Of a DNA stretch of 64,000 bases, positions 1 to 64,000 are shown in pieces (within the stretch, counting starts at the first letter, position 1; the number at the start of each line of letters is the position of its first letter). Source of the stretch: Muribaculaceae bacterium (GTDB taxonomy: Bacteria > Bacteroidota > Bacteroidia > Bacteroidales > Muribaculaceae). Location of the stretch: the NCBI GenBank assembly GCA_016290325.1, contig JAEETL010000001.1, forward strand, positions 248,001-312,000. Reading direction: 5' to 3'. The position numbers and the translations under genes are program-made. A model generated the notes under the pieces. The model worked only from the letters and a program-made list of their open reading frames with translations, ran no database searches and was not told where the DNA came from.

Positions 1-926
1 TGCTCAATCGATTCCGGCAGACGGATAGCAGCCATGCCGCCACATCCCCAAAACGCACCCTCGGCAATACCCCTGATGCCGTTTTCCAGCGTAATCTGAG
101 CATTTTTGGGGATGGCACCTTTATATTTATAAAGTATGGTACCGATGAGAACCGGTCCATTAGCTTGGTTGTCATACCAAGGCGTGTTGTCAAATGCCCC
201 GATGCCAATACGGCGAATGAAACCGTTACTTGGAAAAATGATGGTCTCGAGGTGGCTGCACTGGTCGAACGCCCAACTGCCAATGTTGGTTAAAGATTGA
301 GGCAGATCGATGCTCGTTATGCCAGAACACAAGGAAAAAGCCCCGGATCCAATGGTCTTCAATGAATTGCCAAGCGTTAAGTTAGTAACACTTTCGCAAT
401 GAGAAAAGGCATAGTCCCCAATAACTGTTACGGTGTTAGGAATAGTAATATGAGTCAGAGAGACACAGTTTGAGAATGTAGCCTCGTTGATGGTTGTGAT
501 GGCATTTGGCAGTTGAATAGAGTTGAGACTGGTGCAATTAATGAAAGCCCCCTTGCCAATAGATTTGAGGTTGCTGGGCAAAGATGCGATAGTAAGATTA
601 GTGCAGTTTCTAAAAGCATAATCACCAATTTCTGTTATTGAGGTCGGCAAATACACGCTTTTAAGTTTGGCACAATCCCAAAAGCCACCTTCGCTAATGG
701 CGGTTACAGTGTAATTGGTCCCATCGTAGGTGACGTTTTTGGGAATGACGACATTGTTGCTGTATCCGCTTGGACTATGTACCACGCTCAGGGTGTTCTC
801 GCCCGTGATGATGTAATAAATACCTCCAGAATTGAAATCATAAGTGTAAGCCGAAGCTGAAATCATGCTACTGAGGAGAATAAAACCCAGCAGAATTATA
901 TGGAGGGAAAAGTGATATGGTTTCAT
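1..926 (-). CDS. BspA-like leucine-rich repeat surface protein (3' end outside window)
   Basis: Reverse-strand reading frame opening with ATG at 926 and running off the window edge, so the C-terminus is missing. Residues 1-26 form a signal peptide (MKPYHFSLHIILLGFILLSS start, cleavage near SASA). After a short beta-rich lead come tandem repeats of about 23 residues of the type 'IGxxAFxxCxxLxxIxLPxSLxxI', at least eight of them visible. This is the BspA/Treponema pallidum LRR family (LRR_5), usually surface-exposed and adhesive in Bacteroidales and often carrying a type IX sorting tail, which cannot be checked here. A Bacteroidota promoter lies at 1016-1046, giving a leader of roughly 85 bases. 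Family call is firm; ligand unknown. Confidence 0.88.
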   Translation of the reverse strand, partial: MKPYHFSLHIILLGFILLSSMISASAYTYDFNSGGIYYIITGENTLSVVHSPSGYSNNVVIPKNVTYDGTNYTVTAISEGGFWDCAKLKSVYLPTSITEIGDYAFRNCTNLTIASLPSNLKSIGKGAFINCTSLNSIQLPNAITTINEATFSNCVSLTHITIPNTVTVIGDYAFSHCESVTNLTLGNSLKTIGSGAFSLCSGITSIDLPQSLTNIGSWAFDQCSHLETIIFPSNGFIRRIGIGAFDNTPWYDNQANGPVLIGTILYKYKGAIPKNAQITLENGIRGIAEGAFWGCGGMAAIRLPESIE

Positions 927-1015
927 ACTAGAGTGTAAAATATTGCAATTATAACAATACCGAAAATTGGTTAATGAAGTGTCAGGTCGTGACTCGAGGT
1001 CGACAACAAAACATG

Positions 1016-1046
1016 CAAAGTTATATTTTTTTTGGTCGATACGCAA
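1016..1046 (-). promoter_or_regulatory. promoter of LRR protein gene
   Basis: On the minus strand TTG (1046-1044) is followed after 20 bases by TAACTTTG (1023-1016), matching the Bacteroidota TTTG / TAnnTTTG pattern. Confidence 0.6.
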
Positions 1047-1269
1047 CTGCATAAATTACAAACTCGCCGTTTTTTAAGTAAAACTGTAAGGATTGACGTC
1101 TGAATCCAGAAATCATTTCTATATTTGCGGTGCGTCTCTTGATAGCGATGGTCGCTATATGACCGTGCCGATTGAGATTGTCCATCGAAGAAGACTGCCT
1201 AACTGATGATTTGTTTTTCTTGCTGGCAAATTGCGATGTGATGACCTCTGAGAAAAACTATCTGAAAAG

Positions 1270-1303
1270 TTTGCAGGTAATTATGTGAAAAGTGTTATCT
1301 TTG
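1270..1303 (+). promoter_or_regulatory. promoter of pepT
   Basis: TTTG at 1270-1273 and TATCTTTG at 1296-1303 with a 22-base spacer, about 50 bases before the pepT ATG. Spacer is slightly long for the consensus. Confidence 0.6.
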
Positions 1304-1353
1304 TGAGTTAAAAATCGTAGCATAAGAAATAACCATTAACAAATGATATTACA

Positions 1354-2568
1354 ATGAAATTAGTTGACAGATTTCTGAAGTATGTGAAGTTTGACACTCA
1401 GAGTGACGAACTTACAAACCTGACACCTTCTACTCCCGGACAGATGGTGTTTGCTAAGGAGTTGGAAAAAGAACTGCACGAGATGGGCCTAAGCGACATT
1501 TCACTTGACGAAAACGGCTATCTGTTTGCCACCTTGCCCGCCAATACCGATAAGCCCGTGCCCACGGTCGGCTTTATCGCCCATATGGATACCGCCCCCG
1601 ATATGAGTGGCCATGACGTGAAGCCCCGCATTGTCAAGTATGAGGGCGAACCCATCGTCCTGAGTGAGGATCCCCGCATCGTGCTCGACCCAGTTCAGTT
1701 CCCCGAGATGAACGATTATAAGGGTCAGGAATTCATCGTCACCAGCGGTGGCACGCTACTGGGCGCCGACGATAAGGCTGGTATCGCCGAGATACTGAGC
1801 GCCGTTGAGTGGCTCCAAGAGCACCCCGAGGTGAAGCACGGTAACATCCGTGTGGGCTTCAACCCCGACGAGGAAATCGGCCTAGGTGCCCACCACTTTG
1901 ATGTGGAAAAGTTCGGCTGCGACTGGGCTTACACCATGGACGGTGGTGCTGTGGGCGAGCTGGAGTTTGAGAACTTTAACGCTGCTAGCGCTAAGATCAC
2001 CTTCAAGGGCTTGAACGTACACCCCGGAGCTGCCAAGCACAAGATGATTAACTCGATGCGTGTTGCGATGCAGTTCGCTATGATGCTGCCCCGCTGGGAG
2101 ACTCCCGAGCACACTGAGGGCTATGAGGGTTTCTACCACCTCATCCACATGGAAGGCGGTGTAGAGCAAACCACGCTGAACTATATTGTCCGTGACCACG
2201 ACCGCGCCCGCTTTGAGAGCCGCAAGCGTGAGATCGAGCACCTGTGCAACAAGATCAATGCTGAGTTCCCCGACTGCGCTACCTGCGAGATCAAGGACCA
2301 GTACTACAACATGCGCGAAAAGATTGAGCCGGTGATGAACATCATCGACATCGCCAAACAGGCCATGGAGAATGCTGGTGTAACACCCAAGGTGCAGCCC
2401 ATCCGTGGCGGTACCGACGGTGCTCAGCTCTCGTTCAAGAACCTGCCTTGCCCCAATATCTTCGCCGGCGGAATGAACATGCACGGGCGTTTTGAGTATG
2501 TTCCGATTCCCTCGATGGAAAAGGCTATGATGACTATTGTCGAGATCTGCAAACTCGTCGCCGAGTGA
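1354..2568 (+). CDS. pepT: peptidase T (tripeptide aminopeptidase)
   Basis: 404-residue cytosolic M20 metallopeptidase that removes the N-terminal residue from tripeptides. Full family length. Visible motifs: AHMDTAPD at residues 76-83 (zinc ligand His77, Asp79), GADDKAG at 137-143 (bridging Asp), NPDEEIG at 170-176 (general-base Glu173 and zinc-binding Glu174), the [10 protein letters not shown] segment of the lid/dimerisation domain, [10 protein letters not shown] and the C-terminal MHGRFE histidine ligand. No signal peptide. Single gene with its own promoter at 1270-1303; no clear terminator before the tRNA-Lys promoter 40 bases downstream. Likely finishes off peptides imported by the POT transporters further along. 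Confidence 0.97.
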
Positions 2569-2606
2569 TAGCAAAAACAAAGCGGGAATAAAAAAGGGGT
2601 AAATAA

Positions 2607-2638
2607 TTTGGCCACGTGCGAAATTTGATATACCTTTG
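2607..2638 (+). promoter_or_regulatory. promoter of tRNA-Lys
   Basis: TTTG at 2607-2610, 20-base spacer, TACCTTTG at 2631-2638: near-perfect Bacteroidota promoter, with the tRNA starting 16 bases after the -7 box. Confidence 0.8.
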
Positions 2639-2653
2639 CACCGCTTTTTGGGA

Positions 2654-2726
2654 GATTCGCTAGCTCAGCAGGTAGAGCACATCCCTTTTAAGGATGGGGT
2701 CGTGGGTTCGAGCCCCACGCGAATCA
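2654..2726 (+). tRNA. tRNA-Lys (anticodon UUU)
   Basis: Complete 73-nt cloverleaf. Acceptor stem GATTCGC (2654-2660) pairs with GCGAATC (2719-2725), discriminator A at 2726. D arm contains GCTCAGCAGGTAGAGC, anticodon loop CTTTTAA gives UUU, T arm GTGGGTTCGAGCCCCAC. CCA is not encoded. Its 3' end is the left attachment site of the element that follows; the tRNA is kept intact by the integration. Confidence 0.98.
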
Positions 2727-2730
2727 CAAT
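2714..2730 (+). repeat. attL core (17-bp direct repeat)
   Basis: CCCACGCGAATCACAAT overlaps the tRNA-Lys T-arm and acceptor 3' side and recurs exactly at 9070-9086. Bases flanking the two copies differ (C/T before, T/A after), so the exact repeat is 17 bp. Confidence 0.88.
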
Positions 2731-2837
2731 TACGGGTAATCGCCCGTCATTTTTTTATCCTTAAAATCCGTATTTTTCAAGCAGTTACAAATTGGTTGAC
2801 ACTTGCCGACAATTACCAAAAGTTACGGAATAGTACA

Positions 2838-2865
2838 TTTTTTAGTACAAAAATAGTACATTTTT
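2838..2865 (+). repeat. 28-bp direct repeat, left copy (arm-type site candidate)
   Basis: Identical over 28 bases to 8995-9022 in the same orientation. Contains two GTACA words 11 bases apart (2845, 2856), with further GTAC words at 2833, 2875 and 2886. Lies between attL and the integrase start and overlaps the upstream side of the integrase promoter. Likely integrase arm-binding sites. Confidence 0.65.
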
Positions 2866-2878
2866 CAAATAAATGTAC

Positions 2879-2886
2879 TACCTTTG
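2879..2886 (+). promoter_or_regulatory. -7 box of integrase gene
   Basis: TACCTTTG 26 bases before the integrase ATG; no TTTG at -33. The GTAC repeats cover the -33 zone, so integrase binding could repress its own promoter (inference). Confidence 0.5.
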
Positions 2887-2911
2887 TACCATCACCAATA
2901 AATGACAAATT

Positions 2912-4216
2912 ATGGCAAGTTTAAGATTTGAGTTATCAGTAAAGAAGAATTCGGGAGACCGACCCGAATTTCAAGCAGTACTTAGGTTTGGCAATCCCCA
3001 GCGCAAAATCAGGTGCAGGACGGGGTTGTATGGATTTAGCGAATACTGGAACAACGATGCCCAGGAACACAAGATTCCCAAAACCATCAATCCGTTAATC
3101 AAACCCGAAGTCGTTGAGGTAAACAAGAAGTTAGGACTGCTAAAGGTGGAGATTGACGCAGCCGCCGACAATACACCCAATAACGAAATAAGCCGCGCCT
3201 GGCTTGCTGAAATCGTTGAGGACTTATTGCACCCTACCAAAAAAGAGAAGGCGCAGCAGGACGCACCAAAGACGCTAATACAAGCCGTTGAAGATTTCAT
3301 CGCAGCTGCACCTACCACCATCCGTCACAAGGGTAAACCGATTTGCGCCGCCAGGCTGAATCACTACAAGCAGGTATTAAAAAACCTTCAGGACATGGGA
3401 GCCGATGGAGTGACGATTGAGCGCGCCGATAAGGCCTTCTATGATTCATTTGTGCGCTATATGTTTGCCAATGGTTACAAGCAGAACACAATCGCCACCC
3501 GCGTCAAGTGCATTAAATCAGTCATCAATTCGCTACCGATGGCCGAGAGGGTAAATTGTGAATTCGTAGAGCCGAAGAAGTGCGCCGCCGTGATGGAAGA
3601 CATTGATAACTGCTACCTGGACGAGAACGAATTGCAAGCACTGGCCGGACTTGACCTGGCCGAAAATCCCCACCTTGATAGAGTGCGTGACCAATTTCTG
3701 CTACTGGCTTGGACGGGTTGCAGATATAGCGACCTGGGCAAGCTGACCCGCAAATATATCGTCAATGAAGATGGCTATGATTGTTTCAAGTTGGAGCAGC
3801 AGAAGACAGGGGCGAAGGTGGTCATCCCTATCTTGCCGCCGATTGTGCCGATACTGGAGAAGTACGACTACCAGCCGCCGCGGCCTATCAGCAACCAGCG
3901 ATTCAATGACTACATCAAGATTGTGGCGAAGATGGCCGGACTTGACGATGAAGTAGCCGTATCACATACCCAACAACAAAAGGGAGAATTTGTGCCCGGC
4001 AGGGTTGAGACCCGTAAAGCCAAGTGGCAAGCAGTAACGGCTCATAGTGCCCGCCGATCCTTTGCGACCAATATGTACAAGCGACAATTCCCGACCCTGG
4101 CTATCATGGCAATCACTGGCCACAAGACCGAGAAAAGTTTCTTAACCTACATCAAGGTCAGCGAGAGCGAAAACGCGATGATGGTATTGCGACAATTCAA
4201 ATCACAATGGAAGTGA
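2912..4216 (+). CDS. int: tyrosine recombinase / site-specific integrase
   Basis: 434 residues, typical of Bacteroidota element integrases. Residues 1-110: arm-binding AP2-like N-terminal domain with a GLYGFSEYWN-type turn. 120-215: SAM-like core-binding domain. 235-430: catalytic domain with Arg271 (TGCRYSDL), Lys298 (QQKTGAK), His378 and Arg381 (HSARRS), His404 (GHKT) and nucleophile Tyr413 (FLTYIKV). All catalytic residues are present, so the protein should be active. First gene inside attL, reading away from tRNA-Lys, the standard layout for tRNA-targeting elements. The ATG at 2912 sits just after the -7 box at 2879. Confidence 0.96.
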   Translation: MASLRFELSVKKNSGDRPEFQAVLRFGNPQRKIRCRTGLYGFSEYWNNDAQEHKIPKTINPLIKPEVVEVNKKLGLLKVEIDAAADNTPNNEISRAWLAEIVEDLLHPTKKEKAQQDAPKTLIQAVEDFIAAAPTTIRHKGKPICAARLNHYKQVLKNLQDMGADGVTIERADKAFYDSFVRYMFANGYKQNTIATRVKCIKSVINSLPMAERVNCEFVEPKKCAAVMEDIDNCYLDENELQALAGLDLAENPHLDRVRDQFLLLAWTGCRYSDLGKLTRKYIVNEDGYDCFKLEQQKTGAKVVIPILPPIVPILEKYDYQPPRPISNQRFNDYIKIVAKMAGLDDEVAVSHTQQQKGEFVPGRVETRKAKWQAVTAHSARRSFATNMYKRQFPTLAIMAITGHKTEKSFLTYIKVSESENAMMVLRQFKSQWK

Positions 4217-4256
4217 TAATTCAAACTAAGTGTATAACCTATAAATAACGAGAACG

Positions 4257-4484
4257 ATGGAAAAAGAAGTTAATATCAGTGTGAACAAATCATTCAGTTA
4301 CGATGAGTTAACCGACTGGAAGGCTGACTTGGCAGATGCTTTTACCGCATTGCACCGCTGCACGGTAGATATACTTACCGAAAGCGAAAAGGATTGCATA
4401 TCCCGCTGCCTTTGCGAACTGAATAGGCGATTAAACGATGATAGCGAGGCCTGGCTGGATGCAGGACAAGCAAAACGCAACTAA
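4257..4484 (+). CDS. small acidic protein of unknown function
   Basis: 75 residues, not recognised. Predicted mostly helical (LTDWKADLADAFTALHRC segment, then a short helix CISRCLCELNRRLNDD). No signal peptide or membrane segment. Starts 40 bases after the integrase stop and ends 12 bases before the next start, so it belongs to the integrase operon. The A-rich leader with ATG following AACG resembles its neighbours' starts. Three cysteines are present without a clear metal-binding spacing. Confidence 0.6.
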   Translation: MEKEVNISVNKSFSYDELTDWKADLADAFTALHRCTVDILTESEKDCISRCLCELNRRLNDDSEAWLDAGQAKRN

Positions 4485-4496
4485 TAGAGCAGAGCG

Positions 4497-5228
4497 ATGG
4501 AGAAAGAGAATATAACGGGTTTATTGCTAAAAGCCATTGACCTCTTTAGCAGTTTATACTCCCTTTTACCAAGAATAGAAGGAGGCTCTTACGATTTGGG
4601 GCCTGACGAAGCGATAGAAGAAGAATGGGAAGAAGTTGGCCCCGGTTTGGATTCTATTATTGGCGATGATGAGAATTTGGTAAAGCTTATTGAATACCTT
4701 AAAGCAGAGCGTAACGCAGGACACAGTATTGACCCGCAAATACAAGAACTAAGAGAGTGGTTGTGGAGGGCGGTTACATTAGTGCCGGGTGTAAATAAGG
4801 CAACAATAACAGGCCTCACAAATCATAGTGACAAATATTGTAATTGGCTTGATTGGATCAATAGATACTACCCGCCTGAACAATCCAAGCAGGAGCCATT
4901 CAAAGAGCGCGATACCGATGCGGACGAAAGGTTTGCATCCCAGGAACTGCAAGAAGTCAAGCAGGAACTAGTAAAGGTTGGCTTGATTAAGGATGGGAAA
5001 TGGAGCGCAGGTACTGCAAATTTTGAGTGTCTTGTGAAAGAGTTTAAAGGTGTGTTTGGAATTGAGACGAAGAAGGGCGATTTAGATAGGAAATCTTGTG
5101 CGGCTTTTGTGGGATTTGATGGAAGTTTAGATAGTGCCCGCAGCAGTACCAACCATGAGCAACAAAGCCCAAAGGCGAAATCAATAAAAGCCATTTGCAG
5201 GGAAATTCATACAAAGTATGTTAAATAA
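4497..5228 (+). CDS. element protein of unknown function (243 aa)
   Basis: Not recognised. Soluble and acidic in the first half (EEEWEEVGPG around residues 41-50), with a central helical part ending in WLDWINRYYPPEQ and a lysine-rich second half with a helical segment (residues 145-175) and a C-terminal basic helix (KSIKAICREIHTKYVK). Twelve bases after the 75-residue ORF and in the same operon. Such large unknown ORFs beside integrases are common in Bacteroidales mobilisable elements, but I cannot assign a role. The following spacer carries a terminator-like hairpin at 5283-5314. Confidence 0.7.
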   Translation: MEKENITGLLLKAIDLFSSLYSLLPRIEGGSYDLGPDEAIEEEWEEVGPGLDSIIGDDENLVKLIEYLKAERNAGHSIDPQIQELREWLWRAVTLVPGVNKATITGLTNHSDKYCNWLDWINRYYPPEQSKQEPFKERDTDADERFASQELQEVKQELVKVGLIKDGKWSAGTANFECLVKEFKGVFGIETKKGDLDRKSCAAFVGFDGSLDSARSSTNHEQQSPKAKSIKAICREIHTKYVK

Positions 5229-5232
5229 CATC

Positions 5233-5252
5233 TACGCGTAGATATACGCGTA
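5233..5252 (+). promoter_or_regulatory. paired TACGCGTA palindromes (operator candidate)
   Basis: Two perfect 8-bp palindromes TACGCGTA at 5233-5240 and 5245-5252, 12 bases centre to centre, ending 24 bases before the -7 box at 5277. Placement and symmetry suit a dimeric repressor site for the HTH gene. Confidence 0.4.
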
Positions 5253-5276
5253 CAAGCCCAAGGTAACACCCGCTAC

Positions 5277-5284
5277 TACCTTTG
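5277..5284 (+). promoter_or_regulatory. -7 box of HTH gene
   Basis: TACCTTTG, 63 bases before the ATG at 5347. No TTTG at -33; the paired palindromes lie there instead. Confidence 0.45.
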
Positions 5285-5314
5285 CCGCCGACAACGAAGT
5301 CAGCGGCATTTTTT
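5283..5314 (+). terminator. hairpin plus T-run between element operons
   Basis: TGCCGC...GCGGCA stem extended by GAC/GTC around loop AACGAA, followed by six T. Probably ends the integrase operon. It overlaps the start region of the promoter at 5277, so it could also attenuate read-through into the HTH gene. Confidence 0.55.
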
Positions 5315-5346
5315 CGCCGTGATGGGAAGTGTCTAACACAACTATT

Positions 5347-5652
5347 ATGACAAATTTAGGTACTACGAGAACGCAGGTAGTTATGGACTACGAAGATTTA
5401 ACGAGAATGATGAACGAGATGGCCGACAAGGTTGCAGCACGAATCCAGGCACTAGCACCGACCCCGGCTGGCGATGGTGACGATGACAAGGAACTGCTGA
5501 CCCCGAAGGAAGTGAGGACATTGTTTGGAGTGACCGACAAGACCTTGCACGTCTGGAACAAGAACGGATTACTGCCGAGGCTTAGGATTGGCGGTGTAGT
5601 CCGCTACCGCCGTGCAGACGTTGAGAGAGCCGCCCAGGTCAAGAGTAAGTAA
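5347..5652 (+). CDS. MerR/excisionase-type helix-turn-helix DNA-binding protein
   Basis: 101 residues from the chosen ATG; an upstream GTG at 5329 would add six residues. I prefer the ATG because its leader (AACACAACTATT) matches other starts in the element. Residues about 50-95 form a winged HTH of the HTH_17/excisionase family: LLTPKEVRTLFGVTDKTLHV, then WNKNGLLPRLRIGG and VRYRRADVERA. The N-terminal half is a helix that may dimerise. In Bacteroidales elements such proteins act as Xis directionality factors or as repressors; the paired palindromes upstream suggest autoregulation. Family call is good, excision role inferred. Confidence 0.82.
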   Translation: MTNLGTTRTQVVMDYEDLTRMMNEMADKVAARIQALAPTPAGDGDDDKELLTPKEVRTLFGVTDKTLHVWNKNGLLPRLRIGGVVRYRRADVERAAQVKSK

Positions 5653-5680
5653 CACGTTCAACCAGTTAATACAAACCACT

Positions 5681-5863
5681 ATGTTAAGCGAATTAGACAA
5701 GATGCAGATTGAACTTGCCAAGCAGCATCAGCGCGAAATGAATAATGCACAAATCCAGTTGTTCAAGGATTCCCAGGATGAACTGGATAAGTTATTGATC
5801 CAAGCCTGGAAGTCGAGCAGACGCAACAAGCACCACCAGGCAGATGTGTATAATAAAAAGTAA
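5681..5863 (+). CDS. small coiled-coil protein, unknown function
   Basis: 60 residues from ATG 5681. A longer frame from 5612 overlaps the HTH gene and lacks a plausible start, so I use the internal ATG. It is almost one continuous charged helix (LDKMQIELAKQHQREMNNAQ onward), ending in a basic tail HHQADVYNKK. No known domain. 28 bases after the HTH gene, hence in the same transcript. Could be a small partner or antagonist of the HTH protein, but nothing in the sequence proves this. Confidence 0.5.
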   Translation: MLSELDKMQIELAKQHQREMNNAQIQLFKDSQDELDKLLIQAWKSSRRNKHHQADVYNKK

Positions 5864-5871
5864 AGAGCAAC

Positions 5872-5945
5872 CCCGCAAGATTGCCCCTAACACCCATGAC
5901 TAGCGCAAAGATACTAAATCTTTGTGAGATAGAGGCGATTGCGGG
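5872..5945 (+). promoter_or_regulatory. nested hairpin leader of the 225-residue gene
   Basis: Outer arms CCCGCA...(5872 on) and ...TGCGGG (to 5945), extended by imperfect ATTGCC/GGCGAT pairing, enclose an inner perfect 7-bp stem CAAAGAT (5906-5912) / ATCTTTG (5918-5924). It ends 16 bases before the next ATG. Could be an RNA leader control or a protein-binding cruciform. Confidence 0.35.
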
Positions 5946-5961
5946 ATAATAAAGATTAACT

Positions 5962-6639
5962 ATGGCATATCAATTTTATCATTTCCCCATCGCTATTCTT
6001 GCAGAAGGCATCACTATATTTAGCATTCACAATATACTTTATTATGCTGTCGGCTCATATATGGAAGAGTACCAAACAACAATAACTGAGGCTCGAAAAG
6101 ATTTGGTATTTAGAGGCGGGAATGAAGAAATTTGTAGAAAAACTTTTGAACGCTACAAGAATTGCAGGGCAAAGACCTCAATAAGCCGTAAAACATATTG
6201 GAAATGGCGTAATGATTTAGAGAAAGAAAGCGATTATTCAAAACTTTTGCTACTCGCTTTTTTGGCCGTGAAGTCGATAGTGGGCAAAAAGAACTACGTA
6301 ATTACTAACTATGATTTTTTGCTGGCAAGGATGGCGGGGGATAGTGTGCCCAGGTACAAAACCACTAAGGGGAAAAAGACACTTATACTACCGCCGCACA
6401 TCGAACGCATAAACACCAGGCGAAGACTTGAACAAATCCGGGAAGATTTACGGAAGTATCATGTTGCTACCTGGGGGCAACAAGGTCTAAGAGGATTTGC
6501 CATTTCGACTAAGTTAATAGAAGTGGATCTTGCTCACATGATAGCGACCAACGGCACGAAGTCTAAAGTCCAGCTTGCAAAGGAACGCAAAGATAACGTA
6601 AAAGCCAAACTTAAAGAGTTGCAGGGGTTAAATGGTTGA
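5962..6639 (+). CDS. basic element protein, possible initiator/control protein
   Basis: 225 residues, not recognised by family. The first 35 residues are hydrophobic (FYHFPIAILAEGITIFSIHN), possibly a membrane helix or buried strand; ATGs exist further in (residue 33, MEEYQTT), and a start there would give a soluble 193-residue protein. The rest is strongly basic with HTH-like helices (KTSISRKTYWKWRNDLEKES), a GDSVPRYKTTKGKKT loop and a Lys-rich helical tail (QLAKERKDNVKAKLKELQG). Position directly before the GTACA iteron array suggests a DNA-binding replication or control protein acting there, purely by context. Start uncertain. Confidence 0.55.
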   Translation: MAYQFYHFPIAILAEGITIFSIHNILYYAVGSYMEEYQTTITEARKDLVFRGGNEEICRKTFERYKNCRAKTSISRKTYWKWRNDLEKESDYSKLLLLAFLAVKSIVGKKNYVITNYDFLLARMAGDSVPRYKTTKGKKTLILPPHIERINTRRRLEQIREDLRKYHVATWGQQGLRGFAISTKLIEVDLAHMIATNGTKSKVQLAKERKDNVKAKLKELQGLNG

Positions 6640-6660
6640 CTATGCAAAACAACTCATTAT

Positions 6661-6795
6661 TTAAGGTGTACATTTCGTTGTACATCTTATTTTTTGCAGT
6701 ACATCAAATGTACATCGAATGTGCATCAAGTGTGCATCATGCGTACACCTTAAAAAGCGGTACACCGTAACGTACACCGTTGCGTACACCTTAAA
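6661..6795 (+). repeat. iteron-like GTACA array
   Basis: GTACAT/GTGCAT/GTACAC words start at 6668, 6680, then 6699, 6710, 6721, 6732, 6743 (exact 11-base period), then 6760, 6772, 6784 (exact 12-base period). The array is framed by TTAAGGTGTAC (6661-6671) and its perfect inverse GTACACCTTAA (6743-6753, repeated at 6784-6794). All words therefore sit on one face of the helix. Followed by an AT-rich stretch to 6840. Consistent with a replication origin or regulator-binding array. Confidence 0.75.
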
Positions 6796-6847
6796 CAATT
6801 CTTACAATACTACAATACTTAAAATATAACTCTATATAATCCACTAC

Positions 6848-7036
6848 AAGGGCTATGTAATAGCCCTTAGACTTGATTGCCAAAAATGGCAATTTGTGGC
6901 GAATAATCGCCACCCGGCATCACGCAGTTTGACAACATAGAAATGTAATATACACTATATGGCTCGCTATCGCTCACTATTCGCTTCGCTCATGTGCCCG
7001 CTAACGCGGGGATGGTGCTTAACGGCTAAAGCCGTT
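6848..7036 (+). repeat. cluster of five hairpins
   Basis: H1 AAGGGCTA/TAGCCCTT (6848-6868), H2 ATTGCCA/TGGCAAT (6876-6893), H3 GTGGCGA/TCGCCAC (6896-6913), H4 CCCGC/GCGGG (6997-7010), H5 AACGGC/GCCGTT (7021-7036). All perfect; H2-H5 have four-base A-rich loops, H1 has five. Confidence 0.75.
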
Positions 7037-7215
7037 TGTTTTGAGAAGACGGTATTGTCTTACATCAATAGTATTGTAACAATCACAAGGCAGTAAGATG
7101 AAGTATTTCCTGCAAATAGACCCCTATGCCCCCCGATCGGGAAATTTGCCCGATTATATGACCTTCAACCGAGAATTTTTATTTTTTCGGTTGTTGATAA
7201 AATTACGAAAGTTTA

Positions 7216-7248
7216 TTTGCATATAACCCTAATTATGTATTATCTTTG
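7216..7248 (+). promoter_or_regulatory. promoter of cargo operon
   Basis: TTTG at 7216-7219, 21-base spacer, TATCTTTG at 7241-7248, 24 bases before the ATG at 7272. Among the best Bacteroidota promoters in the window, so the cargo unit is expressed independently of the integrase. Confidence 0.78.
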
Positions 7249-7271
7249 CATAAAATTACAAAATAAACATT

Positions 7272-7928
7272 ATGGCATACACTAAAACGATTGAGTTACC
7301 GCAGACCGTCCAACCGCGCCAGTTGAGGATTGACGTTGCCGCAGAAATTCGCCACGGTATTGAGTCCTTAAAGGTAGCGGTTGCAAGAATTTGGGAAATT
7401 GAGGATTTGCCAAGGGTCAATAGCATCGAGGACATGGCCGCCGATTGGGTGCAGTCTGTCACCGCTGAAGGCATTGAGGCCACGAAGGCAAACAAGTCGT
7501 TAACGGCACAGGAGAGGGGCGAACGGTTGAAGGTTTGGCGCAAAATCAAACAGGATGCAATCGCCTCGACGGCCGTAATACAAAACTTTATCGAGGGTTT
7601 CCCCGACCTCGTTTTTTGCCTCGATCCCGAGAGCGGCACAGTTACTTGCAGTCAGGACAATATCGACAAAATTGTGGCGCAGCGTAGCACCGTACCGGTG
7701 CCAGATCTCGCACACGTCCATTGGGCAAAACTGCAAACCATTGTCGCAGCCATCAGGAGTTTGCGAGAGTGGGAGCAACAAAACGACGTTGCGCCCTTTC
7801 TCGTTGGCAACGCGGTCAATTGTTCACCCTTTGAGTTTGCCGCGATGTGGGCAACAGGGGCGAACGCAATTAACCATCGGTATGACCACTACCGCGTACC
7901 AATCGCAGGCGATTTTTTAACAATATAA
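7272..7928 (+). CDS. cargo protein of unknown function (218 aa)
   Basis: Not recognised. Soluble, no signal peptide or membrane segment. Helical N-terminal half (AAEIRHGIESLKVAVARIWE and LTAQERGERLKVWRKIKQDA), a middle part with FPDLVFCLDPESGTVTCSQD, and a C-terminal part with HVHWAKLQTIVAAIRSLREW and a final His/Tyr-rich segment (NHRYDHYRVP). No classical nuclease, ATPase or toxin motif is visible. First gene of a tight three-gene unit (20 bases to the next start) with its own strong promoter. As element cargo it may serve the element or defend the host, but the role is open. Confidence 0.68.
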   Translation: MAYTKTIELPQTVQPRQLRIDVAAEIRHGIESLKVAVARIWEIEDLPRVNSIEDMAADWVQSVTAEGIEATKANKSLTAQERGERLKVWRKIKQDAIASTAVIQNFIEGFPDLVFCLDPESGTVTCSQDNIDKIVAQRSTVPVPDLAHVHWAKLQTIVAAIRSLREWEQQNDVAPFLVGNAVNCSPFEFAAMWATGANAINHRYDHYRVPIAGDFLTI

Positions 7929-7948
7929 ACTCATTAAACGATACAACT

Positions 7949-8188
7949 ATGGACGATATCGACGCATTAAGACGAGAGTTGGCCAAAGCACAGGCCGAAA
8001 ACGCACAACTTCGGGCGCAAATCGACGCGCAGCGCGGAGGGGTGGACGTTCAAAAAGTTCTCGACCGCATCAACAAAGAGAACGAGAGCAACAAGGCCTA
8101 TCAGGCCGAAATGCAGGCGCAGTTTGACCGCCTCTATAAACGCGATGAGAAGAAAGACACACCCCCACAAACCACACGTTACTATTGA
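7949..8188 (+). CDS. small coiled-coil protein of cargo operon
   Basis: 79 residues. One long amphipathic helix with heptad spacing (LRRELAKAQAENAQLRAQID, residues 6-25, then VLDRINKENESNKAYQAEMQ), ending in a proline-rich, disordered tail. Predicted dimeric or trimeric coiled coil, likely a scaffold or partner for its neighbours. Twenty bases after the 218-residue gene and 7 bases before the 132-residue gene, so co-expressed with both. No family recognised. Confidence 0.6.
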   Translation: MDDIDALRRELAKAQAENAQLRAQIDAQRGGVDVQKVLDRINKENESNKAYQAEMQAQFDRLYKRDEKKDTPPQTTRYY

Positions 8189-8195
8189 TTGAGCC

Positions 8196-8594
8196 ATGAT
8201 TGTAAGACGAGCAAAGGACATCAACCCCAACGCAACCGAGGTTAGTTTGCAAATCTCGTTTGGCACCCCCGACGTTAAACAATACATGGAATGGTTTTGT
8301 TATGGTGCAGGGGGCAGCCTTCATTGGGGCAGCATCGGTTGGGTTGCAGTTGATGTTGCAAAGAAAGAGGCGGTTTTTCGTGAGGCCGAAATAAGGGAAT
8401 GGGCAGAAACAAGTTGTTATGTTTTTGGCCTATTTGAGCAGAAATGGCGCAAACAACTAAGCGCATGGTTTCTACGTCAAGCCATCAAAATGGGTTATTT
8501 TGTGCAATGCGAGGCCGACCCCACAGCCTTTTATTTTGGTGAAGCGGGGTTGAAGATAGTGAGAAAACGCAAGGACTACGACGAAGAAGAATAA
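8196..8594 (+). CDS. cargo protein of unknown function (132 aa)
   Basis: Not recognised. Compact alpha/beta-looking soluble protein rich in aromatics: MEWFCYGAGGSLHWGSIGWV, KEAVFREAEIREWAETSCYV, a Trp-containing helix KWRKQLSAWFLRQAIKMGYF, and an acidic end DYDEEE. Seven bases after the coiled-coil gene; last gene of the element. The following 400 bases are gene-free and structured, ending in a terminator at 8965-9000. Confidence 0.6.
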   Translation: MIVRRAKDINPNATEVSLQISFGTPDVKQYMEWFCYGAGGSLHWGSIGWVAVDVAKKEAVFREAEIREWAETSCYVFGLFEQKWRKQLSAWFLRQAIKMGYFVQCEADPTAFYFGEAGLKIVRKRKDYDEEE

Positions 8595-8964
8595 CCCCTA
8601 ACGGTCACGAGCTGACCAACAGGGGGCGGTTTACGTTCAGTCCATACGGGGCGGACGGTTGTTAATTGTTCCGTTGTGGTGGCCTTCTACTTTCGTGTGT
8701 GATGATGGTGGCGATGGAAAACCGCGGTTTCTTTCGTTTTGACCCTCAAACCTGACACCATCAGGGGGAGAAATCGGGTCTTATCGCGCGCGCGTATGTA
8801 AGAGGCCACTTTTCATCGAGAAGAAATAACTACTGAATGGTTTTGTTCAGTAAACCGAAAGTTTTAGATAGAGAGGAGATAAATTTCATTGCTATCGACA
8901 TACAATATTTTTAGGTTAATTAGGGTTATAATATTGACTTGCCAAGCAAGTCATTTATTGGTTA
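8595..8964 (+). other. gene-free, structured right part of the element
   Basis: No credible ORF. Holds a perfect 12-bp palindrome AAACCGCGGTTT (8719-8730), a nested stem (GACCC 8741-8745 with GGGTC 8776-8780 around CCTGA/TCAGG 8751-8765), an alternating CGCGCGCG tract near 8784-8793, and a TGACTTGC/GCAAGTCA hairpin (8935-8953). Could be a 3' UTR or a small RNA ending at the terminator that follows; no promoter box is clear enough to decide. Confidence 0.4.
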
Positions 8965-9000
8965 GGCTGGTGCCCCTGGGAAGGGTTGCCAGTCTTTTTT
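8965..9000 (+). terminator. terminator at right end of element
   Basis: GGCTGGTGCCCC pairs with AGGGTTGCCAGTC (11 of 12 positions counting G-U), loop near TGGGA, followed by six T (8995-9000). Insulates the element from the chromosome downstream. Confidence 0.75.
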
Positions 9001-9022
9001 AGTACAAAAATAGTACATTTTT
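8995..9022 (+). repeat. 28-bp direct repeat, right copy (arm-type site candidate)
   Basis: Exact copy of 2838-2865 with GTACA words at 9002 and 9013 (11 bases apart), 47 bases inside attR. Confidence 0.65.
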
Positions 9023-9069
9023 GACTACTATATAGTGTAACTGCCTGATAATCAGTATTAGGTTGTAAT

Positions 9070-9086
9070 CCCACGCGAATCACAAT
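9070..9086 (+). repeat. attR core (17-bp direct repeat)
   Basis: Second exact copy of CCCACGCGAATCACAAT, the tRNA-Lys 3' end. Directly followed by the host terminator at 9087. Confidence 0.88.
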
Positions 9087-9130
9087 AAAAGAATCGCAGT
9101 CAACTATTTGGTTGACTGCGATTCTTTTTT
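9087..9130. terminator. bidirectional terminator (18-bp stem)
   Basis: Perfect 18-bp stem (9087-9104 with 9111-9128), loop TATTTG, A-run on the left and T-run on the right. Ends the minus-strand deiminase gene, and before integration would have lain directly behind tRNA-Lys. Confidence 0.85.
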
Positions 9131-9144
9131 GGTACAACTCAATA

Positions 9145-10770
9145 TTAATTCGCCAGAATTGAATCTATGAGGGCTGTGACATCTGCCACGTTGATGTCGC
9201 CGTTGGCGTCCACATCGGCTGCCGTGGTATTAAACGGCGAAGGCGTGCGACCCAGGAGGTAATCAATCAATGTAGTCACGTCAGCGATATTAACAAAACC
9301 ATCTTCGTTCACGTCTCCCAGTTTGAAGGCAATGTTGACAGTGAAGTGGTGGGGGCCCAATTCGCCGAACACTGGTTGTTGATAGCGGTGTCCTGACTCA
9401 TCGGCACCGAAGACGTAGTAGTCCACCTCTGACGCTTGGTGATAGCCCTTGATGTAGCCCACATATTCATCGGGATTGCCGGTGGCTGTCATGTGTGCGG
9501 CCTGATAGGGCCCGTTGTCAATGCTGTAGTAAACCAGTAGCGAGTCCTCTTTCAGGGGGTCTCCACTATAGGCAATAAACTTGCTCGTCACAGCGATGGA
9601 ATCTCCACACTCTTGCGTGCCGAAGAGCACGTTCCTGTGGTCGACAAACAGCATCTCGAAGTCCATCACACCACGCGTGCGGCAGTGCAGGGCATCGGTG
9701 TTTTGCCAACCGGTGCTGTAGGATGTGTTGGACACGCCAATCACCTCGTAACCGGGCATGGCGTCCCTGTAGACCTGGAGCGCCCGTTCATTGTAAGTGC
9801 TGTTGCTGCCTAGCGGCACGTAGACGCACTTATTGAGGATCAGGCTATTGGTATAAGGAGCAAGGGTGCTGCCACCAGGTTCTTCAACGCGGTACACCTT
9901 GTAGGGATAGCCCCAGCAGCAGTTGGTTGTGGCGAAATAGTTGGCCACGTCCTCATAGTACTGATATCGGCTGTTGGACTGGGGCAGTTTCGCGATCAGG
10001 ATTTTATCAGGGGCGAGGTATTTTCCCCAGCAATCGACATGGGCAATATATTCTCCCTGTGGGTCGATGGTGATATGGTAGTTGTCGATGCCTAGGTAGT
10101 CAAGCATCTTTTGGCGCACATTGGCCTCGTTATTGTTGTTCTCTCTAATGACCAGATCGTCACTAACGCCGTGACCGCGACCGTCCTCCATCATGTTGCC
10201 TCCAGTGTGTTGCAGGTTCATGCTGTAGAGGGGGATATCCCAGAACGTGGCGAAGGTCTGAGGTATTGCATCGTCGTTAGGTCGAGGACGATTATACACG
10301 TTGTCGACGATGGCAGGCGTTTTGCCGGCAAAGATATACCAGGGACCATAGTCGCGCACCCAGTAGGAATCTGAATTCGCGATCACAAAGGTGACACGAC
10401 TCATGTTCACCCCCGCATTGGAGAAACTCGACCGTGCGCTTGACTGTTGGGACGACTGCACGATGCAGTACACTTGGCAGTTCTCGGCCAACGATTTAAC
10501 CAAGGAAACAGGTATGCCAAGCGGATAGCGAATCATTACGCCCTGCATGGGCTCAAACTCTGCCACGAAGCGGGGGGCTTCGGTGGGCGCGGGTGTCTCT
10601 GTGAAGTTGATGCTCCTCCTAACAGGGGTTTTCATCTCTTCTTCTGACAGGTAATGAAGTTTTCTCCAGTCAGGTGCTTCGTGCGTCTGTGCTTGGGCGT
10701 TCATGTAGCCCATTGTCGACATCATAGAAGCGAATACAAGTAAAGCAAAAAATGATTTTAATCTTTTCAT
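9145..10770 (-). CDS. secreted peptidylarginine deiminase (PPAD-like) with C-terminal dockerin pair
   Basis: 541 residues. Signal peptide about 1-27 (cleavage after AQA). Residues about 65-385 are a Porphyromonas-type PAD domain (PF04371) that would convert peptidyl-arginine to citrulline. Counterparts of the known PPAD residues are visible: WVRDYGPW with Asp140, NRPRPND with Arg161 and Arg163 (the pair that grips a C-terminal arginine's carboxylate in PPAD), YIAHVDCWG with His244 and Asp246, YTNS with Asn308, and ALHCRT with nucleophile Cys363. The Arg pair argues for peptidylarginine rather than free agmatine. An Ig-like linker follows, then two dockerin repeats (GDVNEDGFVNIADVTTLID; DVDANGDINVADVTALID) at the extreme C-terminus instead of the type IX tail of PPAD. 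-7 box at 10799-10792. Confidence 0.88.
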   Translation of the reverse strand: MKRLKSFFALLVFASMMSTMGYMNAQAQTHEAPDWRKLHYLSEEEMKTPVRRSINFTETPAPTEAPRFVAEFEPMQGVMIRYPLGIPVSLVKSLAENCQVYCIVQSSQQSSARSSFSNAGVNMSRVTFVIANSDSYWVRDYGPWYIFAGKTPAIVDNVYNRPRPNDDAIPQTFATFWDIPLYSMNLQHTGGNMMEDGRGHGVSDDLVIRENNNNEANVRQKMLDYLGIDNYHITIDPQGEYIAHVDCWGKYLAPDKILIAKLPQSNSRYQYYEDVANYFATTNCCWGYPYKVYRVEEPGGSTLAPYTNSLILNKCVYVPLGSNSTYNERALQVYRDAMPGYEVIGVSNTSYSTGWQNTDALHCRTRGVMDFEMLFVDHRNVLFGTQECGDSIAVTSKFIAYSGDPLKEDSLLVYYSIDNGPYQAAHMTATGNPDEYVGYIKGYHQASEVDYYVFGADESGHRYQQPVFGELGPHHFTVNIAFKLGDVNEDGFVNIADVTTLIDYLLGRTPSPFNTTAADVDANGDINVADVTALIDSILAN

Positions 10771-11093
10771 AATGGTATGAATTAGTTAGTGCAAAGGTAC
10801 ATTTTTTTTATGAATTGATGATGTTTGCTTGCATGTTTTTGCTTCTGCGGCATGAGAAGATATAGTCCATCTGGCTGCTGCTAGAATCAGCAATGGCGAT
10901 GCTATAATCATCTGGTTGATTCACCCGAATTACGATGCCGGGCAAGGTTACATGGGTGGCTGAGTTTTCTTATTATTTCCAACCTTACTATCTTTAAATA
11001 TGATTGATAAACGGGGATAATGAGATTATAAAAACAATGGACCCCAAATCATGTTGGAGCCCACTGTAAGGGAGTCGATGCTATAAAGTTCTA
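10771..11093. other. spacer between two minus-strand dockerin genes
   Basis: 323 bases. Contains the deiminase -7 box TACCTTTG (minus strand, 10799-10792). Otherwise I see no gene, hairpin or repeat. Confidence 0.45.
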
Positions 11094-12842
11094 TTAACTA
11101 TTCAAAATGATGTCAATAACTTCATTGATGTCACTGATGTTTACCTCGCCGTCTTCGTTGACATCCGATCGGCCTTCAGAGTTGTCAACGCCACCCAAGA
11201 TGATGTCGATGAGAGCATTAATATCTGCAATGTTAACCTCGAAGTCACCGTTCACGTCCCCCTTCGGATAGATGATGATAGGGGTGGGGCGGGGCGGGAA
11301 AAGATTCTCACAATCATTTTCATCAAGGAATGCCATGCGGCGACGGATCCAATCCTCTACATAATCCATTTCTTGGCTGAGGTCGAGAGTCTTCCAGGCC
11401 AGATCGAAGTCATGGCTCCAGCGCCTCTCCTCGCGTGATGCAGCACCACAGTTTTCCAACTCATCGATTGCGCTGCGATAGCGGTTCACCAGGCTATCGG
11501 TGTTGAGTACTGTCTGGCGCAGTTCCTTGTAGCGTTGTTTTACTTGGTCACGGTACTCTTCAATACCTATCATGCCAACCATGGGCAAATGGTTTACCCA
11601 GTCCATGTGGCGTTCGGGTTTTACCATGTCGGGCATGTCTACCCCTGGCGCATAGTTCTGGCCTAGGCAGATGTCCAAATCCCAAGGAACAATGGTTAAT
11701 CTGGGGTGATCTTGAGTGTCATAGCAAGCATAGAAAATGTTCTTGCTCTCGTTGTCCAGTGCTTGGAGCGTTGCGATGAAGATATAATAGTCTTGCAAAA
11801 TGGGTACATCAAAGTAGTAACTCAGACTGTCCTTGCGCAACTCGATATCATCATCAGCTCGATTGGCAAACCAAACGGCATTATACAGCACATCCCAGTT
11901 CAACTGGCTTACCTCATCTGGATCAGGATATTTAGTTTCAAATCCATTCCATGTACTAAGGTAGGGAACTAACCAAGTAGGCTCACTCATGGTAACATTG
12001 CGTGTCCATGTGTATGCCATCCACAATTGTCCATGGAACTCATTATTTTCCTCATCATAGCGTTTGAGCTTCATTTGCTTGCGGTCAATGGGCTCACACA
12101 TGTTATAGATGCCCATGTACTTTCCATTAAGTAGCACCTCAACCATTTGGCCGCGCGAGCCATTGCGGGCATTGGGCAGGGTGTCGCTATACCAGGGGCG
12201 ACGGGCCATATCGAGCCACAGGTCTGTACTTACACGATTGCGAACACGTAGGAAGTCTACCTGACCGGCATCCAATATCCAGCTGTTGTCATTACGCAGG
12301 CCAAAGAAGCGGTGATTCTCCTTAGTGCTGTCATCATCGTTAACAAATTTGATGCGGTAGTTACGCTTATTGCTCAGAGGCTTGTTTGTGGAGATGCCGC
12401 GCCACTTCACCTTTGCCAGCAAAGGCTCAGCCAAAGCGGAGTCGGGCTCTTGAACCCTTACTGAACCATACTCGTATTCATTACCGAAGTTGCCATTCAG
12501 TTCCACAATAGGAAGCCAAGTGAAAGCGATTTTGCCGGTAATGAGGTCGTCGCCTACATAGACTGCTGCTTCATATTCCTTGCCGCTGCCAATACCTTCA
12601 AAGGTGACAGTGCCGCCACCACCGATGGCATTACCTTCAATAATTATCTCTGTGACGAGAGTATCTACATAATTGATTGTTGTCGTCCAATCATTGCCAA
12701 AATGCTCCTGTGGAATGGTACACAGCCACATGTTGTAGCGGCTGTCAAATACTGTGCGATGGCCTCCGATGCTAAAGGATTGCGCCCAAGCGCCAATGCC
12801 AGTCAGCAGAAGCAAAAGTACCCAAAGAAACCTTTTCCTCAT
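11094..12842 (-). CDS. secreted CotH-family protein with C-terminal dockerin pair
   Basis: 582 residues from ATG 12842. A longer frame to 12911 would place the -7 box (12887-12880, TATCTTTG) inside the gene, and only the internal start begins with a clean signal peptide (MRKRFLWVLLLLLTGIGAWA). After a beta-rich N-terminal part, a CotH kinase-like domain (PF08757) runs from about residue 140 to 500: KVKWRG, NYRIKF, NSWILDA, VEVLLNGKYMGIYNMCEPID, and the metal-binding-type VPWDLDICLG at 386-394. CotH proteins are atypical protein kinases best known from spore coats; the extracellular role in Bacteroidales is unknown. The last 55 residues are two dockerin repeats (GDVNGDFEVNIADINALID; DVNEDGEVNISDINEVID). 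Confidence 0.86.
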   Translation of the reverse strand: MRKRFLWVLLLLLTGIGAWAQSFSIGGHRTVFDSRYNMWLCTIPQEHFGNDWTTTINYVDTLVTEIIIEGNAIGGGGTVTFEGIGSGKEYEAAVYVGDDLITGKIAFTWLPIVELNGNFGNEYEYGSVRVQEPDSALAEPLLAKVKWRGISTNKPLSNKRNYRIKFVNDDDSTKENHRFFGLRNDNSWILDAGQVDFLRVRNRVSTDLWLDMARRPWYSDTLPNARNGSRGQMVEVLLNGKYMGIYNMCEPIDRKQMKLKRYDEENNEFHGQLWMAYTWTRNVTMSEPTWLVPYLSTWNGFETKYPDPDEVSQLNWDVLYNAVWFANRADDDIELRKDSLSYYFDVPILQDYYIFIATLQALDNESKNIFYACYDTQDHPRLTIVPWDLDICLGQNYAPGVDMPDMVKPERHMDWVNHLPMVGMIGIEEYRDQVKQRYKELRQTVLNTDSLVNRYRSAIDELENCGAASREERRWSHDFDLAWKTLDLSQEMDYVEDWIRRRMAFLDENDCENLFPPRPTPIIIYPKGDVNGDFEVNIADINALIDIILGGVDNSEGRSDVNEDGEVNISDINEVIDIILNS

Positions 12843-12879
12843 AAATTGATCAATGTTGTTTAATAATAATTTTAAACTG

Positions 12880-12887
12880 CAAAGATA
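12880..12887 (-). promoter_or_regulatory. -7 box deciding the CotH start
   Basis: TATCTTTG on the minus strand, 38 bases before ATG 12842; rules out the upstream start at 12911. Confidence 0.6.
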
Positions 12888-13093
12888 CAAAAAAAGTTTA
12901 TATGACGTCATTTAGAGGCAGTTATTTCAATTTTATTTTTATTTGATAAGTTTTTATGGCTCCATCGGTATTTCAATCATATTGTGAAAAGATTGAAAAA
13001 AAACAATAGTTTTTTTGTTTTTTGTGTTCCAAAAGCTAAAAATGAAGTAATTTTGTTCTCTCATTTCATTTACTTTGAAACCACTCGTCTGCA

Positions 13094-14614
13094 ATGAAAA
13101 TATTTACCAATGATGGATTGCGCCGTATAGGCGATCGCACGATAGAAAAAGAGAACATTATGATGCTTGACCTCATTGAGCGCGCGGCATCTGCTGTTTC
13201 CTACGAACTGATTTCACGCTGGAGAACTTCCAAGCGTTTTGTCATCTTTGCCGGGCCTGGCGATAATGGCGCTGATGCGCTTGCCGTTGCCCGTATGATG
13301 TATGAACAAGGCTATAGGCCAGATGTTTATCTTTTTAATATCAAGTCGGCTCAACTTTCCCCATGCTGTCTTGCCAACCGCGACCGTCTATTAGCTACTG
13401 TGGGCGACGACATGAACTTCATTGAGGTGATTCAAACGTTTGACCCGCCTGCGCTAGACGAAAATGACGTGGTGGTTGACGGCCTGTTCGGTAATGGGCT
13501 GCGCACGCCTCTTAAGGGTGGATATACTGCCCTGGTGCAGTACATCAATTCCAGTGGAGCTTATGTGGTTTCCATTGATATTCCGTCAGGCATGTTTGGC
13601 GAGTGGAATGTGGGCAATGACCGACGCAACATCATCCGTGCTGATCTCACGTTGACCTATCAGAGCAAACGGCTAGCTTTTTATTTTGCCGAGAATGCCG
13701 AGTGTGTGGGTGAGTGCAAAGTGCTGGACATTGAGCTTGACAGGGAAAGTTTGGCGCGAACACCCACTGACTTTTATCTCATTGAGCGGGACGATGTTCA
13801 TGAGGTGATGCGTCCACGTAATCCCTTCATGAACAAGTATGACAATGGCACCTTGTTGCTCATTGCCGGCAGTTACGGCATGATGGGTGCGGCCGTGCTG
13901 GCGGCACGAGGCGCTTTGCGAGCTGGTGCCGGATTGGTGACTGTTCACGCACCTCGGTGCGGTTATCAGGTGCTGCAGACTGCTGTTCCAGAAGCACTGT
14001 TTGAGCCCGATCGAAACGAGATCATGACATCGGCTATTGACTTGCGCCATACTTATAGCGTGGTGGCATTGGGACCTGGCATGGGTGTGAACGATGAGAC
14101 TCTCGAGGCTGTTCATCACTTCATCATGAATTTCAAGCGTCCTTGTCTCATTGACGCCGATGCGCTCAACTGCATAGCCCGCCGTCCCATGTTGCTCAGG
14201 AGCATTCCACCCCGTTCAATCATCACTCCTCACGCCGTTGAGTTTGATCGCCTGTTCGGTGAGCATAATACCGACGAGGAGCGCCTCAAGAAGGCGATAG
14301 AGGTGTCCAAACTCTACAAAATCACGATTGTGCTCAAGGGACACTACACAATGACTGTTCGTCCTGATAGTAAGGTGTATGTCAATAGCAGCGGAAATCC
14401 CGGCATGGCTACCCCTGGAAGTGGTGACGTGCTTACGGGTGTCATTTCGGCACTCATTGCCCAGAATTACGCCGCTGACTGGTCTGTTGTGCTAGGTGTG
14501 TATTTGCACGGTCTGGCTGGTGACTTGGCCGCTCAGGAGCACGGCACTTATGGCATGGTTGCCGGTGATATCGTTGAGCATCTGGGCAAGGCCATCATGG
14601 AGGTCATGAAATAG
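13094..14614 (+). CDS. nnrD: bifunctional NAD(P)HX epimerase / ADP-dependent NAD(P)HX dehydratase
   Basis: 506 residues, the usual fused form. Residues 1-215: YjeF_N epimerase with FAGPGDNGADALAVARMM (52-69), VDGLFGNGL and the VSIDIPSGM segment. Residues 225-505: YjeF_C ribokinase-like dehydratase with GSYGMMGAAVLAARGALRAG (from about 258), ALGPGMG, LIDADALN, TPHAVEFDRL, the Lys-Gly motif VLKGHYT and NPGMATPGSGDVLTGVISAL (nucleotide-binding). Repairs hydrated NADH/NADPH in the cytosol. Stands alone on the plus strand; the inverted repeat at 14641-14680 probably ends it. No good -7 box found. Confidence 0.95.
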   Translation: MKIFTNDGLRRIGDRTIEKENIMMLDLIERAASAVSYELISRWRTSKRFVIFAGPGDNGADALAVARMMYEQGYRPDVYLFNIKSAQLSPCCLANRDRLLATVGDDMNFIEVIQTFDPPALDENDVVVDGLFGNGLRTPLKGGYTALVQYINSSGAYVVSIDIPSGMFGEWNVGNDRRNIIRADLTLTYQSKRLAFYFAENAECVGECKVLDIELDRESLARTPTDFYLIERDDVHEVMRPRNPFMNKYDNGTLLLIAGSYGMMGAAVLAARGALRAGAGLVTVHAPRCGYQVLQTAVPEALFEPDRNEIMTSAIDLRHTYSVVALGPGMGVNDETLEAVHHFIMNFKRPCLIDADALNCIARRPMLLRSIPPRSIITPHAVEFDRLFGEHNTDEERLKKAIEVSKLYKITIVLKGHYTMTVRPDSKVYVNSSGNPGMATPGSGDVLTGVISALIAQNYAADWSVVLGVYLHGLAGDLAAQEHGTYGMVAGDIVEHLGKAIMEVMK

Positions 14615-14640
14615 AATTCAAGAGTTATTTTTGGGATATA

Positions 14641-14680
14641 ATTAAGGGGTTGATAATCATCAGATCATCAACCCCTTAAT
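14641..14680. terminator. inverted repeat between convergent nnr and tRNA-Leu
   Basis: ATTAAGGGGTTGAT (14641-14654) pairs perfectly with ATCAACCCCTTAAT (14667-14680). No long T-run on either side, so termination efficiency is uncertain. It abuts the encoded CCA of the tRNA. Confidence 0.55.
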
Positions 14681-14767
14681 GGTACCTGAAGTGGGACTTG
14701 AACCCACACGGCCGCAATGGCCAAGGGATTTTAAGTCCCTCGTGTCTACCGATTCCACCATTCAGGC
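14680..14767 (-). tRNA. tRNA-Leu (anticodon UAA)
   Basis: 88 nt including encoded CCA (14682-14680). Acceptor GCCTGAA (14767-14761) pairs with TTCAGGT (14690-14684, one G-U). Anticodon loop CTTAAAA gives UAA. Long variable arm typical of leucine tRNA (TTGGCCATTGCGGCCG region). T arm GTGGGTTCAAGTCCCAC. A TATCTTTG -7 box lies at 14792-14785 on the same strand. Confidence 0.97.
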
Positions 14768-14784
14768 CCGCGGTTATTGTGGTG

Positions 14785-14792
14785 CAAAGATA
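14785..14792 (-). promoter_or_regulatory. -7 box of tRNA-Leu
   Basis: TATCTTTG on the minus strand, 17 bases before the tRNA 5' end. Confidence 0.55.
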
Positions 14793-14884
14793 CAACTTTT
14801 TGTTAAAAGAAGTATCTTTTATCACATTTTTTGTTCCAAAATAGCTGGATCTAAATCCGGCAATACGGTTTGACCAGTTTTTTG

Positions 14885-15457
14885 TTACGCGTCAAGAGCT
14901 TGCTTGATCAGCTCAAAGATGCCGTCGATGCTGCCCAGTCCGTTGATAGCGCGGTACTTGCCCTGCTCCTCATAGTAGGCCTTCAAGGGCGAAGTCTGAT
15001 TGTGGTAAGTCTCCAGGCGCTTGCGGGCTGTATCCTCGTTGTCGTCTGAACGGCCACTCATCTGACCGCGCAGCAAGATGCGCTTGATGAGTTCATCCTC
15101 TGGCACTTCAAGTCCAACCACGGCATCAATCTGTGTGCCACGGTCGGCCAGCAGTTGCTCCAAAGCCTCGGCCTGAGGAATGGTGCGGGGGAAACCGTCA
15201 AAAATCACGCCCTTGCTGACTTTGTCCTTGTTGTCGTCAAGCACTTGGGCCAGGATATCGATGATGAGTTCATCAGGAACGAGTTGACCTTGGTCAATGT
15301 AACCCTTGGCTGTCTTGCCCAGGTCGGTGCCACGGCGGATGTTGTCGCGCAGCACGTCGCCCGTCGAGATGTGATACAGGTTGTAATGTTCAATAAGTTT
15401 ATCGCTCTGGGTGCCTTTGCCCGAACCGGGCGCACCAAAAATGACAATGTTCAACAT
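14885..15457 (-). CDS. adk: adenylate kinase
   Basis: 190 residues, short-LID form usual in Bacteroidota. Catalyses ATP + AMP = 2 ADP in the cytosol. P-loop GAPGSGKGT at 8-16, AMP site STGDVLRDNI and DGFPRT (GVIFDGFPRTIPQAEALEQL), LID region RGQMSGRSDDN without zinc cysteines, then ARKRLETYHNQTSPL. Second gene of a purine operon, 44 bases behind hpt. All key residues present. Confidence 0.98.
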   Translation of the reverse strand: MLNIVIFGAPGSGKGTQSDKLIEHYNLYHISTGDVLRDNIRRGTDLGKTAKGYIDQGQLVPDELIIDILAQVLDDNKDKVSKGVIFDGFPRTIPQAEALEQLLADRGTQIDAVVGLEVPEDELIKRILLRGQMSGRSDDNEDTARKRLETYHNQTSPLKAYYEEQGKYRAINGLGSIDGIFELIKQALDA

Positions 15458-15501
15458 GATTTGCTAAGATTCTATTTTATATTATAAATAATGTGTATTG
15501 C

Positions 15502-16047
15502 TTATTTTTTCTCTTTTAGCACATAGATGTCTGGCAAGTTGCGTGCCAGCCCATCAAGGTCGAGACCATAGCCCAAAATGAATTTTGAGGGAATCTCGAA
15601 GCCCACATACTCAGGCCCCGTGCCCACCTTGAGCGCTTCGGGCTTGAACAGCAGGGATACCATCTTGACCGACGCAGGTTCATGTTTGGCGAGTTCCTTG
15701 CGCAACTGGCTTGCCGTTACACCGCTGTCGATAATGTCCTCAACGATGATGATGTGGCGCCCGGTGATGTCCTCTGTCAGACCCATGATTTCCTTGACAT
15801 CGCCTGTCGAGGCCATGCCCTCATAGGACTTGAAACGGATAAAAGTGATTTCGGCATCATGCATATCACAGGCACGGAACAGGTCGGCGGCAAAAATGAA
15901 TGCTCCGTTGAGCACACATAGGAATAAAGGATTTTTCCCGTCATAGTCGCGCTTGATTTCCTGGGCCAGGCGTTGTACTTGGCCAGAAATCTCTTCACGT
16001 TTGATGTAAGGCTCAAACGTTAGGCCCTGATAAGTTACTTCTTTCAT
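15502..16047 (-). CDS. hpt: hypoxanthine phosphoribosyltransferase
   Basis: 181 residues. Salvages hypoxanthine/guanine with PRPP to IMP/GMP. PRPP-binding loop VEDIIDSGVT at 102-111, active-site flexible loop KSYEGMASTGDVK, and purine-site segment YVGFEIPSKFILGYGLDLDG near the C-terminus. No signal peptide. Transcribed before adk; -7 box TAACTTTG at 16077-16070 on the minus strand. Confidence 0.97.
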   Translation of the reverse strand: MKEVTYQGLTFEPYIKREEISGQVQRLAQEIKRDYDGKNPLFLCVLNGAFIFAADLFRACDMHDAEITFIRFKSYEGMASTGDVKEIMGLTEDITGRHIIIVEDIIDSGVTASQLRKELAKHEPASVKMVSLLFKPEALKVGTGPEYVGFEIPSKFILGYGLDLDGLARNLPDIYVLKEKK

Positions 16048-16069
16048 GTGGTAATAGAGAATTAGACTG

Positions 16070-16077
16070 CAAAGTTA
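16070..16077 (-). promoter_or_regulatory. -7 box of hpt-adk
   Basis: TAACTTTG on the minus strand, 23 bases before the hpt ATG. Confidence 0.5.
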
Positions 16078-16152
16078 CTCAAAAGAGCTAACACTTCAGA
16101 CCTCGTGGCTTGCTTTTTTATTAAAATGGATGAAAAAATGAGATAGAAAAGT

Positions 16153-16231
16153 GAGCTAGAGGCTCGTAATACCCCAACTTGCTGCCCGTCGTGACAAGAG
16201 CGGGTGTCAGGGTATTGCGAGCCTCTAGCTC
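16153..16231. terminator. long hairpin (22-bp stem) behind POT transporter gene
   Basis: 16153-16174 pairs with 16210-16231 (21 Watson-Crick plus one G-U), 35-base loop with its own CCCG/CGGG stem. It starts 14 bases past the transporter stop on the minus strand. Probably a terminator, though the stem is unusually long and no T-run follows. Confidence 0.5.
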
Positions 16232-16244
16232 GTTATTTGGTTAG

Positions 16245-17786
16245 TTACTTGGCGACTTTCTCCAGGCGCTTCATCATTGCAAACATGAAGATGGCTGCCA
16301 CGAGGCAGACGCCCAGGAATACGCACCAGCATACCCACAGGGGCACCTTGCCCCACAGGGCACCACCCACCAGGACGAGTTGGTTGCCCAGTGCGGTAGA
16401 AACAAACCAGCCGCCCATCATGGCACCCTTATACTTGGGAGGAGCTACCTTGCTGACAAACGAAATACCCATCGGCGAAAGTAACAGCTCACCAAAGGTC
16501 AGCACCAGATAGACGCTAATCAATAGGTTGGGTGTTACATCGGCCACGTGCTTGCCGACAAGGTTGCCGCTGGCGTCAAGTGTCTGTTCGGGCATGGGCA
16601 GGCCAACCGAGGCAAATGCCATGATGGCATAGGCAACGGCGGCAACCACCATACCGTAGGCTATCTTCCTGGGTGCCGAGGGTTCCTTACCCTTGCTGGC
16701 CAACCAACTGAAGATGGCCATAGACACGGGCGTCAGTGCAACGACATAGAAGGGGTTGAACTGCTGGAAAATCGGGGCCGAAATGTCGATGGTATCCATG
16801 GAACGGCTGTACTTGTAACCCAGAATAGCTAGCGCGGCTACAATGATGGAGGCCGAGATGCATTTGCCCTTGGCGGTCTTGCTCTGGAACAGTGAGAAGC
16901 CGGCATAAACGATGAAGATGACCAATACCAGGTTCCACACGTCAAATGCCATGCTCTCCAGGCCGCTAGACGTGTTGGCTGTAAACTCGTCGGCAAAGAA
17001 GGTCAGTGACAGACCGTTCTGGTGGAATGCCATCCAGAAGAATACGACCACGGCAAACACAAGGCACAGGGCGATGATGCGGGCCTTGGTGTCCTCCTTG
17101 CTCAATTCGGGTTCCTTGACGGTGTTATCCTCGGCCTTGGCAGTGGCTTTCTTGCCGCCCTCACAGTGGCGGAAGGTGCTGCGGAAGGCGTAATAGATGG
17201 CGATCGACAGAACCAGAGAAACACAGGCCACTGCAAACGAGAAATGATAGGCGTCATTAGATGAGAATCCCCAAACGGTCTCGGCATACTCCTTGATCTT
17301 CACGGCAGCAGTCGGTGCGAACAGGGCGCCGATGTTGATGGCCATGTAGAAAATCGAGAAACCAGCGTCGCGCTTGGCGGCATAGCGGGTGTCATCATAC
17401 AGATTGCCCACCATCACCTGCAGGTTGCCCTTGAACAGGCCGGTGCCCAAGCCAATTAGCAGTAGTGCTCCGATCATCACAATTAACGCAAAGGTGTTGC
17501 CGCCCAGAGGAACGGCCAGCAGCAGGTAGCCCAGGAACATGATGATAATACCGATGGTTACCATCTTGCCGAAACCGAACTTGTCGGCCATCCAGCCGCC
17601 AATCAACGGCAGGAAATACACCACCATCAGGAATGAACTGTAGATGGTGCCGGCAACAGCCGGTGACAGGCCATAGTTAGCCCTGAGGAAGAGGGCGAAC
17701 ACAGCAATCATCGTGTAGTAGCCAAAGCGCTCGCCCGTGTTGGCGAGTGCCAACGCGAATAGTCCTTTAGGTTGTCCTTCAAACAT
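16245..17786 (-). CDS. POT/PTR family proton-coupled oligopeptide transporter
   Basis: 513 residues, about 14 membrane segments. The family signature ERFGYY sits at 19-24 in helix 1 (NTGERFGYYTMIAVFALFL), followed by GGWMADKFGFGKMVTIGIII (MFS loop 2-3 motif) and LGTGLFKGNLQVMVGNLYDD. Imports di- and tripeptides with protons across the inner membrane. A cytoplasmic insert around 205-230 is charged (EGGKKATAKAEDNTVKEPEL). Tandem paralogue of the next upstream gene, 79 bases away on the same strand, probably one operon. Confidence 0.94.
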   Translation of the reverse strand: MFEGQPKGLFALALANTGERFGYYTMIAVFALFLRANYGLSPAVAGTIYSSFLMVVYFLPLIGGWMADKFGFGKMVTIGIIIMFLGYLLLAVPLGGNTFALIVMIGALLLIGLGTGLFKGNLQVMVGNLYDDTRYAAKRDAGFSIFYMAINIGALFAPTAAVKIKEYAETVWGFSSNDAYHFSFAVACVSLVLSIAIYYAFRSTFRHCEGGKKATAKAEDNTVKEPELSKEDTKARIIALCLVFAVVVFFWMAFHQNGLSLTFFADEFTANTSSGLESMAFDVWNLVLVIFIVYAGFSLFQSKTAKGKCISASIIVAALAILGYKYSRSMDTIDISAPIFQQFNPFYVVALTPVSMAIFSWLASKGKEPSAPRKIAYGMVVAAVAYAIMAFASVGLPMPEQTLDASGNLVGKHVADVTPNLLISVYLVLTFGELLLSPMGISFVSKVAPPKYKGAMMGGWFVSTALGNQLVLVGGALWGKVPLWVCWCVFLGVCLVAAIFMFAMMKRLEKVAK

Positions 17787-17865
17787 ATTATTTCTCTTTT
17801 TATCTAGAAAACCTAGATATTCTAGATCCTCGAGATTCTCCTGTAGATTAATATCGAGTAAAAAA

Positions 17866-19431
17866 TTACTTGTCGCTAGTTACGCGCTCGAGCCACTTCA
17901 CCATAGCGAGCATCACGCCAGCAGAGATGAAGCAGACGCAGATGAATACGCCCCAGCACTGCCACAACGGAATGTTGTTGTACATGATGGTGCCGATGGG
18001 CAGCAAGATGTTACCAACGGCGGTGGTACCGAGCCACAGACCTTGGCACAGACCGAGCATGGTCTTGGGAGCCACCTTGGAAACAAACGAAAGACCCAGC
18101 GGCGAGATGAACAACTCGGCAACGGTGAGCAGGAAGTAGGTGGCGATCATTACCCACCAACCAGCCTTCATGCCCATCTTGGCGTCGGCGTTGAGCAGTT
18201 TGAACTCATCACCTGAGGGATAACCTGCCGTGTAAGAGTAAACAGCCAGGAACAGATAAGCCAGACCAGCAATGCACATACCGTATGCAATCTTGCGGGG
18301 AGTGGAAATCTCTTTACCACGCTTGCTTAGGGCACCGAAGATCAACATGATGATCGGGGTGAGCACAATCACGAAGAACGGATTCACGGCTTGCCACAGC
18401 TCGGCGGGCAACTGATCGCTCTTGACGAAGTCGCGGGCAAAGAATGACAGGGTAACACCGTTCTGGTGGAACGAGAACCAGAAGAAGATGACAACGCCGA
18501 GCACTGCAAGCAGGGCATACAAGCGCTGACGCAATTCCTTGGCCATGGACTTCTTCTCCTCGGGAGTGAGCTCAACCGAAGCGGCAGCGGTCTTCTTGCC
18601 CGGGGTGGGGAAGAGACCACGCTTAGCAACGAAGATGCTCAACGAGATCAGCATGGCGATTACCGATGCGATGAAGGCAAAGTGAACGCCCTGGTTGAAC
18701 ACTTCGAGGTAGCTCTGGCAAGCCTCGGGTGTGACACTACCCGTTATACCTGCCTGAGTGAGGTAGGTCTGCAGGTTGGTCATCTGGTCAGCGGGAATGG
18801 TACCGTCAATGTACTTGTGGCACAGGGCGGGCAACTCGGCAACATAGGTGAAACCGTGACGTCCCAGCCACCACTTGCGCAGGAAGGGGGCGATGAACGG
18901 TGCAACCAAACCACCGATGTTGATGAACACGTAGAAAATCTGGAAACCGGCGTCGCGGCGGCCCTTCATGGCCTTAAGTTCCTCTTCAGATATGCCATCT
19001 GCGGCAGCATCTGCCTCCATGTCATCATACATCTGTCCCACGATAGCCTGCAGGTTACCCTTGAACAGACCGTTACCGAAGGCGATCATTACCAGTGCCA
19101 CACAGGTGAGTACCAGCAGCATGGTCATCGTTCCTGCGGTGGCGGTAATAGGAATAGCAAGGGCTGCATAACCGAGCGCCATGACGATGATACCCGTCAT
19201 GATGGTGCCCTTGTAGTTCTGGGTGCGGTCGGCGATAATGCCACCTACAAGACTCAGAACGTAAATGGCTGCAAGGAAAATAGAGTAAATCAAGGCCGCT
19301 TTATCATCGGCCAGGCCGAACTTGGAGCACAGGAACAGTGACAGCACAGCGGCCATGATGTAGTAGCCAAAGCGCTCGCCCATGTTGCTCAACGCGGCAG
19401 GGATTAGACCCTTGGGATGTTTTTTAAACAT
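17866..19431 (-). CDS. POT/PTR family proton-coupled oligopeptide transporter (paralogue)
   Basis: 521 residues with the same start architecture (ERFGYY at 19-24, SNMGERFGYYIMAAVLSLFL) and FGNGLFKGNLQAIVGQMYDD. It differs from its neighbour in a longer loop around 145-225 (EADAAADGISEEELKAMKGR, HKYIDGTIPADQMTNLQTYL) between helices 4-6, which may alter substrate range. Lies between sufE and the other POT gene, all on the minus strand with short gaps, so co-transcription is likely. Together with pepT this gives a peptide uptake and breakdown path. Confidence 0.94.
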   Translation of the reverse strand: MFKKHPKGLIPAALSNMGERFGYYIMAAVLSLFLCSKFGLADDKAALIYSIFLAAIYVLSLVGGIIADRTQNYKGTIMTGIIVMALGYAALAIPITATAGTMTMLLVLTCVALVMIAFGNGLFKGNLQAIVGQMYDDMEADAAADGISEEELKAMKGRRDAGFQIFYVFINIGGLVAPFIAPFLRKWWLGRHGFTYVAELPALCHKYIDGTIPADQMTNLQTYLTQAGITGSVTPEACQSYLEVFNQGVHFAFIASVIAMLISLSIFVAKRGLFPTPGKKTAAASVELTPEEKKSMAKELRQRLYALLAVLGVVIFFWFSFHQNGVTLSFFARDFVKSDQLPAELWQAVNPFFVIVLTPIIMLIFGALSKRGKEISTPRKIAYGMCIAGLAYLFLAVYSYTAGYPSGDEFKLLNADAKMGMKAGWWVMIATYFLLTVAELFISPLGLSFVSKVAPKTMLGLCQGLWLGTTAVGNILLPIGTIMYNNIPLWQCWGVFICVCFISAGVMLAMVKWLERVTSDK

Positions 19432-19485
19432 AATTTTGTTTTGGTTTATTGGTTAATATTTTAATAATGTGTTATTGTCGTTATC

Positions 19486-19920
19486 TTAACAGCCCGAGTG
19501 GTCGCGAGCCTGATAGGCGATAGCATAGGCGCGGATCTGCTTGATCATCGCCAGCAGGCCGTTGCTGCGGGTGGGGGAGAGGTGCTCCCTCAAGCCGATG
19601 CGCTCGATAAAGTACAAGTCGGTATCGAGCACATCCTGGGGTGTGGCGCCGTCAAGCACGCGCACGAGCATCGAGATGATGCCCTTGACGATGATGGCAT
19701 CGCTGTCGGCCTGCAGCCGCATCTTGCCGTCGATGCAGTCGGCCTGGAGCCATACGCGGCTCTGGCAGCCGTCAATCAGGTTGTCGGCCGTCTTGTATTG
19801 CTCGTCGAGCGCGGGCATCGCGTTGCCCATGTCGATAATAACGCTGTAGCGGTCCATCCAATCGTCCAGACCTTCAAACTCCTCAATGATTTCGTCTTGT
19901 CGCTCGTTGACTGTTGACAT
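19486..19920 (-). CDS. sufE: SufE sulfur-acceptor protein for Fe-S cluster assembly
   Basis: 144 residues, usual size. Takes persulfide sulfur from the cysteine desulfurase SufS. The reactive cysteine is Cys52 in LIDGCQSRVW, followed by ADSDAIIVKGIISMLVRVLD and the helix IGLREHLSPTRSNGLLAMIK, both characteristic. No Suf partners lie nearby in the window; it heads a unit with the POT genes. -7 box TAACTTTG at 19957-19950. Confidence 0.95.
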   Translation of the reverse strand: MSTVNERQDEIIEEFEGLDDWMDRYSVIIDMGNAMPALDEQYKTADNLIDGCQSRVWLQADCIDGKMRLQADSDAIIVKGIISMLVRVLDGATPQDVLDTDLYFIERIGLREHLSPTRSNGLLAMIKQIRAYAIAYQARDHSGC

Positions 19921-19949
19921 GTAAAAATGGTGATGTTTGGTTTAACCTC

Positions 19950-19957
19950 CAAAGTTA
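19950..19957 (-). promoter_or_regulatory. -7 box of sufE
   Basis: TAACTTTG on the minus strand, 30 bases before the sufE ATG. Confidence 0.45.
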
Positions 19958-20052
19958 GGCTTTTTTTTTCAGATAATGTGCATCTTGTGCGCTAAAAATG
20001 CCGATTTGCATCTAAAATGGCTTTCTTGTGGTCGGTTGTTGTGAGAGAATGA

Positions 20053-20090
20053 ATAAAACAGGTCTCGAGACGTTGCCGTCCCGAGACCTG
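20053..20090 (-). terminator. terminator of the PpiD-like gene
   Basis: CAGGTCTCG (20059-20067) pairs with CGAGACCTG (20082-20090). On the minus strand a TTTTATTC tail follows. Starts about 45 bases beyond the stop codon. Confidence 0.6.
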
Positions 20091-20134
20091 CTGTATCAGT
20101 GATTATCTTGCCCCAATGGGGCTTGTGAACGTTA

Positions 20135-22219
20135 TTAGAAGAACTTGATCAAGCTCTTTTTCACCTTGGTGGCCTTGCCTAGGATGCTGTTGATGGTGCG
20201 CGGATTGGCGAACATCTGAGCGCCACGGCTCTGTGCGTAACGGTTGTCGAGTTCCTCCTTGGTGGCCTTGCGCTCAGCCTTCTCCTGCTTCACAATCAGG
20301 TAAACAAAGATGGCGTTCTCACCCTTGTACGGGCCCTGGAGTGTGCCTTGCTTAGCAGCCGAAATGTGGCCAATCAGACCGGGCTCATTGCCCAACTTGG
20401 GATCACCATAAGCGCTGAATACCACATTGACGGTGTCAACATTGGTGCCCATGAGTGCAGCATAGCCGTTCAAATCCTTAGCCTTGCCATTGTATTGCTT
20501 CATCAGGTCATCACCTTTCTTGCTGTTGCGCACGCGCTGGGTAAGCAACTCCTTACCTTGGCTAAAGTTGTAGGGCAGGTAATCGTCGCTATAAACCTCA
20601 TCGATTGCAACTGCGATCAAAGTGTTGTTGTTGTCGCTGAAGATAGGTGATACATCACCCTTCTTGTTGTCAAACGCCCACTTGATAGCCTTGCGGGTAT
20701 CCTTGATACCTGCCTGGTTAAATGAACCCAGACCCAATTGAGCGGTGCTCGGGGTGATCATTGCCTCAACGGCGTTGTAACCAGCCTTGGCAGCGTTCTC
20801 CTCAAAGTCTTTGATGGTCTTGTTCTTGTTGAGGAAGTCCTGGAACTTGTCACGCAATTGCTCGCTAGTCTTGGTGCTTGCATAAGCATCATAGGTAACG
20901 GTGGCAAGGGTGTAGAAAGTCTTGGGAGCCTTCTTCTCGTTCACCTTCATGAGCACGCCACCCCTTTCGCTGGTGGAGTATACGAAGTATGTGCCGGGAG
21001 TAGCGTTGGCGATCTTGGTCTTCAACGAGTCGGGAGTGTTATAAACGCGCTGCCACTGGTTAGGCTTGCCGTCCACCTTCTGGGGATAAGCCTTCTTAAT
21101 CTCATCAATGGTCTTGCCCTCATTGAGTTGTGCCATGATAGTCTGCTGAGTCTTGACGTCACCATCAATAACAACATAACCCATGTCAACCGAGTCAAGG
21201 CTTGCGGCCTTGTTGATGAGTTTGTACATCACGTGATGGTTGTTCACAACACTGTCGCGACGGGTGGTGCCCACCTCAGCGCTGGCGAAGAAGTCGCGTA
21301 CCTTAATGGGTAGTTCGTTCTTGGTCAGCTTGGCAGTGTCGATCTGAACGGTACCCAACAGGCGTACAGAGTCAATGCCACGACCCTTCTGCAGAGCGAT
21401 GTAAGCGGCATCGGCAATCCTGTTGGCTGCTGCGATATCTTCAGCGTTGGGATCGATGTTTACAGCGATGTAGTGGATGGTGCGCACTTCCTCGTCCACC
21501 TTGAACATGGGCTTGAGCTCCTCCCACTTAGCCTTAAGTTCCTCGTCACTTACGGGATACTTGTCATCGGCTAGCGAAGCGTAGTCCTTCTTGACGAAAG
21601 TGACAACGTTGGTGATAGCGTCATCAATCTCCATCTGGGCGCGATCCAGGTCATTAGCCTGCATACAACCGGCAATCAGGTTCTGCAACTTAGCGAACTT
21701 GTACTGCTTGAGGATGTCGTTCTGGAGCTTGTCCCACTGGTATTTAAGCTCAGCTACCTGCGACTTATCTACGCCCTGCTTTCCAGGGTTAATGATGAAG
21801 TCATACAGCTCGGCGGGAGACTTGGCACCAGCTTGCTGTGCAAACTGCACAACAGCGGGAGCGGGATTCTTACCAATCATGAGGTTGGTAATCTCGTCGC
21901 TGCTCACGTCGATACCCAATTTATCATACTCCTGATTGAGCAACTTGTCATTAATCATCTCGTCCAGAACCTGCTGTTGGCGGATAGCTGGATCGGTTTG
22001 CTGCTGGTTGTTCTGTTGGTCCTCAGCAGACACTTGCTCTAAATACTTTTGATAATCTTGAATAGTGATCTTTTCATTGCCAACTTTTGCAGCGAGGGTG
22101 TTGCCACCCAGACGTCCAATGACATCAAAACCTGTTTGAGCAATGAATGCAAACAATGCGCCACCAATCACGATGGCAAGCCATTTTTTGTGTTGCCTGA
22201 TTTTCTCTAATGTAGCCAT
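20135..22219 (-). CDS. PpiD/SurA-type periplasmic peptidyl-prolyl isomerase
   Basis: 694 residues. Cytosolic start with conserved LEKIRQHKKWL, one membrane anchor at about 13-32, then a periplasmic chaperone. Residues about 40-170 are the SurA_N_3 domain (VGNEKITIQDYQKYLEQVSA, LDEMINDKLLNQEYDKLGID). Two parvulin-like regions follow, near 240-350 and 350-460 (KTIDEIKKAYPQKVDGKPNQ), and a C-terminal part ends in LGKATKVKKSLIKFF. Assists folding of outer-membrane and secreted proteins; relevant to the many barrels and secreted enzymes nearby. -7 box TACTTTTG at 22288-22281. Confidence 0.92.
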   Translation of the reverse strand: MATLEKIRQHKKWLAIVIGGALFAFIAQTGFDVIGRLGGNTLAAKVGNEKITIQDYQKYLEQVSAEDQQNNQQQTDPAIRQQQVLDEMINDKLLNQEYDKLGIDVSSDEITNLMIGKNPAPAVVQFAQQAGAKSPAELYDFIINPGKQGVDKSQVAELKYQWDKLQNDILKQYKFAKLQNLIAGCMQANDLDRAQMEIDDAITNVVTFVKKDYASLADDKYPVSDEELKAKWEELKPMFKVDEEVRTIHYIAVNIDPNAEDIAAANRIADAAYIALQKGRGIDSVRLLGTVQIDTAKLTKNELPIKVRDFFASAEVGTTRRDSVVNNHHVMYKLINKAASLDSVDMGYVVIDGDVKTQQTIMAQLNEGKTIDEIKKAYPQKVDGKPNQWQRVYNTPDSLKTKIANATPGTYFVYSTSERGGVLMKVNEKKAPKTFYTLATVTYDAYASTKTSEQLRDKFQDFLNKNKTIKDFEENAAKAGYNAVEAMITPSTAQLGLGSFNQAGIKDTRKAIKWAFDNKKGDVSPIFSDNNNTLIAVAIDEVYSDDYLPYNFSQGKELLTQRVRNSKKGDDLMKQYNGKAKDLNGYAALMGTNVDTVNVVFSAYGDPKLGNEPGLIGHISAAKQGTLQGPYKGENAIFVYLIVKQEKAERKATKEELDNRYAQSRGAQMFANPRTINSILGKATKVKKSLIKFF

Positions 22220-22616
22220 TTACAATTGTTTATATTAATTTATTTCGTTCAATTTTAGGGCTTTTCGCCAAATAAACACGCAAAAGTAGTTATTTTTTAT
22301 ATACTGACAAAGAACAAATTATTTTTTCTGCTTTTTTTGCCATTTTAGGTGATTTTTGCCAATTTGGCGATTTGGGCTATTGTTGTCTTGTTTTGGCCTG
22401 TATTTGAGGCCAGTTTGGCTGAAGGTTATGGTGTGTGGGGATAGTTGATGCGTAAAATCTACATTTATAGGCGATTTTTAGGAATATTTTAGAAGTTGTG
22501 TTGCCGCCGTTTGGCAATTTATGGTTACATTTGCAGTTATTATTAATGTGAATGGCGCGTTGTCAGTATGACAAGGCGTGAAATGTATGGAATAATATAT
22601 AGAACACGATAGTCAT
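22220..22616. other. divergent promoter region
   Basis: About 400 bases between ppiD-like and TPR genes. -7 boxes: TACTTTTG (minus, 22288-22281) and TACATTTG (plus, 22526-22533). In between are T-rich runs and short GCCAA/TTGGC and GGCC...GGCC palindromes (22358-22430) of unknown meaning. No gene seen. Confidence 0.45.
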
Positions 22617-25600
22617 ATGAAAAAGATGAGAAAAGTCTTGATGTCAGCACTTGTGGCCGCACCGCTTGTGGCTGTGGGTCAGCCTGGCGTAATGAACAGT
22701 GAAGCCGCGGGTTATCTCGAGCGCGGCAGGCAGATGTATGAATCGCATAACTATGTGGGCGCTATTGACCAGCTGGAGCACATGAAACAGCTGCCGGCCG
22801 ATGCGTCGCTTAGGGAACAGGCCGATTACTATATCGCCATGAGCCGTTTTGAGCAGGGTGATGAGTCGAGTTTGGCACTATTGCTGCAGTTCATTGACCG
22901 CTATCCATCATCGGCTCTTGCCATGGATGCTCAGATGAGAGTGGGTAACTACTATTTCTATCGCGGACAGTGGGAGAGTGCGCTGTTGAGTTATTCGATG
23001 GTGCGTAACCGTGCACTGGATTTGAACAGCGATGAGGACCTGGAGTACCGTCGTGCCTACTGTAACTTGAGGCTGGGAAATTATGACGAGGCCGAGAGAC
23101 AATATTATGAGCTGGAGAAAAGCCCGCGTTATGGCGGTGCCACCGATTTCTACAAGGCATATCTGGATTATGCGCGTGGCGACTATAACACTGCACGCGA
23201 GAAATTCAGTCATATCCCAGAAGGTAGTGAACTGGGTTACCAGTCCCAGTACTACATGACTCAGATTGACTACAACAAGAAGCAATACCGTCAAGTGATC
23301 GAGCAGGGTAAAGCCTTGCTTGCCGAGCAGCAGAATGATTACTTTGATGCCGAATTGAACCGCCTGGTGGGTGAGAGTTATTTCCACTTGGGCAATGATA
23401 ACGAGGCACGCACCTACCTGCGCCGCTATCTTGACAATCCCGAGGGCGAGCCCTATCGCACGGCGGCCTACACGATGGGTGTATTGGACTACCGCAACGG
23501 CAATTATGAGGCTGTAGTCAACGACATGCAGCACGTGACCGATGGCAGCGACGCGCTCAGCCAGAGCGCTTATCTGTACATGGGTCAGGCCAAGCGACAG
23601 CTAAACGACTTGAATGGTGCCAATGTGGCTTTCCAGCGTGCGGCTACCATGGAGTGTGACCGTAATGTGAAAGAGACGGCATACTATAATTATGCTGTGG
23701 GAGTGAGCAAGGGAGCACGCACACCGTTTGACAAGAGCGTAGACCTGTTTGAGGATTTCCTCAACGAGTATCCCAACTCGCGCTATAAAGATAATGTCGA
23801 GAGCTATCTGGTAGACGCTTTCATGAGCACGACCGATTACGAGCGAGCCTTGACGAGCATTAACCGCATCAAGCAGCCTAGCGCCAAAGTGCTTAAGGCA
23901 AAGCAGAATGTGCTCTACAACCTGGGCGTGCAGGCATTGGCCAATAACCGCAATACCGAGGCTGCCGATTACCTGAAGAAAGCGATTGCCGTAGGCAATT
24001 ATGACAGTGCGGTATTAAACGAGAGCCGCCTGTGGTTGGCCGAGGCACAATACCGCGCCGGCAACTACAAGGAGGCTGCCAAGAACCAGCAGGAATATGT
24101 AAAAACCGCCAGCAAGGGCGATGACAATTATGGTTTGGCACAATATAACCTGGGTTATAGCCTGTTTAATGAAAAGCGCTATGCTGAGGCCAAAACAGCT
24201 TTCCAGAACGCTATTGCCAGCAAGCAGCTGAGCAACGACCTGGTGGCCGATGCCCATAACCGCATCGGCGATGCCCAGTACTATGCCCGTGATTTCTCGG
24301 GTGCCCAGTCTTCCTATGACCAGGCATCGCGGCTCGACAAGAACAGCAGCGGCGATTACTCGATGTATCAAAAGGGTATCATGATGGGCTTGAGCCACCA
24401 GTATGCCGACGAGATTAAGCAGATGGATCAGCTCATCAAGACCTATCCCAAGAGCGACCTGGCGCCCCAGGCGATGTTGGAAAAGGGTAATGCCCAAGCG
24501 TTATTGGGTAAGAACAACGATGCCCTTGACACCTATGCTGGACTGCTCAAGGCCTATCCCAAGAGTGTCGAGGCTCGCAAGGGCCTCCTGCAGACGGCAC
24601 TTGTCAACAAGAGCATGGACAAGGAAGATGCTGCAATCGAGGCCTATAAGAAGGTCATCAAGCAATATCCCACCAGCGACGAGGCACAGGCCGCAGCCGA
24701 GGACATGAAACTCATCTATGCCGACCGTGGCCAGCTCGCTGAGTTTGGCAAGTTCCTCAACAGCGTTCCCAATGCACCCAAGATTGATGTGAACGAGGTC
24801 GAGCGTCTCACGTTTGAAGCCGCCGAGAAGGCCGCTATCGACGCTAAGCCGAGCATCGACAAGATGCAGCAGTATCTCAAGGATTATCCTGCTGGCGCCT
24901 ATGTCGCTAAAGCCAAATACTATATTGCCCGCTACCACTATGGCAAGGGCAACTATACCGAGGCTATGACCGCTATTGACGAAGCGCTTGAGGCGGGTGG
25001 CGATGCCTCCTATGCCCAGGACGCCCTCGCCATGCGCAGCGATATCTTCTCGCGCCAGGGTAAATATGCCGAAGCCCTCCAGAGCTATAAGGATCTTGCC
25101 GAGCGTGCCACCAGCGATGATAACCGCACGCTGGCCCAGCTGGGCGCCCTGCGTGTCGCCAAGCAGATGGGTGACTGGCGACAGGTTCAGGACATCACTG
25201 GCATGTTGCTTGACCGTGGTGGTTTGACTGCCAACGAGGAGAAGGAAGTGACCCTAGACCGTGCCCTTTCACTTGCCCAATTGGGCAATACCAAGGAAGC
25301 TGAGACCGCTTTCAGGACGCTTGCCCGTGATGTGAACAATGAATATGGCGCACAGGCTTCATATGAGTTGTCGCGCATGCAGTATGAGATGTCCAACTTG
25401 CAGGGAGCCGAAGAGACGATTAATGCGCTTATCGAGGCTCGCACGCCCCATGCTTATTGGCTCGCCAAGAGTTTCATCACATTGGCCGATGTGTATTACA
25501 AGCAGAATAAAGTGGCCGATGCGCGTACTACGTTGCAGGATCTCAAGAGCAGTTATCCCGGCAAGGATAAGGACATCTTCAATGATATTGATACCCGCTT

Positions 25601-25691
25601 GAACAAGTGGAAAGGCGGCAACAGTGGTGCGGCAACCAATTCCAGTACCGACAACGGGAAGAAAAAGAGCACCAAGAGCAAGAAAAATTGA
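22617..25691 (+). CDS. large secreted TPR-repeat protein
   Basis: 1024 residues. Signal peptide about 1-21 (LVAAPLVAVGQ). The rest is nearly continuous tetratricopeptide repeats (YLERGRQMYESHNYVGAIDQ at the start, then units such as GNYDEAERQYYELEKS, GKNNDALDTYAGLLKAYPKS, GNTKEAETAFRTLARD), resembling CpoB/BamD-type TPR arrays. C-terminal tail rich in Ser/Lys (KKKSTKSKKN), likely disordered. Periplasmic, probably a scaffold at the outer membrane. 28 bases before a barrel gene in one operon, a pairing commonly seen in Bacteroidota. Function not established. Confidence 0.88.
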   Translation: MKKMRKVLMSALVAAPLVAVGQPGVMNSEAAGYLERGRQMYESHNYVGAIDQLEHMKQLPADASLREQADYYIAMSRFEQGDESSLALLLQFIDRYPSSALAMDAQMRVGNYYFYRGQWESALLSYSMVRNRALDLNSDEDLEYRRAYCNLRLGNYDEAERQYYELEKSPRYGGATDFYKAYLDYARGDYNTAREKFSHIPEGSELGYQSQYYMTQIDYNKKQYRQVIEQGKALLAEQQNDYFDAELNRLVGESYFHLGNDNEARTYLRRYLDNPEGEPYRTAAYTMGVLDYRNGNYEAVVNDMQHVTDGSDALSQSAYLYMGQAKRQLNDLNGANVAFQRAATMECDRNVKETAYYNYAVGVSKGARTPFDKSVDLFEDFLNEYPNSRYKDNVESYLVDAFMSTTDYERALTSINRIKQPSAKVLKAKQNVLYNLGVQALANNRNTEAADYLKKAIAVGNYDSAVLNESRLWLAEAQYRAGNYKEAAKNQQEYVKTASKGDDNYGLAQYNLGYSLFNEKRYAEAKTAFQNAIASKQLSNDLVADAHNRIGDAQYYARDFSGAQSSYDQASRLDKNSSGDYSMYQKGIMMGLSHQYADEIKQMDQLIKTYPKSDLAPQAMLEKGNAQALLGKNNDALDTYAGLLKAYPKSVEARKGLLQTALVNKSMDKEDAAIEAYKKVIKQYPTSDEAQAAAEDMKLIYADRGQLAEFGKFLNSVPNAPKIDVNEVERLTFEAAEKAAIDAKPSIDKMQQYLKDYPAGAYVAKAKYYIARYHYGKGNYTEAMTAIDEALEAGGDASYAQDALAMRSDIFSRQGKYAEALQSYKDLAERATSDDNRTLAQLGALRVAKQMGDWRQVQDITGMLLDRGGLTANEEKEVTLDRALSLAQLGNTKEAETAFRTLARDVNNEYGAQASYELSRMQYEMSNLQGAEETINALIEARTPHAYWLAKSFITLADVYYKQNKVADARTTLQDLKSSYPGKDKDIFNDIDTRLNKWKGGNSGAATNSSTDNGKKKSTKSKKN

Positions 25692-25719
25692 GTATAAATA
25701 GCATCACACCTTATATATT

Positions 25720-27552
25720 ATGAAGAAGATATATGTTTCCATATTGTTGGCCGCATTTGCCCTATGTGGCGCATATGCTCAGGACAACACCAAACTGAAC
25801 AAGGAAATCACCCTCGAGAAGGATATCGCCCCGCTCGAGAAAAAGGCAGTCAAGAAAAATGAGCTGCCCAAGGTCAAGCAACCCACTGCGAAGGGCCAGA
25901 AATCAGCTCTGGGATACAGTGACTTGACAACCCCCATCGAGGTGCCGACCACAATTCCCACACTATTGCCCTATGGCTACCGCACGGCGCACAACTTCAG
26001 CGACCAGCGCGGTTACCTTGACATTGGCGCCGGCACTCAGGCTAACTTCCGTGTGGATTTCGGTTACCGCATCATCGATGAGGAGAGGGAAAAACTGGGC
26101 TTGTGGTTCAACCATAACAGCACGTGGAACGGCAAGAACTCCAGCAAGGTGGTTGACGTTGACGAGAACCGCAACAAGCAGAAGTATAACGACAACGTCC
26201 TCGCTGTGGACTACAGCAGGGCCATTGGTACCGGTACCCTTACTCTGGGGGCTAAGGCTCACATCGACAACTACAATTTTTATGGCGGCTGGAACTCGGT
26301 GGATTTTATAGGAGGGCCGAGCCTTAACTCAGCTTATGATTGGAACAAGGAGAAACAGACCTTTGTTGACTTCAATATCAATGCGGGTTGGAAGAGCCGC
26401 TTCAATTTACTGGATAAACCTTTGTTGTACAACGTGGGTTTGCAATATGGCCATGCGGCTTATGACAAACCGTTCAACAAAGACTATAAGCATGGTGCCC
26501 ACGATAATTGGGGCATCTTGAACTTGGGCGGCAGCTATAACATTAACGAGTTGACTACAGCTGGATTGGCCATCAAGGGCGAGTACCTGCGCCGTGGTGC
26601 CAAGGCGATTGCCAATAGCGAATTAGACCTGTTTGACGAGGTGGGTATGATCACCCTTTCGCCCACTTACACCATTCATGGTGACATGTACAAGCTGCAA
26701 TTGGGTGTGAATGCTCATTTGAGCTTCAGCGATGGGGCTGTCTTCCGCCTCTCGCCCAACGTGCGTTTCAACTTGGCGCTGGTCGATGGCTTCACATTCT
26801 ATGCCAACGCGTTAGGCGGTAAATTATTAGGCTATCGTGTGCCCACCCACTACGCCAATCACCGTTATGACTATCCGTTCTTGATGTACGGCAGCATCTA
26901 TACGCCCCTTGATGCCGAGGCTGGCTTCAAGATCGGGCCTTTCCAGGGTTTGAGCGGTAAACTCTCAGTAGGCTATGCCATTGTCAAGAAGCAGCCGGGT
27001 ATCTGCTACTACGATCTCAATCCAACTGACTATCCAAGCCTTCCTTTGGCCACCGGAATGATGAGTACCTACACCGTTATTGATGGCCGTGGCTATTGGG
27101 TCGGTGCCGAACTCAACTACAAGTACCGTTCGCTCATCGAAGCTAATGCCAGCATCAAGTTTGCCCCCCACGACGACGAGTTTTACGCGACCGACAAGCA
27201 CTATAACAATTACAAGTTTGACGTGGACCGGGCTTCAACCGTGGGTAATCTTGACATCAAGGTGCATCCGTGGCGTCCGCTCACGTTTGACGTCGGCCTC
27301 GAGTACCGCGGCGGCCGCATGGCGTTGTTCAACTACTACCTTTCTAGCCCCGACTACACGAATAAGATAATATACGAATTTGTCGACATGGATGACGTTA
27401 TCAATCTGCACGCTGGCGCCAACTACCGCCTCAACAATAATGTCGCCCTGTGGCTCCAGGCTCACAACCTGTTGAACCGCCGCTACGATATCCTCTACGG
27501 ACAGGGTGCACAGCGCATCGGCTGCATGGTCGGTGCCAGCTTCACCTTCTAG
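25720..27552 (+). CDS. TonB-receptor-like outer-membrane beta-barrel without plug
   Basis: 610 residues. Signal peptide about 1-20 (FALCGAYAQ). A Lys-rich periplasmic stretch (KKAVKKNELPKVKQPTAKGQ) precedes the barrel, which starts near residue 95 and has alternating aromatic strands to the C-terminal SFTF, the usual barrel-assembly signal. It ends with LWLQAHNLLNRRYDILYGQG, the last-strands motif of TonB-dependent receptors, but I see no plug domain or TonB box. Paired with the TPR protein; together they may form an envelope complex or a specialised porin. Confidence 0.82.
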   Translation: MKKIYVSILLAAFALCGAYAQDNTKLNKEITLEKDIAPLEKKAVKKNELPKVKQPTAKGQKSALGYSDLTTPIEVPTTIPTLLPYGYRTAHNFSDQRGYLDIGAGTQANFRVDFGYRIIDEEREKLGLWFNHNSTWNGKNSSKVVDVDENRNKQKYNDNVLAVDYSRAIGTGTLTLGAKAHIDNYNFYGGWNSVDFIGGPSLNSAYDWNKEKQTFVDFNINAGWKSRFNLLDKPLLYNVGLQYGHAAYDKPFNKDYKHGAHDNWGILNLGGSYNINELTTAGLAIKGEYLRRGAKAIANSELDLFDEVGMITLSPTYTIHGDMYKLQLGVNAHLSFSDGAVFRLSPNVRFNLALVDGFTFYANALGGKLLGYRVPTHYANHRYDYPFLMYGSIYTPLDAEAGFKIGPFQGLSGKLSVGYAIVKKQPGICYYDLNPTDYPSLPLATGMMSTYTVIDGRGYWVGAELNYKYRSLIEANASIKFAPHDDEFYATDKHYNNYKFDVDRASTVGNLDIKVHPWRPLTFDVGLEYRGGRMALFNYYLSSPDYTNKIIYEFVDMDDVINLHAGANYRLNNNVALWLQAHNLLNRRYDILYGQGAQRIGCMVGASFTF

Positions 27553-27578
27553 TAGGAATCATCAAGCAATATAAGAAT

Positions 27579-27614
27579 CGTGGCACGAGGATCCATCCCC
27601 GCGCCACGGTTTGT
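27579..27614 (+). terminator. terminator of TPR-barrel operon
   Basis: CGTGGC...GCCACG stem with inner GAGG/CCCC pairing (two mismatches), followed by GTTTGTT. 26 bases after the barrel stop. Confidence 0.5.
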
Positions 27615-27669
27615 TAATAATGAAGAGTTGTACTTGTTGTTTTAAAGTTGTCGTTGTTGTTTGATGATG

Positions 27670-28434
27670 TTACAGCAGGGTCGGGAGGTTGTCGATGTGC
27701 TGGACAAAGGCCTCGGCGGCGTTACATCGGCACTCGAGACCACGGAACTTCTCCATCGCGCCGTGCCATTCATAGATGTCTTCCATGTGCTGGCTGACGT
27801 GGCAGTTGCAAGCCTCGTGCTTGCGTTCCAGCACGCGCTCAATGTTTACCCAATGGGTAGGGTGGAACAGTTGGCTCTGGGTACCCGACATCGCCTCAAA
27901 GTAGAACAACTTGAACCGACGGTCCAAACGTCGCCATGAATCCATCACGAGGATACCACAGATGGCGTGATCGCGGTGGCCGTCAAGTGGCCAGTGGGTC
28001 ATCACGATGTCGGGGTTCTCGCGGTCGATGAGCTCACGCATCTCTTTGTAGCGCTCCAAGTTCACCTCGGTGTTGCCGTCAACCTGGTTCATGAAGATGT
28101 GGCGTGCCCCAGTCACCTTGCAGGCGTTCTCACTCTCCACCATGCGAATGGCAGCCGCCTCGCTGTGGCCCATGCCGGCAATGCCCGCCTCGCCACGTGT
28201 GAGATAAACACACACCACCTCATGGCCCGCCTCGGTGAACAGGCACATCGTGCCGCCACAACAAGTCTCGGGATCATCGGGATGGGCACCTATAGCCAGT
28301 ACCTTGAGGCGGCGATTACCTCCGGTTAGACCATTTTTGTTTTGTTCTTGGGCATCAGCACTCAGGGGTATTCCCAGCACAGTGGCTCCCACTGCAGCGG
28401 TCCCCGTCATTTTTATCATTTCTCGTCTATTCAT
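27670..28434 (-). CDS. exported PIG-L family deacetylase
   Basis: 254 residues. N-terminus NRREMIKMTGTAAVGATVLG resembles a twin-arginine signal, cleavage near SADA. LmbE/PIG-L zinc deacetylase fold: AHPDD at 50-54, HWPLDGHRDHAICG around 147-160 (zinc His153/His156), TRGEAGIAGMGHSEAAAIRM typical of the family. Likely removes N-acetyl groups from a sugar or glycan in the periplasm; substrate unknown. Convergent with the TPR-barrel operon; -7 box TATTTTTG at 28465-28458. Confidence 0.93.
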   Translation of the reverse strand: MNRREMIKMTGTAAVGATVLGIPLSADAQEQNKNGLTGGNRRLKVLAIGAHPDDPETCCGGTMCLFTEAGHEVVCVYLTRGEAGIAGMGHSEAAAIRMVESENACKVTGARHIFMNQVDGNTEVNLERYKEMRELIDRENPDIVMTHWPLDGHRDHAICGILVMDSWRRLDRRFKLFYFEAMSGTQSQLFHPTHWVNIERVLERKHEACNCHVSQHMEDIYEWHGAMEKFRGLECRCNAAEAFVQHIDNLPTLL

Positions 28435-28512
28435 AGTCGATTATCCGTTAATTGTTGCAAAAATACAACATAAAACCGATTCTTGTGCCAAATTATTAAA
28501 AATTGCCAACAT

Positions 28513-28545
28513 TTTGTTGGGTTTTGCGATAAATGATTATATTTG
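28513..28545 (+). promoter_or_regulatory. promoter of 997-residue secreted protein gene
   Basis: TTTG at 28513-28516, 21-base spacer, TATATTTG at 28538-28545. It leaves a leader of about 150 bases with a 16-codon frame (28557-28607) of doubtful relevance. Confidence 0.7.
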
Positions 28546-28703
28546 CGCATTAAAAAATGCGTCTTTGGAATTTCATGTCAACTATAACCAGATTTCAAGA
28601 CTATTGATTTAATAGAGTGCAAAAAGGTATGATTTGGACAATAGATTCACCTAAGCTGATGCTTTAAGGTGATGAATAGAATCACTATAAATTATTATGA
28701 GAT

Positions 28704-31697
28704 ATGATTAAGAAATTACTTTTATTTATGATGGCGCTGGCCTTCGCTTTGCCAAGTTGGGCCAGTGAGTATACGGTGACCATCCATCGCGGTGAGGGAC
28801 TGTATCAAGATGGTACAGGTGTTTACTATTGCGTCAAGGATGGTATCATGATGACTTTTACCGATGGTCTTGACAATGAGAACTACCTTGTTGAGCGCCG
28901 AGCCAAGACGTTTGAGGTGCGCTCGGCTAACTACATCATCAAGAAGGTGGTGTTCCACTGCGTGGACAACACCACCGAAGACAACCTGGACTGCTTCTAT
29001 TGGGGTCCGACGACTATCTCGCTTGTGAGCAACTTTACCTATCCAGGCCAGTTGGGCAATTATTATGTCACCAACAACGGATATGACGGTGTATGGGAAG
29101 GCTCGACGATGGCGTTCATGTTCACCACTGCCGACGGTAAGCCTGTGCGCTTTGGGTCGGTGGATATCACCTATGACAAGCTGGATGGTGATATCTTTGA
29201 GCTGGTGACCCAGCGCTCCCAGATTGTCGACGGGGAAACCTATATCATCGTGAGCCAGTATCACGACAAGGTCATGAGCTTCAAGAAGACCGATGACGCC
29301 ACTTTCCCCTCGGCAAACATCGTCGAGTGGATGAATGCCGGCAAGACCAAGGTGAAAGTTGATGGAAACGCATGTATGGTCAAGATGATAGGCGCCAAAG
29401 ACTCGACCTACAATGGCAATACCCGCAGGGTAGCGAGACTCAGTACCTTGAACAACGGCTACATACGCGTCGGCACAGGCAACGATCAGGGCAACCTGCT
29501 CATCACAACAAGTGTCAATGATTATTCTCGCGGTATCATGTACTTTGGCACTAACTACAATTACCTGTGCTGGTTCAAGGGAGATACTTACAGCAACTCG
29601 TCACACACCATCAGGTATGATGACAGTGACCACTCGTTTAAGGTGATGAGTACCGAGAACAGTGATACCCGCGTGTGGCTCTATAAGCTAGCTCAGTCCT
29701 ACAATGTAACCGCCGAGTGCCAACCGACGGCTGGTGGCCGTGTTACGTTTACAAATGGCGTTGTCGAGGGCACTTCACAAGAGAATGAGACGGTCAAATT
29801 CACGGTGAACACCAACTGGGGTTGGCGCATTAACGAGGTGACTGCCGTCAACACCACGACTGGCGAGGCTGTGCCGTTGACCCTGTTGAGCACTGCCGAT
29901 GACGGTAACAGCTACAGTTTTGTGATGCCTGCTGGCAATGTCCACATCGTGGCTAAGTTCTATGAGAGTGAGCCCGATTTGTTCCTCTTGGGAACAGCTA
30001 TGGGGCGCGCTAGCTGGGTTCCCGCGGGACCGAGGTTCAAATTTAACCCCACTAGCCAGGAGTATTATCTTGATGTTTATTTCAAGGGCATCCGTGACGT
30101 CAATGGCATGAGTGATGATGAGTATGGCTACTTCAGCCTGGCCCAGCACATCGATGCAGGTACAACATGGCAGACGGGAGAAGGCTCAAATGACTGGGGC
30201 CAGGTGTGGGGACGCTTGGCTGCTGAATATAACCAGTATTCAGTGGCTGATGGTTCATCTAATGTGGTGCTGTATGGCGATCGTCCCGACAATGCCTTCA
30301 AGATTCCCGCTGGCGTTTACCGCATCACCGTCACCCGCGATATGAGTAGGATGAGCATTGCCAAGATACCAGTGGACTTGACCCTCACGCCCGATCTCGA
30401 GGGTGGGTCAACCTTGAATAATCCCGTCTATGTCACCTATAACCAGCTGGTCGAGGCGAGCAGCAACTTGCAATACGAGGTGCATCGTATCGCCACGCCT
30501 TATGGCATCAACGAGGTGAACCAGCAGTTCCTTATCAAGCAGGATGATGCTGCCCAGTGGAGTGTGGGTAATACGACTAACATCACCAAGGAGGGCACAA
30601 CTAAGGTGACCAGTGAGGCTTACATAGGCTACATCATAGCTAAAGACTCGGCTTACTATGCCTACACGCCGTTGAGCTACATCGAGCGCGACGAGGAGAA
30701 CAAGACCGATGTTGTGGTGTGTGACGATCTCGTGGGCACTTGGGCTGTCGTCAAGGACAATGTGAAATACCTTTGGGCTAAGGATGATAACCGTTCAAAC
30801 TTCCGCAAGGAGGATGTGCCCGCAGGACAGATTGACTACCTTACCGACGTCGGCCTGCAGACGCGGCCCTGGGACCAGAGTAACTGGGTCATTCTCGACT
30901 TTAGTGCGGTGAGTGATAACCCTGAGGATTACGTGAATAAGACCATCAACGCGTTGACCGTCAAGGGAACCTATGAGGACAAGGTGAACCACCGTATCTT
31001 GCTCAATAACAACCCCGTGGCTACTGCCAACGTTGTGGGTTATCCCGGATATAATGGCGATTACAACGAGGAAAACACCTATATTGACTATTACTACAAC
31101 CAGTATATGTCCTTCAACTTCCTGGAAAAGAACCTTGTGGACGAGGGCGTAGGCCCGGGCACTAACATTGTGCCTGGAGTGGACACGAGCAAGCGGTTCT
31201 ATTTCATGAATCCTAAGACCCAGGAGGTGGCCCATATTATGGGTGTTTGGATCGATGGCAACTACTTCAGTTCATTTGTGCCCGAGGGGTCTAGGGTAAA
31301 TGGTTATGACCTGGACGGTATCTTCAAGGTGAATTGGTTATATAATAGGACCCAGCCTGACATCTTCGCTACGCCTCAAGGCCTTGAAACTGGCACTTTG
31401 TACTCGTTCCATGGCGCGGTGAATGTGGATGTTAATAACAACGGCCTGAGCTTTAACAGCGGCAAGCCCAATTCAGGAGACAACACACCTGACGCTTACA
31501 CGGTTTATCCGTTCGACTTACCCAGCAGCCCGTCACCTATCACGGCCATTGTGGAAGTTCCCGCCGACAAGACTATTGAGAGCATCCGCTATTACAACAT
31601 CATGGGTGTCCAAAGCGACAAGCCCTTCCAGGGCGTGAATATCGTGGTGATTAGCTTCGATGACGGTTCATCGTCTTCCATCAAGGTGGTAAGATGA
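28704..31697 (+). CDS. large secreted protein with InlB-B-like domain and type IX-like C-terminus
   Basis: 997 residues, no family recognised overall. Signal peptide 1-20 (FALPSWAS). Beta-rich throughout. Residues about 330-425 resemble an InlB B-repeat/Flg_new unit (AECQPTAGGRVTFTNGVVEG ... SYSFVMPAGNVHIVAKFYE). The second half contains Asp/Asn-rich strands. The C-terminal 45 residues (TIESIRYYNIMGVQSD, PFQGVNIVVISFDDG, SSSSIKVVR) have the layout of a type IX sorting domain: 'YYNxxGV', a turn, a 'G(I/V)xI' strand and a basic end. So it is probably exported by type IX secretion and fixed to the surface. A strong terminator follows. Confidence 0.75.
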   Translation: MIKKLLLFMMALAFALPSWASEYTVTIHRGEGLYQDGTGVYYCVKDGIMMTFTDGLDNENYLVERRAKTFEVRSANYIIKKVVFHCVDNTTEDNLDCFYWGPTTISLVSNFTYPGQLGNYYVTNNGYDGVWEGSTMAFMFTTADGKPVRFGSVDITYDKLDGDIFELVTQRSQIVDGETYIIVSQYHDKVMSFKKTDDATFPSANIVEWMNAGKTKVKVDGNACMVKMIGAKDSTYNGNTRRVARLSTLNNGYIRVGTGNDQGNLLITTSVNDYSRGIMYFGTNYNYLCWFKGDTYSNSSHTIRYDDSDHSFKVMSTENSDTRVWLYKLAQSYNVTAECQPTAGGRVTFTNGVVEGTSQENETVKFTVNTNWGWRINEVTAVNTTTGEAVPLTLLSTADDGNSYSFVMPAGNVHIVAKFYESEPDLFLLGTAMGRASWVPAGPRFKFNPTSQEYYLDVYFKGIRDVNGMSDDEYGYFSLAQHIDAGTTWQTGEGSNDWGQVWGRLAAEYNQYSVADGSSNVVLYGDRPDNAFKIPAGVYRITVTRDMSRMSIAKIPVDLTLTPDLEGGSTLNNPVYVTYNQLVEASSNLQYEVHRIATPYGINEVNQQFLIKQDDAAQWSVGNTTNITKEGTTKVTSEAYIGYIIAKDSAYYAYTPLSYIERDEENKTDVVVCDDLVGTWAVVKDNVKYLWAKDDNRSNFRKEDVPAGQIDYLTDVGLQTRPWDQSNWVILDFSAVSDNPEDYVNKTINALTVKGTYEDKVNHRILLNNNPVATANVVGYPGYNGDYNEENTYIDYYYNQYMSFNFLEKNLVDEGVGPGTNIVPGVDTSKRFYFMNPKTQEVAHIMGVWIDGNYFSSFVPEGSRVNGYDLDGIFKVNWLYNRTQPDIFATPQGLETGTLYSFHGAVNVDVNNNGLSFNSGKPNSGDNTPDAYTVYPFDLPSSPSPITAIVEVPADKTIESIRYYNIMGVQSDKPFQGVNIVVISFDDGSSSSIKVVR

Positions 31698-31725
31698 ACC
31701 CGCTTCATTGAAAACAATATCTTGT

Positions 31726-31769
31726 AAAAATGTCGTGCAACCCAATTGTCGGGCTGCACGACATTTTTT
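31726..31769 (+). terminator. strong bidirectional terminator
   Basis: AAAAATGTCGTGCA...TGCACGACATTTTTT with inner CCC/GGG pairs around AATTGT; A-run and T-run on both flanks. Confidence 0.9.
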
Positions 31770-31837
31770 ACCATTATAGGCTGGGGAAAGTATCACGATG
31801 CGTGATAATAAGGTGCTGATAACCAATATCCCTAAAC

Positions 31838-31868
31838 TTTTAGAGACGCAATATTTGCGTCTCTAAAA
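31838..31868. terminator. palindromic GAGACGCAA hairpin, terminator of C10 peptidase gene
   Basis: TTTTAGAGACGCAA, loop TAT, TTGCGTCTCTAAAA. It shares its core with the palindromes inside the gene at 52885-53619. Lies 22 bases beyond the peptidase stop codon on the minus strand. Confidence 0.7.
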
Positions 31869-31889
31869 ACATCTATTATCTGATATCTG

Positions 31890-34262
31890 TTATTGTTTCA
31901 TGATGTAGTCGATGACCATATTGATGTCCGAGATGGTGATTTCGTGGTCATTATTCACGTCGGCAGCGGGGTTTGTGCCATTGCCCAACATGACATCGAT
32001 GATGCTGTTGATATCGGCAATGGAAACCTCACCGTCACCATTCACGTCACCAGGGACATGAGGCGGCACGTTGGGCACATTAATTGTGTAAAAAGGCGAG
32101 TAGCAGAATCCTTTCCTTGTGCCATTACTGTAGTAAGCGCCCATAGTGAAGTATCTCCATCCATCTGACACGTTGTCAAACTCAAAATGAACTGTTGTAG
32201 TCTGGCGGGGTCCCAATTCCAAATATTGGCTCTTGGCCTGTACTGTGGTACCCGAGTTGTCGTAGACGTGCTTATACAGTATCATTGAAATATCCTCCCT
32301 GTAGGTGGATGTTCTGCTATTGTTGGTTACGGTTAAATCAACGCAGAATTTGTCACCAGTGATGACGTTGTTGACGTTATCGGTAACGTTAAGTGCCTGG
32401 ATACTGCCCGATAAGTCGGCAGCGGGCATGGCAGTGATGCTTATCGTCCTGTAGCCCAATGGGTCGCTGCCGTCCTCTTTGAGCGAGAAGGTGACATCGT
32501 AGTAGCCTGTTGCTTGGGGCATGAAACGGAAGACGACGTCTCCACTCTGACCGGGTTCAATATCAGCAATACCGACAGATTGGTATTCTACGCCCGCCTG
32601 AGGTGAGTTGGCAAACATGTAAATCACGTCATGGTCTGAGTCACCAGTGTTGGTCAAGTTCAGGATAATGTCTACTGGTCGACTCTGGTGCAAAGTGCCA
32701 TTGACGGTAATTTGGTTTACTGAGTAATCTGAAATTGCTGCCGAACCATAGCCCTTAAAGTTGCAATGGTTACCACTGATGGTCACCTCAATATAGTTAT
32801 GGTTGCCTCCCTGGCATGGTTCCCAGTCGCTTGAGGCGTTCTTGCGGTAAATGGGCATGATTTTAAAAGTGCCCGAAGTGATGCCAGAGCCAAAGCTGAC
32901 CACCTTATCTACTAGACTATAGTAATAATTGGGCGAGAGGTTACAGTTGTATTGACCGATGACCTCAACCAGCGTGTTGTTGCTTTTGTTGTAGCGTCCC
33001 CATGCGTAGTTTCCTTGAAGGGGTTGGCCGGTGAAGTTGTGTAGGCTAGCTGATAAGGTTGCTGAGAAGCTTTCATTTGTCGCCGTTCGGTTTTGCGTGT
33101 AGTCTGACATTTTCAGGTCACGAGCCGTAAGGTTGAGTGTACGGGTACCACCGTTTCCGGGCTTGATGCCGACGACAGCGAGCTGGTTAAGGATATAGCC
33201 CTCGGATCCCGTCGCGCTACCTGTGCCTTGCAGGTCGGGGTTGAGCACGTTGAGTGCGAAGTAACCGTTACTTTGCCCGTTCCAGCCCCAGTTGATGTGG
33301 AACAAGCCGTATTGGTCACAGCCGTCGCACACGAAGGCGTGACCACCGCTTCTCTTTCTGCCCGAAAGGATAACGGGGCGATTCTCGGCCAACTCGGCAT
33401 AAATGGCGTCTTCCCAACCCTGTGCAGTGTAACTCTCACGGCTGATGGTATGTATTCCGGAATGGTAGCCAAAATACTCTGAAAGCAGATACATGATGTC
33501 GGGTGTATAGGCACTCGATGCATTAGTGCCGAAGTCCATTTTAAGTGCTTGTGCGCAGTATAACACAAGTTTAGCGACCGCTGTACTGTTCCCGCTTAAC
33601 GTGTCACTGGTGAGATATGAGTTCTGCATCATGGACCAATTAAAACTGGTAGCAGGCAGCTCGCCCATATTGATTCCATTGGTTTTTGAGGTATAGGGAG
33701 GAATGGGACCGTCAATGCTGGCTGGCCATTGCCAGTAATGCATCACCTGGGCCATCGCGATAGCCACGCATCCAGCCAGGACGCGCTCGCCGTTTATCTT
33801 GGGCAACAAGATGTTGTAAGGTTGACGTTGGTTCCACTGGGCATTCACAAGCGGGGATATGGCAACGCGGGAAATCGAGGGTGCTGCCATTGCTCCCTCT
33901 TGCATCGCTGCGATTTGAGCGGCATAGCCGTCAAGCATTTCCTGCATGGCGGGCGGCACGTTGTCGTTGTCAAAACTCCCGGCATCACTGTAGCCCAGCA
34001 CAGGAATGGCTTGATCATCACCAGCAATAATCACATATCCGTCACTAGGTCCGCCTGTATTGAAAATATAGTAGGCGGCATGGTTGTCCGGCGCCGCAGT
34101 TGTGTGGGTTGCCGCGCGGCGCAGTGTCATGGGACGGGCATTTTGCCCCGCAAGGAATTGCGCGGCTATACTTCGGGCTTGTGACTCGGTTATGGGTTCT
34201 GCCACGGCAATCAGCGAGATGGCAAGGCTCATAAGGGCCATAAATAGTTTAGAAATTCTCAT
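31890..34262 (-). CDS. secreted C10 (streptopain-type) cysteine peptidase with dockerin pair
   Basis: 790 residues. Signal peptide 1-21 (SLIAVAEP). Residues about 22-130: Spi-type propeptide inhibitor (TESQARSIAAQFLAG, YVIIAGDDQAIPVLGYS). Residues 140-345: C10 peptidase with Cys165 in LAGCVAIAMAQVMHYW, His308 in SGGHAFVCDG and the NWGWNG loop at 324-329. About 390 residues of beta-sandwich follow, then two dockerin repeats (GDVNGDGEVSIADINSIID; DVNNDHEITISDINMVID) that reach to within three residues of the end. A complete, apparently active zymogen. Paralogue of the next gene upstream. -7 box TATTTTTG at 34326-34319. Confidence 0.93.
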   Translation of the reverse strand: MRISKLFMALMSLAISLIAVAEPITESQARSIAAQFLAGQNARPMTLRRAATHTTAAPDNHAAYYIFNTGGPSDGYVIIAGDDQAIPVLGYSDAGSFDNDNVPPAMQEMLDGYAAQIAAMQEGAMAAPSISRVAISPLVNAQWNQRQPYNILLPKINGERVLAGCVAIAMAQVMHYWQWPASIDGPIPPYTSKTNGINMGELPATSFNWSMMQNSYLTSDTLSGNSTAVAKLVLYCAQALKMDFGTNASSAYTPDIMYLLSEYFGYHSGIHTISRESYTAQGWEDAIYAELAENRPVILSGRKRSGGHAFVCDGCDQYGLFHINWGWNGQSNGYFALNVLNPDLQGTGSATGSEGYILNQLAVVGIKPGNGGTRTLNLTARDLKMSDYTQNRTATNESFSATLSASLHNFTGQPLQGNYAWGRYNKSNNTLVEVIGQYNCNLSPNYYYSLVDKVVSFGSGITSGTFKIMPIYRKNASSDWEPCQGGNHNYIEVTISGNHCNFKGYGSAAISDYSVNQITVNGTLHQSRPVDIILNLTNTGDSDHDVIYMFANSPQAGVEYQSVGIADIEPGQSGDVVFRFMPQATGYYDVTFSLKEDGSDPLGYRTISITAMPAADLSGSIQALNVTDNVNNVITGDKFCVDLTVTNNSRTSTYREDISMILYKHVYDNSGTTVQAKSQYLELGPRQTTTVHFEFDNVSDGWRYFTMGAYYSNGTRKGFCYSPFYTINVPNVPPHVPGDVNGDGEVSIADINSIIDVMLGNGTNPAADVNNDHEITISDINMVIDYIMKQ

Positions 34263-34318
34263 AATGTCAATAGATTAAAAATTTGATATCTTTTTTCCAT
34301 AATTAGTTAAAGATGTTG

Positions 34319-34326
34319 CAAAAATA
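34319..34326 (-). promoter_or_regulatory. -7 box of C10 peptidase gene
   Basis: TATTTTTG on the minus strand, 57 bases before ATG 34262. Confidence 0.45.
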
Positions 34327-34422
34327 GCCATTCTGTTGCAATATCGCAAGCTATTGCCACTTTTTTATCTCTAGTAGTCATGAAATAGGCTTGATTTGCT
34401 CTGATTCAAGAGGCTAACAGCG

Positions 34423-34461
34423 AAAAAAAAGGACCTGGGAACACCTTTGTTCCCAAGTCCC
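34423..34461 (-). terminator. intrinsic terminator of second C10 peptidase gene
   Basis: GGACCTGGGAACA pairs with TGTTCCCAAGTCC around CCTT (one mismatch); on the minus strand eight T follow. 23 bases past the stop. Confidence 0.85.
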
Positions 34462-34483
34462 GTAAGTGAGTTTGATTGAACAA

Positions 34484-36871
34484 TCAAGAATTGAGCAACA
34501 TATCGATAAGCTCGGTTACATCCTTGATGGTGATGCTGCCATCACCGTTGATATCTGATCCCTCGAGATTGATGTCAGTGTTGCTGTCCAGCAGGAAGTC
34601 AATCAGGGTGGTTACGTCCTTGATGGTCACATCACCGTCACCGTTCACATCGCCAATGATTACTGCAGGCTCCTCGGGGAAGACGATGGTGTAGTAATAT
34701 GAGCTGGTGAGATTTGCCTGTGAGCCACTGCTGTAGTAGTAGAGATTGACAAAGTATTCCCAGCCGTTAACAACGTTGTCCAAGTCAAATTGGATGGTAG
34801 TGGTTGCTCCGGCAGCCAATGACAAGGGTGTATTAATTGCTTGTACTGTCGTGCCCATGTTACCATAGATGTTCTTGTACATCTTGATGGAGATGTCCTC
34901 ATTGTAGGCAGTTGAGCCGTTGTTGGTAACGGTGAGCACTACGCTGAATTTATTGCTGTTAATGGTATAGCCTGTAGCATTCAGCACCTGGAGGGTTCCA
35001 GAGAGGTTGGCGGCAGGCATCGCATTGATGGTAATCGTGCGGGTGGCGATGGGGTCGCTACCGTCGTCGTTGAATGAGAACGTGAGTGTATAGGTTCCCG
35101 TAGCACTGGGCACGAATCTGAAGGGGATGTCGCCGGTCTCGCCAGGAACTAAGCCCACATAGCCAGTGGAAGTGAATGTGCCGTTAACAAACATGTACAG
35201 CAGCAGGTTGTCCGATTGGCCGTTGTTGGTCATGTTCACATTGATGTCAACCGGGCGGGTAGGATGCATGAAACCGCTATAAGTGATGTCGTTAACCGTG
35301 TAGTTGGTGGTGGCGGCGGTGCCATGACCCTCGAAGTAGCAGTTGTTGCCGTCGATGGTCACCTCGATATAGTTGTGCTCGGCACCGGCACAAGGACGCC
35401 AATTATTTTGGCTGTACTCAGTGAACATGGGCATGATGCGGTAGGTGCCACTGGTTATGCCCTCGCCAAACGTCAGTTCACGGTTCGTGTGGCGGTGGAG
35501 GTAGCCAGGTCTAAGGGTGTGGTTGTAGGCACTATAGAGATTGTCAATCAATTCACCATTCTGGAAGAGGCCCCAGCCAAAGCGCATGTCAAGTGTGTCG
35601 GAAGAATAATTGTGGAACTCGCCTGAAACATAGACCTTGAACGGGTCGGTCGTGTAGTTGCGTGTGCCAATGTAGCTATCGAGCTTGACATTTTTTGCCG
35701 TGAGTTCAAATAAGTGGCTGCCACCCTGGTTGGGCTGGAAGCCCACGATGGCGCCTTGGGAGTAGATGTAGCCATAGCTACCGTTAGCGCTACCCGTGCC
35801 TTGCAGGTCGGGATTGAGCACGTTGAGCAGGAAGTAACCGTTGCTCTGGCCGTTCCAGCCCCAGTTGATGTGGAACATGCCGTTGCCGTCATAGCCGTCG
35901 CAGATGAAGGCGTGGCCACTGCTCTTTTTGCTGCCACTGTAGATGACAGGGCGTCCAGCTGCCAACTCGCCGTAGAGCAGGTCGGCCCAGCCTTGAGTAG
36001 TGTAGCTCTCGCGGCCTTCCATGTGGGCTCTGGCGTCATAGTCAAAGTAGGTGGTGGCCCAAAGGGGAACGCTGGAAGTGGTTGCACCCGATGCTGAGGG
36101 CTTAAAAGTCATCTGCACAGCTTGGGCACAGTACAGGCTTAACCTGGAGGCTGCCAATCCGGCTTGAGAGGTCGTGTCAGTTGTCAAGTAGGTGTCCTGC
36201 ATGGCGCTCCAGTCAAAGTCGATGACTGGCAACTCAGGCATGTAGATTTTTAATGTGTCAGTGCCGCTAATCGCGTATACACTGGTATAGGCGGGTATCG
36301 ACCGAGTGGGTCGAGCAGGCCATTTCCAGTAATACATCACTTGAGCAAATGCCGTGGCGACGCAACCCACATAGGCGTGCTTGCCGTTAGGCAGGAAGGG
36401 GAACAGGATGTTGAAAGGGTTATTCTGTGACCAGGTTGCCGGCACCATGGGCCTGATGGCAGGTCTGGCCTGGAGCTGAGTGGCTACCTGTGCGCCCTTG
36501 TCCAGATCCTCGATTTGGGCGGCATAACCGTCGAGCCATTCCTGCATGGCAAGAGGAACGGCGTTAGCATCAAAGGTGCCGTTATCACTGTAACCCAGTA
36601 CGGCGGGAGCACGGTCATCGCCGGCAACGATGATGAAACCGCTGTTGCTGCGGTCGCCGTTAAACACATAGTAAGCTACCTGACCGCCTGTTGGTGTAGC
36701 GCTCATGCGTGGTGCCTTGAGTGCAGTTGTCAGCGTTGATTTCAACGCGCCGCGGCTGGCCAGGAAGTTTTCGGCGACAGCCTTAGCCTGGCCCTCAGTG
36801 ACTGGGCCTGCCCACACGCAGTTGGACACAGCTAAACAAAGAAAAAGGAGAAATGTTTGAAATCGTCTCAT
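34484..36871 (-). CDS. secreted C10 cysteine peptidase with dockerin pair (paralogue)
   Basis: 795 residues from ATG 36871. The frame extends to 36979, but a TATCTTTG box at 36914-36907 lies in that extension and only the internal start gives a signal peptide (MRRFQTFLLFLCLAVSNCVW). Propeptide with TEGQAKAVAENFLASRG and FIIVAGDDRAPAVLGYSDNG; catalytic Cys170 (YVGCVATAFAQVMYYW), His320 (SSGHAFICDG) and INWGWNGQSNGYF. Same beta-sandwich tail as its neighbour, ending in dockerin repeats GDVNGDGDVTIKDVTTLID and DINGDGSITIKDVTELID. Each C10 gene has its own promoter and terminator, so they are regulated separately. Confidence 0.93.
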   Translation of the reverse strand: MRRFQTFLLFLCLAVSNCVWAGPVTEGQAKAVAENFLASRGALKSTLTTALKAPRMSATPTGGQVAYYVFNGDRSNSGFIIVAGDDRAPAVLGYSDNGTFDANAVPLAMQEWLDGYAAQIEDLDKGAQVATQLQARPAIRPMVPATWSQNNPFNILFPFLPNGKHAYVGCVATAFAQVMYYWKWPARPTRSIPAYTSVYAISGTDTLKIYMPELPVIDFDWSAMQDTYLTTDTTSQAGLAASRLSLYCAQAVQMTFKPSASGATTSSVPLWATTYFDYDARAHMEGRESYTTQGWADLLYGELAAGRPVIYSGSKKSSGHAFICDGYDGNGMFHINWGWNGQSNGYFLLNVLNPDLQGTGSANGSYGYIYSQGAIVGFQPNQGGSHLFELTAKNVKLDSYIGTRNYTTDPFKVYVSGEFHNYSSDTLDMRFGWGLFQNGELIDNLYSAYNHTLRPGYLHRHTNRELTFGEGITSGTYRIMPMFTEYSQNNWRPCAGAEHNYIEVTIDGNNCYFEGHGTAATTNYTVNDITYSGFMHPTRPVDINVNMTNNGQSDNLLLYMFVNGTFTSTGYVGLVPGETGDIPFRFVPSATGTYTLTFSFNDDGSDPIATRTITINAMPAANLSGTLQVLNATGYTINSNKFSVVLTVTNNGSTAYNEDISIKMYKNIYGNMGTTVQAINTPLSLAAGATTTIQFDLDNVVNGWEYFVNLYYYSSGSQANLTSSYYYTIVFPEEPAVIIGDVNGDGDVTIKDVTTLIDFLLDSNTDINLEGSDINGDGSITIKDVTELIDMLLNS

Positions 36872-36906
36872 AGTACAAAATGTTTTTAGAGGTGAAAGAT
36901 TTGCTG

Positions 36907-36914
36907 CAAAGATA
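36907..36914 (-). promoter_or_regulatory. -7 box deciding the C10 start
   Basis: TATCTTTG on the minus strand, 35 bases before ATG 36871. Confidence 0.55.
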
Positions 36915-36991
36915 ATGAATTTTAATGAATAAACGGCCAAAAAAAACCATTTCTTGGTCCTATTGGCCGTTTCTGTCATGTTATTGTCGCG

Positions 36992-37426
36992 TTAGGGGCG
37001 AGCGAGCAGCACCATCACTCGGGCGCGGTGCAAGCGCCATGCCGTGCCATAGATGCTGTCCTCGTCGCCATAGAGCGACATCAGCGTGTAATTGGCCAGC
37101 GCGGCGATGATGGCGCTTTTCAGGCGGTCGGCGATTGATAGCAACGGTCGCTTTTCAAGCCCGATGGCGAGCACGATATTGCCGCTCTCCAGGTTGAAGT
37201 TGATATTTTGCCCGATGAGGTAGCCGCTCATGCGGGCCATGAGATCGTCAAGTCCCTCACGCACACGGCGGTCGATGATGGGCTCATTGCTGCTGTTCAC
37301 GCCCCAAGCGGTGGCGTTGGCTGCGGGGTGCCATTGCCCCTCGGTGTAGATGGCTTGCTGGATCTCGTTCAGGTCGATGGAAATGTCGATGCGGTAGTTG
37401 GCTCGACGGTTGGTGTGGATGTTCAT
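36992..37426 (-). CDS. unknown protein, second gene of a two-gene operon
   Basis: 144 residues, not recognised. N-terminus YRIDISIDLNEIQQAIYTEG suggests alternating strand and helix; the centre has VREGLDDLMARMSGYLIGQN, then a strand with GNIVLAIGLEKRPLLSIADR and a helical end LHRARVMVLLARP. No signal peptide, so cytosolic. Lies 39 bases behind the 158-residue gene on the same strand. Its feel is that of a small structural or element-borne protein, but no neighbour supports a phage or element. Confidence 0.6.
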   Translation of the reverse strand: MNIHTNRRANYRIDISIDLNEIQQAIYTEGQWHPAANATAWGVNSSNEPIIDRRVREGLDDLMARMSGYLIGQNINFNLESGNIVLAIGLEKRPLLSIADRLKSAIIAALANYTLMSLYGDEDSIYGTAWRLHRARVMVLLARP

Positions 37427-37465
37427 GGTATCAATTATTAATTTGTTAGTGTTAGGTGTGGATGG

Positions 37466-37942
37466 TTAGCGAAGGGCGCGTCGTCGCGCTCGGACGCAGA
37501 TTTTTGTTAGCGCGGTTGCGGGAGTGATAAAGAAGCGTGACGCGCGGCAGTGTTCCAGCACGTGGTCAATGGCGCGATTGGTGCTCATGCCCTGGTCTCG
37601 CAGTTCTTTCACCTGGCGTGTGATCTCATACCACATCTGTCGCCTCAACCGATTTTTGGCAAAAGCGCTGTCGTCGATGGCGCGATAAGTGCGGGCATTA
37701 CTGGCTTTTTTGTCATGGGCGCTCAGCAGGTGGCACACGCATCGGTAGGCGCGCTCATGGTCAACGTGGTAATGGGGATGTCCGTTAGCAATAGTGAATT
37801 TCACGGCAGCGCGGCGGGCTTGGCTCTCGTTCATCCCCTGCTCGAGCATCGCGTCAAGGGTGGGGTGGTAAAGGGCTAGGAATTCCTTGTCCCGGTGCTC
37901 ACACAGGGTGCGTTTCTTGATTTCTGTCTTCATGTCGTTCAT
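37466..37942 (-). CDS. unknown basic protein, first gene of a two-gene operon
   Basis: 158 residues, not recognised. Highly charged and helical: EHRDKEFLALYHPTLDAMLE, a His cluster GHPHYHVDHERAYRCVCHLL, RLRRQMWYEITRQVKELRDQ and a basic end RARRRALR. The two segments ARRAAVKFTIANG and MSTNRAIDHVLEH look like short helix-turn-helix turns, so nucleic-acid binding is possible. -7 box TAATTTTG at 37993-37986. Two in-frame ATGs (37942, 37933) four codons apart leave the start slightly open. Confidence 0.6.
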   Translation of the reverse strand: MNDMKTEIKKRTLCEHRDKEFLALYHPTLDAMLEQGMNESQARRAAVKFTIANGHPHYHVDHERAYRCVCHLLSAHDKKASNARTYRAIDDSAFAKNRLRRQMWYEITRQVKELRDQGMSTNRAIDHVLEHCRASRFFITPATALTKICVRARRRALR

Positions 37943-37985
37943 GGTATAAATGCTAGTAAATGGTAAAACAATAATTTTGATGTTG

Positions 37986-37993
37986 CAAAATTA
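37986..37993 (-). promoter_or_regulatory. -7 box of the unknown two-gene operon
   Basis: TAATTTTG on the minus strand, 44 bases before ATG 37942, within a small TGTTGCAA.../...TTACAACA palindrome. Confidence 0.4.
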
Positions 37994-38043
37994 CAACATC
38001 ATTGGTGCTTTGTCAAGAAATTTAACGATTTTTTGTTTATTGC

Positions 38044-38952
38044 CTATTTTTTCTGGTATTCTGTGGGAGTGAGGCCGGTCATGCGCTTGAAGTATTTGCA
38101 AAAGAAGGAGGGGTTGGGGAAATTCAGCCTGTCGGCCAGTTGGGCAACGGTCACATCGCTGTGCTTGAGGGCGACTTTGGCCTCGTTGATGATAGCACGG
38201 TCAATCCACTCCTTGGCGGTCGTTCCGCTGGCTTGACGCACGAGGGTGCCCAGGTAGCGTTGGGTGATACACAGTCGGTCGGCATAAAAGTCGAGCGTGT
38301 GGTAACGGGAACAGTAGGTATTGACCAGATCGATGAACTGTTCAAATACCCGTTGCTGACGTGACTGCACCACGGGTTGAGTGGCTCCATGGCGCTCAAA
38401 CAGGCTGGCGACAAAATTGATAATGGTGGCTATCATTGACGATAACGTCTCCCTGCTGTATCCATCCTCATCCACTAGCGCACGGAGCATGGTTATCATG
38501 TTCTCAAGCATCACCCGCTCGCTGTTCTCGATTTGGACATAGTTGTTGCGTTGTGTGCCGTTGAATATTGTTGGCAGTCTTCCGCCCATGGCAAGACGCA
38601 GGTAATCCTCCTTGAGCACGATTCCCGACATCTTGATCTGTTTGTTCACTTTGTCCATCTGGATGATGCCACCATTTCCCATAAAGCCCAATGTGTTGTC
38701 GGTAATGTGGTATTTCCTGAGATTGGCAGTCACTTCCACATCTGCTTCTTCAAACACAATAAACCTGAAATCGTCTACACGATAGGGGAGAGAGGGCGTA
38801 AGCAATTTCTTGAGCACTTGATAGGTATTAGTGCTGCTGATGATGCCTAAATCGTTTGAGATATAAGGTTTGGCCCCCTGAATCGTATAATTCTGGTCAA
38901 TCATCTCGTCAAGGCTCGAGAAGGGCAGGCGTTTGGGCTCTCGTTGTGACAT
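38044..38952 (-). CDS. AraC-family transcriptional regulator
   Basis: 302 residues. Residues 1-190: cupin-like sensor part with no recognisable ligand motif (FIVFEEADVEVTANLRKYHI, GNGGIIQMDKVNKQIKMSGI). Residues about 200-302: two AraC HTH units, RLCITQRYLGTLVRQASGTT and VTVAQLADRLNFPNPSFFCK, then YFKRMTGLTPTEYQKK. Divergently transcribed from the TolC-HlyD-ABC exporter with 160 bases between, where a direct repeat suited to AraC binding lies at 39031-39062. Likely activator of that efflux operon. -7 box TATCTTTG at 38986-38979. Confidence 0.93.
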   Translation of the reverse strand: MSQREPKRLPFSSLDEMIDQNYTIQGAKPYISNDLGIISSTNTYQVLKKLLTPSLPYRVDDFRFIVFEEADVEVTANLRKYHITDNTLGFMGNGGIIQMDKVNKQIKMSGIVLKEDYLRLAMGGRLPTIFNGTQRNNYVQIENSERVMLENMITMLRALVDEDGYSRETLSSMIATIINFVASLFERHGATQPVVQSRQQRVFEQFIDLVNTYCSRYHTLDFYADRLCITQRYLGTLVRQASGTTAKEWIDRAIINEAKVALKHSDVTVAQLADRLNFPNPSFFCKYFKRMTGLTPTEYQKK

Positions 38953-39030
38953 GGTCCTTTTGTTATGGATTTTGGATACAAAGATAATGAAAATCGGCTA
39001 TAAAATCATTTTTTGATTAAGAAATTGTAC

Positions 39031-39062
39031 AAAAAGGACATCATGCGCTAAAAAAGGATATC
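39031..39062 (+). promoter_or_regulatory. direct-repeat operator (AraC site candidate)
   Basis: AAAAAGGACATC (39031-39042) and AAAAAGGATATC (39051-39062), same orientation, exactly 20 bases (two helical turns) apart, ending 21 bases before the -7 box. AraC-family activators bind such direct repeats next to the -35 zone. Confidence 0.55.
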
Positions 39063-39083
39063 CCATTACGTGCAGCGATGAGC

Positions 39084-39091
39084 TAATTTTG
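39084..39091 (+). promoter_or_regulatory. -7 box of exporter operon 1
   Basis: TAATTTTG 23 bases before ATG 39115, no TTTG at -33, consistent with activator dependence. Confidence 0.5.
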
Positions 39092-39114
39092 CAAAAAAGA
39101 AATAACGAGTGGAA

Positions 39115-40386
39115 ATGAAGAGATTAATTTTTGCTTTCTTGCTCCTGCCATTCATGGCTCAGGCTCAGACGCTTGACGAGTGTCAGCAGGCTGCCGAGCG
39201 CAACTACCCCCTCATCCGTCAATATGACCTCATCGCTCAGACCACCGAGCTGACTGTGTCGAACATTGGAAAGGCGTGGTTACCTCAGGTGAGTGCTACA
39301 GCCCAGGCAACCTATCAGAGTGACGTGATGTCATGGCCCGACCAGATGCAGACGATGCTGAATCAGATGGGACTCGATGTCAAGGGACTGAAACGAGACC
39401 AATACCGCATTGGCATCGATGTGAACCAGACTGTCTTTGACGGAGGTCGCACACGAAGCCAACAGGAGGTCGTGCGCCGTCAGGGCAATGTGCAGGCGGC
39501 CCAGACTGAGGTAGACTTGTATGCTGTCCGCCAACGTGTCAACGAGATGTACTTTGGGCTATTGCTCATGGATGACCAGATCAAGCTGAACAAGGATTTG
39601 CAGGAGCTGCTTGCAGCCAGCGAGAGTAACCTGGCATCGATGTATAAACGGGGCACCGCAGCCGAGAGTGACTATAATAATGTGAAGGCCGAGCGGCTCA
39701 AGGTGGCTCAGCAACTCACGGCTATGGAGTCACAACGGCGCGCACTCGCCACAATGCTGGGCGCTTTTTGCGGCATTGAGGTAAACAACGTGATGAAACC
39801 TGTCTTGACGCCAACCGATGCCACTTTTGACGTCAATCGCCGACCCGAACTGCGGCTCATCGATTCCCAGTTGCTTCTCGCCGATGCCCAGGAGAAACTG
39901 ATCGACTCGTCGTTGTTGCCTCACCTGAGCGTGTTTGCCTCGGGATACTACGGCTATCCCGGTTACAATATGTTTGAGGACATGATGGGTCACGATTGGT
40001 CACTTAACGGCATGGTGGGAGCGAGGCTCACATGGAACATCGGCTCGCTATATACCCGCAAGAACGATAAGTCCAAGATCCAGTTGCAGCGTCAAGCGGC
40101 CGAGAATAGCCGTGATGTGTTCCTCTACAACAATAGGCTGGAGCAGTTGAAGTATAGCGAGGAAATGGAACGGTACCACCAGTTGATATCGGCCGATGAG
40201 GAAATTATCTCCCTGCGTGAGAAAGTGCGTCATGCTGCCGAGAGCAAACTCTCACACGGCATTATCGACGTGAATGACCTCGTCAAAGAGATCAACAGTG
40301 AGAATGCGGCACGCGTGCAACGCTCCATTCACGAGATTGAGCTCTTGAAGAGTGTTTATGACCTGAAATATACGACCAACAACTAA
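39115..40386 (+). CDS. TolC-family outer-membrane efflux protein
   Basis: 423 residues from ATG 39115 (a GTG six bases earlier is less likely because the signal peptide starts at MKRLIFAFLLLPFMAQAQ). Outer-membrane factor with two repeated alpha-barrel halves: TLDECQQAAERNYPLIRQYD at the mature N-terminus and RRPELRLIDSQLLLADAQEK at the second repeat. First gene of a five-gene exporter operon (TolC, HlyD, double ATPase, two permeases); 11 bases before the HlyD gene. Confidence 0.93.
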   Translation: MKRLIFAFLLLPFMAQAQTLDECQQAAERNYPLIRQYDLIAQTTELTVSNIGKAWLPQVSATAQATYQSDVMSWPDQMQTMLNQMGLDVKGLKRDQYRIGIDVNQTVFDGGRTRSQQEVVRRQGNVQAAQTEVDLYAVRQRVNEMYFGLLLMDDQIKLNKDLQELLAASESNLASMYKRGTAAESDYNNVKAERLKVAQQLTAMESQRRALATMLGAFCGIEVNNVMKPVLTPTDATFDVNRRPELRLIDSQLLLADAQEKLIDSSLLPHLSVFASGYYGYPGYNMFEDMMGHDWSLNGMVGARLTWNIGSLYTRKNDKSKIQLQRQAAENSRDVFLYNNRLEQLKYSEEMERYHQLISADEEIISLREKVRHAAESKLSHGIIDVNDLVKEINSENAARVQRSIHEIELLKSVYDLKYTTNN

Positions 40387-40397
40387 ATAACACGATA

Positions 40398-41378
40398 ATG
40401 AAACCCAATATGTTATTATTCTCATGCGTCGCCTTGTTGCTGGTGACGGCATGCGGAAAGAAGGAAAAGGCGTTTGATGCGACAGGCACCTTCGAGGCTA
40501 CCGAAGTCACCGTCTCGGCCAAGTCCACCGGCGAGTTGCTGGCGTTTAATGTCACCGAGGGGCAGGAAATCGACCAGGGTGTTGTGGTGGGTAACATTGA
40601 TGCCTATCAGCTGAAGCTGCAGAGACAGCAGTTGGAAAGCACCAAGGACCAGCTTAAGGCCAACAAAAAGCAACTCAACGCCACGCGTGGCGCCACTAAC
40701 AGCAAACAGCTTGACCTGGAAAAGCAGGTAGCAAGCATCCGCCAGCAGATTGCCAACGCACAGCGTGAGCGCCAGCGTTACTCCGAGTTGGTCAATGATG
40801 GTGCTGTGCCACGCAAGCAGCTTGACGACATCAACTACCAGATTAAGGTGCTCGAGAAGCAGTTGGCCGCCACTCAGGACCAGATTCGCAGCAACAATGC
40901 CAGCCTGAAGGAGCAGAGCCAGGGCATTACTGCTCAAATGGAGGGTATCGACGCCCAGCAGGTGGGCATTGAGGTACAAAAGGCCCAACTGGATGACCAG
41001 ATTGCTAATACCGACATCAAGGCTCCTATCACTGGTAGTGTGCTGGAAAAATATGTCGAAGCCGGCGAGTTTGTGAATGTGGGCAAACCGCTATTCAAGA
41101 TGGCCGATACGCAGAATATGTTCATCCGTGCCTATGTCACCTCTGCTCAGCTCAAGGATATCAAGGTGGGTCAGGCTGTCAAGGTTTTCGCTGATTTTGG
41201 CGACAAGCAAAAGAAAGCCTATGACGGAACAATTACATGGATTTCCAGCCGCTCGGAGTTCACACCCAAAACCATCGTGACCGATGATGAGCGTGCCGAC
41301 CTCGTGTATGCCGTGAAAATTGCCGTTAAAAACGACGGCTTTATCAAGATAGGCATGTATGGTGAAGTGAAGTTTTAG
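40398..41378 (+). CDS. HlyD-family membrane-fusion lipoprotein
   Basis: 326 residues. Lipobox LVTAC with Cys19, so a lipid-anchored adaptor. Lipoyl half-motif EVTVSAKSTGELLAFNVTEG, then a long coiled-coil hairpin (about residues 70-190, QQLESTKDQLKANKKQLNAT ... QLDDINYQIKVLEKQLAATQ), second lipoyl half DIKAPITGSVLEKYVEAGEF and beta-barrel end. Bridges the inner-membrane ABC-2 permeases with TolC. YbhG/YhiI-like. Thirty-one bases before the ATPase gene. Confidence 0.94.
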   Translation: MKPNMLLFSCVALLLVTACGKKEKAFDATGTFEATEVTVSAKSTGELLAFNVTEGQEIDQGVVVGNIDAYQLKLQRQQLESTKDQLKANKKQLNATRGATNSKQLDLEKQVASIRQQIANAQRERQRYSELVNDGAVPRKQLDDINYQIKVLEKQLAATQDQIRSNNASLKEQSQGITAQMEGIDAQQVGIEVQKAQLDDQIANTDIKAPITGSVLEKYVEAGEFVNVGKPLFKMADTQNMFIRAYVTSAQLKDIKVGQAVKVFADFGDKQKKAYDGTITWISSRSEFTPKTIVTDDERADLVYAVKIAVKNDGFIKIGMYGEVKF

Positions 41379-41409
41379 TTGCCCTTGATGAACTAGAAGA
41401 GATAATGGC

Positions 41410-42870
41410 ATGAACGCGATAGAGGTGCATAATGTGTCCAAGTCCTACGGGAAGGTCAAGGCGCTGGACGATGTGTCGTTCTCGGTCGGCAAGGGTGAGG
41501 TCTTTGGCCTCATAGGACCCGATGGAGCGGGCAAGACATCGATGTTCCGCATCTTGTGCACCTTGCTTGTGCCTGATAACGGCAAGGCGACGGTTGACGG
41601 ATTTGACACGGTCAAGCAGATGACCGATATCCGATGCCGTGTGGGGTACATGCCAGGCAAATTCTCACTGTATCAGGATTTGACCGTCAAGGAGAATTTG
41701 GAGTTTTTTGCCACGCTGTTCGGCACGACCGTCGAGGAAGGTTATGACAGCATCAGTGCCATCTATAGCCAAATTGAGCGTTTCAAGGACCGAAAGGCTG
41801 GGGCACTGTCGGGCGGCATGAAACAGAAACTCGCCCTCTGTTGTGCTCTCGTGCATCAGCCTAGCGTTCTGTTCTTGGATGAGCCGACGACAGGTGTGGA
41901 TCCTGTATCCCGTAAGGAGTTTTGGGAGATGCTGGCTACGCTCAAACAGCGGGGCATCACCATCGTGGCTTCGACACCTTATCTTGACGAGGTGCGCCGT
42001 TGTGAGCGTGTGGCCTTTTTGGACCAGGGCCGAGTGCGCGGCATCGACACTCCCGAAATCATTCTCGACCGTTTTGCCGACATCTTTAATCCACCAGGCT
42101 TGGAACACGACAAGGCTGACGAAGCTAAGGACGAGAATGTCATCGAGGTGGAGCATCTGGTGAAAGCCTTCGGTTCCTTCCACGCTGTTGATGACATCAG
42201 CTTCACGGTAAAAAAAGGTGAGATTTTTGGTTTCTTGGGTGCCAATGGCGCGGGGAAGACCACAGCCATGCACATGCTCACGGGCTTGAACCAGCCCACT
42301 AGCGGCACAGGTCGCGTTGCGGGCTATGACATCAGCACCGAGTATGAGCAAGTCAAAAAACACATTGGCTACATGAGCCAAAAGTTCTCGCTCTATGAGG
42401 ACCTGACTGTGGCCGAGAACATCCGCCTGTTTGCGGGCATTTACGGAATGCAGGACGAGGAAATCGCTCGCAAGACCGACGAGGTGCTTGAGCGCTTGCA
42501 GTTTATTGACCACAAGAATGACTTGGTGGGCTCGTTACCGCTGGGCTGGAAGCAGAAACTCGCTTTCTCGGTGTCGATTTTCCATGATCCGGCGATTGTC
42601 TTTCTCGACGAGCCGACGGGTGGGGTTGACCCGGCTACGCGCCGTCAGTTTTGGGAACTCATTTATGATGCGTCGGCCAGGGGTATCACGGTGTTTGTCA
42701 CCACCCATTACATGGATGAGGCGGAGTATTGTGACCGCATCTCAATCATGGTTGACGGGAAAATCAGTGCGATGGGAACGCCCGATGAATTGAAACAGAA
42801 GTATAACCAGCCTGACATGGATCATGTCTTCACCTATCTCGCACGCCAGGCTACCCGAAACAGCGATTGA
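41410..42870 (+). CDS. fused double ABC ATPase (YbhF-like) of ABC-2 exporter
   Basis: 486 residues with two nucleotide-binding domains. NBD1: Walker A GPDGAGKT (36-43), signature LSGGMKQ (133-139), Walker B LFLDEPT (154-160), but the usual switch histidine is missing (IVASTPYLDE). NBD2: Walker A GANGAGKT (277-284), degenerate signature SLPLGWKQ, Walker B VFLDEPTGG, switch His present (VTTHYMDE). So one composite ATP site is fully canonical and the other degenerate. Energises the two following permeases. The next ATG (42876) lies six bases past the stop. Confidence 0.95.
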   Translation: MNAIEVHNVSKSYGKVKALDDVSFSVGKGEVFGLIGPDGAGKTSMFRILCTLLVPDNGKATVDGFDTVKQMTDIRCRVGYMPGKFSLYQDLTVKENLEFFATLFGTTVEEGYDSISAIYSQIERFKDRKAGALSGGMKQKLALCCALVHQPSVLFLDEPTTGVDPVSRKEFWEMLATLKQRGITIVASTPYLDEVRRCERVAFLDQGRVRGIDTPEIILDRFADIFNPPGLEHDKADEAKDENVIEVEHLVKAFGSFHAVDDISFTVKKGEIFGFLGANGAGKTTAMHMLTGLNQPTSGTGRVAGYDISTEYEQVKKHIGYMSQKFSLYEDLTVAENIRLFAGIYGMQDEEIARKTDEVLERLQFIDHKNDLVGSLPLGWKQKLAFSVSIFHDPAIVFLDEPTGGVDPATRRQFWELIYDASARGITVFVTTHYMDEAEYCDRISIMVDGKISAMGTPDELKQKYNQPDMDHVFTYLARQATRNSD

Positions 42871-42875
42871 CCGTC

Positions 42876-43934
42876 ATGAAACAGTTCATCTCATTTGTCA
42901 TCAAGGAAGCGCGGCACATCGTTCGGGATAAGCGCACGATGCTCATCCTGTTCGGCATGCCCATCGTGCTGATGCTCATATTCGGCTTCGCTATCACTAC
43001 CGATGTGCGCAATGTGCGCACCGTCGTGGTCACCAGTTCGATGGATCATCTCACACGACAGGCTGTTGACCGCCTGGCGGCATCGGAGTATTTCACGATT
43101 ACTGCCGCCGTCGCCACACCACAGGAGGCGGAACGCCTCATCCGCAATCAAAAGGCCGACTTGGCTGTGGTATTCAGTGCTGACTTCGCCTCAAAGCGTG
43201 AGGGGGTACAATTCATCGTTGACGGTGCCGACCCCAATATGGCTCAGCAGTGGACCAACTATGCCACTGGGGTTATCACCAATATGGATGCTTCGCTAGT
43301 CAATGCCAAAATGCTCTACAACCCGCAAATGAAGTCGGCTTACAACTTTGTGCCGGCCATTATGGGTATGTTACTCATGCTGGTATGTGCGATGATGACT
43401 TCCATCTCGATTGTCCGTGAGAAGGAAAAGGGCACCATGGAGGTGCTGCTCGTCTCGCCCGTCAAGCCCATCATGATTATCATCGCCAAGGTGGTGCCCT
43501 ATCTGGTGTTGGCTTTTGTCATCCTAACAACGATACTCCTGATGGGTCGTTATGTGCTGGGCGTGCCGCTGCAAGGCTCTATCGTGTGGATTTATCTCGT
43601 GAGCACCATTTACATTGTCCTGGCACTCTCGTTAGGCCTGCTCATCAGCAATATCGCCACGAGCCAGCTCATGGCACTGTTGCTTTCGGCAATGGTGTTG
43701 CTGGTGCCCATCGTGATGCTTAGCGGCATGTTGTTTCCTGTTGAGTCTATGCCGCCCGTGCTGCAGTGGATATCAGCGATTGTGCCACCCCGCTATTACA
43801 TCCAGGCGATGCGCAAACTCATGATTATGGGCGTGGGCATCGGCGAGGTGATGCGCGAGGTGCTTATCCTCACGGGCATGACCGTCTTTCTGCTGGCTGT
43901 TGCCCTCAAGAAGTTTAACAAGAGACTGGAATGA
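42876..43934 (+). CDS. ABC-2 family permease (exporter operon 1, first)
   Basis: 352 residues from ATG 42876; a TTG at 42867 would overlap the ATPase gene. YhhJ/YbhS architecture: membrane helix near 22-45 (MLILFGMPIVLMLIFGFAIT), a large periplasmic domain (about 45-165) and five more helices, with the conserved REKEKGTMEVLLVSPVKP loop. Ends with ATGA overlap to the next permease, showing translational coupling. Likely substrate is a hydrophobic or amphipathic small molecule; not identifiable. Confidence 0.93.
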   Translation: MKQFISFVIKEARHIVRDKRTMLILFGMPIVLMLIFGFAITTDVRNVRTVVVTSSMDHLTRQAVDRLAASEYFTITAAVATPQEAERLIRNQKADLAVVFSADFASKREGVQFIVDGADPNMAQQWTNYATGVITNMDASLVNAKMLYNPQMKSAYNFVPAIMGMLLMLVCAMMTSISIVREKEKGTMEVLLVSPVKPIMIIIAKVVPYLVLAFVILTTILLMGRYVLGVPLQGSIVWIYLVSTIYIVLALSLGLLISNIATSQLMALLLSAMVLLVPIVMLSGMLFPVESMPPVLQWISAIVPPRYYIQAMRKLMIMGVGIGEVMREVLILTGMTVFLLAVALKKFNKRLE

Positions 43935-45028
43935 CCGCTATGAAGACGCTTAAATTTCTCATAAGGAAAGAGTTCCTGCAGATACGCCGCAACGCGTTCC
44001 TGCCGCGTCTCATTATAATCTTTCCCATCATGATGATGTGTGTCATGCCTTGGGTAATGAACATGGAGGTCAAGAATGTCATTGTTGATGTGGTCGATAA
44101 TGACCGCTCGACGCGCTCTCAACAACTGGTGCACAGTATTGAGGCTTCCAACTATTTCATCTTCAATGGCCAAATGCCCACTTATCAGGACGCGCTCAAT
44201 GATATTGAGATGAGTCGTGCCGATATTGTGGTGGTTATCCCCCAGCATTACAGCCGTGATTTGACTCAAGGGAAACAACCCCAGGTGCTTATTGCTGCCA
44301 ATGCGGTAAATGGTACCAAGGGAGCCATGGGAAGTGCCTATCTTACCCAGATTGTCACCGCCAATGCCATGGCTAATATATCATCTATCCAGTCGAGGGT
44401 TTCCACCTTGTTTCTTTATAACAAGGGGATGAATTTCAAGGTGTTCATGATACCTGCCCTGCTGGCGATTGTGCTGATGCTCATGTGCGGTTTCCTGCCC
44501 ACACTCAACATCGTGGGTGAGAAGGAGGCGGGAACCATCGAGCAGATAAATGTCACCCCAGTGCCCAAGTGGGCCTTTATCCTCGCCAAACTCATCCCTT
44601 ACTGGATGATTGCCTTGTTTGTCATCGTGGTTTGCCTGTTGCTCTCATGGCTCATTTATGGCATTACGTGTCAAGGTCCATTATGGCTTGTTTTCCTGTT
44701 AGCGATGGTGCTGGCGCTGTTTTGGAGTTCGTTCGGGCTGATTATCAGCAACTATAGCGACACGATGCAGCAAGCCATCTTTGTCATGTGGTTCTTTGTC
44801 GTGTTGATGCTGCTGTTGAGCGGCCTGTTCACGCCCACTCGCTCTATGCCTGACTGGGCTTATGCGACAACTTATGTCAATCCGATGCATTATTTCGTCG
44901 ATGCAATCCGCACGGTCTTTGTTCGTGGTGGCGGGCTGGGAAGCATTGCCCATCAGGTTCTGGCCTTGCTGGGCATATCATCGGTCATGGCCATTTGGGC
45001 GGTTAAAAGCTACAAGAAGAATAGTTGA
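43931..45028 (+). CDS. ABC-2 family permease (exporter operon 1, second)
   Basis: 365 residues, start codon overlapping the previous stop by four bases. Same layout as its partner: N-terminal helix (LPRLIIIFPIMMMCVMPWVM), periplasmic domain, five C-terminal helices, loop GEKEAGTIEQINVTPVPKWA. YbhR-like. Completes the heterodimeric exporter; no gene of evident substrate synthesis lies in the operon. Followed by a 70-base gap to the next promoter. Confidence 0.93.
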   Translation: MTAMKTLKFLIRKEFLQIRRNAFLPRLIIIFPIMMMCVMPWVMNMEVKNVIVDVVDNDRSTRSQQLVHSIEASNYFIFNGQMPTYQDALNDIEMSRADIVVVIPQHYSRDLTQGKQPQVLIAANAVNGTKGAMGSAYLTQIVTANAMANISSIQSRVSTLFLYNKGMNFKVFMIPALLAIVLMLMCGFLPTLNIVGEKEAGTIEQINVTPVPKWAFILAKLIPYWMIALFVIVVCLLLSWLIYGITCQGPLWLVFLLAMVLALFWSSFGLIISNYSDTMQQAIFVMWFFVVLMLLLSGLFTPTRSMPDWAYATTYVNPMHYFVDAIRTVFVRGGGLGSIAHQVLALLGISSVMAIWAVKSYKKNS

Positions 45029-45043
45029 GATTTTAGTGGGATT

Positions 45044-45075
45044 CTTGCCGTTTTGAAAATATTGTTGTAACTTTG
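45044..45075 (+). promoter_or_regulatory. promoter of CotH-dockerin gene
   Basis: CTTG ending at 45047, 20-base spacer, TAACTTTG at 45068-45075. Confidence 0.55.
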
Positions 45076-45112
45076 TCCCGCTTAGTTACATAACTACACA
45101 TTGTCTAGGAAT

Positions 45113-47050
45113 ATGAATGATAGATGTCATATGTGCTCCATTCAACGTGCAGACATGAGGGTGATTGTTCTTGTTTTAGTGGCAATTCTCCTGATGGCAC
45201 CTTCGATCCATGCAACTAAATACTTCACTTTCACCGACGGTCATGTGCATGTTTTCCCTACTGCCTACATCTTGAGCATCTCAACAAGATATGATGTTGT
45301 TACCGTCACCGACCGCCATGGTGGAACCTATGTATATAACCGTGCTGATATCGTCTCGATTGAAAATGAGCTTTCAAAGGAGCTGCCCACGTTCACGTCC
45401 TATCTGTTTGACAACAAGTACAATTATCAGGTTCCTATCGATGCGATAGGGCTCATTACAAATGATCAAGTCAATGCTAGCGTCGCTGGCATCGGCAAGA
45501 GATTGACCGCTACATTTACCTTGTCTGACAACGCCGCGCGCGCCTATGTGAATGGAGTGGAACAAACGAGTGCAGTGAGCCGCCTGCGCTTTGATTCGAG
45601 CGTTCAATACACGGTGGGTTATCCGGGTGACATGATACTCAGTTTATCTAGTGAGGGAGAATATGTCATGATGCCTTTTGGCCGGCTGTATACTGTTACT
45701 GCCGATTTCCTGACCGACCATAGCTCGTCGGTTCCACGCATTGATATCAATACGGTGGATGGAGTGAACATCGTTAGCAAGGAGGAATATGTTGATGCCG
45801 AGATCATCATTGACGGAGCCGGGGTTTTCCCTTCAATGACCGATTCGGTGAAAATCCGTGGCAGGGGTAATACGTCGTGGTCACCCAACCCTGCCGCCAA
45901 GAACCCTTACCGTCTCAAGTTTAGTGAAAAGGTGAAGCCTTTTGGCCTTACCAAGGGTAAAAATTGGGTGCTGCTTGCTAATAAGCAGTATGGATCGATG
46001 CTGACAACTGCTGTCGGAATGAAGGCGGCTAGCCTGATAGGCGTCGTTGCAGCTAATCATGTGATTCCTGTTGATCTGTATATCAATGGCACATATAAGG
46101 GCAATTACAATTTCTCCGAGAAAGTGGGGGCTTCAAACAACAGCGTGGATTTGGACGATGAGACGGTTGCAGCCTTACTGGAACTGGATTATTATTTTGA
46201 TGAGGCCGATAACCAGAAATTCCGTTCCGATCCGTGCAACATCCCGGTCAATGTCAAGCATCCCGAGTTTGACGAGGACGTGACCTTCCTCACGTTGACT
46301 GAGATCCAATCGCGTTTTAATGCCTTTGTGAGTGCCGCTAACAATGGTGAAGATCTGGCCGATTATGTGGATATTGACAAACTGGCCCGCTACATGATGT
46401 TTAATGAACTGGCATGCAATAAGGAGATTTACCACCCTAAGAGCTTGTTCTGTTATTGGGAAAGTGTGCCAGATAATGCCAGCAAACTTGTTTTTGGTCC
46501 TGCTTGGGATTTTGACTGGGCTTTTGGCTACGCCCAAGGTGCGTCCGACAGTTATTTCAACAATCTGATCAATTACGATTACTTTAACCTCCCATACATG
46601 GGGTTGCAGTATCAGTTCGTCAGTGGCCTGGGTAAAGACCAGCAGGTTTCGTACCGCATGTTTCAGTTGTGGTGGGATTTCATTGGTGATGGATTGGATG
46701 AGTTGTGTGAGTTCTGCCAGGATTATTATGATTACGCGGCCCCATCACTGATAAATAGCAAGAGGGCGTATGCCGATCCCACCGACTATCGTGTTCAAGC
46801 AACTCAGGCGGTGAATTGGTTAAGACAACGCGCTGACCTCATTTACCAAAGGTTGAAATCGTTGCATATGATTCCTGGAGATCTTGACGGCGATGGCAAC
46901 GTGACGATAAATGATGTTGTAATTCTCATTGATTACATATTAGATGGAACAACCGACCCGTTTACTGAAATGGTGGCTGATGTCGATGGTGATGGCTTTG
47001 TGGCAATCACCGATTTGACCGTCTTGATTGATGAGTTGTTTGCCCAATAA
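45113..47050 (+). CDS. secreted CotH-family protein with C-terminal dockerin pair (second)
   Basis: 645 residues from ATG 45113; the signal peptide proper starts at a later ATG (45155, MRVIVLVLVAILLMAPSIHA), which may be the true start. A beta-rich N-terminal half precedes a CotH kinase-like domain at about 245-560: SVKIRGRGNTSWSPNP, NPYRLKF, KNWVLLAN, VDLYINGTYKGNYNFSEKVG and the metal-site motif PAWDFDWAFGY. The end carries two dockerin repeats (GDLDGDGNVTINDVVILID; DVDGDGFVAITDLTVLID) finishing four residues before the stop. Followed by a gene encoding a cohesin-like protein, a suggestive neighbour. Confidence 0.88.
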   Translation: MNDRCHMCSIQRADMRVIVLVLVAILLMAPSIHATKYFTFTDGHVHVFPTAYILSISTRYDVVTVTDRHGGTYVYNRADIVSIENELSKELPTFTSYLFDNKYNYQVPIDAIGLITNDQVNASVAGIGKRLTATFTLSDNAARAYVNGVEQTSAVSRLRFDSSVQYTVGYPGDMILSLSSEGEYVMMPFGRLYTVTADFLTDHSSSVPRIDINTVDGVNIVSKEEYVDAEIIIDGAGVFPSMTDSVKIRGRGNTSWSPNPAAKNPYRLKFSEKVKPFGLTKGKNWVLLANKQYGSMLTTAVGMKAASLIGVVAANHVIPVDLYINGTYKGNYNFSEKVGASNNSVDLDDETVAALLELDYYFDEADNQKFRSDPCNIPVNVKHPEFDEDVTFLTLTEIQSRFNAFVSAANNGEDLADYVDIDKLARYMMFNELACNKEIYHPKSLFCYWESVPDNASKLVFGPAWDFDWAFGYAQGASDSYFNNLINYDYFNLPYMGLQYQFVSGLGKDQQVSYRMFQLWWDFIGDGLDELCEFCQDYYDYAAPSLINSKRAYADPTDYRVQATQAVNWLRQRADLIYQRLKSLHMIPGDLDGDGNVTINDVVILIDYILDGTTDPFTEMVADVDGDGFVAITDLTVLIDELFAQ

Positions 47051-47098
47051 TCCTCTCCATCTCTGATAGCCCCTTGTCTATAGAATTGTATGTGGAAT

Positions 47099-47129
47099 TT
47101 TGTTGTTCTGAAAAGTTATTGTAATTTTG
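47099..47129 (+). promoter_or_regulatory. promoter of cohesin-like protein gene
   Basis: TTTG at 47099-47102, 19-base spacer, TAATTTTG at 47122-47129; 28 bases before ATG 47158. Confidence 0.75.
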
Positions 47130-47157
47130 CACTGTAAGGTTAAAAAATCAGGTGAAA

Positions 47158-47778
47158 ATGAGACGATTCTTGATGATAATATTGGCTGCGGTGTTTACGC
47201 TCGCGGCTGTAGCACAAAGGAACAGGATATATATCGAGGATTTTGAGATTTATCCCGACTCAACCATTACTGTACCCGTCATGTTGGCTAATATGGATTC
47301 CACGCGAGGCATCCAGTTCAATATCACATTGCCTAGTGGACTCAAAATATTAGAGTGCAATTTGACCCCCTATGCCGATGAATATGACATGTTCCTTTTC
47401 CAAAACAGCACTGCTAGCGGGACAACAATTGGTATGTATCCTCTTTCAAGGGTCTGCTTTCCTCCCGACACCATGGCTGTGTTGATGATAGAATTTAAAG
47501 CCAAGTCTGATTTTGCGGGTGGTGAGATAATCTTGTGGAAATGTAGGGGCTCTACAATGGAGAACACAACTATTATTATTGGTAATGATACCACGATGGT
47601 AACGTTACCCTCTAGCTCCCTTATTGGCATCCCTATAGACAATCGCCCTGATGGAGACCAATACTTTAATTTGTTAGGGCAACCCATCCCTTCTGCCGAT
47701 AGTGTGCCTGTCGCTGTGCGTGTGACTACTAGGCCCGATGGCACTATTGATTCACGTAAAGTGGCACAAATGCGTTAG
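47158..47778 (+). CDS. secreted cohesin-like protein with type IX-like C-terminus
   Basis: 206 residues from ATG 47158 (GTG at 47152 is an alternative). Signal peptide about 1-19 (VFTLAAVAQ). Residues about 22-150 have the strand order of a cohesin/jelly-roll: IYIEDFEIYPDSTITVPVML, ANMDSTRGIQFNITLPSGLK, then later TMAVLMIEFKAKSDFAGGEI and ILWKCRGS. The opening 'VPVMLANM...GIQFNITLPSGLKI' closely mirrors the first strands of type I cohesins. The C-terminal 45 residues (DQYFNLLGQPIPSAD, VPVAVRVTTRPDGTIDSRK) resemble a type IX sorting tail. If real, it could hold dockerin-tagged proteins at the surface. Fold call is by eye; moderately sure. Confidence 0.6.
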   Translation: MRRFLMIILAAVFTLAAVAQRNRIYIEDFEIYPDSTITVPVMLANMDSTRGIQFNITLPSGLKILECNLTPYADEYDMFLFQNSTASGTTIGMYPLSRVCFPPDTMAVLMIEFKAKSDFAGGEIILWKCRGSTMENTTIIIGNDTTMVTLPSSSLIGIPIDNRPDGDQYFNLLGQPIPSADSVPVAVRVTTRPDGTIDSRKVAQMR

Positions 47779-47876
47779 GGCATTTTGCGCCATGCACATT
47801 GGCAACCAGCATTAAACTTCTTGGACCGATTGGTGTCTAATGTGAAAAATTCACTTTAGATAAATTGACGTGTGTG

Positions 47877-48623
47877 ATGAAAAGGCTATTGACAACTGTT
47901 TTGCTCATGGTGGCGATCGTGCTGCCGCAGCAGGCATTTGGGCGTGACTACAGCAACGAGACGCTCAATTACGAGATCGTGTATCATTGGGGCATGATTT
48001 GGAAACATGCCGCCGATGCCACTTTGAATATACGTAAATCAGGCAACGGCTATAAAGCCCAACTCACGGGCAAGACCCGCTCATGGGCCGATAAGGTCTA
48101 TCCAGTGCGCGACACGCTCAAGTGTACACTCAACGCCGACTTGAAGCCCTTGGTTTATGAAAAACTGACCCATGAGAAAGATTACTATGCTCGCGACGTG
48201 GTCAAGTTCTCTTATAACTACAGCCACACCAATGCCCACTGCACCCGTTACCGCAAGAGCGGCACGACCACCATTGACTTGAGCGCCAAGGCACAGGCCT
48301 ATGACATGCTCAGCGTCTTTTATATGCTGCGCAACCTCAACTATGACGAGTTAGCCCGCAACAAGAACTACACGACGGTCATCTTCTCGGGCAAGGAGAA
48401 GGAATACCTGACCATCAACTATAAGGGTGTCGAGAGCATCAAGATGCGCGACGGCAGCAAGCGTCAAGCCCATTGCATCACCTTCCGCTTCACCCAAAAG
48501 GGCGGTAAACAGTCCAGCGACAATATCACCGTGTGGATGGCTACCGACGACAGCCGCATCCCCTTGCTGCTGGTCGGCAAGCTCCCCGTCGGCGAGGTCA
48601 AGTGCTACTACACCGCTAAGTAA
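47877..48623 (+). CDS. DUF3108 family secreted protein
   Basis: 248 residues from ATG 47877 (a TTG at 47865 would add four residues). Signal peptide about 1-22 (VLPQQAFG). The mature part matches the Bacteroidota DUF3108 layout: NETLNYEIVYHWGMIWKHAA at the start, CTLNADLKPLVYEKLTHEKD, and the end TVWMATDDSRIPLLLVGKLP followed by GEVKCYY. Predicted periplasmic beta-barrel-like lipocalin-type fold; function unknown. About 100 bases after the cohesin-like gene and probably separately transcribed. Hairpin at 48670-48696 follows. Confidence 0.85.
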   Translation: MKRLLTTVLLMVAIVLPQQAFGRDYSNETLNYEIVYHWGMIWKHAADATLNIRKSGNGYKAQLTGKTRSWADKVYPVRDTLKCTLNADLKPLVYEKLTHEKDYYARDVVKFSYNYSHTNAHCTRYRKSGTTTIDLSAKAQAYDMLSVFYMLRNLNYDELARNKNYTTVIFSGKEKEYLTINYKGVESIKMRDGSKRQAHCITFRFTQKGGKQSSDNITVWMATDDSRIPLLLVGKLPVGEVKCYYTAK

Positions 48624-48669
48624 CTTATACCGATGATTAAGCAATAGTCGTTGGAGATTTTTAAAAAGC

Positions 48670-48696
48670 GTAGCGCATCCAAACAGGGTGCGCTAC
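48670..48696 (+). terminator. hairpin behind DUF3108 gene
   Basis: GTAGCGCA(T)CC pairs with GG(G)TGCGCTAC around AAACA; weak T tail (TTAATTATT). Confidence 0.55.
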
Positions 48697-48732
48697 TTAA
48701 TTATTGGTTAATGTCGGTGATTGACAAAGAAA

Positions 48733-48778
48733 GCGGTTATAATCGCGAGAAGAGTTATAAGACCGCGACTATAACCGC
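48733..48778. terminator. inverted repeat near end of TonB-like gene
   Basis: GCGGTTATA(A)TCGCG (48733-48747) pairs with CGCGA(C)TATAACCGC (48764-48778). 49 bases beyond the minus-strand stop at 48827; probably ends the sigma-factor operon. Confidence 0.55.
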
Positions 48779-48826
48779 AAAAAGCAGGTTTACTGTAGTG
48801 AAGAGAAGATGGCTATGTCGGTCTTG

Positions 48827-51511
48827 TCATTCTTTCTTCTTGGCGTCGAGGTGGTAGGTGAACGAGATGCCGATGTAGTGGTGCAGCGTGTCCTGCCACT
48901 CGTTGGTCTGCTGATAGGCAGTCTGGCTACTCCAGCGATAGTCATCCTGGTTAAGAATGTCCTCGGCAAAGAGCCTGACGTTGCCCTTGTTCTTCAGGAT
49001 TTTCCAAGTGACGGAAGCATCCCAGAGCAGACGGTTCCGGTTCATGCCGTTGGAGGCATAGCCGCGCCGCATATACTCGGTAAGTCCTGTGGTGAACACA
49101 AAGTTGCGGTGGTTGGCCTCAAACTCCATGCCGTAGTTGTTGTTCCACAGTGTCGTGTTCTGGATTGGCGACTGCGAGAAACGCAAGCGGTCGGCATTGA
49201 GTTCGGCAAAGACAGCGGCCTTGATCCAGTTATGGTCAAATGACACGGTCAGTTTGTCCTTGGGGTGAACGCTCGTCTGACGGTTTAGGATGCGCTCCTC
49301 GTGAGAGGGCAGCATGGTCAAGTAACCGTAGTAACGTCCTCCTGTAACTTTGAGGTCGTTCTGCAGGCGAAAGTAGTTGTCCAGGCCGTGGTCATAGTTG
49401 AGATTCACTTCCCACGTGCGGCTACCGGGCACCGACTCGGGACGGCTTGTATAGACGTTTGTCGCCGGGTCATAACTGAGCGCCGTGATGTTGCTGTGGT
49501 CTGATGTGCTGCATTTGGCGTTGAAGCCGATGGACAGTTGCCTGCTGGGTATCACAGCCTTATAGGCAAACTGAAATTCGTTGGTGTGGCTGTCCTTCAG
49601 ATCAGGATTACCTCCGGTGATGAACAGCGGGTCACTCAAGTCACGATAGCCGATGGTCTGGAGCAGTTCGGGACGCGTGGTCTTGTAACTATAGTTCAAC
49701 TCCAGGTTCATGCCGCTGTTCATCTTCCATGAGAACTTGAACGACGGCTCGACTTTGAAGCGGTTCCTGACGGCTGTCGTGTCGAGCATCGCACGGGTGT
49801 AGTCCTGATGCTCACGGCTCCAATTCAAGGCCGCACTGGGCAGCAGCTGTACCTGACCGATGTTAATTGTCGAGCCAGCAGTGATGGTGTGTCCCATGCT
49901 GTGGTAACGGTTGCTGAACGAGTTGGCGGCATCGGCCACGCCGTCGGTGGTGAAATCCCTGTCAATCCGATTGTTGATATAATCTAATCGATAGGTCATA
50001 TTGAGCATCCATTGTTTGGTCAGCCATTGTTGGTAAAACATACTACCGTTTGATATAAACGTTGATGAAGGCTCAATGGCACATTGGCTGATAGCCGATG
50101 AATTGTTGCCCGAATAATCGGTAATGCTGCGGTCTATCCACTGCTTGCTCTTGCTGTTAGTATAGTTCAGCATTCCAGAAAGTGTGAGGGAACCGTCCTT
50201 GATAAAGTGCGTCCAGTTGCCGGCAGTGTTGATTGTAGTCTCGTGCCCACGGTTCAGTGAGTTTACTCGCTGATTGATGGTAGGAATGTAGCCGTTGCCT
50301 GAGTCGACCGACTGCACCGTCTCCCATCGGTTGGTGGAACGGTTGTTTTTGTATTCCAATTGTGCCCATAGGAAGAAAGTGTTCATCGTGTCGGGTCTCC
50401 ATCGCATCATGCCCAGGACTGTCGGGTTCAACAAGTGGCTGCGGTCAAAGCCTGTAATCTTGTTATAGCTTTGAGCCTCACCGGGGAAGTAATTCTCGGT
50501 TTCGCTGCCCGAGTTTTTCCATTGGTCGTCATGCGCCAGTCCGCCGCTGATGCTGTAGTAGCTTTTCAGCGTCTTGTCGCCCTGCTCACGGGTCCAGTTA
50601 TGCTGGTATCCGCCCGAAATGCCTTGCTCCTGGCCCAGGCCGAAACCTGAATTGAGCGTAGATTGGCCTTTATATCGCCTGTGCCGTTTGGCAACGTTAT
50701 TGGCGTCACCGAAAACCATGACCGGGTCATTCTTGGAGAGACGGTTCATCTGGACCTCGGCCTCGTAGTGGTCGTTAGTCCTGTAGGCTGCCGTGACGTC
50801 TCCATACCAGCGGTCGAGGAATCCCGGCTTGATGGTCAGGTCCAGCACCATGTCCTCCTCGCCGTCGTCCTTTCCGGTACGTTCCTTGAGCTCCGACGCC
50901 TTGTTGTAGGCCTTGATGTTCTGCACGGCTTCGGCAGGCAGTTGGCTGACCAGAGCATCGCCGCCGAAGAGGCTCTCGCCGTCCATCGTCAGGCGGATGG
51001 GCTTGCCGTTCCACCACAGTTTGCCATTGGCATCCGTCTCGACGCCAGGAAGTTGCCTGATGAGTTCGTCGAGACGGGCACCCTCTTGCAGCCTGAAGGC
51101 CGACGGATTGAACACGATGGTATCGCCATGCATCGTGAACCGCTTTGCATGGCCCGTGACCTCGACCATCTGCAGCATCTGTGAGGACATCTTCAACTCG
51201 ATGGCACCGATCTCGAGCGTGTCCTTGCGGCTATCGGAAAGCGCCATGACATTTTTCTTCTTGTTGTAATAGCCCAGCATAGACACCTCTAACTCTACGC
51301 GCCCGTTGGTATAGAACGAGAATCGGCCAAGCGAGTCGGCTATCACGGTACTGCCCGAATAACTGGTTTCACCGATTTGCTGCATGTACTGAACCGTAGC
51401 GCCAGGCAGGGTTTCCCGGGTATCGGTGTCGATGACGCGCCCGCTGATGATGTCTGCTTGAGCGAATAAAATATTGAAAACTAGTAAAATAGTCGCAAAA
51501 AAGTATTTCAT
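48827..51511 (-). CDS. TonB-receptor-like outer-membrane protein (OMP_b-brl_3 type)
   Basis: 894 residues. Signal peptide about 1-19 (ILFAQA). Residues about 20-105: CarboxypepD_reg-like domain (ISGRVIDTDTRETLPGATVQ). About 110-220: degenerate plug (GARLDELIRQLPGVETDANG, KPIRLTMDGESLFGGDALVS). The remainder is a large beta-barrel ending in ISFTYHLDAKKKE. This is the outer-membrane beta-barrel family that often accompanies ECF sigma factors. Last gene of the sigma operon, 78 bases behind the previous stop. Probably imports or senses an external ligand. Confidence 0.88.
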   Translation of the reverse strand: MKYFFATILLVFNILFAQADIISGRVIDTDTRETLPGATVQYMQQIGETSYSGSTVIADSLGRFSFYTNGRVELEVSMLGYYNKKKNVMALSDSRKDTLEIGAIELKMSSQMLQMVEVTGHAKRFTMHGDTIVFNPSAFRLQEGARLDELIRQLPGVETDANGKLWWNGKPIRLTMDGESLFGGDALVSQLPAEAVQNIKAYNKASELKERTGKDDGEEDMVLDLTIKPGFLDRWYGDVTAAYRTNDHYEAEVQMNRLSKNDPVMVFGDANNVAKRHRRYKGQSTLNSGFGLGQEQGISGGYQHNWTREQGDKTLKSYYSISGGLAHDDQWKNSGSETENYFPGEAQSYNKITGFDRSHLLNPTVLGMMRWRPDTMNTFFLWAQLEYKNNRSTNRWETVQSVDSGNGYIPTINQRVNSLNRGHETTINTAGNWTHFIKDGSLTLSGMLNYTNSKSKQWIDRSITDYSGNNSSAISQCAIEPSSTFISNGSMFYQQWLTKQWMLNMTYRLDYINNRIDRDFTTDGVADAANSFSNRYHSMGHTITAGSTINIGQVQLLPSAALNWSREHQDYTRAMLDTTAVRNRFKVEPSFKFSWKMNSGMNLELNYSYKTTRPELLQTIGYRDLSDPLFITGGNPDLKDSHTNEFQFAYKAVIPSRQLSIGFNAKCSTSDHSNITALSYDPATNVYTSRPESVPGSRTWEVNLNYDHGLDNYFRLQNDLKVTGGRYYGYLTMLPSHEERILNRQTSVHPKDKLTVSFDHNWIKAAVFAELNADRLRFSQSPIQNTTLWNNNYGMEFEANHRNFVFTTGLTEYMRRGYASNGMNRNRLLWDASVTWKILKNKGNVRLFAEDILNQDDYRWSSQTAYQQTNEWQDTLHHYIGISFTYHLDAKKKE

Positions 51512-51589
51512 GTTTGAGCGTAGTTATGGCTGTTTCATGTAATTTTTCACATGAAACAAAGGGTTAAATGTTGATATGATTAATGGCGG

Positions 51590-52888
51590 TTAGTTCTTGA
51601 TTTTGCTATGGAGGAGATCGACCATGCTCTCGAGGAAGAGGAGTTCGTTTTCCTTGAGTTTTTTCTTATCCTTGAGTTGCTTATAGACCGATGCCAGTTG
51701 CTGCATGGCGATTTTCAGGTCCATCTGGTCCAGACCCTCGGTGTCCTTGCACAATTCGTAGAGCTTGGACAAGTAGAGGTAGCGGTCGCCTGGCTGTTGT
51801 ATCTTTTCGACATAGAAGAGCAGTTTCTTCATCCAGTCCTTGGCGTCGGGCTTGCTAGGCGTGAGTGATTTATCTTTATAAGGAACTCTCAGGAAAAGAT
51901 CAGATAGCTCGTTGTCATCGGACTTGCCAGGTATCATCGTGATAGCCATATTGGGCTCAACAGAAAGAACTTGGGTCTTATAACCCACATAGGAAACCTT
52001 GATTTGCTTCACATAGTCTGGAAGATTCAGCGAGAACTCACCATTTATATCAGTGGCTGTGCCATATTCTCTGCCAACAGGCAATACCAAAGCACCAATT
52101 AGTGGTTCGCCATTATCATCGGTGACTTTTCCCTTAATAACTGAAGCTTCATCAAGAGCCGTCTCTTTCGCAGCCAAGGCCTTTTCTTTCGCGGCTAAAG
52201 CCTTTTCCTTAGCGGCCAAAGCCTTCTCTATTGCGGCTTGATACTTTTCCTCAGTGCTGGCCTGCATTTGTTCAACAAACTTGTCGTAACTGTCAGAATC
52301 CAAACTGAAACTAAACGGTATGAGTTTTGAGCCATTGCCCGTGGCCTTGGCCTTGATAGGGCCGAAGGTGGTGATGATGCGCCCCTTGAGGCTATCGCCC
52401 TCGGAATCGTTCCACTCCAGGGTGTAGGTGTGGCGATAATCGGTATTCTCCGAGAGGTAAAACCCCACCGTGTAGCAGTTGTCGGCCTCGGTGCCCACGA
52501 GGATGCTGTTATCGTGACTGTAATAGAGGTTGATGCCCGAGTAGGTTCTGTCCTTATTGTCTGAGTTAAACCATAGCGTGTACAGATAGGGGACTTCTCC
52601 TTCTCGAGAGTCGGCGTTGATTTGTTGATAGACTGATACGGCCTGGTCGATCAGGTGAAAATCGCGGTTGCCCAGTTTAAACATGACGACACGCAGTTCA
52701 CCGTCCTTTTGGCCGGTCTCGGGATCAGTATTTGTACTGTAGGTGAGCCCAATATTGCTGATTTTGGCCTTTTGGGTGATATTCTCGAGCGCCTCTTTGA
52801 CCCTGTTCTCATAGACGTTGGCACTTGCCACAACGGGCACGAGCAGGGCGATAAGCGTCGCAATGATGATATGGCTGGTTGTTTTCAT
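51590..52888 (-). CDS. secreted protein with ALAAKEK repeats and carboxypeptidase-regulatory-like domain
   Basis: 432 residues. Signal peptide about 1-23 (VPVVASA). Residues 25-205: beta-rich unknown domain (NIGLTYSTNTDPETG, EVPYLYTLWFNSDNKDRTYS). Residues about 215-246: four near-identical seven-residue units ALAAKEK (DNA repeat 52162-52240), a rigid helix. Residues 249-312: CarboxypepD_reg-like beta-sandwich (IKGKVTDDNGEPLIGALVLP, GTATDINGEFSLNLP). C-terminal helical part KSDDNELSDLFLRVP to the end. Its ATG overlaps the stop of the upstream gene by four bases. Likely a periplasmic link in the sigma/receptor system; not recognised as a named family. Confidence 0.72.
   Translation of the reverse strand: MKTTSHIIIATLIALLVPVVASANVYENRVKEALENITQKAKISNIGLTYSTNTDPETGQKDGELRVVMFKLGNRDFHLIDQAVSVYQQINADSREGEVPYLYTLWFNSDNKDRTYSGINLYYSHDNSILVGTEADNCYTVGFYLSENTDYRHTYTLEWNDSEGDSLKGRIITTFGPIKAKATGNGSKLIPFSFSLDSDSYDKFVEQMQASTEEKYQAAIEKALAAKEKALAAKEKALAAKETALDEASVIKGKVTDDNGEPLIGALVLPVGREYGTATDINGEFSLNLPDYVKQIKVSYVGYKTQVLSVEPNMAITMIPGKSDDNELSDLFLRVPYKDKSLTPSKPDAKDWMKKLLFYVEKIQQPGDRYLYLSKLYELCKDTEGLDQMDLKIAMQQLASVYKQLKDKKKLKENELLFLESMVDLLHSKIKN
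52162..52240 (-). repeat. 21-bp tandem repeat in coding sequence
   Basis: Nearly four copies of a 21-base unit encoding ALAAKEK, with small drift between units (CTTTCGCAGCCAAGGC, CTTTCGCGGCTAAAGC, CTTAGCGGCCAAAGC). Confidence 0.75.
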
Positions 52889-53619
52889 AATGCGGGAATA
52901 TTGCTAGTGGGTTGGTTATTCAATTCATTTTCTAATTCTTGCTCAAGGTCGATGAGCACGATGCTGCCGTCCTCGTTCATCACGGTCTTGTAGCCGTTGG
53001 CTTCCAGGTCGATGATGAAGGCGCGACGACGCAGGTCGGCCAACTCGCGTTGCAGGCGCTCGTTCTCCTGGGCGAGTTTGGCATTCTCGGCTTGCAGGCG
53101 TCGGACATTGCTCTTGCGCTTGTGGCTGGTTTTAACTGCCGCGGTTTGAGACGCAAGATTTTGCGTCTCTACAGGTTGTTCGGGTGTCGTTTGTAGAGAT
53201 GCAAAATTTTGCGTCTCCCCGATAGGCGTTGCTTGTTCTTGCGTCTCACCTATTGGCGTGGTTTGCTCTTGCGTCTCCTTTTGAGCAACCTCGGCAACAA
53301 CAGGTTGGGTCGTTGATGTCGGGTGATAAACCACGGTGGCGCCGATGATGAGCGCGGCGATGGCAGCTGCTGCGGCAATGCCCCACCAGCGGCGACCCAT
53401 CAGCCGCATGAACGGCTGCTCCTGCGCTTGCGGCGTAATCAGCTCGCCCTCCATGCCTCGGTCGAAATAACCGAACATCTGGCGGTAGTCCTCCCACTCC
53501 TCAGGCATCTCATGGGTGCGGAAGTAGTCGCCCAGCGCGGCCTCTTCCTCCAGTGTGGTGAGGCCGTTCATGAACTTGTCGAGCAAGTCCTGGATGTGTT
53601 GCTGTGTATACCGTTTCAT
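52885..53619 (-). CDS. membrane-anchored partner of the ECF sigma factor (anti-sigma-like)
   Basis: 244 residues from ATG 53619, which overlaps the sigma-factor stop by four bases; a longer frame to 53814 only reads through the sigma gene in another frame. N-terminal cytosolic helical part (YTQQHIQDLLDKFMNGLTTL, PEEWEDYRQMFGYFD) resembles anti-sigma N-termini. One membrane segment about 76-97 (WWGIAAAAAIAALIIGATVV). The periplasmic side holds a Gln/Thr-rich repeat (TPIGETQEQ, ETQNFASLQ, ETQNLASQ) made partly from palindromic DNA (53148-53217), then a coiled coil (LQAENAKLAQENERLQRELA). No zinc-finger. Role as anti-sigma is inferred from position and topology. Confidence 0.72.
   Translation of the reverse strand: MKRYTQQHIQDLLDKFMNGLTTLEEEAALGDYFRTHEMPEEWEDYRQMFGYFDRGMEGELITPQAQEQPFMRLMGRRWWGIAAAAAIAALIIGATVVYHPTSTTQPVVAEVAQKETQEQTTPIGETQEQATPIGETQNFASLQTTPEQPVETQNLASQTAAVKTSHKRKSNVRRLQAENAKLAQENERLQRELADLRRRAFIIDLEANGYKTVMNEDGSIVLIDLEQELENELNNQPTSNIPAL
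53148..53217. repeat. two GAGACGCAA palindromes inside a coding region
   Basis: GAGACGCAA-GATT-TTGCGTCTC at 53148-53169 and GAGATGCAAAA/TTTTGCGTCTC at 53196-53217; further half-sites CTTGCGTCTC at 53238-53247 and 53269-53278. Same core as the hairpin at 31838-31868. Confidence 0.8.
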
Positions 53620-54119
53620 CGTTTTTCTCTTTCTCGTTGTTGACGTATTTCTTCTAGCAGTTGCCGCCGCGCTCGACCCAACAGGGTGCTCACGCTCGTT
53701 TCCTTGATGCCCAATAATGAGGCAATCTGGCTGTTGCTGTAGTGCTCCACCTGCCGCATGTGAAGCACGGCGTGTTGGGTGGGCGGCAAATCCCTGATGC
53801 GCTGCTGGAGCCACTGCTCTTCCTCGCGTTGAACCATGATGTCGAGGGGCGAGGGCGTGGTTTGGATAGCGCTGTGCCGCTCATCTATGGGCTGCGGTTG
53901 CTGGCGGCGCAGGTGGTTCAGGGTCAGGTGGCGCGCAATCGTCGCGGCATAGCCGTCGGGATTGAATAGCCGTGGGTCGTCGCGCATTTGCCACAGCCTG
54001 ATCATCGTCTCCTGGGCGATGTCCTGGGCGGTGTCGGCATCGGCACCCGCCCCTGCGGATGCTTTCAAGGCTACAGCCCTTAGCCGTGATGCTTGTTGTT
54101 CAAATGCGCTAGTCTTCAT
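53616..54119 (-). CDS. ECF-type RNA polymerase sigma factor
   Basis: 167 residues. Region 2: AQDIAQETMIRLWQMRDD and PDGYAATIARHLTLNHLRR. Region 4: LPPTQHAVLHMRQVEHYSNS and QIASLLGIKETSVSTLLGRA, RRQLLEEI. The N-terminus before region 2.2 is short, as in other Bacteroidota ECF factors. First gene of a coupled operon: ATGA overlap into the membrane partner, another ATGA overlap into the repeat protein, then the receptor-like barrel. This order suggests a surface-signal relay. -7-like box TATTTTTG at 54185-54178. Confidence 0.92.
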   Translation of the reverse strand: MKTSAFEQQASRLRAVALKASAGAGADADTAQDIAQETMIRLWQMRDDPRLFNPDGYAATIARHLTLNHLRRQQPQPIDERHSAIQTTPSPLDIMVQREEEQWLQQRIRDLPPTQHAVLHMRQVEHYSNSQIASLLGIKETSVSTLLGRARRQLLEEIRQQREREKR

Positions 54120-54177
54120 TAATTGTTATCAACTTGTTGACATCTATATAACACATGACACCATGGTTTTCAAACAG

Positions 54178-54185
54178 CAAAAATA
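54178..54185 (-). promoter_or_regulatory. -7 box of sigma-factor operon
   Basis: TATTTTTG on the minus strand, 59 bases before ATG 54119; no good -33 element seen. Confidence 0.35.
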
Positions 54186-54286
54186 AATAAATATAGTTTA
54201 TGGACAAAATTTCCAATAATTGTTCCATTTTTCATCAATAGTGTGACAATTTGGAATAGATGTTTTATGGGGTGGGAAAAAAGTTG

Positions 54287-54294
54287 TATTTTTG
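54287..54294 (+). promoter_or_regulatory. -7 box of exporter operon 2
   Basis: TATTTTTG, 33 bases before ATG 54328. It overlaps the alternative TTG start at 54292 and so rules it out. Confidence 0.55.
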
Positions 54295-54327
54295 TGCCGT
54301 AAAACATACCTAAGGGATATCGATAAA

Positions 54328-55755
54328 ATGCGAAAATACGTCTTTATAGCACTCTGCGCGATTGCGATGGCCTCATCGGCCCAGGTGGTGACGCTCGACT
54401 CGTGCCGCCACATGGCATTGCGCAACAACAAGGAAATTCAACAGGCTTCGATGGGCATCGAGAAAGCTGGATACCAGCGCAAGGAAGCTGCTGCGGCCTA
54501 TCTGCCCCAGTTTGACTTGACGGCGGGTTATATCTACAATTCCCGCAAGGTGTCGCTCATCAAGGAGGACCAGTTGCTGCCCACCAAGTCATTCAACCCC
54601 CAAACTGGCCAATATGATTACAACCTGCTGATTGACCCCACGACGGGCTATCCCGTCCAGGTCAATGGACAGTATGTGCCCACCACGGTGGCCTTGTTGC
54701 CCAAGAGCGGAATGACCTATAACATCCATAACCTGATGGGTGGTGCCCTGACGGTGACCCAACCCATCTACATGGGCGGCAAGATCACCGCGATGAACCA
54801 GATCACCGAGTTGGCTCAGCAGCTGGCTCAGGAAATGCTAGACGGTAAGGTCGAGGATGTCATCTATAACGTGGATGCCACCTATTGGCAAGTCATCTCG
54901 TTGTGCGCCAAGCAGAAACTCGCGCGCAGCTACGTCGGTCTGGTGGAGAAACTCGACAACGACGTCAAGGCGATGGTCAACGAGGGTGTCGCTACCCTGG
55001 CTAACCAGCTGGCGGTTGACGTGAAGCTCAACGAGGCCAACGTGGACCTGACCAAGGTAGAGAACGGCGTGACGCTGTCGCGCATGCTGCTGGCCCAGCT
55101 GTGCGGACTGCCCGTCAACACCATGATGACGCTGGCCGATGAGGATCACGATGAGCTGAATATCAGCTTGGCCCCGTCCACTTATAACCTGGATGAGGTT
55201 TATAGCAAGCGCCATGACGTGCGCTCACTGGAGCTGGCCACCAAAATCTATGACCAGCAGGTCAAAGTCGCCCGTAGCGAGATGATGCCCAAGCTGGCCG
55301 CTGTCGCCGCTGTGCACGCCACCAATCCCAATAGCTATGACGGCTTTGAGAACCGCTTTGGGGCCGCCTTCAGCGTGGGCGCTACCCTGAGGATGCCCTT
55401 GTGGCACTGGGGTGGGCTGAGCAACAAGGTGAAGGCTGCTCAGGTCGAGGCCAATGTCAAGCGTCTGGAACTCGATGATGCCAAGGAGAAAATCGCCTTG
55501 CAGATCAGCCAAGCCGCTTTCCGCTATCAAGAGGCGTTCAAGACCTATGAGGCCACTAAGGCCAATTTGGCCCAGGCCAATGAGAACCTGCGCATTGCCG
55601 ATTTAGCCTTCAAAGAGGGTATGGGTACCATCGATGACGTGCTTACCGCTCAGACCGCTTGGCTCAAGGCCAACAGTGAGAAAATCGATGCTGAAATCGA
55701 TGTGCAACTCACCCATGAGTTCCTCGACAAGGTCATGGGCACGATGAGGTACTAA
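54328..55755 (+). CDS. TolC-family outer-membrane efflux protein (second)
   Basis: 475 residues from ATG 54328 (MRKYVFIALCAIAMASSAQ signal peptide). Two OEP halves: TLDSCRHMALRNNKEIQQAS and RHDVRSLELATKIYDQQVKV. A longer first hairpin than the operon-1 TolC (insert LPTKSFNPQTGQYDYNLLID with a proline/glycine-rich loop). Heads an operon TolC-HlyD-permease-permease-PPTase; 69 bases to the HlyD gene. Confidence 0.93.
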   Translation: MRKYVFIALCAIAMASSAQVVTLDSCRHMALRNNKEIQQASMGIEKAGYQRKEAAAAYLPQFDLTAGYIYNSRKVSLIKEDQLLPTKSFNPQTGQYDYNLLIDPTTGYPVQVNGQYVPTTVALLPKSGMTYNIHNLMGGALTVTQPIYMGGKITAMNQITELAQQLAQEMLDGKVEDVIYNVDATYWQVISLCAKQKLARSYVGLVEKLDNDVKAMVNEGVATLANQLAVDVKLNEANVDLTKVENGVTLSRMLLAQLCGLPVNTMMTLADEDHDELNISLAPSTYNLDEVYSKRHDVRSLELATKIYDQQVKVARSEMMPKLAAVAAVHATNPNSYDGFENRFGAAFSVGATLRMPLWHWGGLSNKVKAAQVEANVKRLELDDAKEKIALQISQAAFRYQEAFKTYEATKANLAQANENLRIADLAFKEGMGTIDDVLTAQTAWLKANSEKIDAEIDVQLTHEFLDKVMGTMRY

Positions 55756-55824
55756 GTTAAAGGTTAAAGAGATGACAACTCTATCCATAGTAAATAAGGA
55801 AAGTAAAACAAAAGACTAAATAAT

Positions 55825-56835
55825 ATGGAAAAAGACGAACAGAGAACAGTGGTCCGCAAGAAGGACAAGGCGCTGTTGGCAGCGTTGGCTCTTTTTGCGC
55901 TGGTAATGGCATGCATCGCCATCGTGGGCATCCTGCTCATCCATCCTGACGACACGACCATCCAGGGTCAGGCCGATTGTGACGCAGTGCGCATAAGCGG
56001 TAAGTTGCCGGGGCGCATCGTGCGCTTCTATGTCCATGAGGGTGATTCGGTCCACAAGGGCGACAAGCTGGTGAGCATCTATTCCAGCACTGTTGATGCC
56101 AAGTACTATCAGGCTAAGCAGATGCAAGAGGCTGCCGCTTTCCAAAACCAGAAGGCAGAGCGCGGCACCCGCGAGGAAATCAAGCAGGGTGCCTATAACA
56201 TGTGGCAACAGGCTATCGCAGCGCAAACCATTGCCGAGAAAACCTATCAGCGCGTCGAGAACCTCTTCAAGCAGGGTGTAGCCACCCAGCAGAAGCGCGA
56301 CGAGGCCAAGGCCGCCTATGATGCCGCCACTGCCCAGGTAAAAGCCGCCAAAGCTCAGTATGACATGGCTGTGAAGGGCGCCCAGCAGGAGGACAAAAAT
56401 GCTTCAAAGAGCATGGCCAACGCCGCTCGCGGTACCGTGATGGAAGTCGAGAGCCTGCTCGAGGATCAGGTACTCGTCGCTCCCTGTGACGGTGAGGTGG
56501 GCGAGATTTACCTCCAGGAAGGTGAACTCGTCGGCATGGGCACGCCTATCATGTCGATCGCTAAACTTGACGACATGTGGGTGAGCTTCAGCGTGCGCGA
56601 GGAGTTGCTTAACGACCTGCCCATGGGCAAGGAGGTGAATGTGCACATTCCCGCCCTGAACAACAAGCAGACCAAGATGATGGTCTATTACATCCATGAC
56701 ATGGGCAGCTATGCTGTGTGGCAAGCCGCTAAGGCTCAAGGTCAATACGACAGCAAGACCTTTGAGGTCAAGATGCGTCCCGTGAGCAAGGTGCCTAACT
56801 TGCGTCCCGGCATGTCGATCATCCTGGATAAGTAG
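55825..56835 (+). CDS. HlyD/EmrA-family membrane-fusion protein
   Basis: 336 residues. Cytosolic basic start, one membrane helix about 20-41 (LALFALVMACIAIVGILLIH) rather than a lipobox, lipoyl half ISGKLPGRIVRFYVHEGDSV, coiled-coil hairpin (about 85-190), second lipoyl half LVAPCDGEVGEIYLQEGELV, and barrel end KMRPVSKVPNLRPGMSIILD. Periplasmic adaptor for the following permeases. Differs from the operon-1 adaptor in anchoring. Confidence 0.93.
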   Translation: MEKDEQRTVVRKKDKALLAALALFALVMACIAIVGILLIHPDDTTIQGQADCDAVRISGKLPGRIVRFYVHEGDSVHKGDKLVSIYSSTVDAKYYQAKQMQEAAAFQNQKAERGTREEIKQGAYNMWQQAIAAQTIAEKTYQRVENLFKQGVATQQKRDEAKAAYDAATAQVKAAKAQYDMAVKGAQQEDKNASKSMANAARGTVMEVESLLEDQVLVAPCDGEVGEIYLQEGELVGMGTPIMSIAKLDDMWVSFSVREELLNDLPMGKEVNVHIPALNNKQTKMMVYYIHDMGSYAVWQAAKAQGQYDSKTFEVKMRPVSKVPNLRPGMSIILDK

Positions 56836-56882
56836 TTTAAAGGTTATCTAGAGAATCTAGAGGGTTGAAAAATAGACAACTG

Positions 56883-58049
56883 ATGATTTTGAAATACATA
56901 GGACGTTCTTTCAAGCGCGGGTGTGTGCAACTTGTGCGGCGACCCATGTATTTCCTGCTCATCGTCATTATGCCCATCCTGTGTTGCTGGTTCCTCATGG
57001 ACCTTGTCAAGGGCGGTTCGGTGCAGCGTGTGCCAGTCGGCATTGTTGATTTGGACAACAGCAGCCTCTCACGCCAAGTCTCGCTCACCCTTAATGGGTT
57101 GCAGCAGGTGAATATCCGCCATCGATACGCTAACTTTGCCGAGGCCCGTGATGCCGTGCAACGCGGTGAGGTGCTGGGTTTCTTCCTCATCCCCGAGGAT
57201 GTGGAAGAGCACGCCCTGGGTGGGCGGCAACCCGTGGTGAGCTACTACGTGAACTATGCGTACTATGCTCCCGCATCGATGCAATATAAGGGTTTCAAGA
57301 CCATGTCATTGCTCGCCAATGGAGCCATCGTGCAGACGGCCCTGCGCACAGTGGGCTTGCCCAACGAGGCCATTGCCTCCTCCCTGCAGCCCTATCAGAC
57401 TCACGTCCATGCGCTCAATAACCCGTTCACCAATTACAATTTCTACCTTAACTCGACATTTGTTCCCTGCTTCTTCTCGCTGTTTATCCTGCTGGTGACG
57501 GCGTTCTCGTTAGGCTTGGAGCTGAAGTCGGGTTTGAGCCGCCAGTGGCTCAAGACAGCTGGCGACAGCATGTTCCTTGCCTTGGTGGGTAAACTGGTGC
57601 CTCAGACGGTGCTTTTCACCGCCGTGGGGTGGTTCATCCAGTGGATCATGTATCGCTGTTATGATTTCCCGCTCAACTGCAACCCCTGGAACATGTTGAG
57701 CGCGATGTTCCTGCTCGTGGTGGCTAACCAGAGTTTCGCGGTGCTGATGTACTGCTTTGTGCCCAACTTCCGCTACGGCACCATGCTGTGCACCCTGCTG
57801 GGGATGGTGTCATTCTCGTTCTCGGGTTTTTCGCTGCCCCAGGAATCAATGTACTCGTGGGTAACGGCTCTGGGTTTTGTCATGCCCATCAAGTACTACT
57901 TCCTCATCATGGTTGACCAGGCGCTCAATGGCATCGACTTGTATTATTCGCGTTTCTACTATGCGGCACTTATCGGGTTCACCATCCTGCCCATGCTCCT
58001 GTCGTGGCACTTGAAGAAGGAGTGCCTGAATCCCGTGTATGTGCCTTGA
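56883..58049 (+). CDS. ABC-2 family permease (exporter operon 2, first)
   Basis: 388 residues from ATG 56883; a TTG at 56865 would add six residues and cannot be excluded. N-terminal helix (MYFLLIVIMPILCCWFLMDL), periplasmic domain about 45-185, five C-terminal helices (STFVPCFFSLFILLVTAFSL ... LGFVMPIKYYFLIMVDQAL). ABC2_membrane_3 type. No ATPase gene accompanies it, so energy supply must come from elsewhere. Ten bases before the next permease. Confidence 0.9.
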   Translation: MILKYIGRSFKRGCVQLVRRPMYFLLIVIMPILCCWFLMDLVKGGSVQRVPVGIVDLDNSSLSRQVSLTLNGLQQVNIRHRYANFAEARDAVQRGEVLGFFLIPEDVEEHALGGRQPVVSYYVNYAYYAPASMQYKGFKTMSLLANGAIVQTALRTVGLPNEAIASSLQPYQTHVHALNNPFTNYNFYLNSTFVPCFFSLFILLVTAFSLGLELKSGLSRQWLKTAGDSMFLALVGKLVPQTVLFTAVGWFIQWIMYRCYDFPLNCNPWNMLSAMFLLVVANQSFAVLMYCFVPNFRYGTMLCTLLGMVSFSFSGFSLPQESMYSWVTALGFVMPIKYYFLIMVDQALNGIDLYYSRFYYAALIGFTILPMLLSWHLKKECLNPVYVP

Positions 58050-58058
58050 CGTTATATT

Positions 58059-59315
58059 ATGACCGAGAAAGTGAAACATAGCAGACTGTTCCTTTGGTTC
58101 ATACAAGTGCTGCGGGTGTGCGGGCGCGAGCTGTTGCTCGTTTTCCGCGACGAGGGTGTGGTCATCTTTTTCCTGTTGCTCAACGCCGTTTATCCCGTCT
58201 TATATTCAATTATCTATAATCCCGAGGTTGTGCGTGATGAGAAGGTCGTCGTCGTTGACGACAACCGCACTCAACTCAGCCGTGACTTAATTCGTCGCAT
58301 GGATGCTACCCAGGAGGTCGCTATCGTGGGCTATGCTGCCAACATGCAGGAGGCTCAAGAGGCCATGCACCTCAAGGAATGCTATGGCATCCTGCATGTG
58401 CCCCGTGACTTTGGGCAAAGCATCGGCCGCGGACAGCAGGCCCACGTGTCGCTCTATTGCGACATGAGTGTGATGATGCGCTACAAGGCCATGTTTACCG
58501 CCTTGACCAGTGTCACTCAGGCCATGGGCAACGAGCAGCTCGCCTATAAGGTCGAGCCGGTGGTGGGTATGGGCGGGAGCATCATCGAGAGCCGCCAAGT
58601 TGCCGTGGGTAATCCGGCGATGGGTATCGCCAGCGCTGTGCTGTTGTTCATCCTTCCGCTGGTGTTGCAGCAGAGCATGATTCTGGGCATTGCCATGTTG
58701 CATGGCGGCAGCATCGAGCGGCGACGTCGCAATGGCGGCCGTGATCCCATGGCGATTGAGGCCGGTCCTGCAGCCACAATTATCGGCAAGATGATGTGCC
58801 ACCAGATTGTCTATGTCCTGCCCGTGATTTATGTGCTCTACTATGTGCCGTTGATGTTCGGCTTCCCGCAGTATGGAGACTTTTTCCAAGTCATCTGCTT
58901 GGCTGTGCCGTTCATCATTGCCGTCTCGCTCATGGGACAGACGTTGCAGGCCTTTGTCAACGAGCGTGAGAGCGTCTTCCTGCTGTTTGTCTTTTCGTCG
59001 GTAGTCTTCGTATTCCTTACCGGTGCCTCGTGGCCCCGCTACCTGATGTCACGACTGTGGCGTGTCGTGGGCGACTGCGTGCCCGGCGTGTGGATGTCTA
59101 ACGGCTTTGTGCGCATGCAGGCCGACAGCGCATTGCTCTCACAAGTCTCCCATGAATACTGGATGTTGTGGCTGCAAGTGCCTGTGTTCTTCATTCTTGC
59201 CTATCTGGTGGAACGCTTTGTCAATCGCCGCCGCTACCGGTCATGGATTGCTGCCAGCGAGGACAATCCTCGCATTCTCACTCGTATCGACCTCGCCAAG
59301 AATGGCGTCGGATAA
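58059..59315 (+). CDS. ABC-2 family permease (exporter operon 2, second)
   Basis: 418 residues. Same layout as its partner: N-terminal helix (VVIFFLLLNAVYPVLYSIIY), periplasmic domain with VVVDDNRTQLSRDLIRRMDA, and C-terminal helices (IASAVLLFILPLVLQQSMIL, ...). Basic loop GGSIERRRRNGGRDPMAIEA. Followed at 36 bases by the phosphopantetheinyl transferase gene. Confidence 0.92.
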   Translation: MTEKVKHSRLFLWFIQVLRVCGRELLLVFRDEGVVIFFLLLNAVYPVLYSIIYNPEVVRDEKVVVVDDNRTQLSRDLIRRMDATQEVAIVGYAANMQEAQEAMHLKECYGILHVPRDFGQSIGRGQQAHVSLYCDMSVMMRYKAMFTALTSVTQAMGNEQLAYKVEPVVGMGGSIIESRQVAVGNPAMGIASAVLLFILPLVLQQSMILGIAMLHGGSIERRRRNGGRDPMAIEAGPAATIIGKMMCHQIVYVLPVIYVLYYVPLMFGFPQYGDFFQVICLAVPFIIAVSLMGQTLQAFVNERESVFLLFVFSSVVFVFLTGASWPRYLMSRLWRVVGDCVPGVWMSNGFVRMQADSALLSQVSHEYWMLWLQVPVFFILAYLVERFVNRRRYRSWIAASEDNPRILTRIDLAKNGVG

Positions 59316-59351
59316 AGGTATAAGGATCCTCCCTTACTTCCCAACGAATAA

Positions 59352-59987
59352 ATGGTAATCATATCGCAAGAAACGACTCTTTTTTCACTGTGGCGACTCG
59401 AGGAGGATGCGCCGCAGTTGCTGGCGTTGTGTCGTGAAGCGGGAATTCCTGTTGAGGACTTGATCAGCTTGCCTGTCAAACGGCAGCGTGAGAAGGCGGC
59501 CGAGCGCTTGTTGCTGTGCCATGCTTTTGGGCGGCCCGTGACGTTGGGCTATACCGAGCAAGGGGCGCCATTTGTCGAAGATAACGATGTGAATATCAGT
59601 ATCTCCCACACTCATCGGCTTGTAGTGCTGGCTGTTGACCCCGAGCACATCATCGGCGTGGATGCCGAGCAGACCGACCGCGACCAAGTGCTGCGTGTCC
59701 GCGACAAGTTCCTCAATGCCAGTGAGCAGCAATTCATCGCCTCCGATGACCTCGCTGCCCATATCATCGCCTGGACCGCCAAAGAATCTATTATCAAAGC
59801 CGAGCGCAACAGCGCGCTGGATTGGACCAATGGCATTACACTGGAGCCTTTCACTCTTGATGATCTTGATGATGGGGAAATTACCTTCACCGCCCGTTGC
59901 GGCGCTGCCCGCTACCGCTTGATGAGCTACCTCGTTGAGGGGCACTACATCACCCTTGCTTCCCAAACCGATGGGTTGGGGCAATAA
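59352..59987 (+). CDS. 4'-phosphopantetheinyl transferase superfamily protein
   Basis: 211 residues, Sfp/HetI type. Transfers the phosphopantetheine arm from CoA to a carrier protein. Motifs: NISISHT (81-87), GVDAE (102-106, metal-binding Asp104/Glu106) and IAWTAKESIIKA (139-150). Complete. It is last in the ATPase-less exporter operon, 36 bases after the permease. A PPTase beside an exporter can point to a carrier-protein-built lipid or polyene, but no such synthase is in the window; it may simply be the housekeeping holo-ACP enzyme. Confidence 0.92.
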   Translation: MVIISQETTLFSLWRLEEDAPQLLALCREAGIPVEDLISLPVKRQREKAAERLLLCHAFGRPVTLGYTEQGAPFVEDNDVNISISHTHRLVVLAVDPEHIIGVDAEQTDRDQVLRVRDKFLNASEQQFIASDDLAAHIIAWTAKESIIKAERNSALDWTNGITLEPFTLDDLDDGEITFTARCGAARYRLMSYLVEGHYITLASQTDGLGQ

Positions 59988-60075
59988 AACGGCCAATTTT
60001 TCGTTATATGGTTAAAAAATAATTGTGTGCCTTCAATGGGATAACCCGCAAGGCGCACTTGACACTATAACTGCA

Positions 60076-63000
60076 ATGATGAAAAAAACGATGAAATATC
60101 TCACCCGCTTGGCCTTATGCATAGCCCTATTGGCTTGCAGCGTCTTCACTGCAAGCGCTTTCGACAGGAGTTTCTATGCCGAGAGCAGCAAACTAGCCAC
60201 TGGCAAATGGGTGAAGATTTCAGTGAACGAAAGTGGTATATACCAAATCACAGCCGATGACATCCGCGGTTGGGGACTGGGCAGTGACCTGTCCCAAATC
60301 CATGTGTTCGGCTATGGTGGTGCACCGTTGAGCGAGGTGATGTCGGCAAAATATGCTGACGACCTCCCACAGATGCCAGTGGTGCGCACCGCCAACAGCA
60401 TCCTGTTTTATGGGCAAGGTCCGTTGACATGGACTGAAAAAAGCAGCGATTTCCCCTACGTTCAGACTCAACATCCTTATGCCCTCTACGGCTCTTATTT
60501 TGTTACCAACGATAGCCGTTTCAATGATATTGAAATCGATGTGGCAGGTAATATCGCTACTGGTGAGGCGGTTTCCACCTATACAGAACGCCTTTATCAT
60601 GAGCAGGATATCATCAACCCTGGTGAGACGGGTCGAGTTTTCTTGGGAGAGAGTTTCACGTCAGACAAACCGCAATCTTTTAAATTCAACCTCGACGGGT
60701 TAATTGGCGGTAGCACGGTTAATGTCTACACGGTCTTTTGCGCTAAGATGACGGGAGCCGGCTGTAGAATCACCCATTCCTATAATGATACCCCCATATC
60801 ACCATCAGATACGATCGTACCGGTAGAGGATGTCACCCATGAGCATTACAACATTGGTAAATTTACCAAGTCGATTACTCTCGGGAACACCAATGAACTG
60901 GATTACAAGCTCAACTTTCACAGTCGTGCTAATGTGCTATTGTCACGCCTAGACTTTATTACGGTGAATTATGAGCGACAATTGGCATTGCGTGATGGGA
61001 GCCTGGCCTTTGGCCTTCATAAAGCCAGGAGGAATGTTAAGTATCGCATTTCGGGTTGTGGAAGCAACACTCGTGTTTGGGATGTTACGGTTCCTTATCA
61101 TCCTGTTCAGCTCAATACGGTCTCTGGCGGAGAAGGAACAATCGACTTCAGCCCCGAGAGTGACGGGCGCAAGGAGTTTGTCGCCTTTAATGAGACAGGG
61201 AATTTTCTTCGTCCCGAGTACTTGGGCGAGGTGTCCAATCAGGATATCCATGGCATGGAAACTCCTGACATGATCATTATCTCTCCTAGCGCTTATCTTG
61301 AGCAGGCTTACCGGGTTGCCGACCTGCATGAGAAAGTTGACAAATTCAGGGTGCTGGTCCTGGATCACGAGAAGGTGTTTAACGAGTTTTCCAGCGGCAC
61401 TCGAGACGCGATGGCTTATCGCCGCGTGTGCAAGATGTTTTTTGACCGTGGAGCCGATGCTGAAGGACATAAACTGGGCTATCTGCTGTTGATGGGCTGC
61501 GGTAGTTATGACAATAAACTCATCGGCACCAACCGTGACGCCTTGAATTATCCTAGCCTATTGACATGGCAAACCGAGGCTAGCAACAATGAGAACTCTA
61601 CCTTTATCCCAACAATAACGACCGATGACTATTTCGCTATTCTTGGTGACAACAGCACTAAGAATTATACCGAGAAAATGGACATTGCGGTGGGCCGTAT
61701 GCCGGTCAAGAGCGTGACCGAGGCCCGAAACGTGGTGAACAAGCTGATCAAGTATGTGACAACGCCAGACTATGGTTCCTGGAAGAATCAGGCGCTCATA
61801 GTGGCCGATGATGGAAATCAAGCCAAGCACATGATCCAGTCTGATTCTCTGGTGAATAACGCCCGTCTTTTTGGCGGTAAAGACATCGTGTTTAATCGCG
61901 TGTACATTGATGCCTTCAATGCGGTCAGTCAAGGTGGATCTGATACATATCCTGATGCTCGAGCCAAGATGTTCTCAGCCCTCAAGGAGGGAACCCTATG
62001 GTGGAATTACGTTGGTCACGCCAGTACCCAAAACTGGACTGCTGAGGGTTTGATGATGCGCTCCGATGTTGAGACCCAGCTCTTTTACAAGCATCTGCCG
62101 GTGCTGTATGCCGCTACGTGCGAGTATAGCCGTTTTGACAGTTCGATACAATCAAGTGGCATTCATATCTTTTTGAATCCCAATGGTGGTGCTATTGCTG
62201 TGATTTGTCCAGCCCGATTGGCTGCAATTGACGAGAATGGCTATCTGACCGGTGCTGTCGGAAGGGTTGCGTTCTTGCCTGATGAAACTGGTCGTCCGCG
62301 CCGCATTGGAGACATATTCAGGATCGCTAAAAATAGTGTTGTACGCTCTAGCGAGAACAAACGCCGTTTCTTTGTCTTTGGTGACCCTGCCATGAGGTTG
62401 GCTTATGCCCCTTACGAGGCTAAGGTTGAGACCATTAACGGACAACCTGTCGGTAGTAATCCCAGACCTGTATTCAAGGCTCGAGAGCAAGTGGAATTCA
62501 GTGGTAAGATTGTGAACTGGAAGGGTGAATTGGCGACTAATTTTAATGGTACCATTGTCTCGACATTATTCGACGCTGAGCAGTCGGTGACCACCAATGG
62601 CAATGGAGAGGGCGGCCAGCCCCATACCTTCTTGGATCGTGCTAACCGCTTGGCAATTAATGTGGATTCGGTGGTCGATGGCCGTTTTAAGGTGCGTGTC
62701 ATTATCCCCAGCGAGGTCAATAACGAGTATGACGATTTCAGTTCGGCACTGATCAATCTCTATGCTTATGACTCTGGCGATTCGATTGAGGCTAAAGGCG
62801 CTAATAGCGATTTCGTCATCTATGGCTATGAGGATGAAGTGGTGGCCGATACCATTGGGCCGGAAATCATTACTTTCACCTTGAATGACGATAATTTTGT
62901 CGATGGCGCTGATGTCAACGATTCACCATTGATGATGGCCACGGTGGGTGACGAGAGCGGAATCAATTTCTCCTCTGCAGGTATTGGTCACAGTTTGAGC

Positions 63001-63519
63001 TTAACCCTTGACGGTACCAACACTTTCAACGACCTTGTGAGCTTCTATACGCCTATGTTTGCCGAAGAAGGAACTTTGGGCAACATCACTTACCAGTTGA
63101 GCGACCTCACGTCTGGCCCTCACACCCTGCGACTACGCGTTTGGGATGTCTATAACAACGTGAGCGAGAAAACCATCTCGTTCAATGTCGTTCCTGGCCT
63201 TGCACCCGAGATTGCCGACGTGTACGCTACTTCCAATCCGGCTAGTGTTGAGACCTCCTTCTATGTTAAGCATAACCGTCCTGACGCTATCGTGAACGTG
63301 ACCATTGAGGTTTATGACCTCATGGGCCGATTGGTATGGAAGACTACCCAATCAGGACGCAGTGACATGTACCGATCCAACCCGGTGACTTGGGACTTGA
63401 CCGATAGAGGCGGAAGGCGTGTGTCGCGTGGAATCTATGTTTATCGTGCCACTATCTCGACCGATGGTGTGAAAGAAGCCACCAAAGCCAAGAAACTGGC
63501 TGTCACGAGCGAGTATTAA
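60076..63519 (+). CDS. porU: type IX secretion system sortase PorU
   Basis: 1147 residues from ATG 60076 (the frame extends to a GTG at 60025, but the signal peptide starts at MMKKTMKYLTRLALCIALLA). Cell-surface gingipain-fold (C25) cysteine transpeptidase that removes type IX tails and joins cargo to anionic LPS. Catalytic His648 in NYVGHASTQNW and Cys682 in AATCEYSRFDS, close to Cys690 of the Porphyromonas enzyme. Ends in a FlgD-like/type IX-like domain (NVTIEVYDLMGRLVW, WDLTDRGGRRVSRGIYVYRA, KKLAV). Its partner PorV is not the next gene, unlike many genomes. Terminator follows at once. Confidence 0.95.
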   Translation: MMKKTMKYLTRLALCIALLACSVFTASAFDRSFYAESSKLATGKWVKISVNESGIYQITADDIRGWGLGSDLSQIHVFGYGGAPLSEVMSAKYADDLPQMPVVRTANSILFYGQGPLTWTEKSSDFPYVQTQHPYALYGSYFVTNDSRFNDIEIDVAGNIATGEAVSTYTERLYHEQDIINPGETGRVFLGESFTSDKPQSFKFNLDGLIGGSTVNVYTVFCAKMTGAGCRITHSYNDTPISPSDTIVPVEDVTHEHYNIGKFTKSITLGNTNELDYKLNFHSRANVLLSRLDFITVNYERQLALRDGSLAFGLHKARRNVKYRISGCGSNTRVWDVTVPYHPVQLNTVSGGEGTIDFSPESDGRKEFVAFNETGNFLRPEYLGEVSNQDIHGMETPDMIIISPSAYLEQAYRVADLHEKVDKFRVLVLDHEKVFNEFSSGTRDAMAYRRVCKMFFDRGADAEGHKLGYLLLMGCGSYDNKLIGTNRDALNYPSLLTWQTEASNNENSTFIPTITTDDYFAILGDNSTKNYTEKMDIAVGRMPVKSVTEARNVVNKLIKYVTTPDYGSWKNQALIVADDGNQAKHMIQSDSLVNNARLFGGKDIVFNRVYIDAFNAVSQGGSDTYPDARAKMFSALKEGTLWWNYVGHASTQNWTAEGLMMRSDVETQLFYKHLPVLYAATCEYSRFDSSIQSSGIHIFLNPNGGAIAVICPARLAAIDENGYLTGAVGRVAFLPDETGRPRRIGDIFRIAKNSVVRSSENKRRFFVFGDPAMRLAYAPYEAKVETINGQPVGSNPRPVFKAREQVEFSGKIVNWKGELATNFNGTIVSTLFDAEQSVTTNGNGEGGQPHTFLDRANRLAINVDSVVDGRFKVRVIIPSEVNNEYDDFSSALINLYAYDSGDSIEAKGANSDFVIYGYEDEVVADTIGPEIITFTLNDDNFVDGADVNDSPLMMATVGDESGINFSSAGIGHSLSLTLDGTNTFNDLVSFYTPMFAEEGTLGNITYQLSDLTSGPHTLRLRVWDVYNNVSEKTISFNVVPGLAPEIADVYATSNPASVETSFYVKHNRPDAIVNVTIEVYDLMGRLVWKTTQSGRSDMYRSNPVTWDLTDRGGRRVSRGIYVYRATISTDGVKEATKAKKLAVTSEY

Positions 63520-63545
63520 CATTCCTGAGAATTAAAGTAATAGAA

Positions 63546-63583
63546 CGACCTGACGGGCACAGGGGCCCGTCAGGTCGCTTTTT
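63546..63583 (+). terminator. terminator of porU
   Basis: CGACCTGACGGGC (63546-63558) pairs perfectly with GCCCGTCAGGTCG (63565-63577), then CTTTTT. Confidence 0.9.
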
Positions 63584-63783
63584 ACCCCCATTGCGATTAT
63601 GATTTATTGGCCTGTCAATGATTAACTCATTCCTCTAGGTCAAAAAAGACCATAGATAAATGCTTGCAATGATGATGTTGGGCCTGATAACGTAATCAAG
63701 CGATAAGCCATAACATTTGTTAAAAAACTGCCCGATTTTCAAGAAAATAGGGCTCAAAATGCTTTCCATTAGAAAAATTGAGG

Positions 63784-63791
63784 TAAATTTG
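63784..63791 (+). promoter_or_regulatory. -7 box of rex
   Basis: TAAATTTG, 23 bases before ATG 63815; no TTTG at the expected -33 position. Confidence 0.5.
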
Positions 63792-63814
63792 TCGGTTAAT
63801 TGCATCCTAACACG

Positions 63815-64000
63815 ATGAATATGACCAAAAACAACGAGAACCGAACAATCCTTCCAGAGCCGACCATTAGGCGTTTGCCATGGTATCTTTCTTATGTGCG
63901 TATGCTTGATAATCAAAACGTTAGCTATGTGTCATCAACACAGATTTCCAAGGAGCTGAACGTGCAGTCGTCTCAAATTGCCAAGGACTTGTCGTTTCTT
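63815..64000 (+). CDS. rex: redox-sensing transcriptional repressor Rex (5' part)
   Basis: 62 residues visible, cut by the window end. ATG at 63815 (another at 63821). The segment matches the Rex N-terminal winged helix: PEPTIRRLPWYLSYVRMLDN, then YVSSTQISKELNVQSSQIAK and DLSFL. Rex senses NADH/NAD+ and represses fermentation and respiration genes. The NAD-binding Rossmann domain lies beyond the window. Confidence 0.93.
   Translation, partial: MNMTKNNENRTILPEPTIRRLPWYLSYVRMLDNQNVSYVSSTQISKELNVQSSQIAKDLSFL

Follow-up and report, generated by a model that had tools for sequence, protein, structure and literature searches.

A predicted single-cohesin protein and a likely cohesin-dockerin system in a Muribaculaceae bacterium

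Results

The gene at 47158-47778 and its surroundings

The window, i.e. the whole stretch of 64,000 nucleotides that was analysed, belongs to a genome of 2.93 Mb that is 91.7% complete. On the forward strand an open reading frame (47158..47778, +) encodes a protein of 206 aa. The frame is open and the product conserved among relatives, confirming that the gene is real; in one close pair a pN/pS of about 0.22 was determined. The protein begins like a signal peptide, continues with a domain of some 130 residues and closes with a tail of roughly 45. The N-terminus (residues 1-20, ...LAAVAQ; 47158..47217, +), as read from the sequence, resembles a signal peptide and would lead to secretion. No lipobox cysteine was seen when these 20 residues were read, and residues 2-18 form a helix in the predicted structure. 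Residues 22-148 (47221..47601, +) constitute a putative cohesin domain of nine strands, assigned by the predicted structure, Foldseek and a family profile. Within this domain, TRGIQFN marks the region of strand 3 and WKCRGSTMEN strand 8 with the following loop; the strands were numbered by us after the cohesin described in PMC5934362. The short C-terminal tail (YFNLLGQPI...SRKVAQMR; 47635..47775, +) was recognized by tail-profile matches. There is only one cohesin in the protein, not several as in a multi-cohesin scaffoldin, and a Pfam-type domain search did not reveal a CBM in it.

Domain searches identified a CotH-domain protein with a C-terminal dockerin (45101..47050, +; dockerin at 46874-47038) directly upstream and, together with locus comparison, a DUF3108 protein (47865..48623, +) directly downstream. 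In all, the window contains five dockerin proteins. Besides the one mentioned, these are four candidate cargo proteins with C-terminal dockerins on the opposite strand: a PAD_porph protein of the peptidyl-arginine deiminase family (PAD; 9145..10770, -), a second CotH protein (11094..12911, -) and two C10 peptidases with I69 propeptides (31890..34262, - and 34484..36979, -). Furthermore, a Peptidase C25 protein (60025..63519, +; Peptidase_C25, E 3.6e-77) is a PorU-like candidate sortase of a type IX system.

Matches to the 47158-47778 protein below E 1e-30 were detected in 17 of 36 same-genus genomes (drafts, 62-100% complete). The 24 genomes from other families gave none below this threshold; G039 among them disclosed weaker matches, from 1.4e-5. 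All 36 same-genus genomes harbor dockerins, yet only these 17 harbor the orthologue, and the protein is therefore probably not essential. The 21 named orthologous loci, whose genomes are partly shared with the 17, are labelled as uncultured Prevotellaceae, Muribaculaceae, Porphyromonadaceae or Bacteroidales, several of them from named ruminants. In seven of these 21 loci a same-strand CotH-dockerin gene precedes the orthologue by no more than 300 nt, and in 20 the DUF3108 gene lies directly downstream. With about 150 dockerin genes in 2.9 Mb, adjacency to a CotH-dockerin gene by chance is not rare. Thus, the CotH-dockerin neighbour described in the first-pass annotation is indeed present, but a special link to it was not borne out, and we rejected the adjacency as a weak argument.

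Fold and homology of the N-terminal domain

A structure was predicted from 25 sequences (the protein itself, its 21 orthologues and three domains of the record L093). Across residues 21-150 the model reached pLDDT values of 92-98 per 10-residue block. In a Foldseek comparison with the PDB (best 50 of 60 matches with E<=0.001), ranks 1-27 were occupied by cohesin or cohesin-like modules (best E 2.9e-8), including the OlpA cohesin 3ul4; a TM score of 0.83 was obtained when normalised to chain 2jh2_C. The first non-cohesin fold appeared at rank 28 with an E of 4.1e-5, about a thousandfold weaker than the best match and equal to rank 27. The cohesin-like N-terminal domain postulated earlier was thus corroborated by a confident model, in which the cohesin jelly-roll came out on top and no different fold was preferred.

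The Pfam model Cohesin (PF00963) aligned with residues 32-57 only (15.5 bits compared to a cut-off of 24.1; E 0.02), and the domain alone gave an E of 0.0053. Nowhere in the genome was the curated cut-off of PF00963 passed; this cut-off is a detection limit and no definition of a cohesin. Among the profiles of our own, a first small one (A1) yielded chance-like matches and was discarded. The family profile A4 included 70 related domains and was iterated from own-genome paralogues with known cohesins excluded; 4 of 67 extracted domains (three duplicates from overlapping loci and, for no particular cause, L050:2047-2421) were left out of its alignment. In the PDB, its top match and the sole one below 0.001 was cohesin 5 of Ruminococcus flavefaciens ScaB (5n5p, E 3.6e-7), the closest solved cohesin by profile, the match consisting of two stretches that are each weak alone (0.037 and 0.2). 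The next eight matches were cohesin chains as well (E 0.0098-0.13), followed by other folds intermixed. PF00963 was matched at E<=1 by 23 of the 70 A4 members (best 7.7e-8). A profile of whole orthologous proteins found no cohesin in the PDB, where only the wide family profile A4 succeeded. Based on the predicted model and these profiles, we regard a cohesin fold and cohesin homology of residues 21-150 as well supported.

The C-terminal tail and the type IX system

In the genome search the tail was left unmatched by TIGR04183 (Por_Secre_tail) at E<=1, and there was no match at E<=0.1; the Pfam tail models behaved likewise. TIGR04183 detected 13 genomic tails over its cut-off; the PorU-like C25 protein carries one of these, the 47158-47778 protein does not. 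A profile of the short tail retrieved 26 genome stretches at E<=1e-3, four of which are rows of the profile, the 47158-47778 protein included. Judged by these matches, the short tail appears to form a genuine family of local extent and might be a reduced version of a sorting domain. One further row of the profile originates from the window itself (31566-31694), where a 997-aa protein (28704-31697) ends in the same short tail (E 3.3e-18); this protein showed no NCBIfam match at E<=0.1.

Eleven of the 21 orthologues lack the tail. A tail hidden by a frameshift was absent from ten of these 11 genes, and L081 revealed a weak in-frame remnant. On the orthologue tree, which is poorly resolved (4 of 19 inner branches starred), five tail changes were counted (bootstrap 5-7). 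SprA_N was matched in the own genome with an E of 1.7e-186, and SprA was found in this and in 57 of 61 genomes. Judged at least by SprA, the host possesses a type IX system; the C25 peptidase at 60025-63519 may well be PorU. Type IX anchoring of the 47158-47778 protein, as initially proposed with PorU as the fixing enzyme, is only faintly indicated: the tail belongs to a family of its own, but the models of the type IX system do not match it and it is missing from about half of the orthologues. Surface fixation by the tail is possible in the own species and not general, because 11 of 21 orthologues do without it.

Dockerin proteins of the genome

At least 152 Dockerin_1 matches at E<=0.01, a few of them overlapping or antisense, were counted in the genome with 150 of 240 candidates scored. 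We analysed a sample of 76 dockerin ORFs, four of which encode cohesin proteins and some of which are cut by stretch ends. In 61 of the 76 the dockerin terminates at most 12 residues from the protein end. A Pfam search of these ORFs (E<=1e-4; 25 of 38 families listed) gave LRR_5 of the BspA type (13), Peptidase C10 (12) and CotH (7) as leading cargo domains among the families listed, followed by M6 (5), S8 (2), alpha-amylase (2), GH53 (1), PAD (1) and others. C39_2, found in three of the 76 ORFs, was kept out of the peptidase tally because it overlaps with the C10 domain of one window protein. Hence, the listed families are led by LRR, C10 and CotH proteins and not by cellulases, and the many peptidases in the sample agree with the earlier notion of dockerin-tagged peptidases.

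Both dockerin repeats were readable in 67 of 78 dockerins by a motif that requires some of the calcium-loop residues as well as one of I, V, A, L or G at position 10. Under this motif, Ile stood at position 10 in 127 of 134 repeats (first repeats, 64 of 67; second repeats, 63 of 67); the motif presupposes the calcium loop, and the calcium ligands are therefore no independent result. With their alike repeats, the dockerins would resemble dual-mode binders. In two regions of the genome (L103:265-10147 and L109:1-8485) runs of dockerin proteins occur, which exhibit cysteine pairs in the linker between the repeats (e.g. ICTTCADV, ACLVCADM).

Other cohesin proteins and scaffoldin-like arrays

The genome contains six solid cohesin-like domains in five proteins, as well as one partial (4e-5) and two weaker ones. 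On contig C22 (L012:9117-12289), a protein of 824 aa with the order LRR-Big2-cohesin-dockerin-cohesin-tail is encoded next to a signal-cohesin-dockerin protein of 221 aa, while contig C65 carries two LRR-dockerin-cohesin-tail proteins. In our view the C22 pair is a better receptor candidate than the 47158-47778 gene. The assumption that the latter encodes the main receptor was thus not upheld, as there are five more solid cohesin-like domains in the genome and the scaffoldin-like proteins of the genus are products of other genes.

Three congeners have a pair resembling that of C22 (L052:4352-8836 in G010, L053:5744-10247 in G011, L054:5658-10145 in G030), in which a dockerin-cohesin-tail gene adjoins a second gene whose product, 913-917 aa long, contains six cohesin-like domains in tandem and has a dockerin at its end. 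The profile calling these arrays was trained on those very loci, and Pfam Cohesin matched none of the three proteins at E<=0.1. At the corresponding gene of other genomes, one or two cohesin-like domains were found. By their domain order, the tandem architectures look like scaffoldins and would be primary-scaffoldin-like proteins of Bacteroidales.

Some further cohesin proteins deserve mention. In G039, which belongs to another family of the order, seven cohesin-like domains lie in one protein of 3,771 aa (L057:1619-12934), whose C-terminus is, judged by eye, longer and similar to that of type IX substrates. In a MAG labelled Bacteroidaceae from sheep rectum, a dockerin-cohesin protein adjoins a protein with three cohesin-like domains (L093:3969-9665); this record lies outside the orthologue set. 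Modelling of its three tandem domains without an alignment gave a pLDDT of 64.3 and a pTM of 0.36, and the model was discarded. Cohesin proteins with one dockerin repeat found at the end occur in G003 (L050:514-1761), G027 (L056:4495-5724) and G004 (L142), and these end repeats resemble the cargo dockerins of their species.

Co-occurrence with dockerins and dockerin types

We surveyed 61 genomes with at most 87 dockerin candidates scored in each. All 37 genomes of the genus, the own one included, contained at least 29 dockerin matches and 1-15 cohesin-like domains, and G039 at least 38 matches and 24 domains. In the remaining 23 relatives 0-2 dockerins were detected; 22 of them were devoid of cohesins and G057 had three. 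In an order-wide sample of 247 genomes, a dockerin match (E<=0.001) was obtained for 86, of which 19 contain the cohesin family (E<=1e-8); the family was found in none of the other 161 (Fisher p 4.7e-10, kinship among genomes uncorrected). Five of the 19 genomes possess a single dockerin match, and many of the order-wide cohesins are part of a dockerin-bearing chain. The co-occurrence with dockerins across Bacteroidales that had been suggested as a check was therefore observed, and the family is not common in the sampled genomes without a dockerin match. Seven genomes (G088, G127, G139, G148, G151, G223, G270) gave 12 to at least 25 dockerin matches and no family cohesins at E<=1e-8; the dockerin partner there, if any, would be another protein. 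For G127, G148, G151 and G223, the alignment of most listed dockerin matches starts at position 8 of the model.

Typing of the dockerins was performed by eye with all dockerin classes in view, using 1-18 cargo motifs per genome and 143 for the own one. The recognition helices are TIADVTALID-like (I), TSADITALYN-like (Y) or DVxDVNxxIN-like (N). They are largely uniform inside a genome and different between genomes; G016 is untyped, and G009 and G022 were typed on odd or single motifs. In all 16 typed cases, the terminal dockerins of cohesin proteins are closer to the cargo of their own genome (identity 0.28-0.78) than to the mean of other types (0.16-0.37), the margin being small in G034 (0.28 vs 0.22) and in one of the three G027 cases (0.28 vs 0.24), a dockerin unlike the type of that genome. 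In this comparison the genome from which each dockerin came ranked 1 to 15 among 31 genomes, the seventeenth case being the untyped G016. A common partner would impose just such a joint shift of one recognition surface across many unlinked genes. The orthologue was detected in 15 of 17 I-type genomes and in none of five Y-type and eight N-type genomes (phylogeny uncorrected); its distribution and the dockerin type probably both follow phylogeny. A second dockerin class (e.g. NVTDVMCVANYIVG) is internal to some cohesin-tail proteins. Compared with own cargo, 17 of 30 internal dockerins had identities of 0.00-0.33 and the other 13 of 0.37-0.93.

The predicted dockerin-facing surface

In ScaB cohesin 5, Gln-778 bonds helix 1 of the dockerin (PMC5934362). 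In the A4 profile alignment this residue, position 39 of the 138-residue chain that starts at 740, pairs with Q53 of the 47158-47778 protein. Gln occupies the Q53 column in all 22 orthologues and in 59 of 70 family domains. We consider this correspondence in the aligned sequences the best single argument that the protein may bind dockerins. Conservation of the whole face was rejected as an argument for binding, since the 8-3-6-5 sheet expected to face the dockerin and the opposite sheet are alike in mean entropy (1.68 vs 1.64). Strands 5 and 6, which bear many dockerin contacts in ScaB5 (PMC5934362), are variable. No clear covariation of cohesin columns with the dockerin type emerged (p 0.15 and 0.18), and p was 0.035 in the mixed set of all, in which the I class consists mostly of orthologues of the 47158-47778 protein.

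Discussion

The data make a cohesin-dockerin system in this genome likely, and the 47158-47778 protein is a plausible single-cohesin receptor of it. We consider it moderately probable that a secreted one-cohesin module captures dockerin-tagged exoproteins as a receptor of a shared system. According to this proposal, the gene product would be exported and would in essence consist of one cohesin module, whose 8-3-6-5 sheet may capture C10, M6 and S8 peptidases, BspA-type LRR proteins, CotH proteins and others by their dockerins. The genome's LRR-dockerin-cohesin-tail and cohesin-dockerin proteins would be part of the same system. The short tail may aid retention at the cell surface in the own species and in about half of the orthologues; in tail-less orthologues the cohesin module would work without it. 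Against this reading speaks the small number of cohesins for so many dockerins.

Cohesin-like modules are also found in proteins outside cellulosomes, and the domain might be a cohesin fold that has lost dockerin binding or never had it, serving as a structural spacer or as a binder of another ligand. The dockerin face without excess conservation, the variable strands 5 and 6 and the covariation p values of 0.15 and 0.18 are consistent with such a role, and the frequent occurrence of cohesin-like domains in one chain with a dockerin could reflect a structural pairing. We nevertheless judge a non-binding domain to be rather unlikely in view of Q53, invariant in the 22 orthologues, the co-occurrence with dockerins, the proteins of three congeners that combine six cohesin-like domains with a dockerin, and the concerted dockerin types. 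It is very unlikely, in our estimation, that the protein partners the DUF3108 protein, in the periplasm or in soluble form, with the cohesin fold serving envelope work and not dockerin cargo. The DUF3108 gene is a far more constant neighbour (20 of 21 loci) than the CotH-dockerin gene (seven), and the loss of the tail in 11 orthologues would fit; however, gene order may be mere inheritance inside one genus, the own-genome paralogues are dockerin-bearing proteins on other contigs, and the orthologue was seen only in I-typed genomes. Most improbable is a model without precedent to our knowledge, in which the dockerin is an address tag and cohesin-plus-tail proteins carry tail-less dockerin cargo to or across the outer membrane via the type IX system: SprA is present, 61 of 76 dockerin ORFs end at most 12 residues past the dockerin with only 13 TIGR04183 tails over the cut-off, and tail and terminal dockerin look to us like alternative endings, but the tail is unmatched by type IX models and absent from 11 of 21 orthologues.

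A wider version, which we hold to be quite improbable, would have cohesins and dockerins serve as an address code for the exoproteome of the genus: some 150 secreted proteins would bear a species-specific dockerin in place of a sorting tail, and a few cohesin-plus-tail carriers together with scaffoldin-like arrays would receive them and place them on the cell via the type IX system. If true, a genus known from ruminant-gut MAGs would possess a peptidase-rich assembly instead of a cellulosome.

Returning to the single-cohesin receptor as our preferred reading, known systems offer several comparisons. OlpA and proteins of the ScaE type are single-cohesin cell-surface anchors of cellulosomes, held by the S-layer or by sortase. 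The 47158-47778 protein is similar in combining one cohesin with a terminal module by which it would be kept at the cell, but differs from them in that this module is a short putative tail, missing from 11 of 21 orthologues. R. flavefaciens is a Gram-positive bacterium. Its large dockerin set comprises 223 proteins (PMC5429695), and its group 1 dockerins feature Ile-39 and Ser-40 (PMC5934362, PMC5429695), similar to the Ile-Ala/Ser found here, where the equivalence of the numbering is our own reading. The R. flavefaciens dockerins are described in the same sources as asymmetric with a single binding mode, whereas the repeats here are near-symmetric.

A predicted cellulosome-like system with dockerins on peptidases (S8, C25) and glycosidases was reported for Candidatus Stygibacter of the Cloacimonadota, including a scaffoldin-like protein with tandem cohesins and a C-terminal domain proposed for surface attachment (PMC8542988). 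Both hosts are non-Firmicutes with dockerins on peptidases, and both systems are predictions only. As far as the available text of PMC8542988 goes, Ca. Stygibacter has one giant scaffoldin of 3,755 aa and a handful of named dockerin proteins. The present genome, by contrast, has about 150 dockerin matches, small cohesin proteins and species-specific dockerin types, with many C10 peptidases, LRR and CotH proteins as cargo. The mucinolysome of Limousia is likewise cellulosome-like with a purpose other than cellulose and with some dockerin peptidases, and its scaffoldin dockerins are predicted to dock on an anchoring cohesin; its Firmicute host, CAZyme-led cargo and sortase anchor set it apart (PMC12997984). 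In a camel-rumen survey, in which dockerin-rich Bacteroidetes bins were noted, bin 136 contained five dockerins and one cohesin gene and was named among bins with two to four tandem cohesin domains per gene (PMC6071333). These cohesins came from standard cohesin profiles in a CAZyme survey, in whose accessible parts domain architecture, cargo and specificity are not analysed; tandem cohesins from one rumen Bacteroidetes bin are thus already published (PMC6071333).

Cohesin-dockerin assemblies are hardly described in this group of bacteria, and we found no prior description of the cohesin-dockerin system of this genus in the open-licence literature. Dockerins in PULs of rumen Bacteroidetes were reported without a defined role in the text at hand of PMC7480376, and the consulted portion of PMC5831590 states for a rumen Bacteroidetes genome that neither cohesin nor dockerin was found. 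According to the available sections of PMC12997984 (2026), descriptions of cellulosome systems are confined to Firmicutes, and the co-presence of cohesins and dockerins in Bacteroidetes therefore 'needs further investigation'. This locus and related ones provide cohesins as candidate partners, arrays resembling scaffoldins and dockerin types that differ by species, and the question can thus be tested directly with small soluble domains. The 47158-47778 protein may help to hold secreted proteins together, many of them protein-cutting enzymes. If the proposal is true, uncultured bacteria of the ruminant gut would use a plug-and-socket code to bring peptidases, LRR proteins and CotH proteins together.
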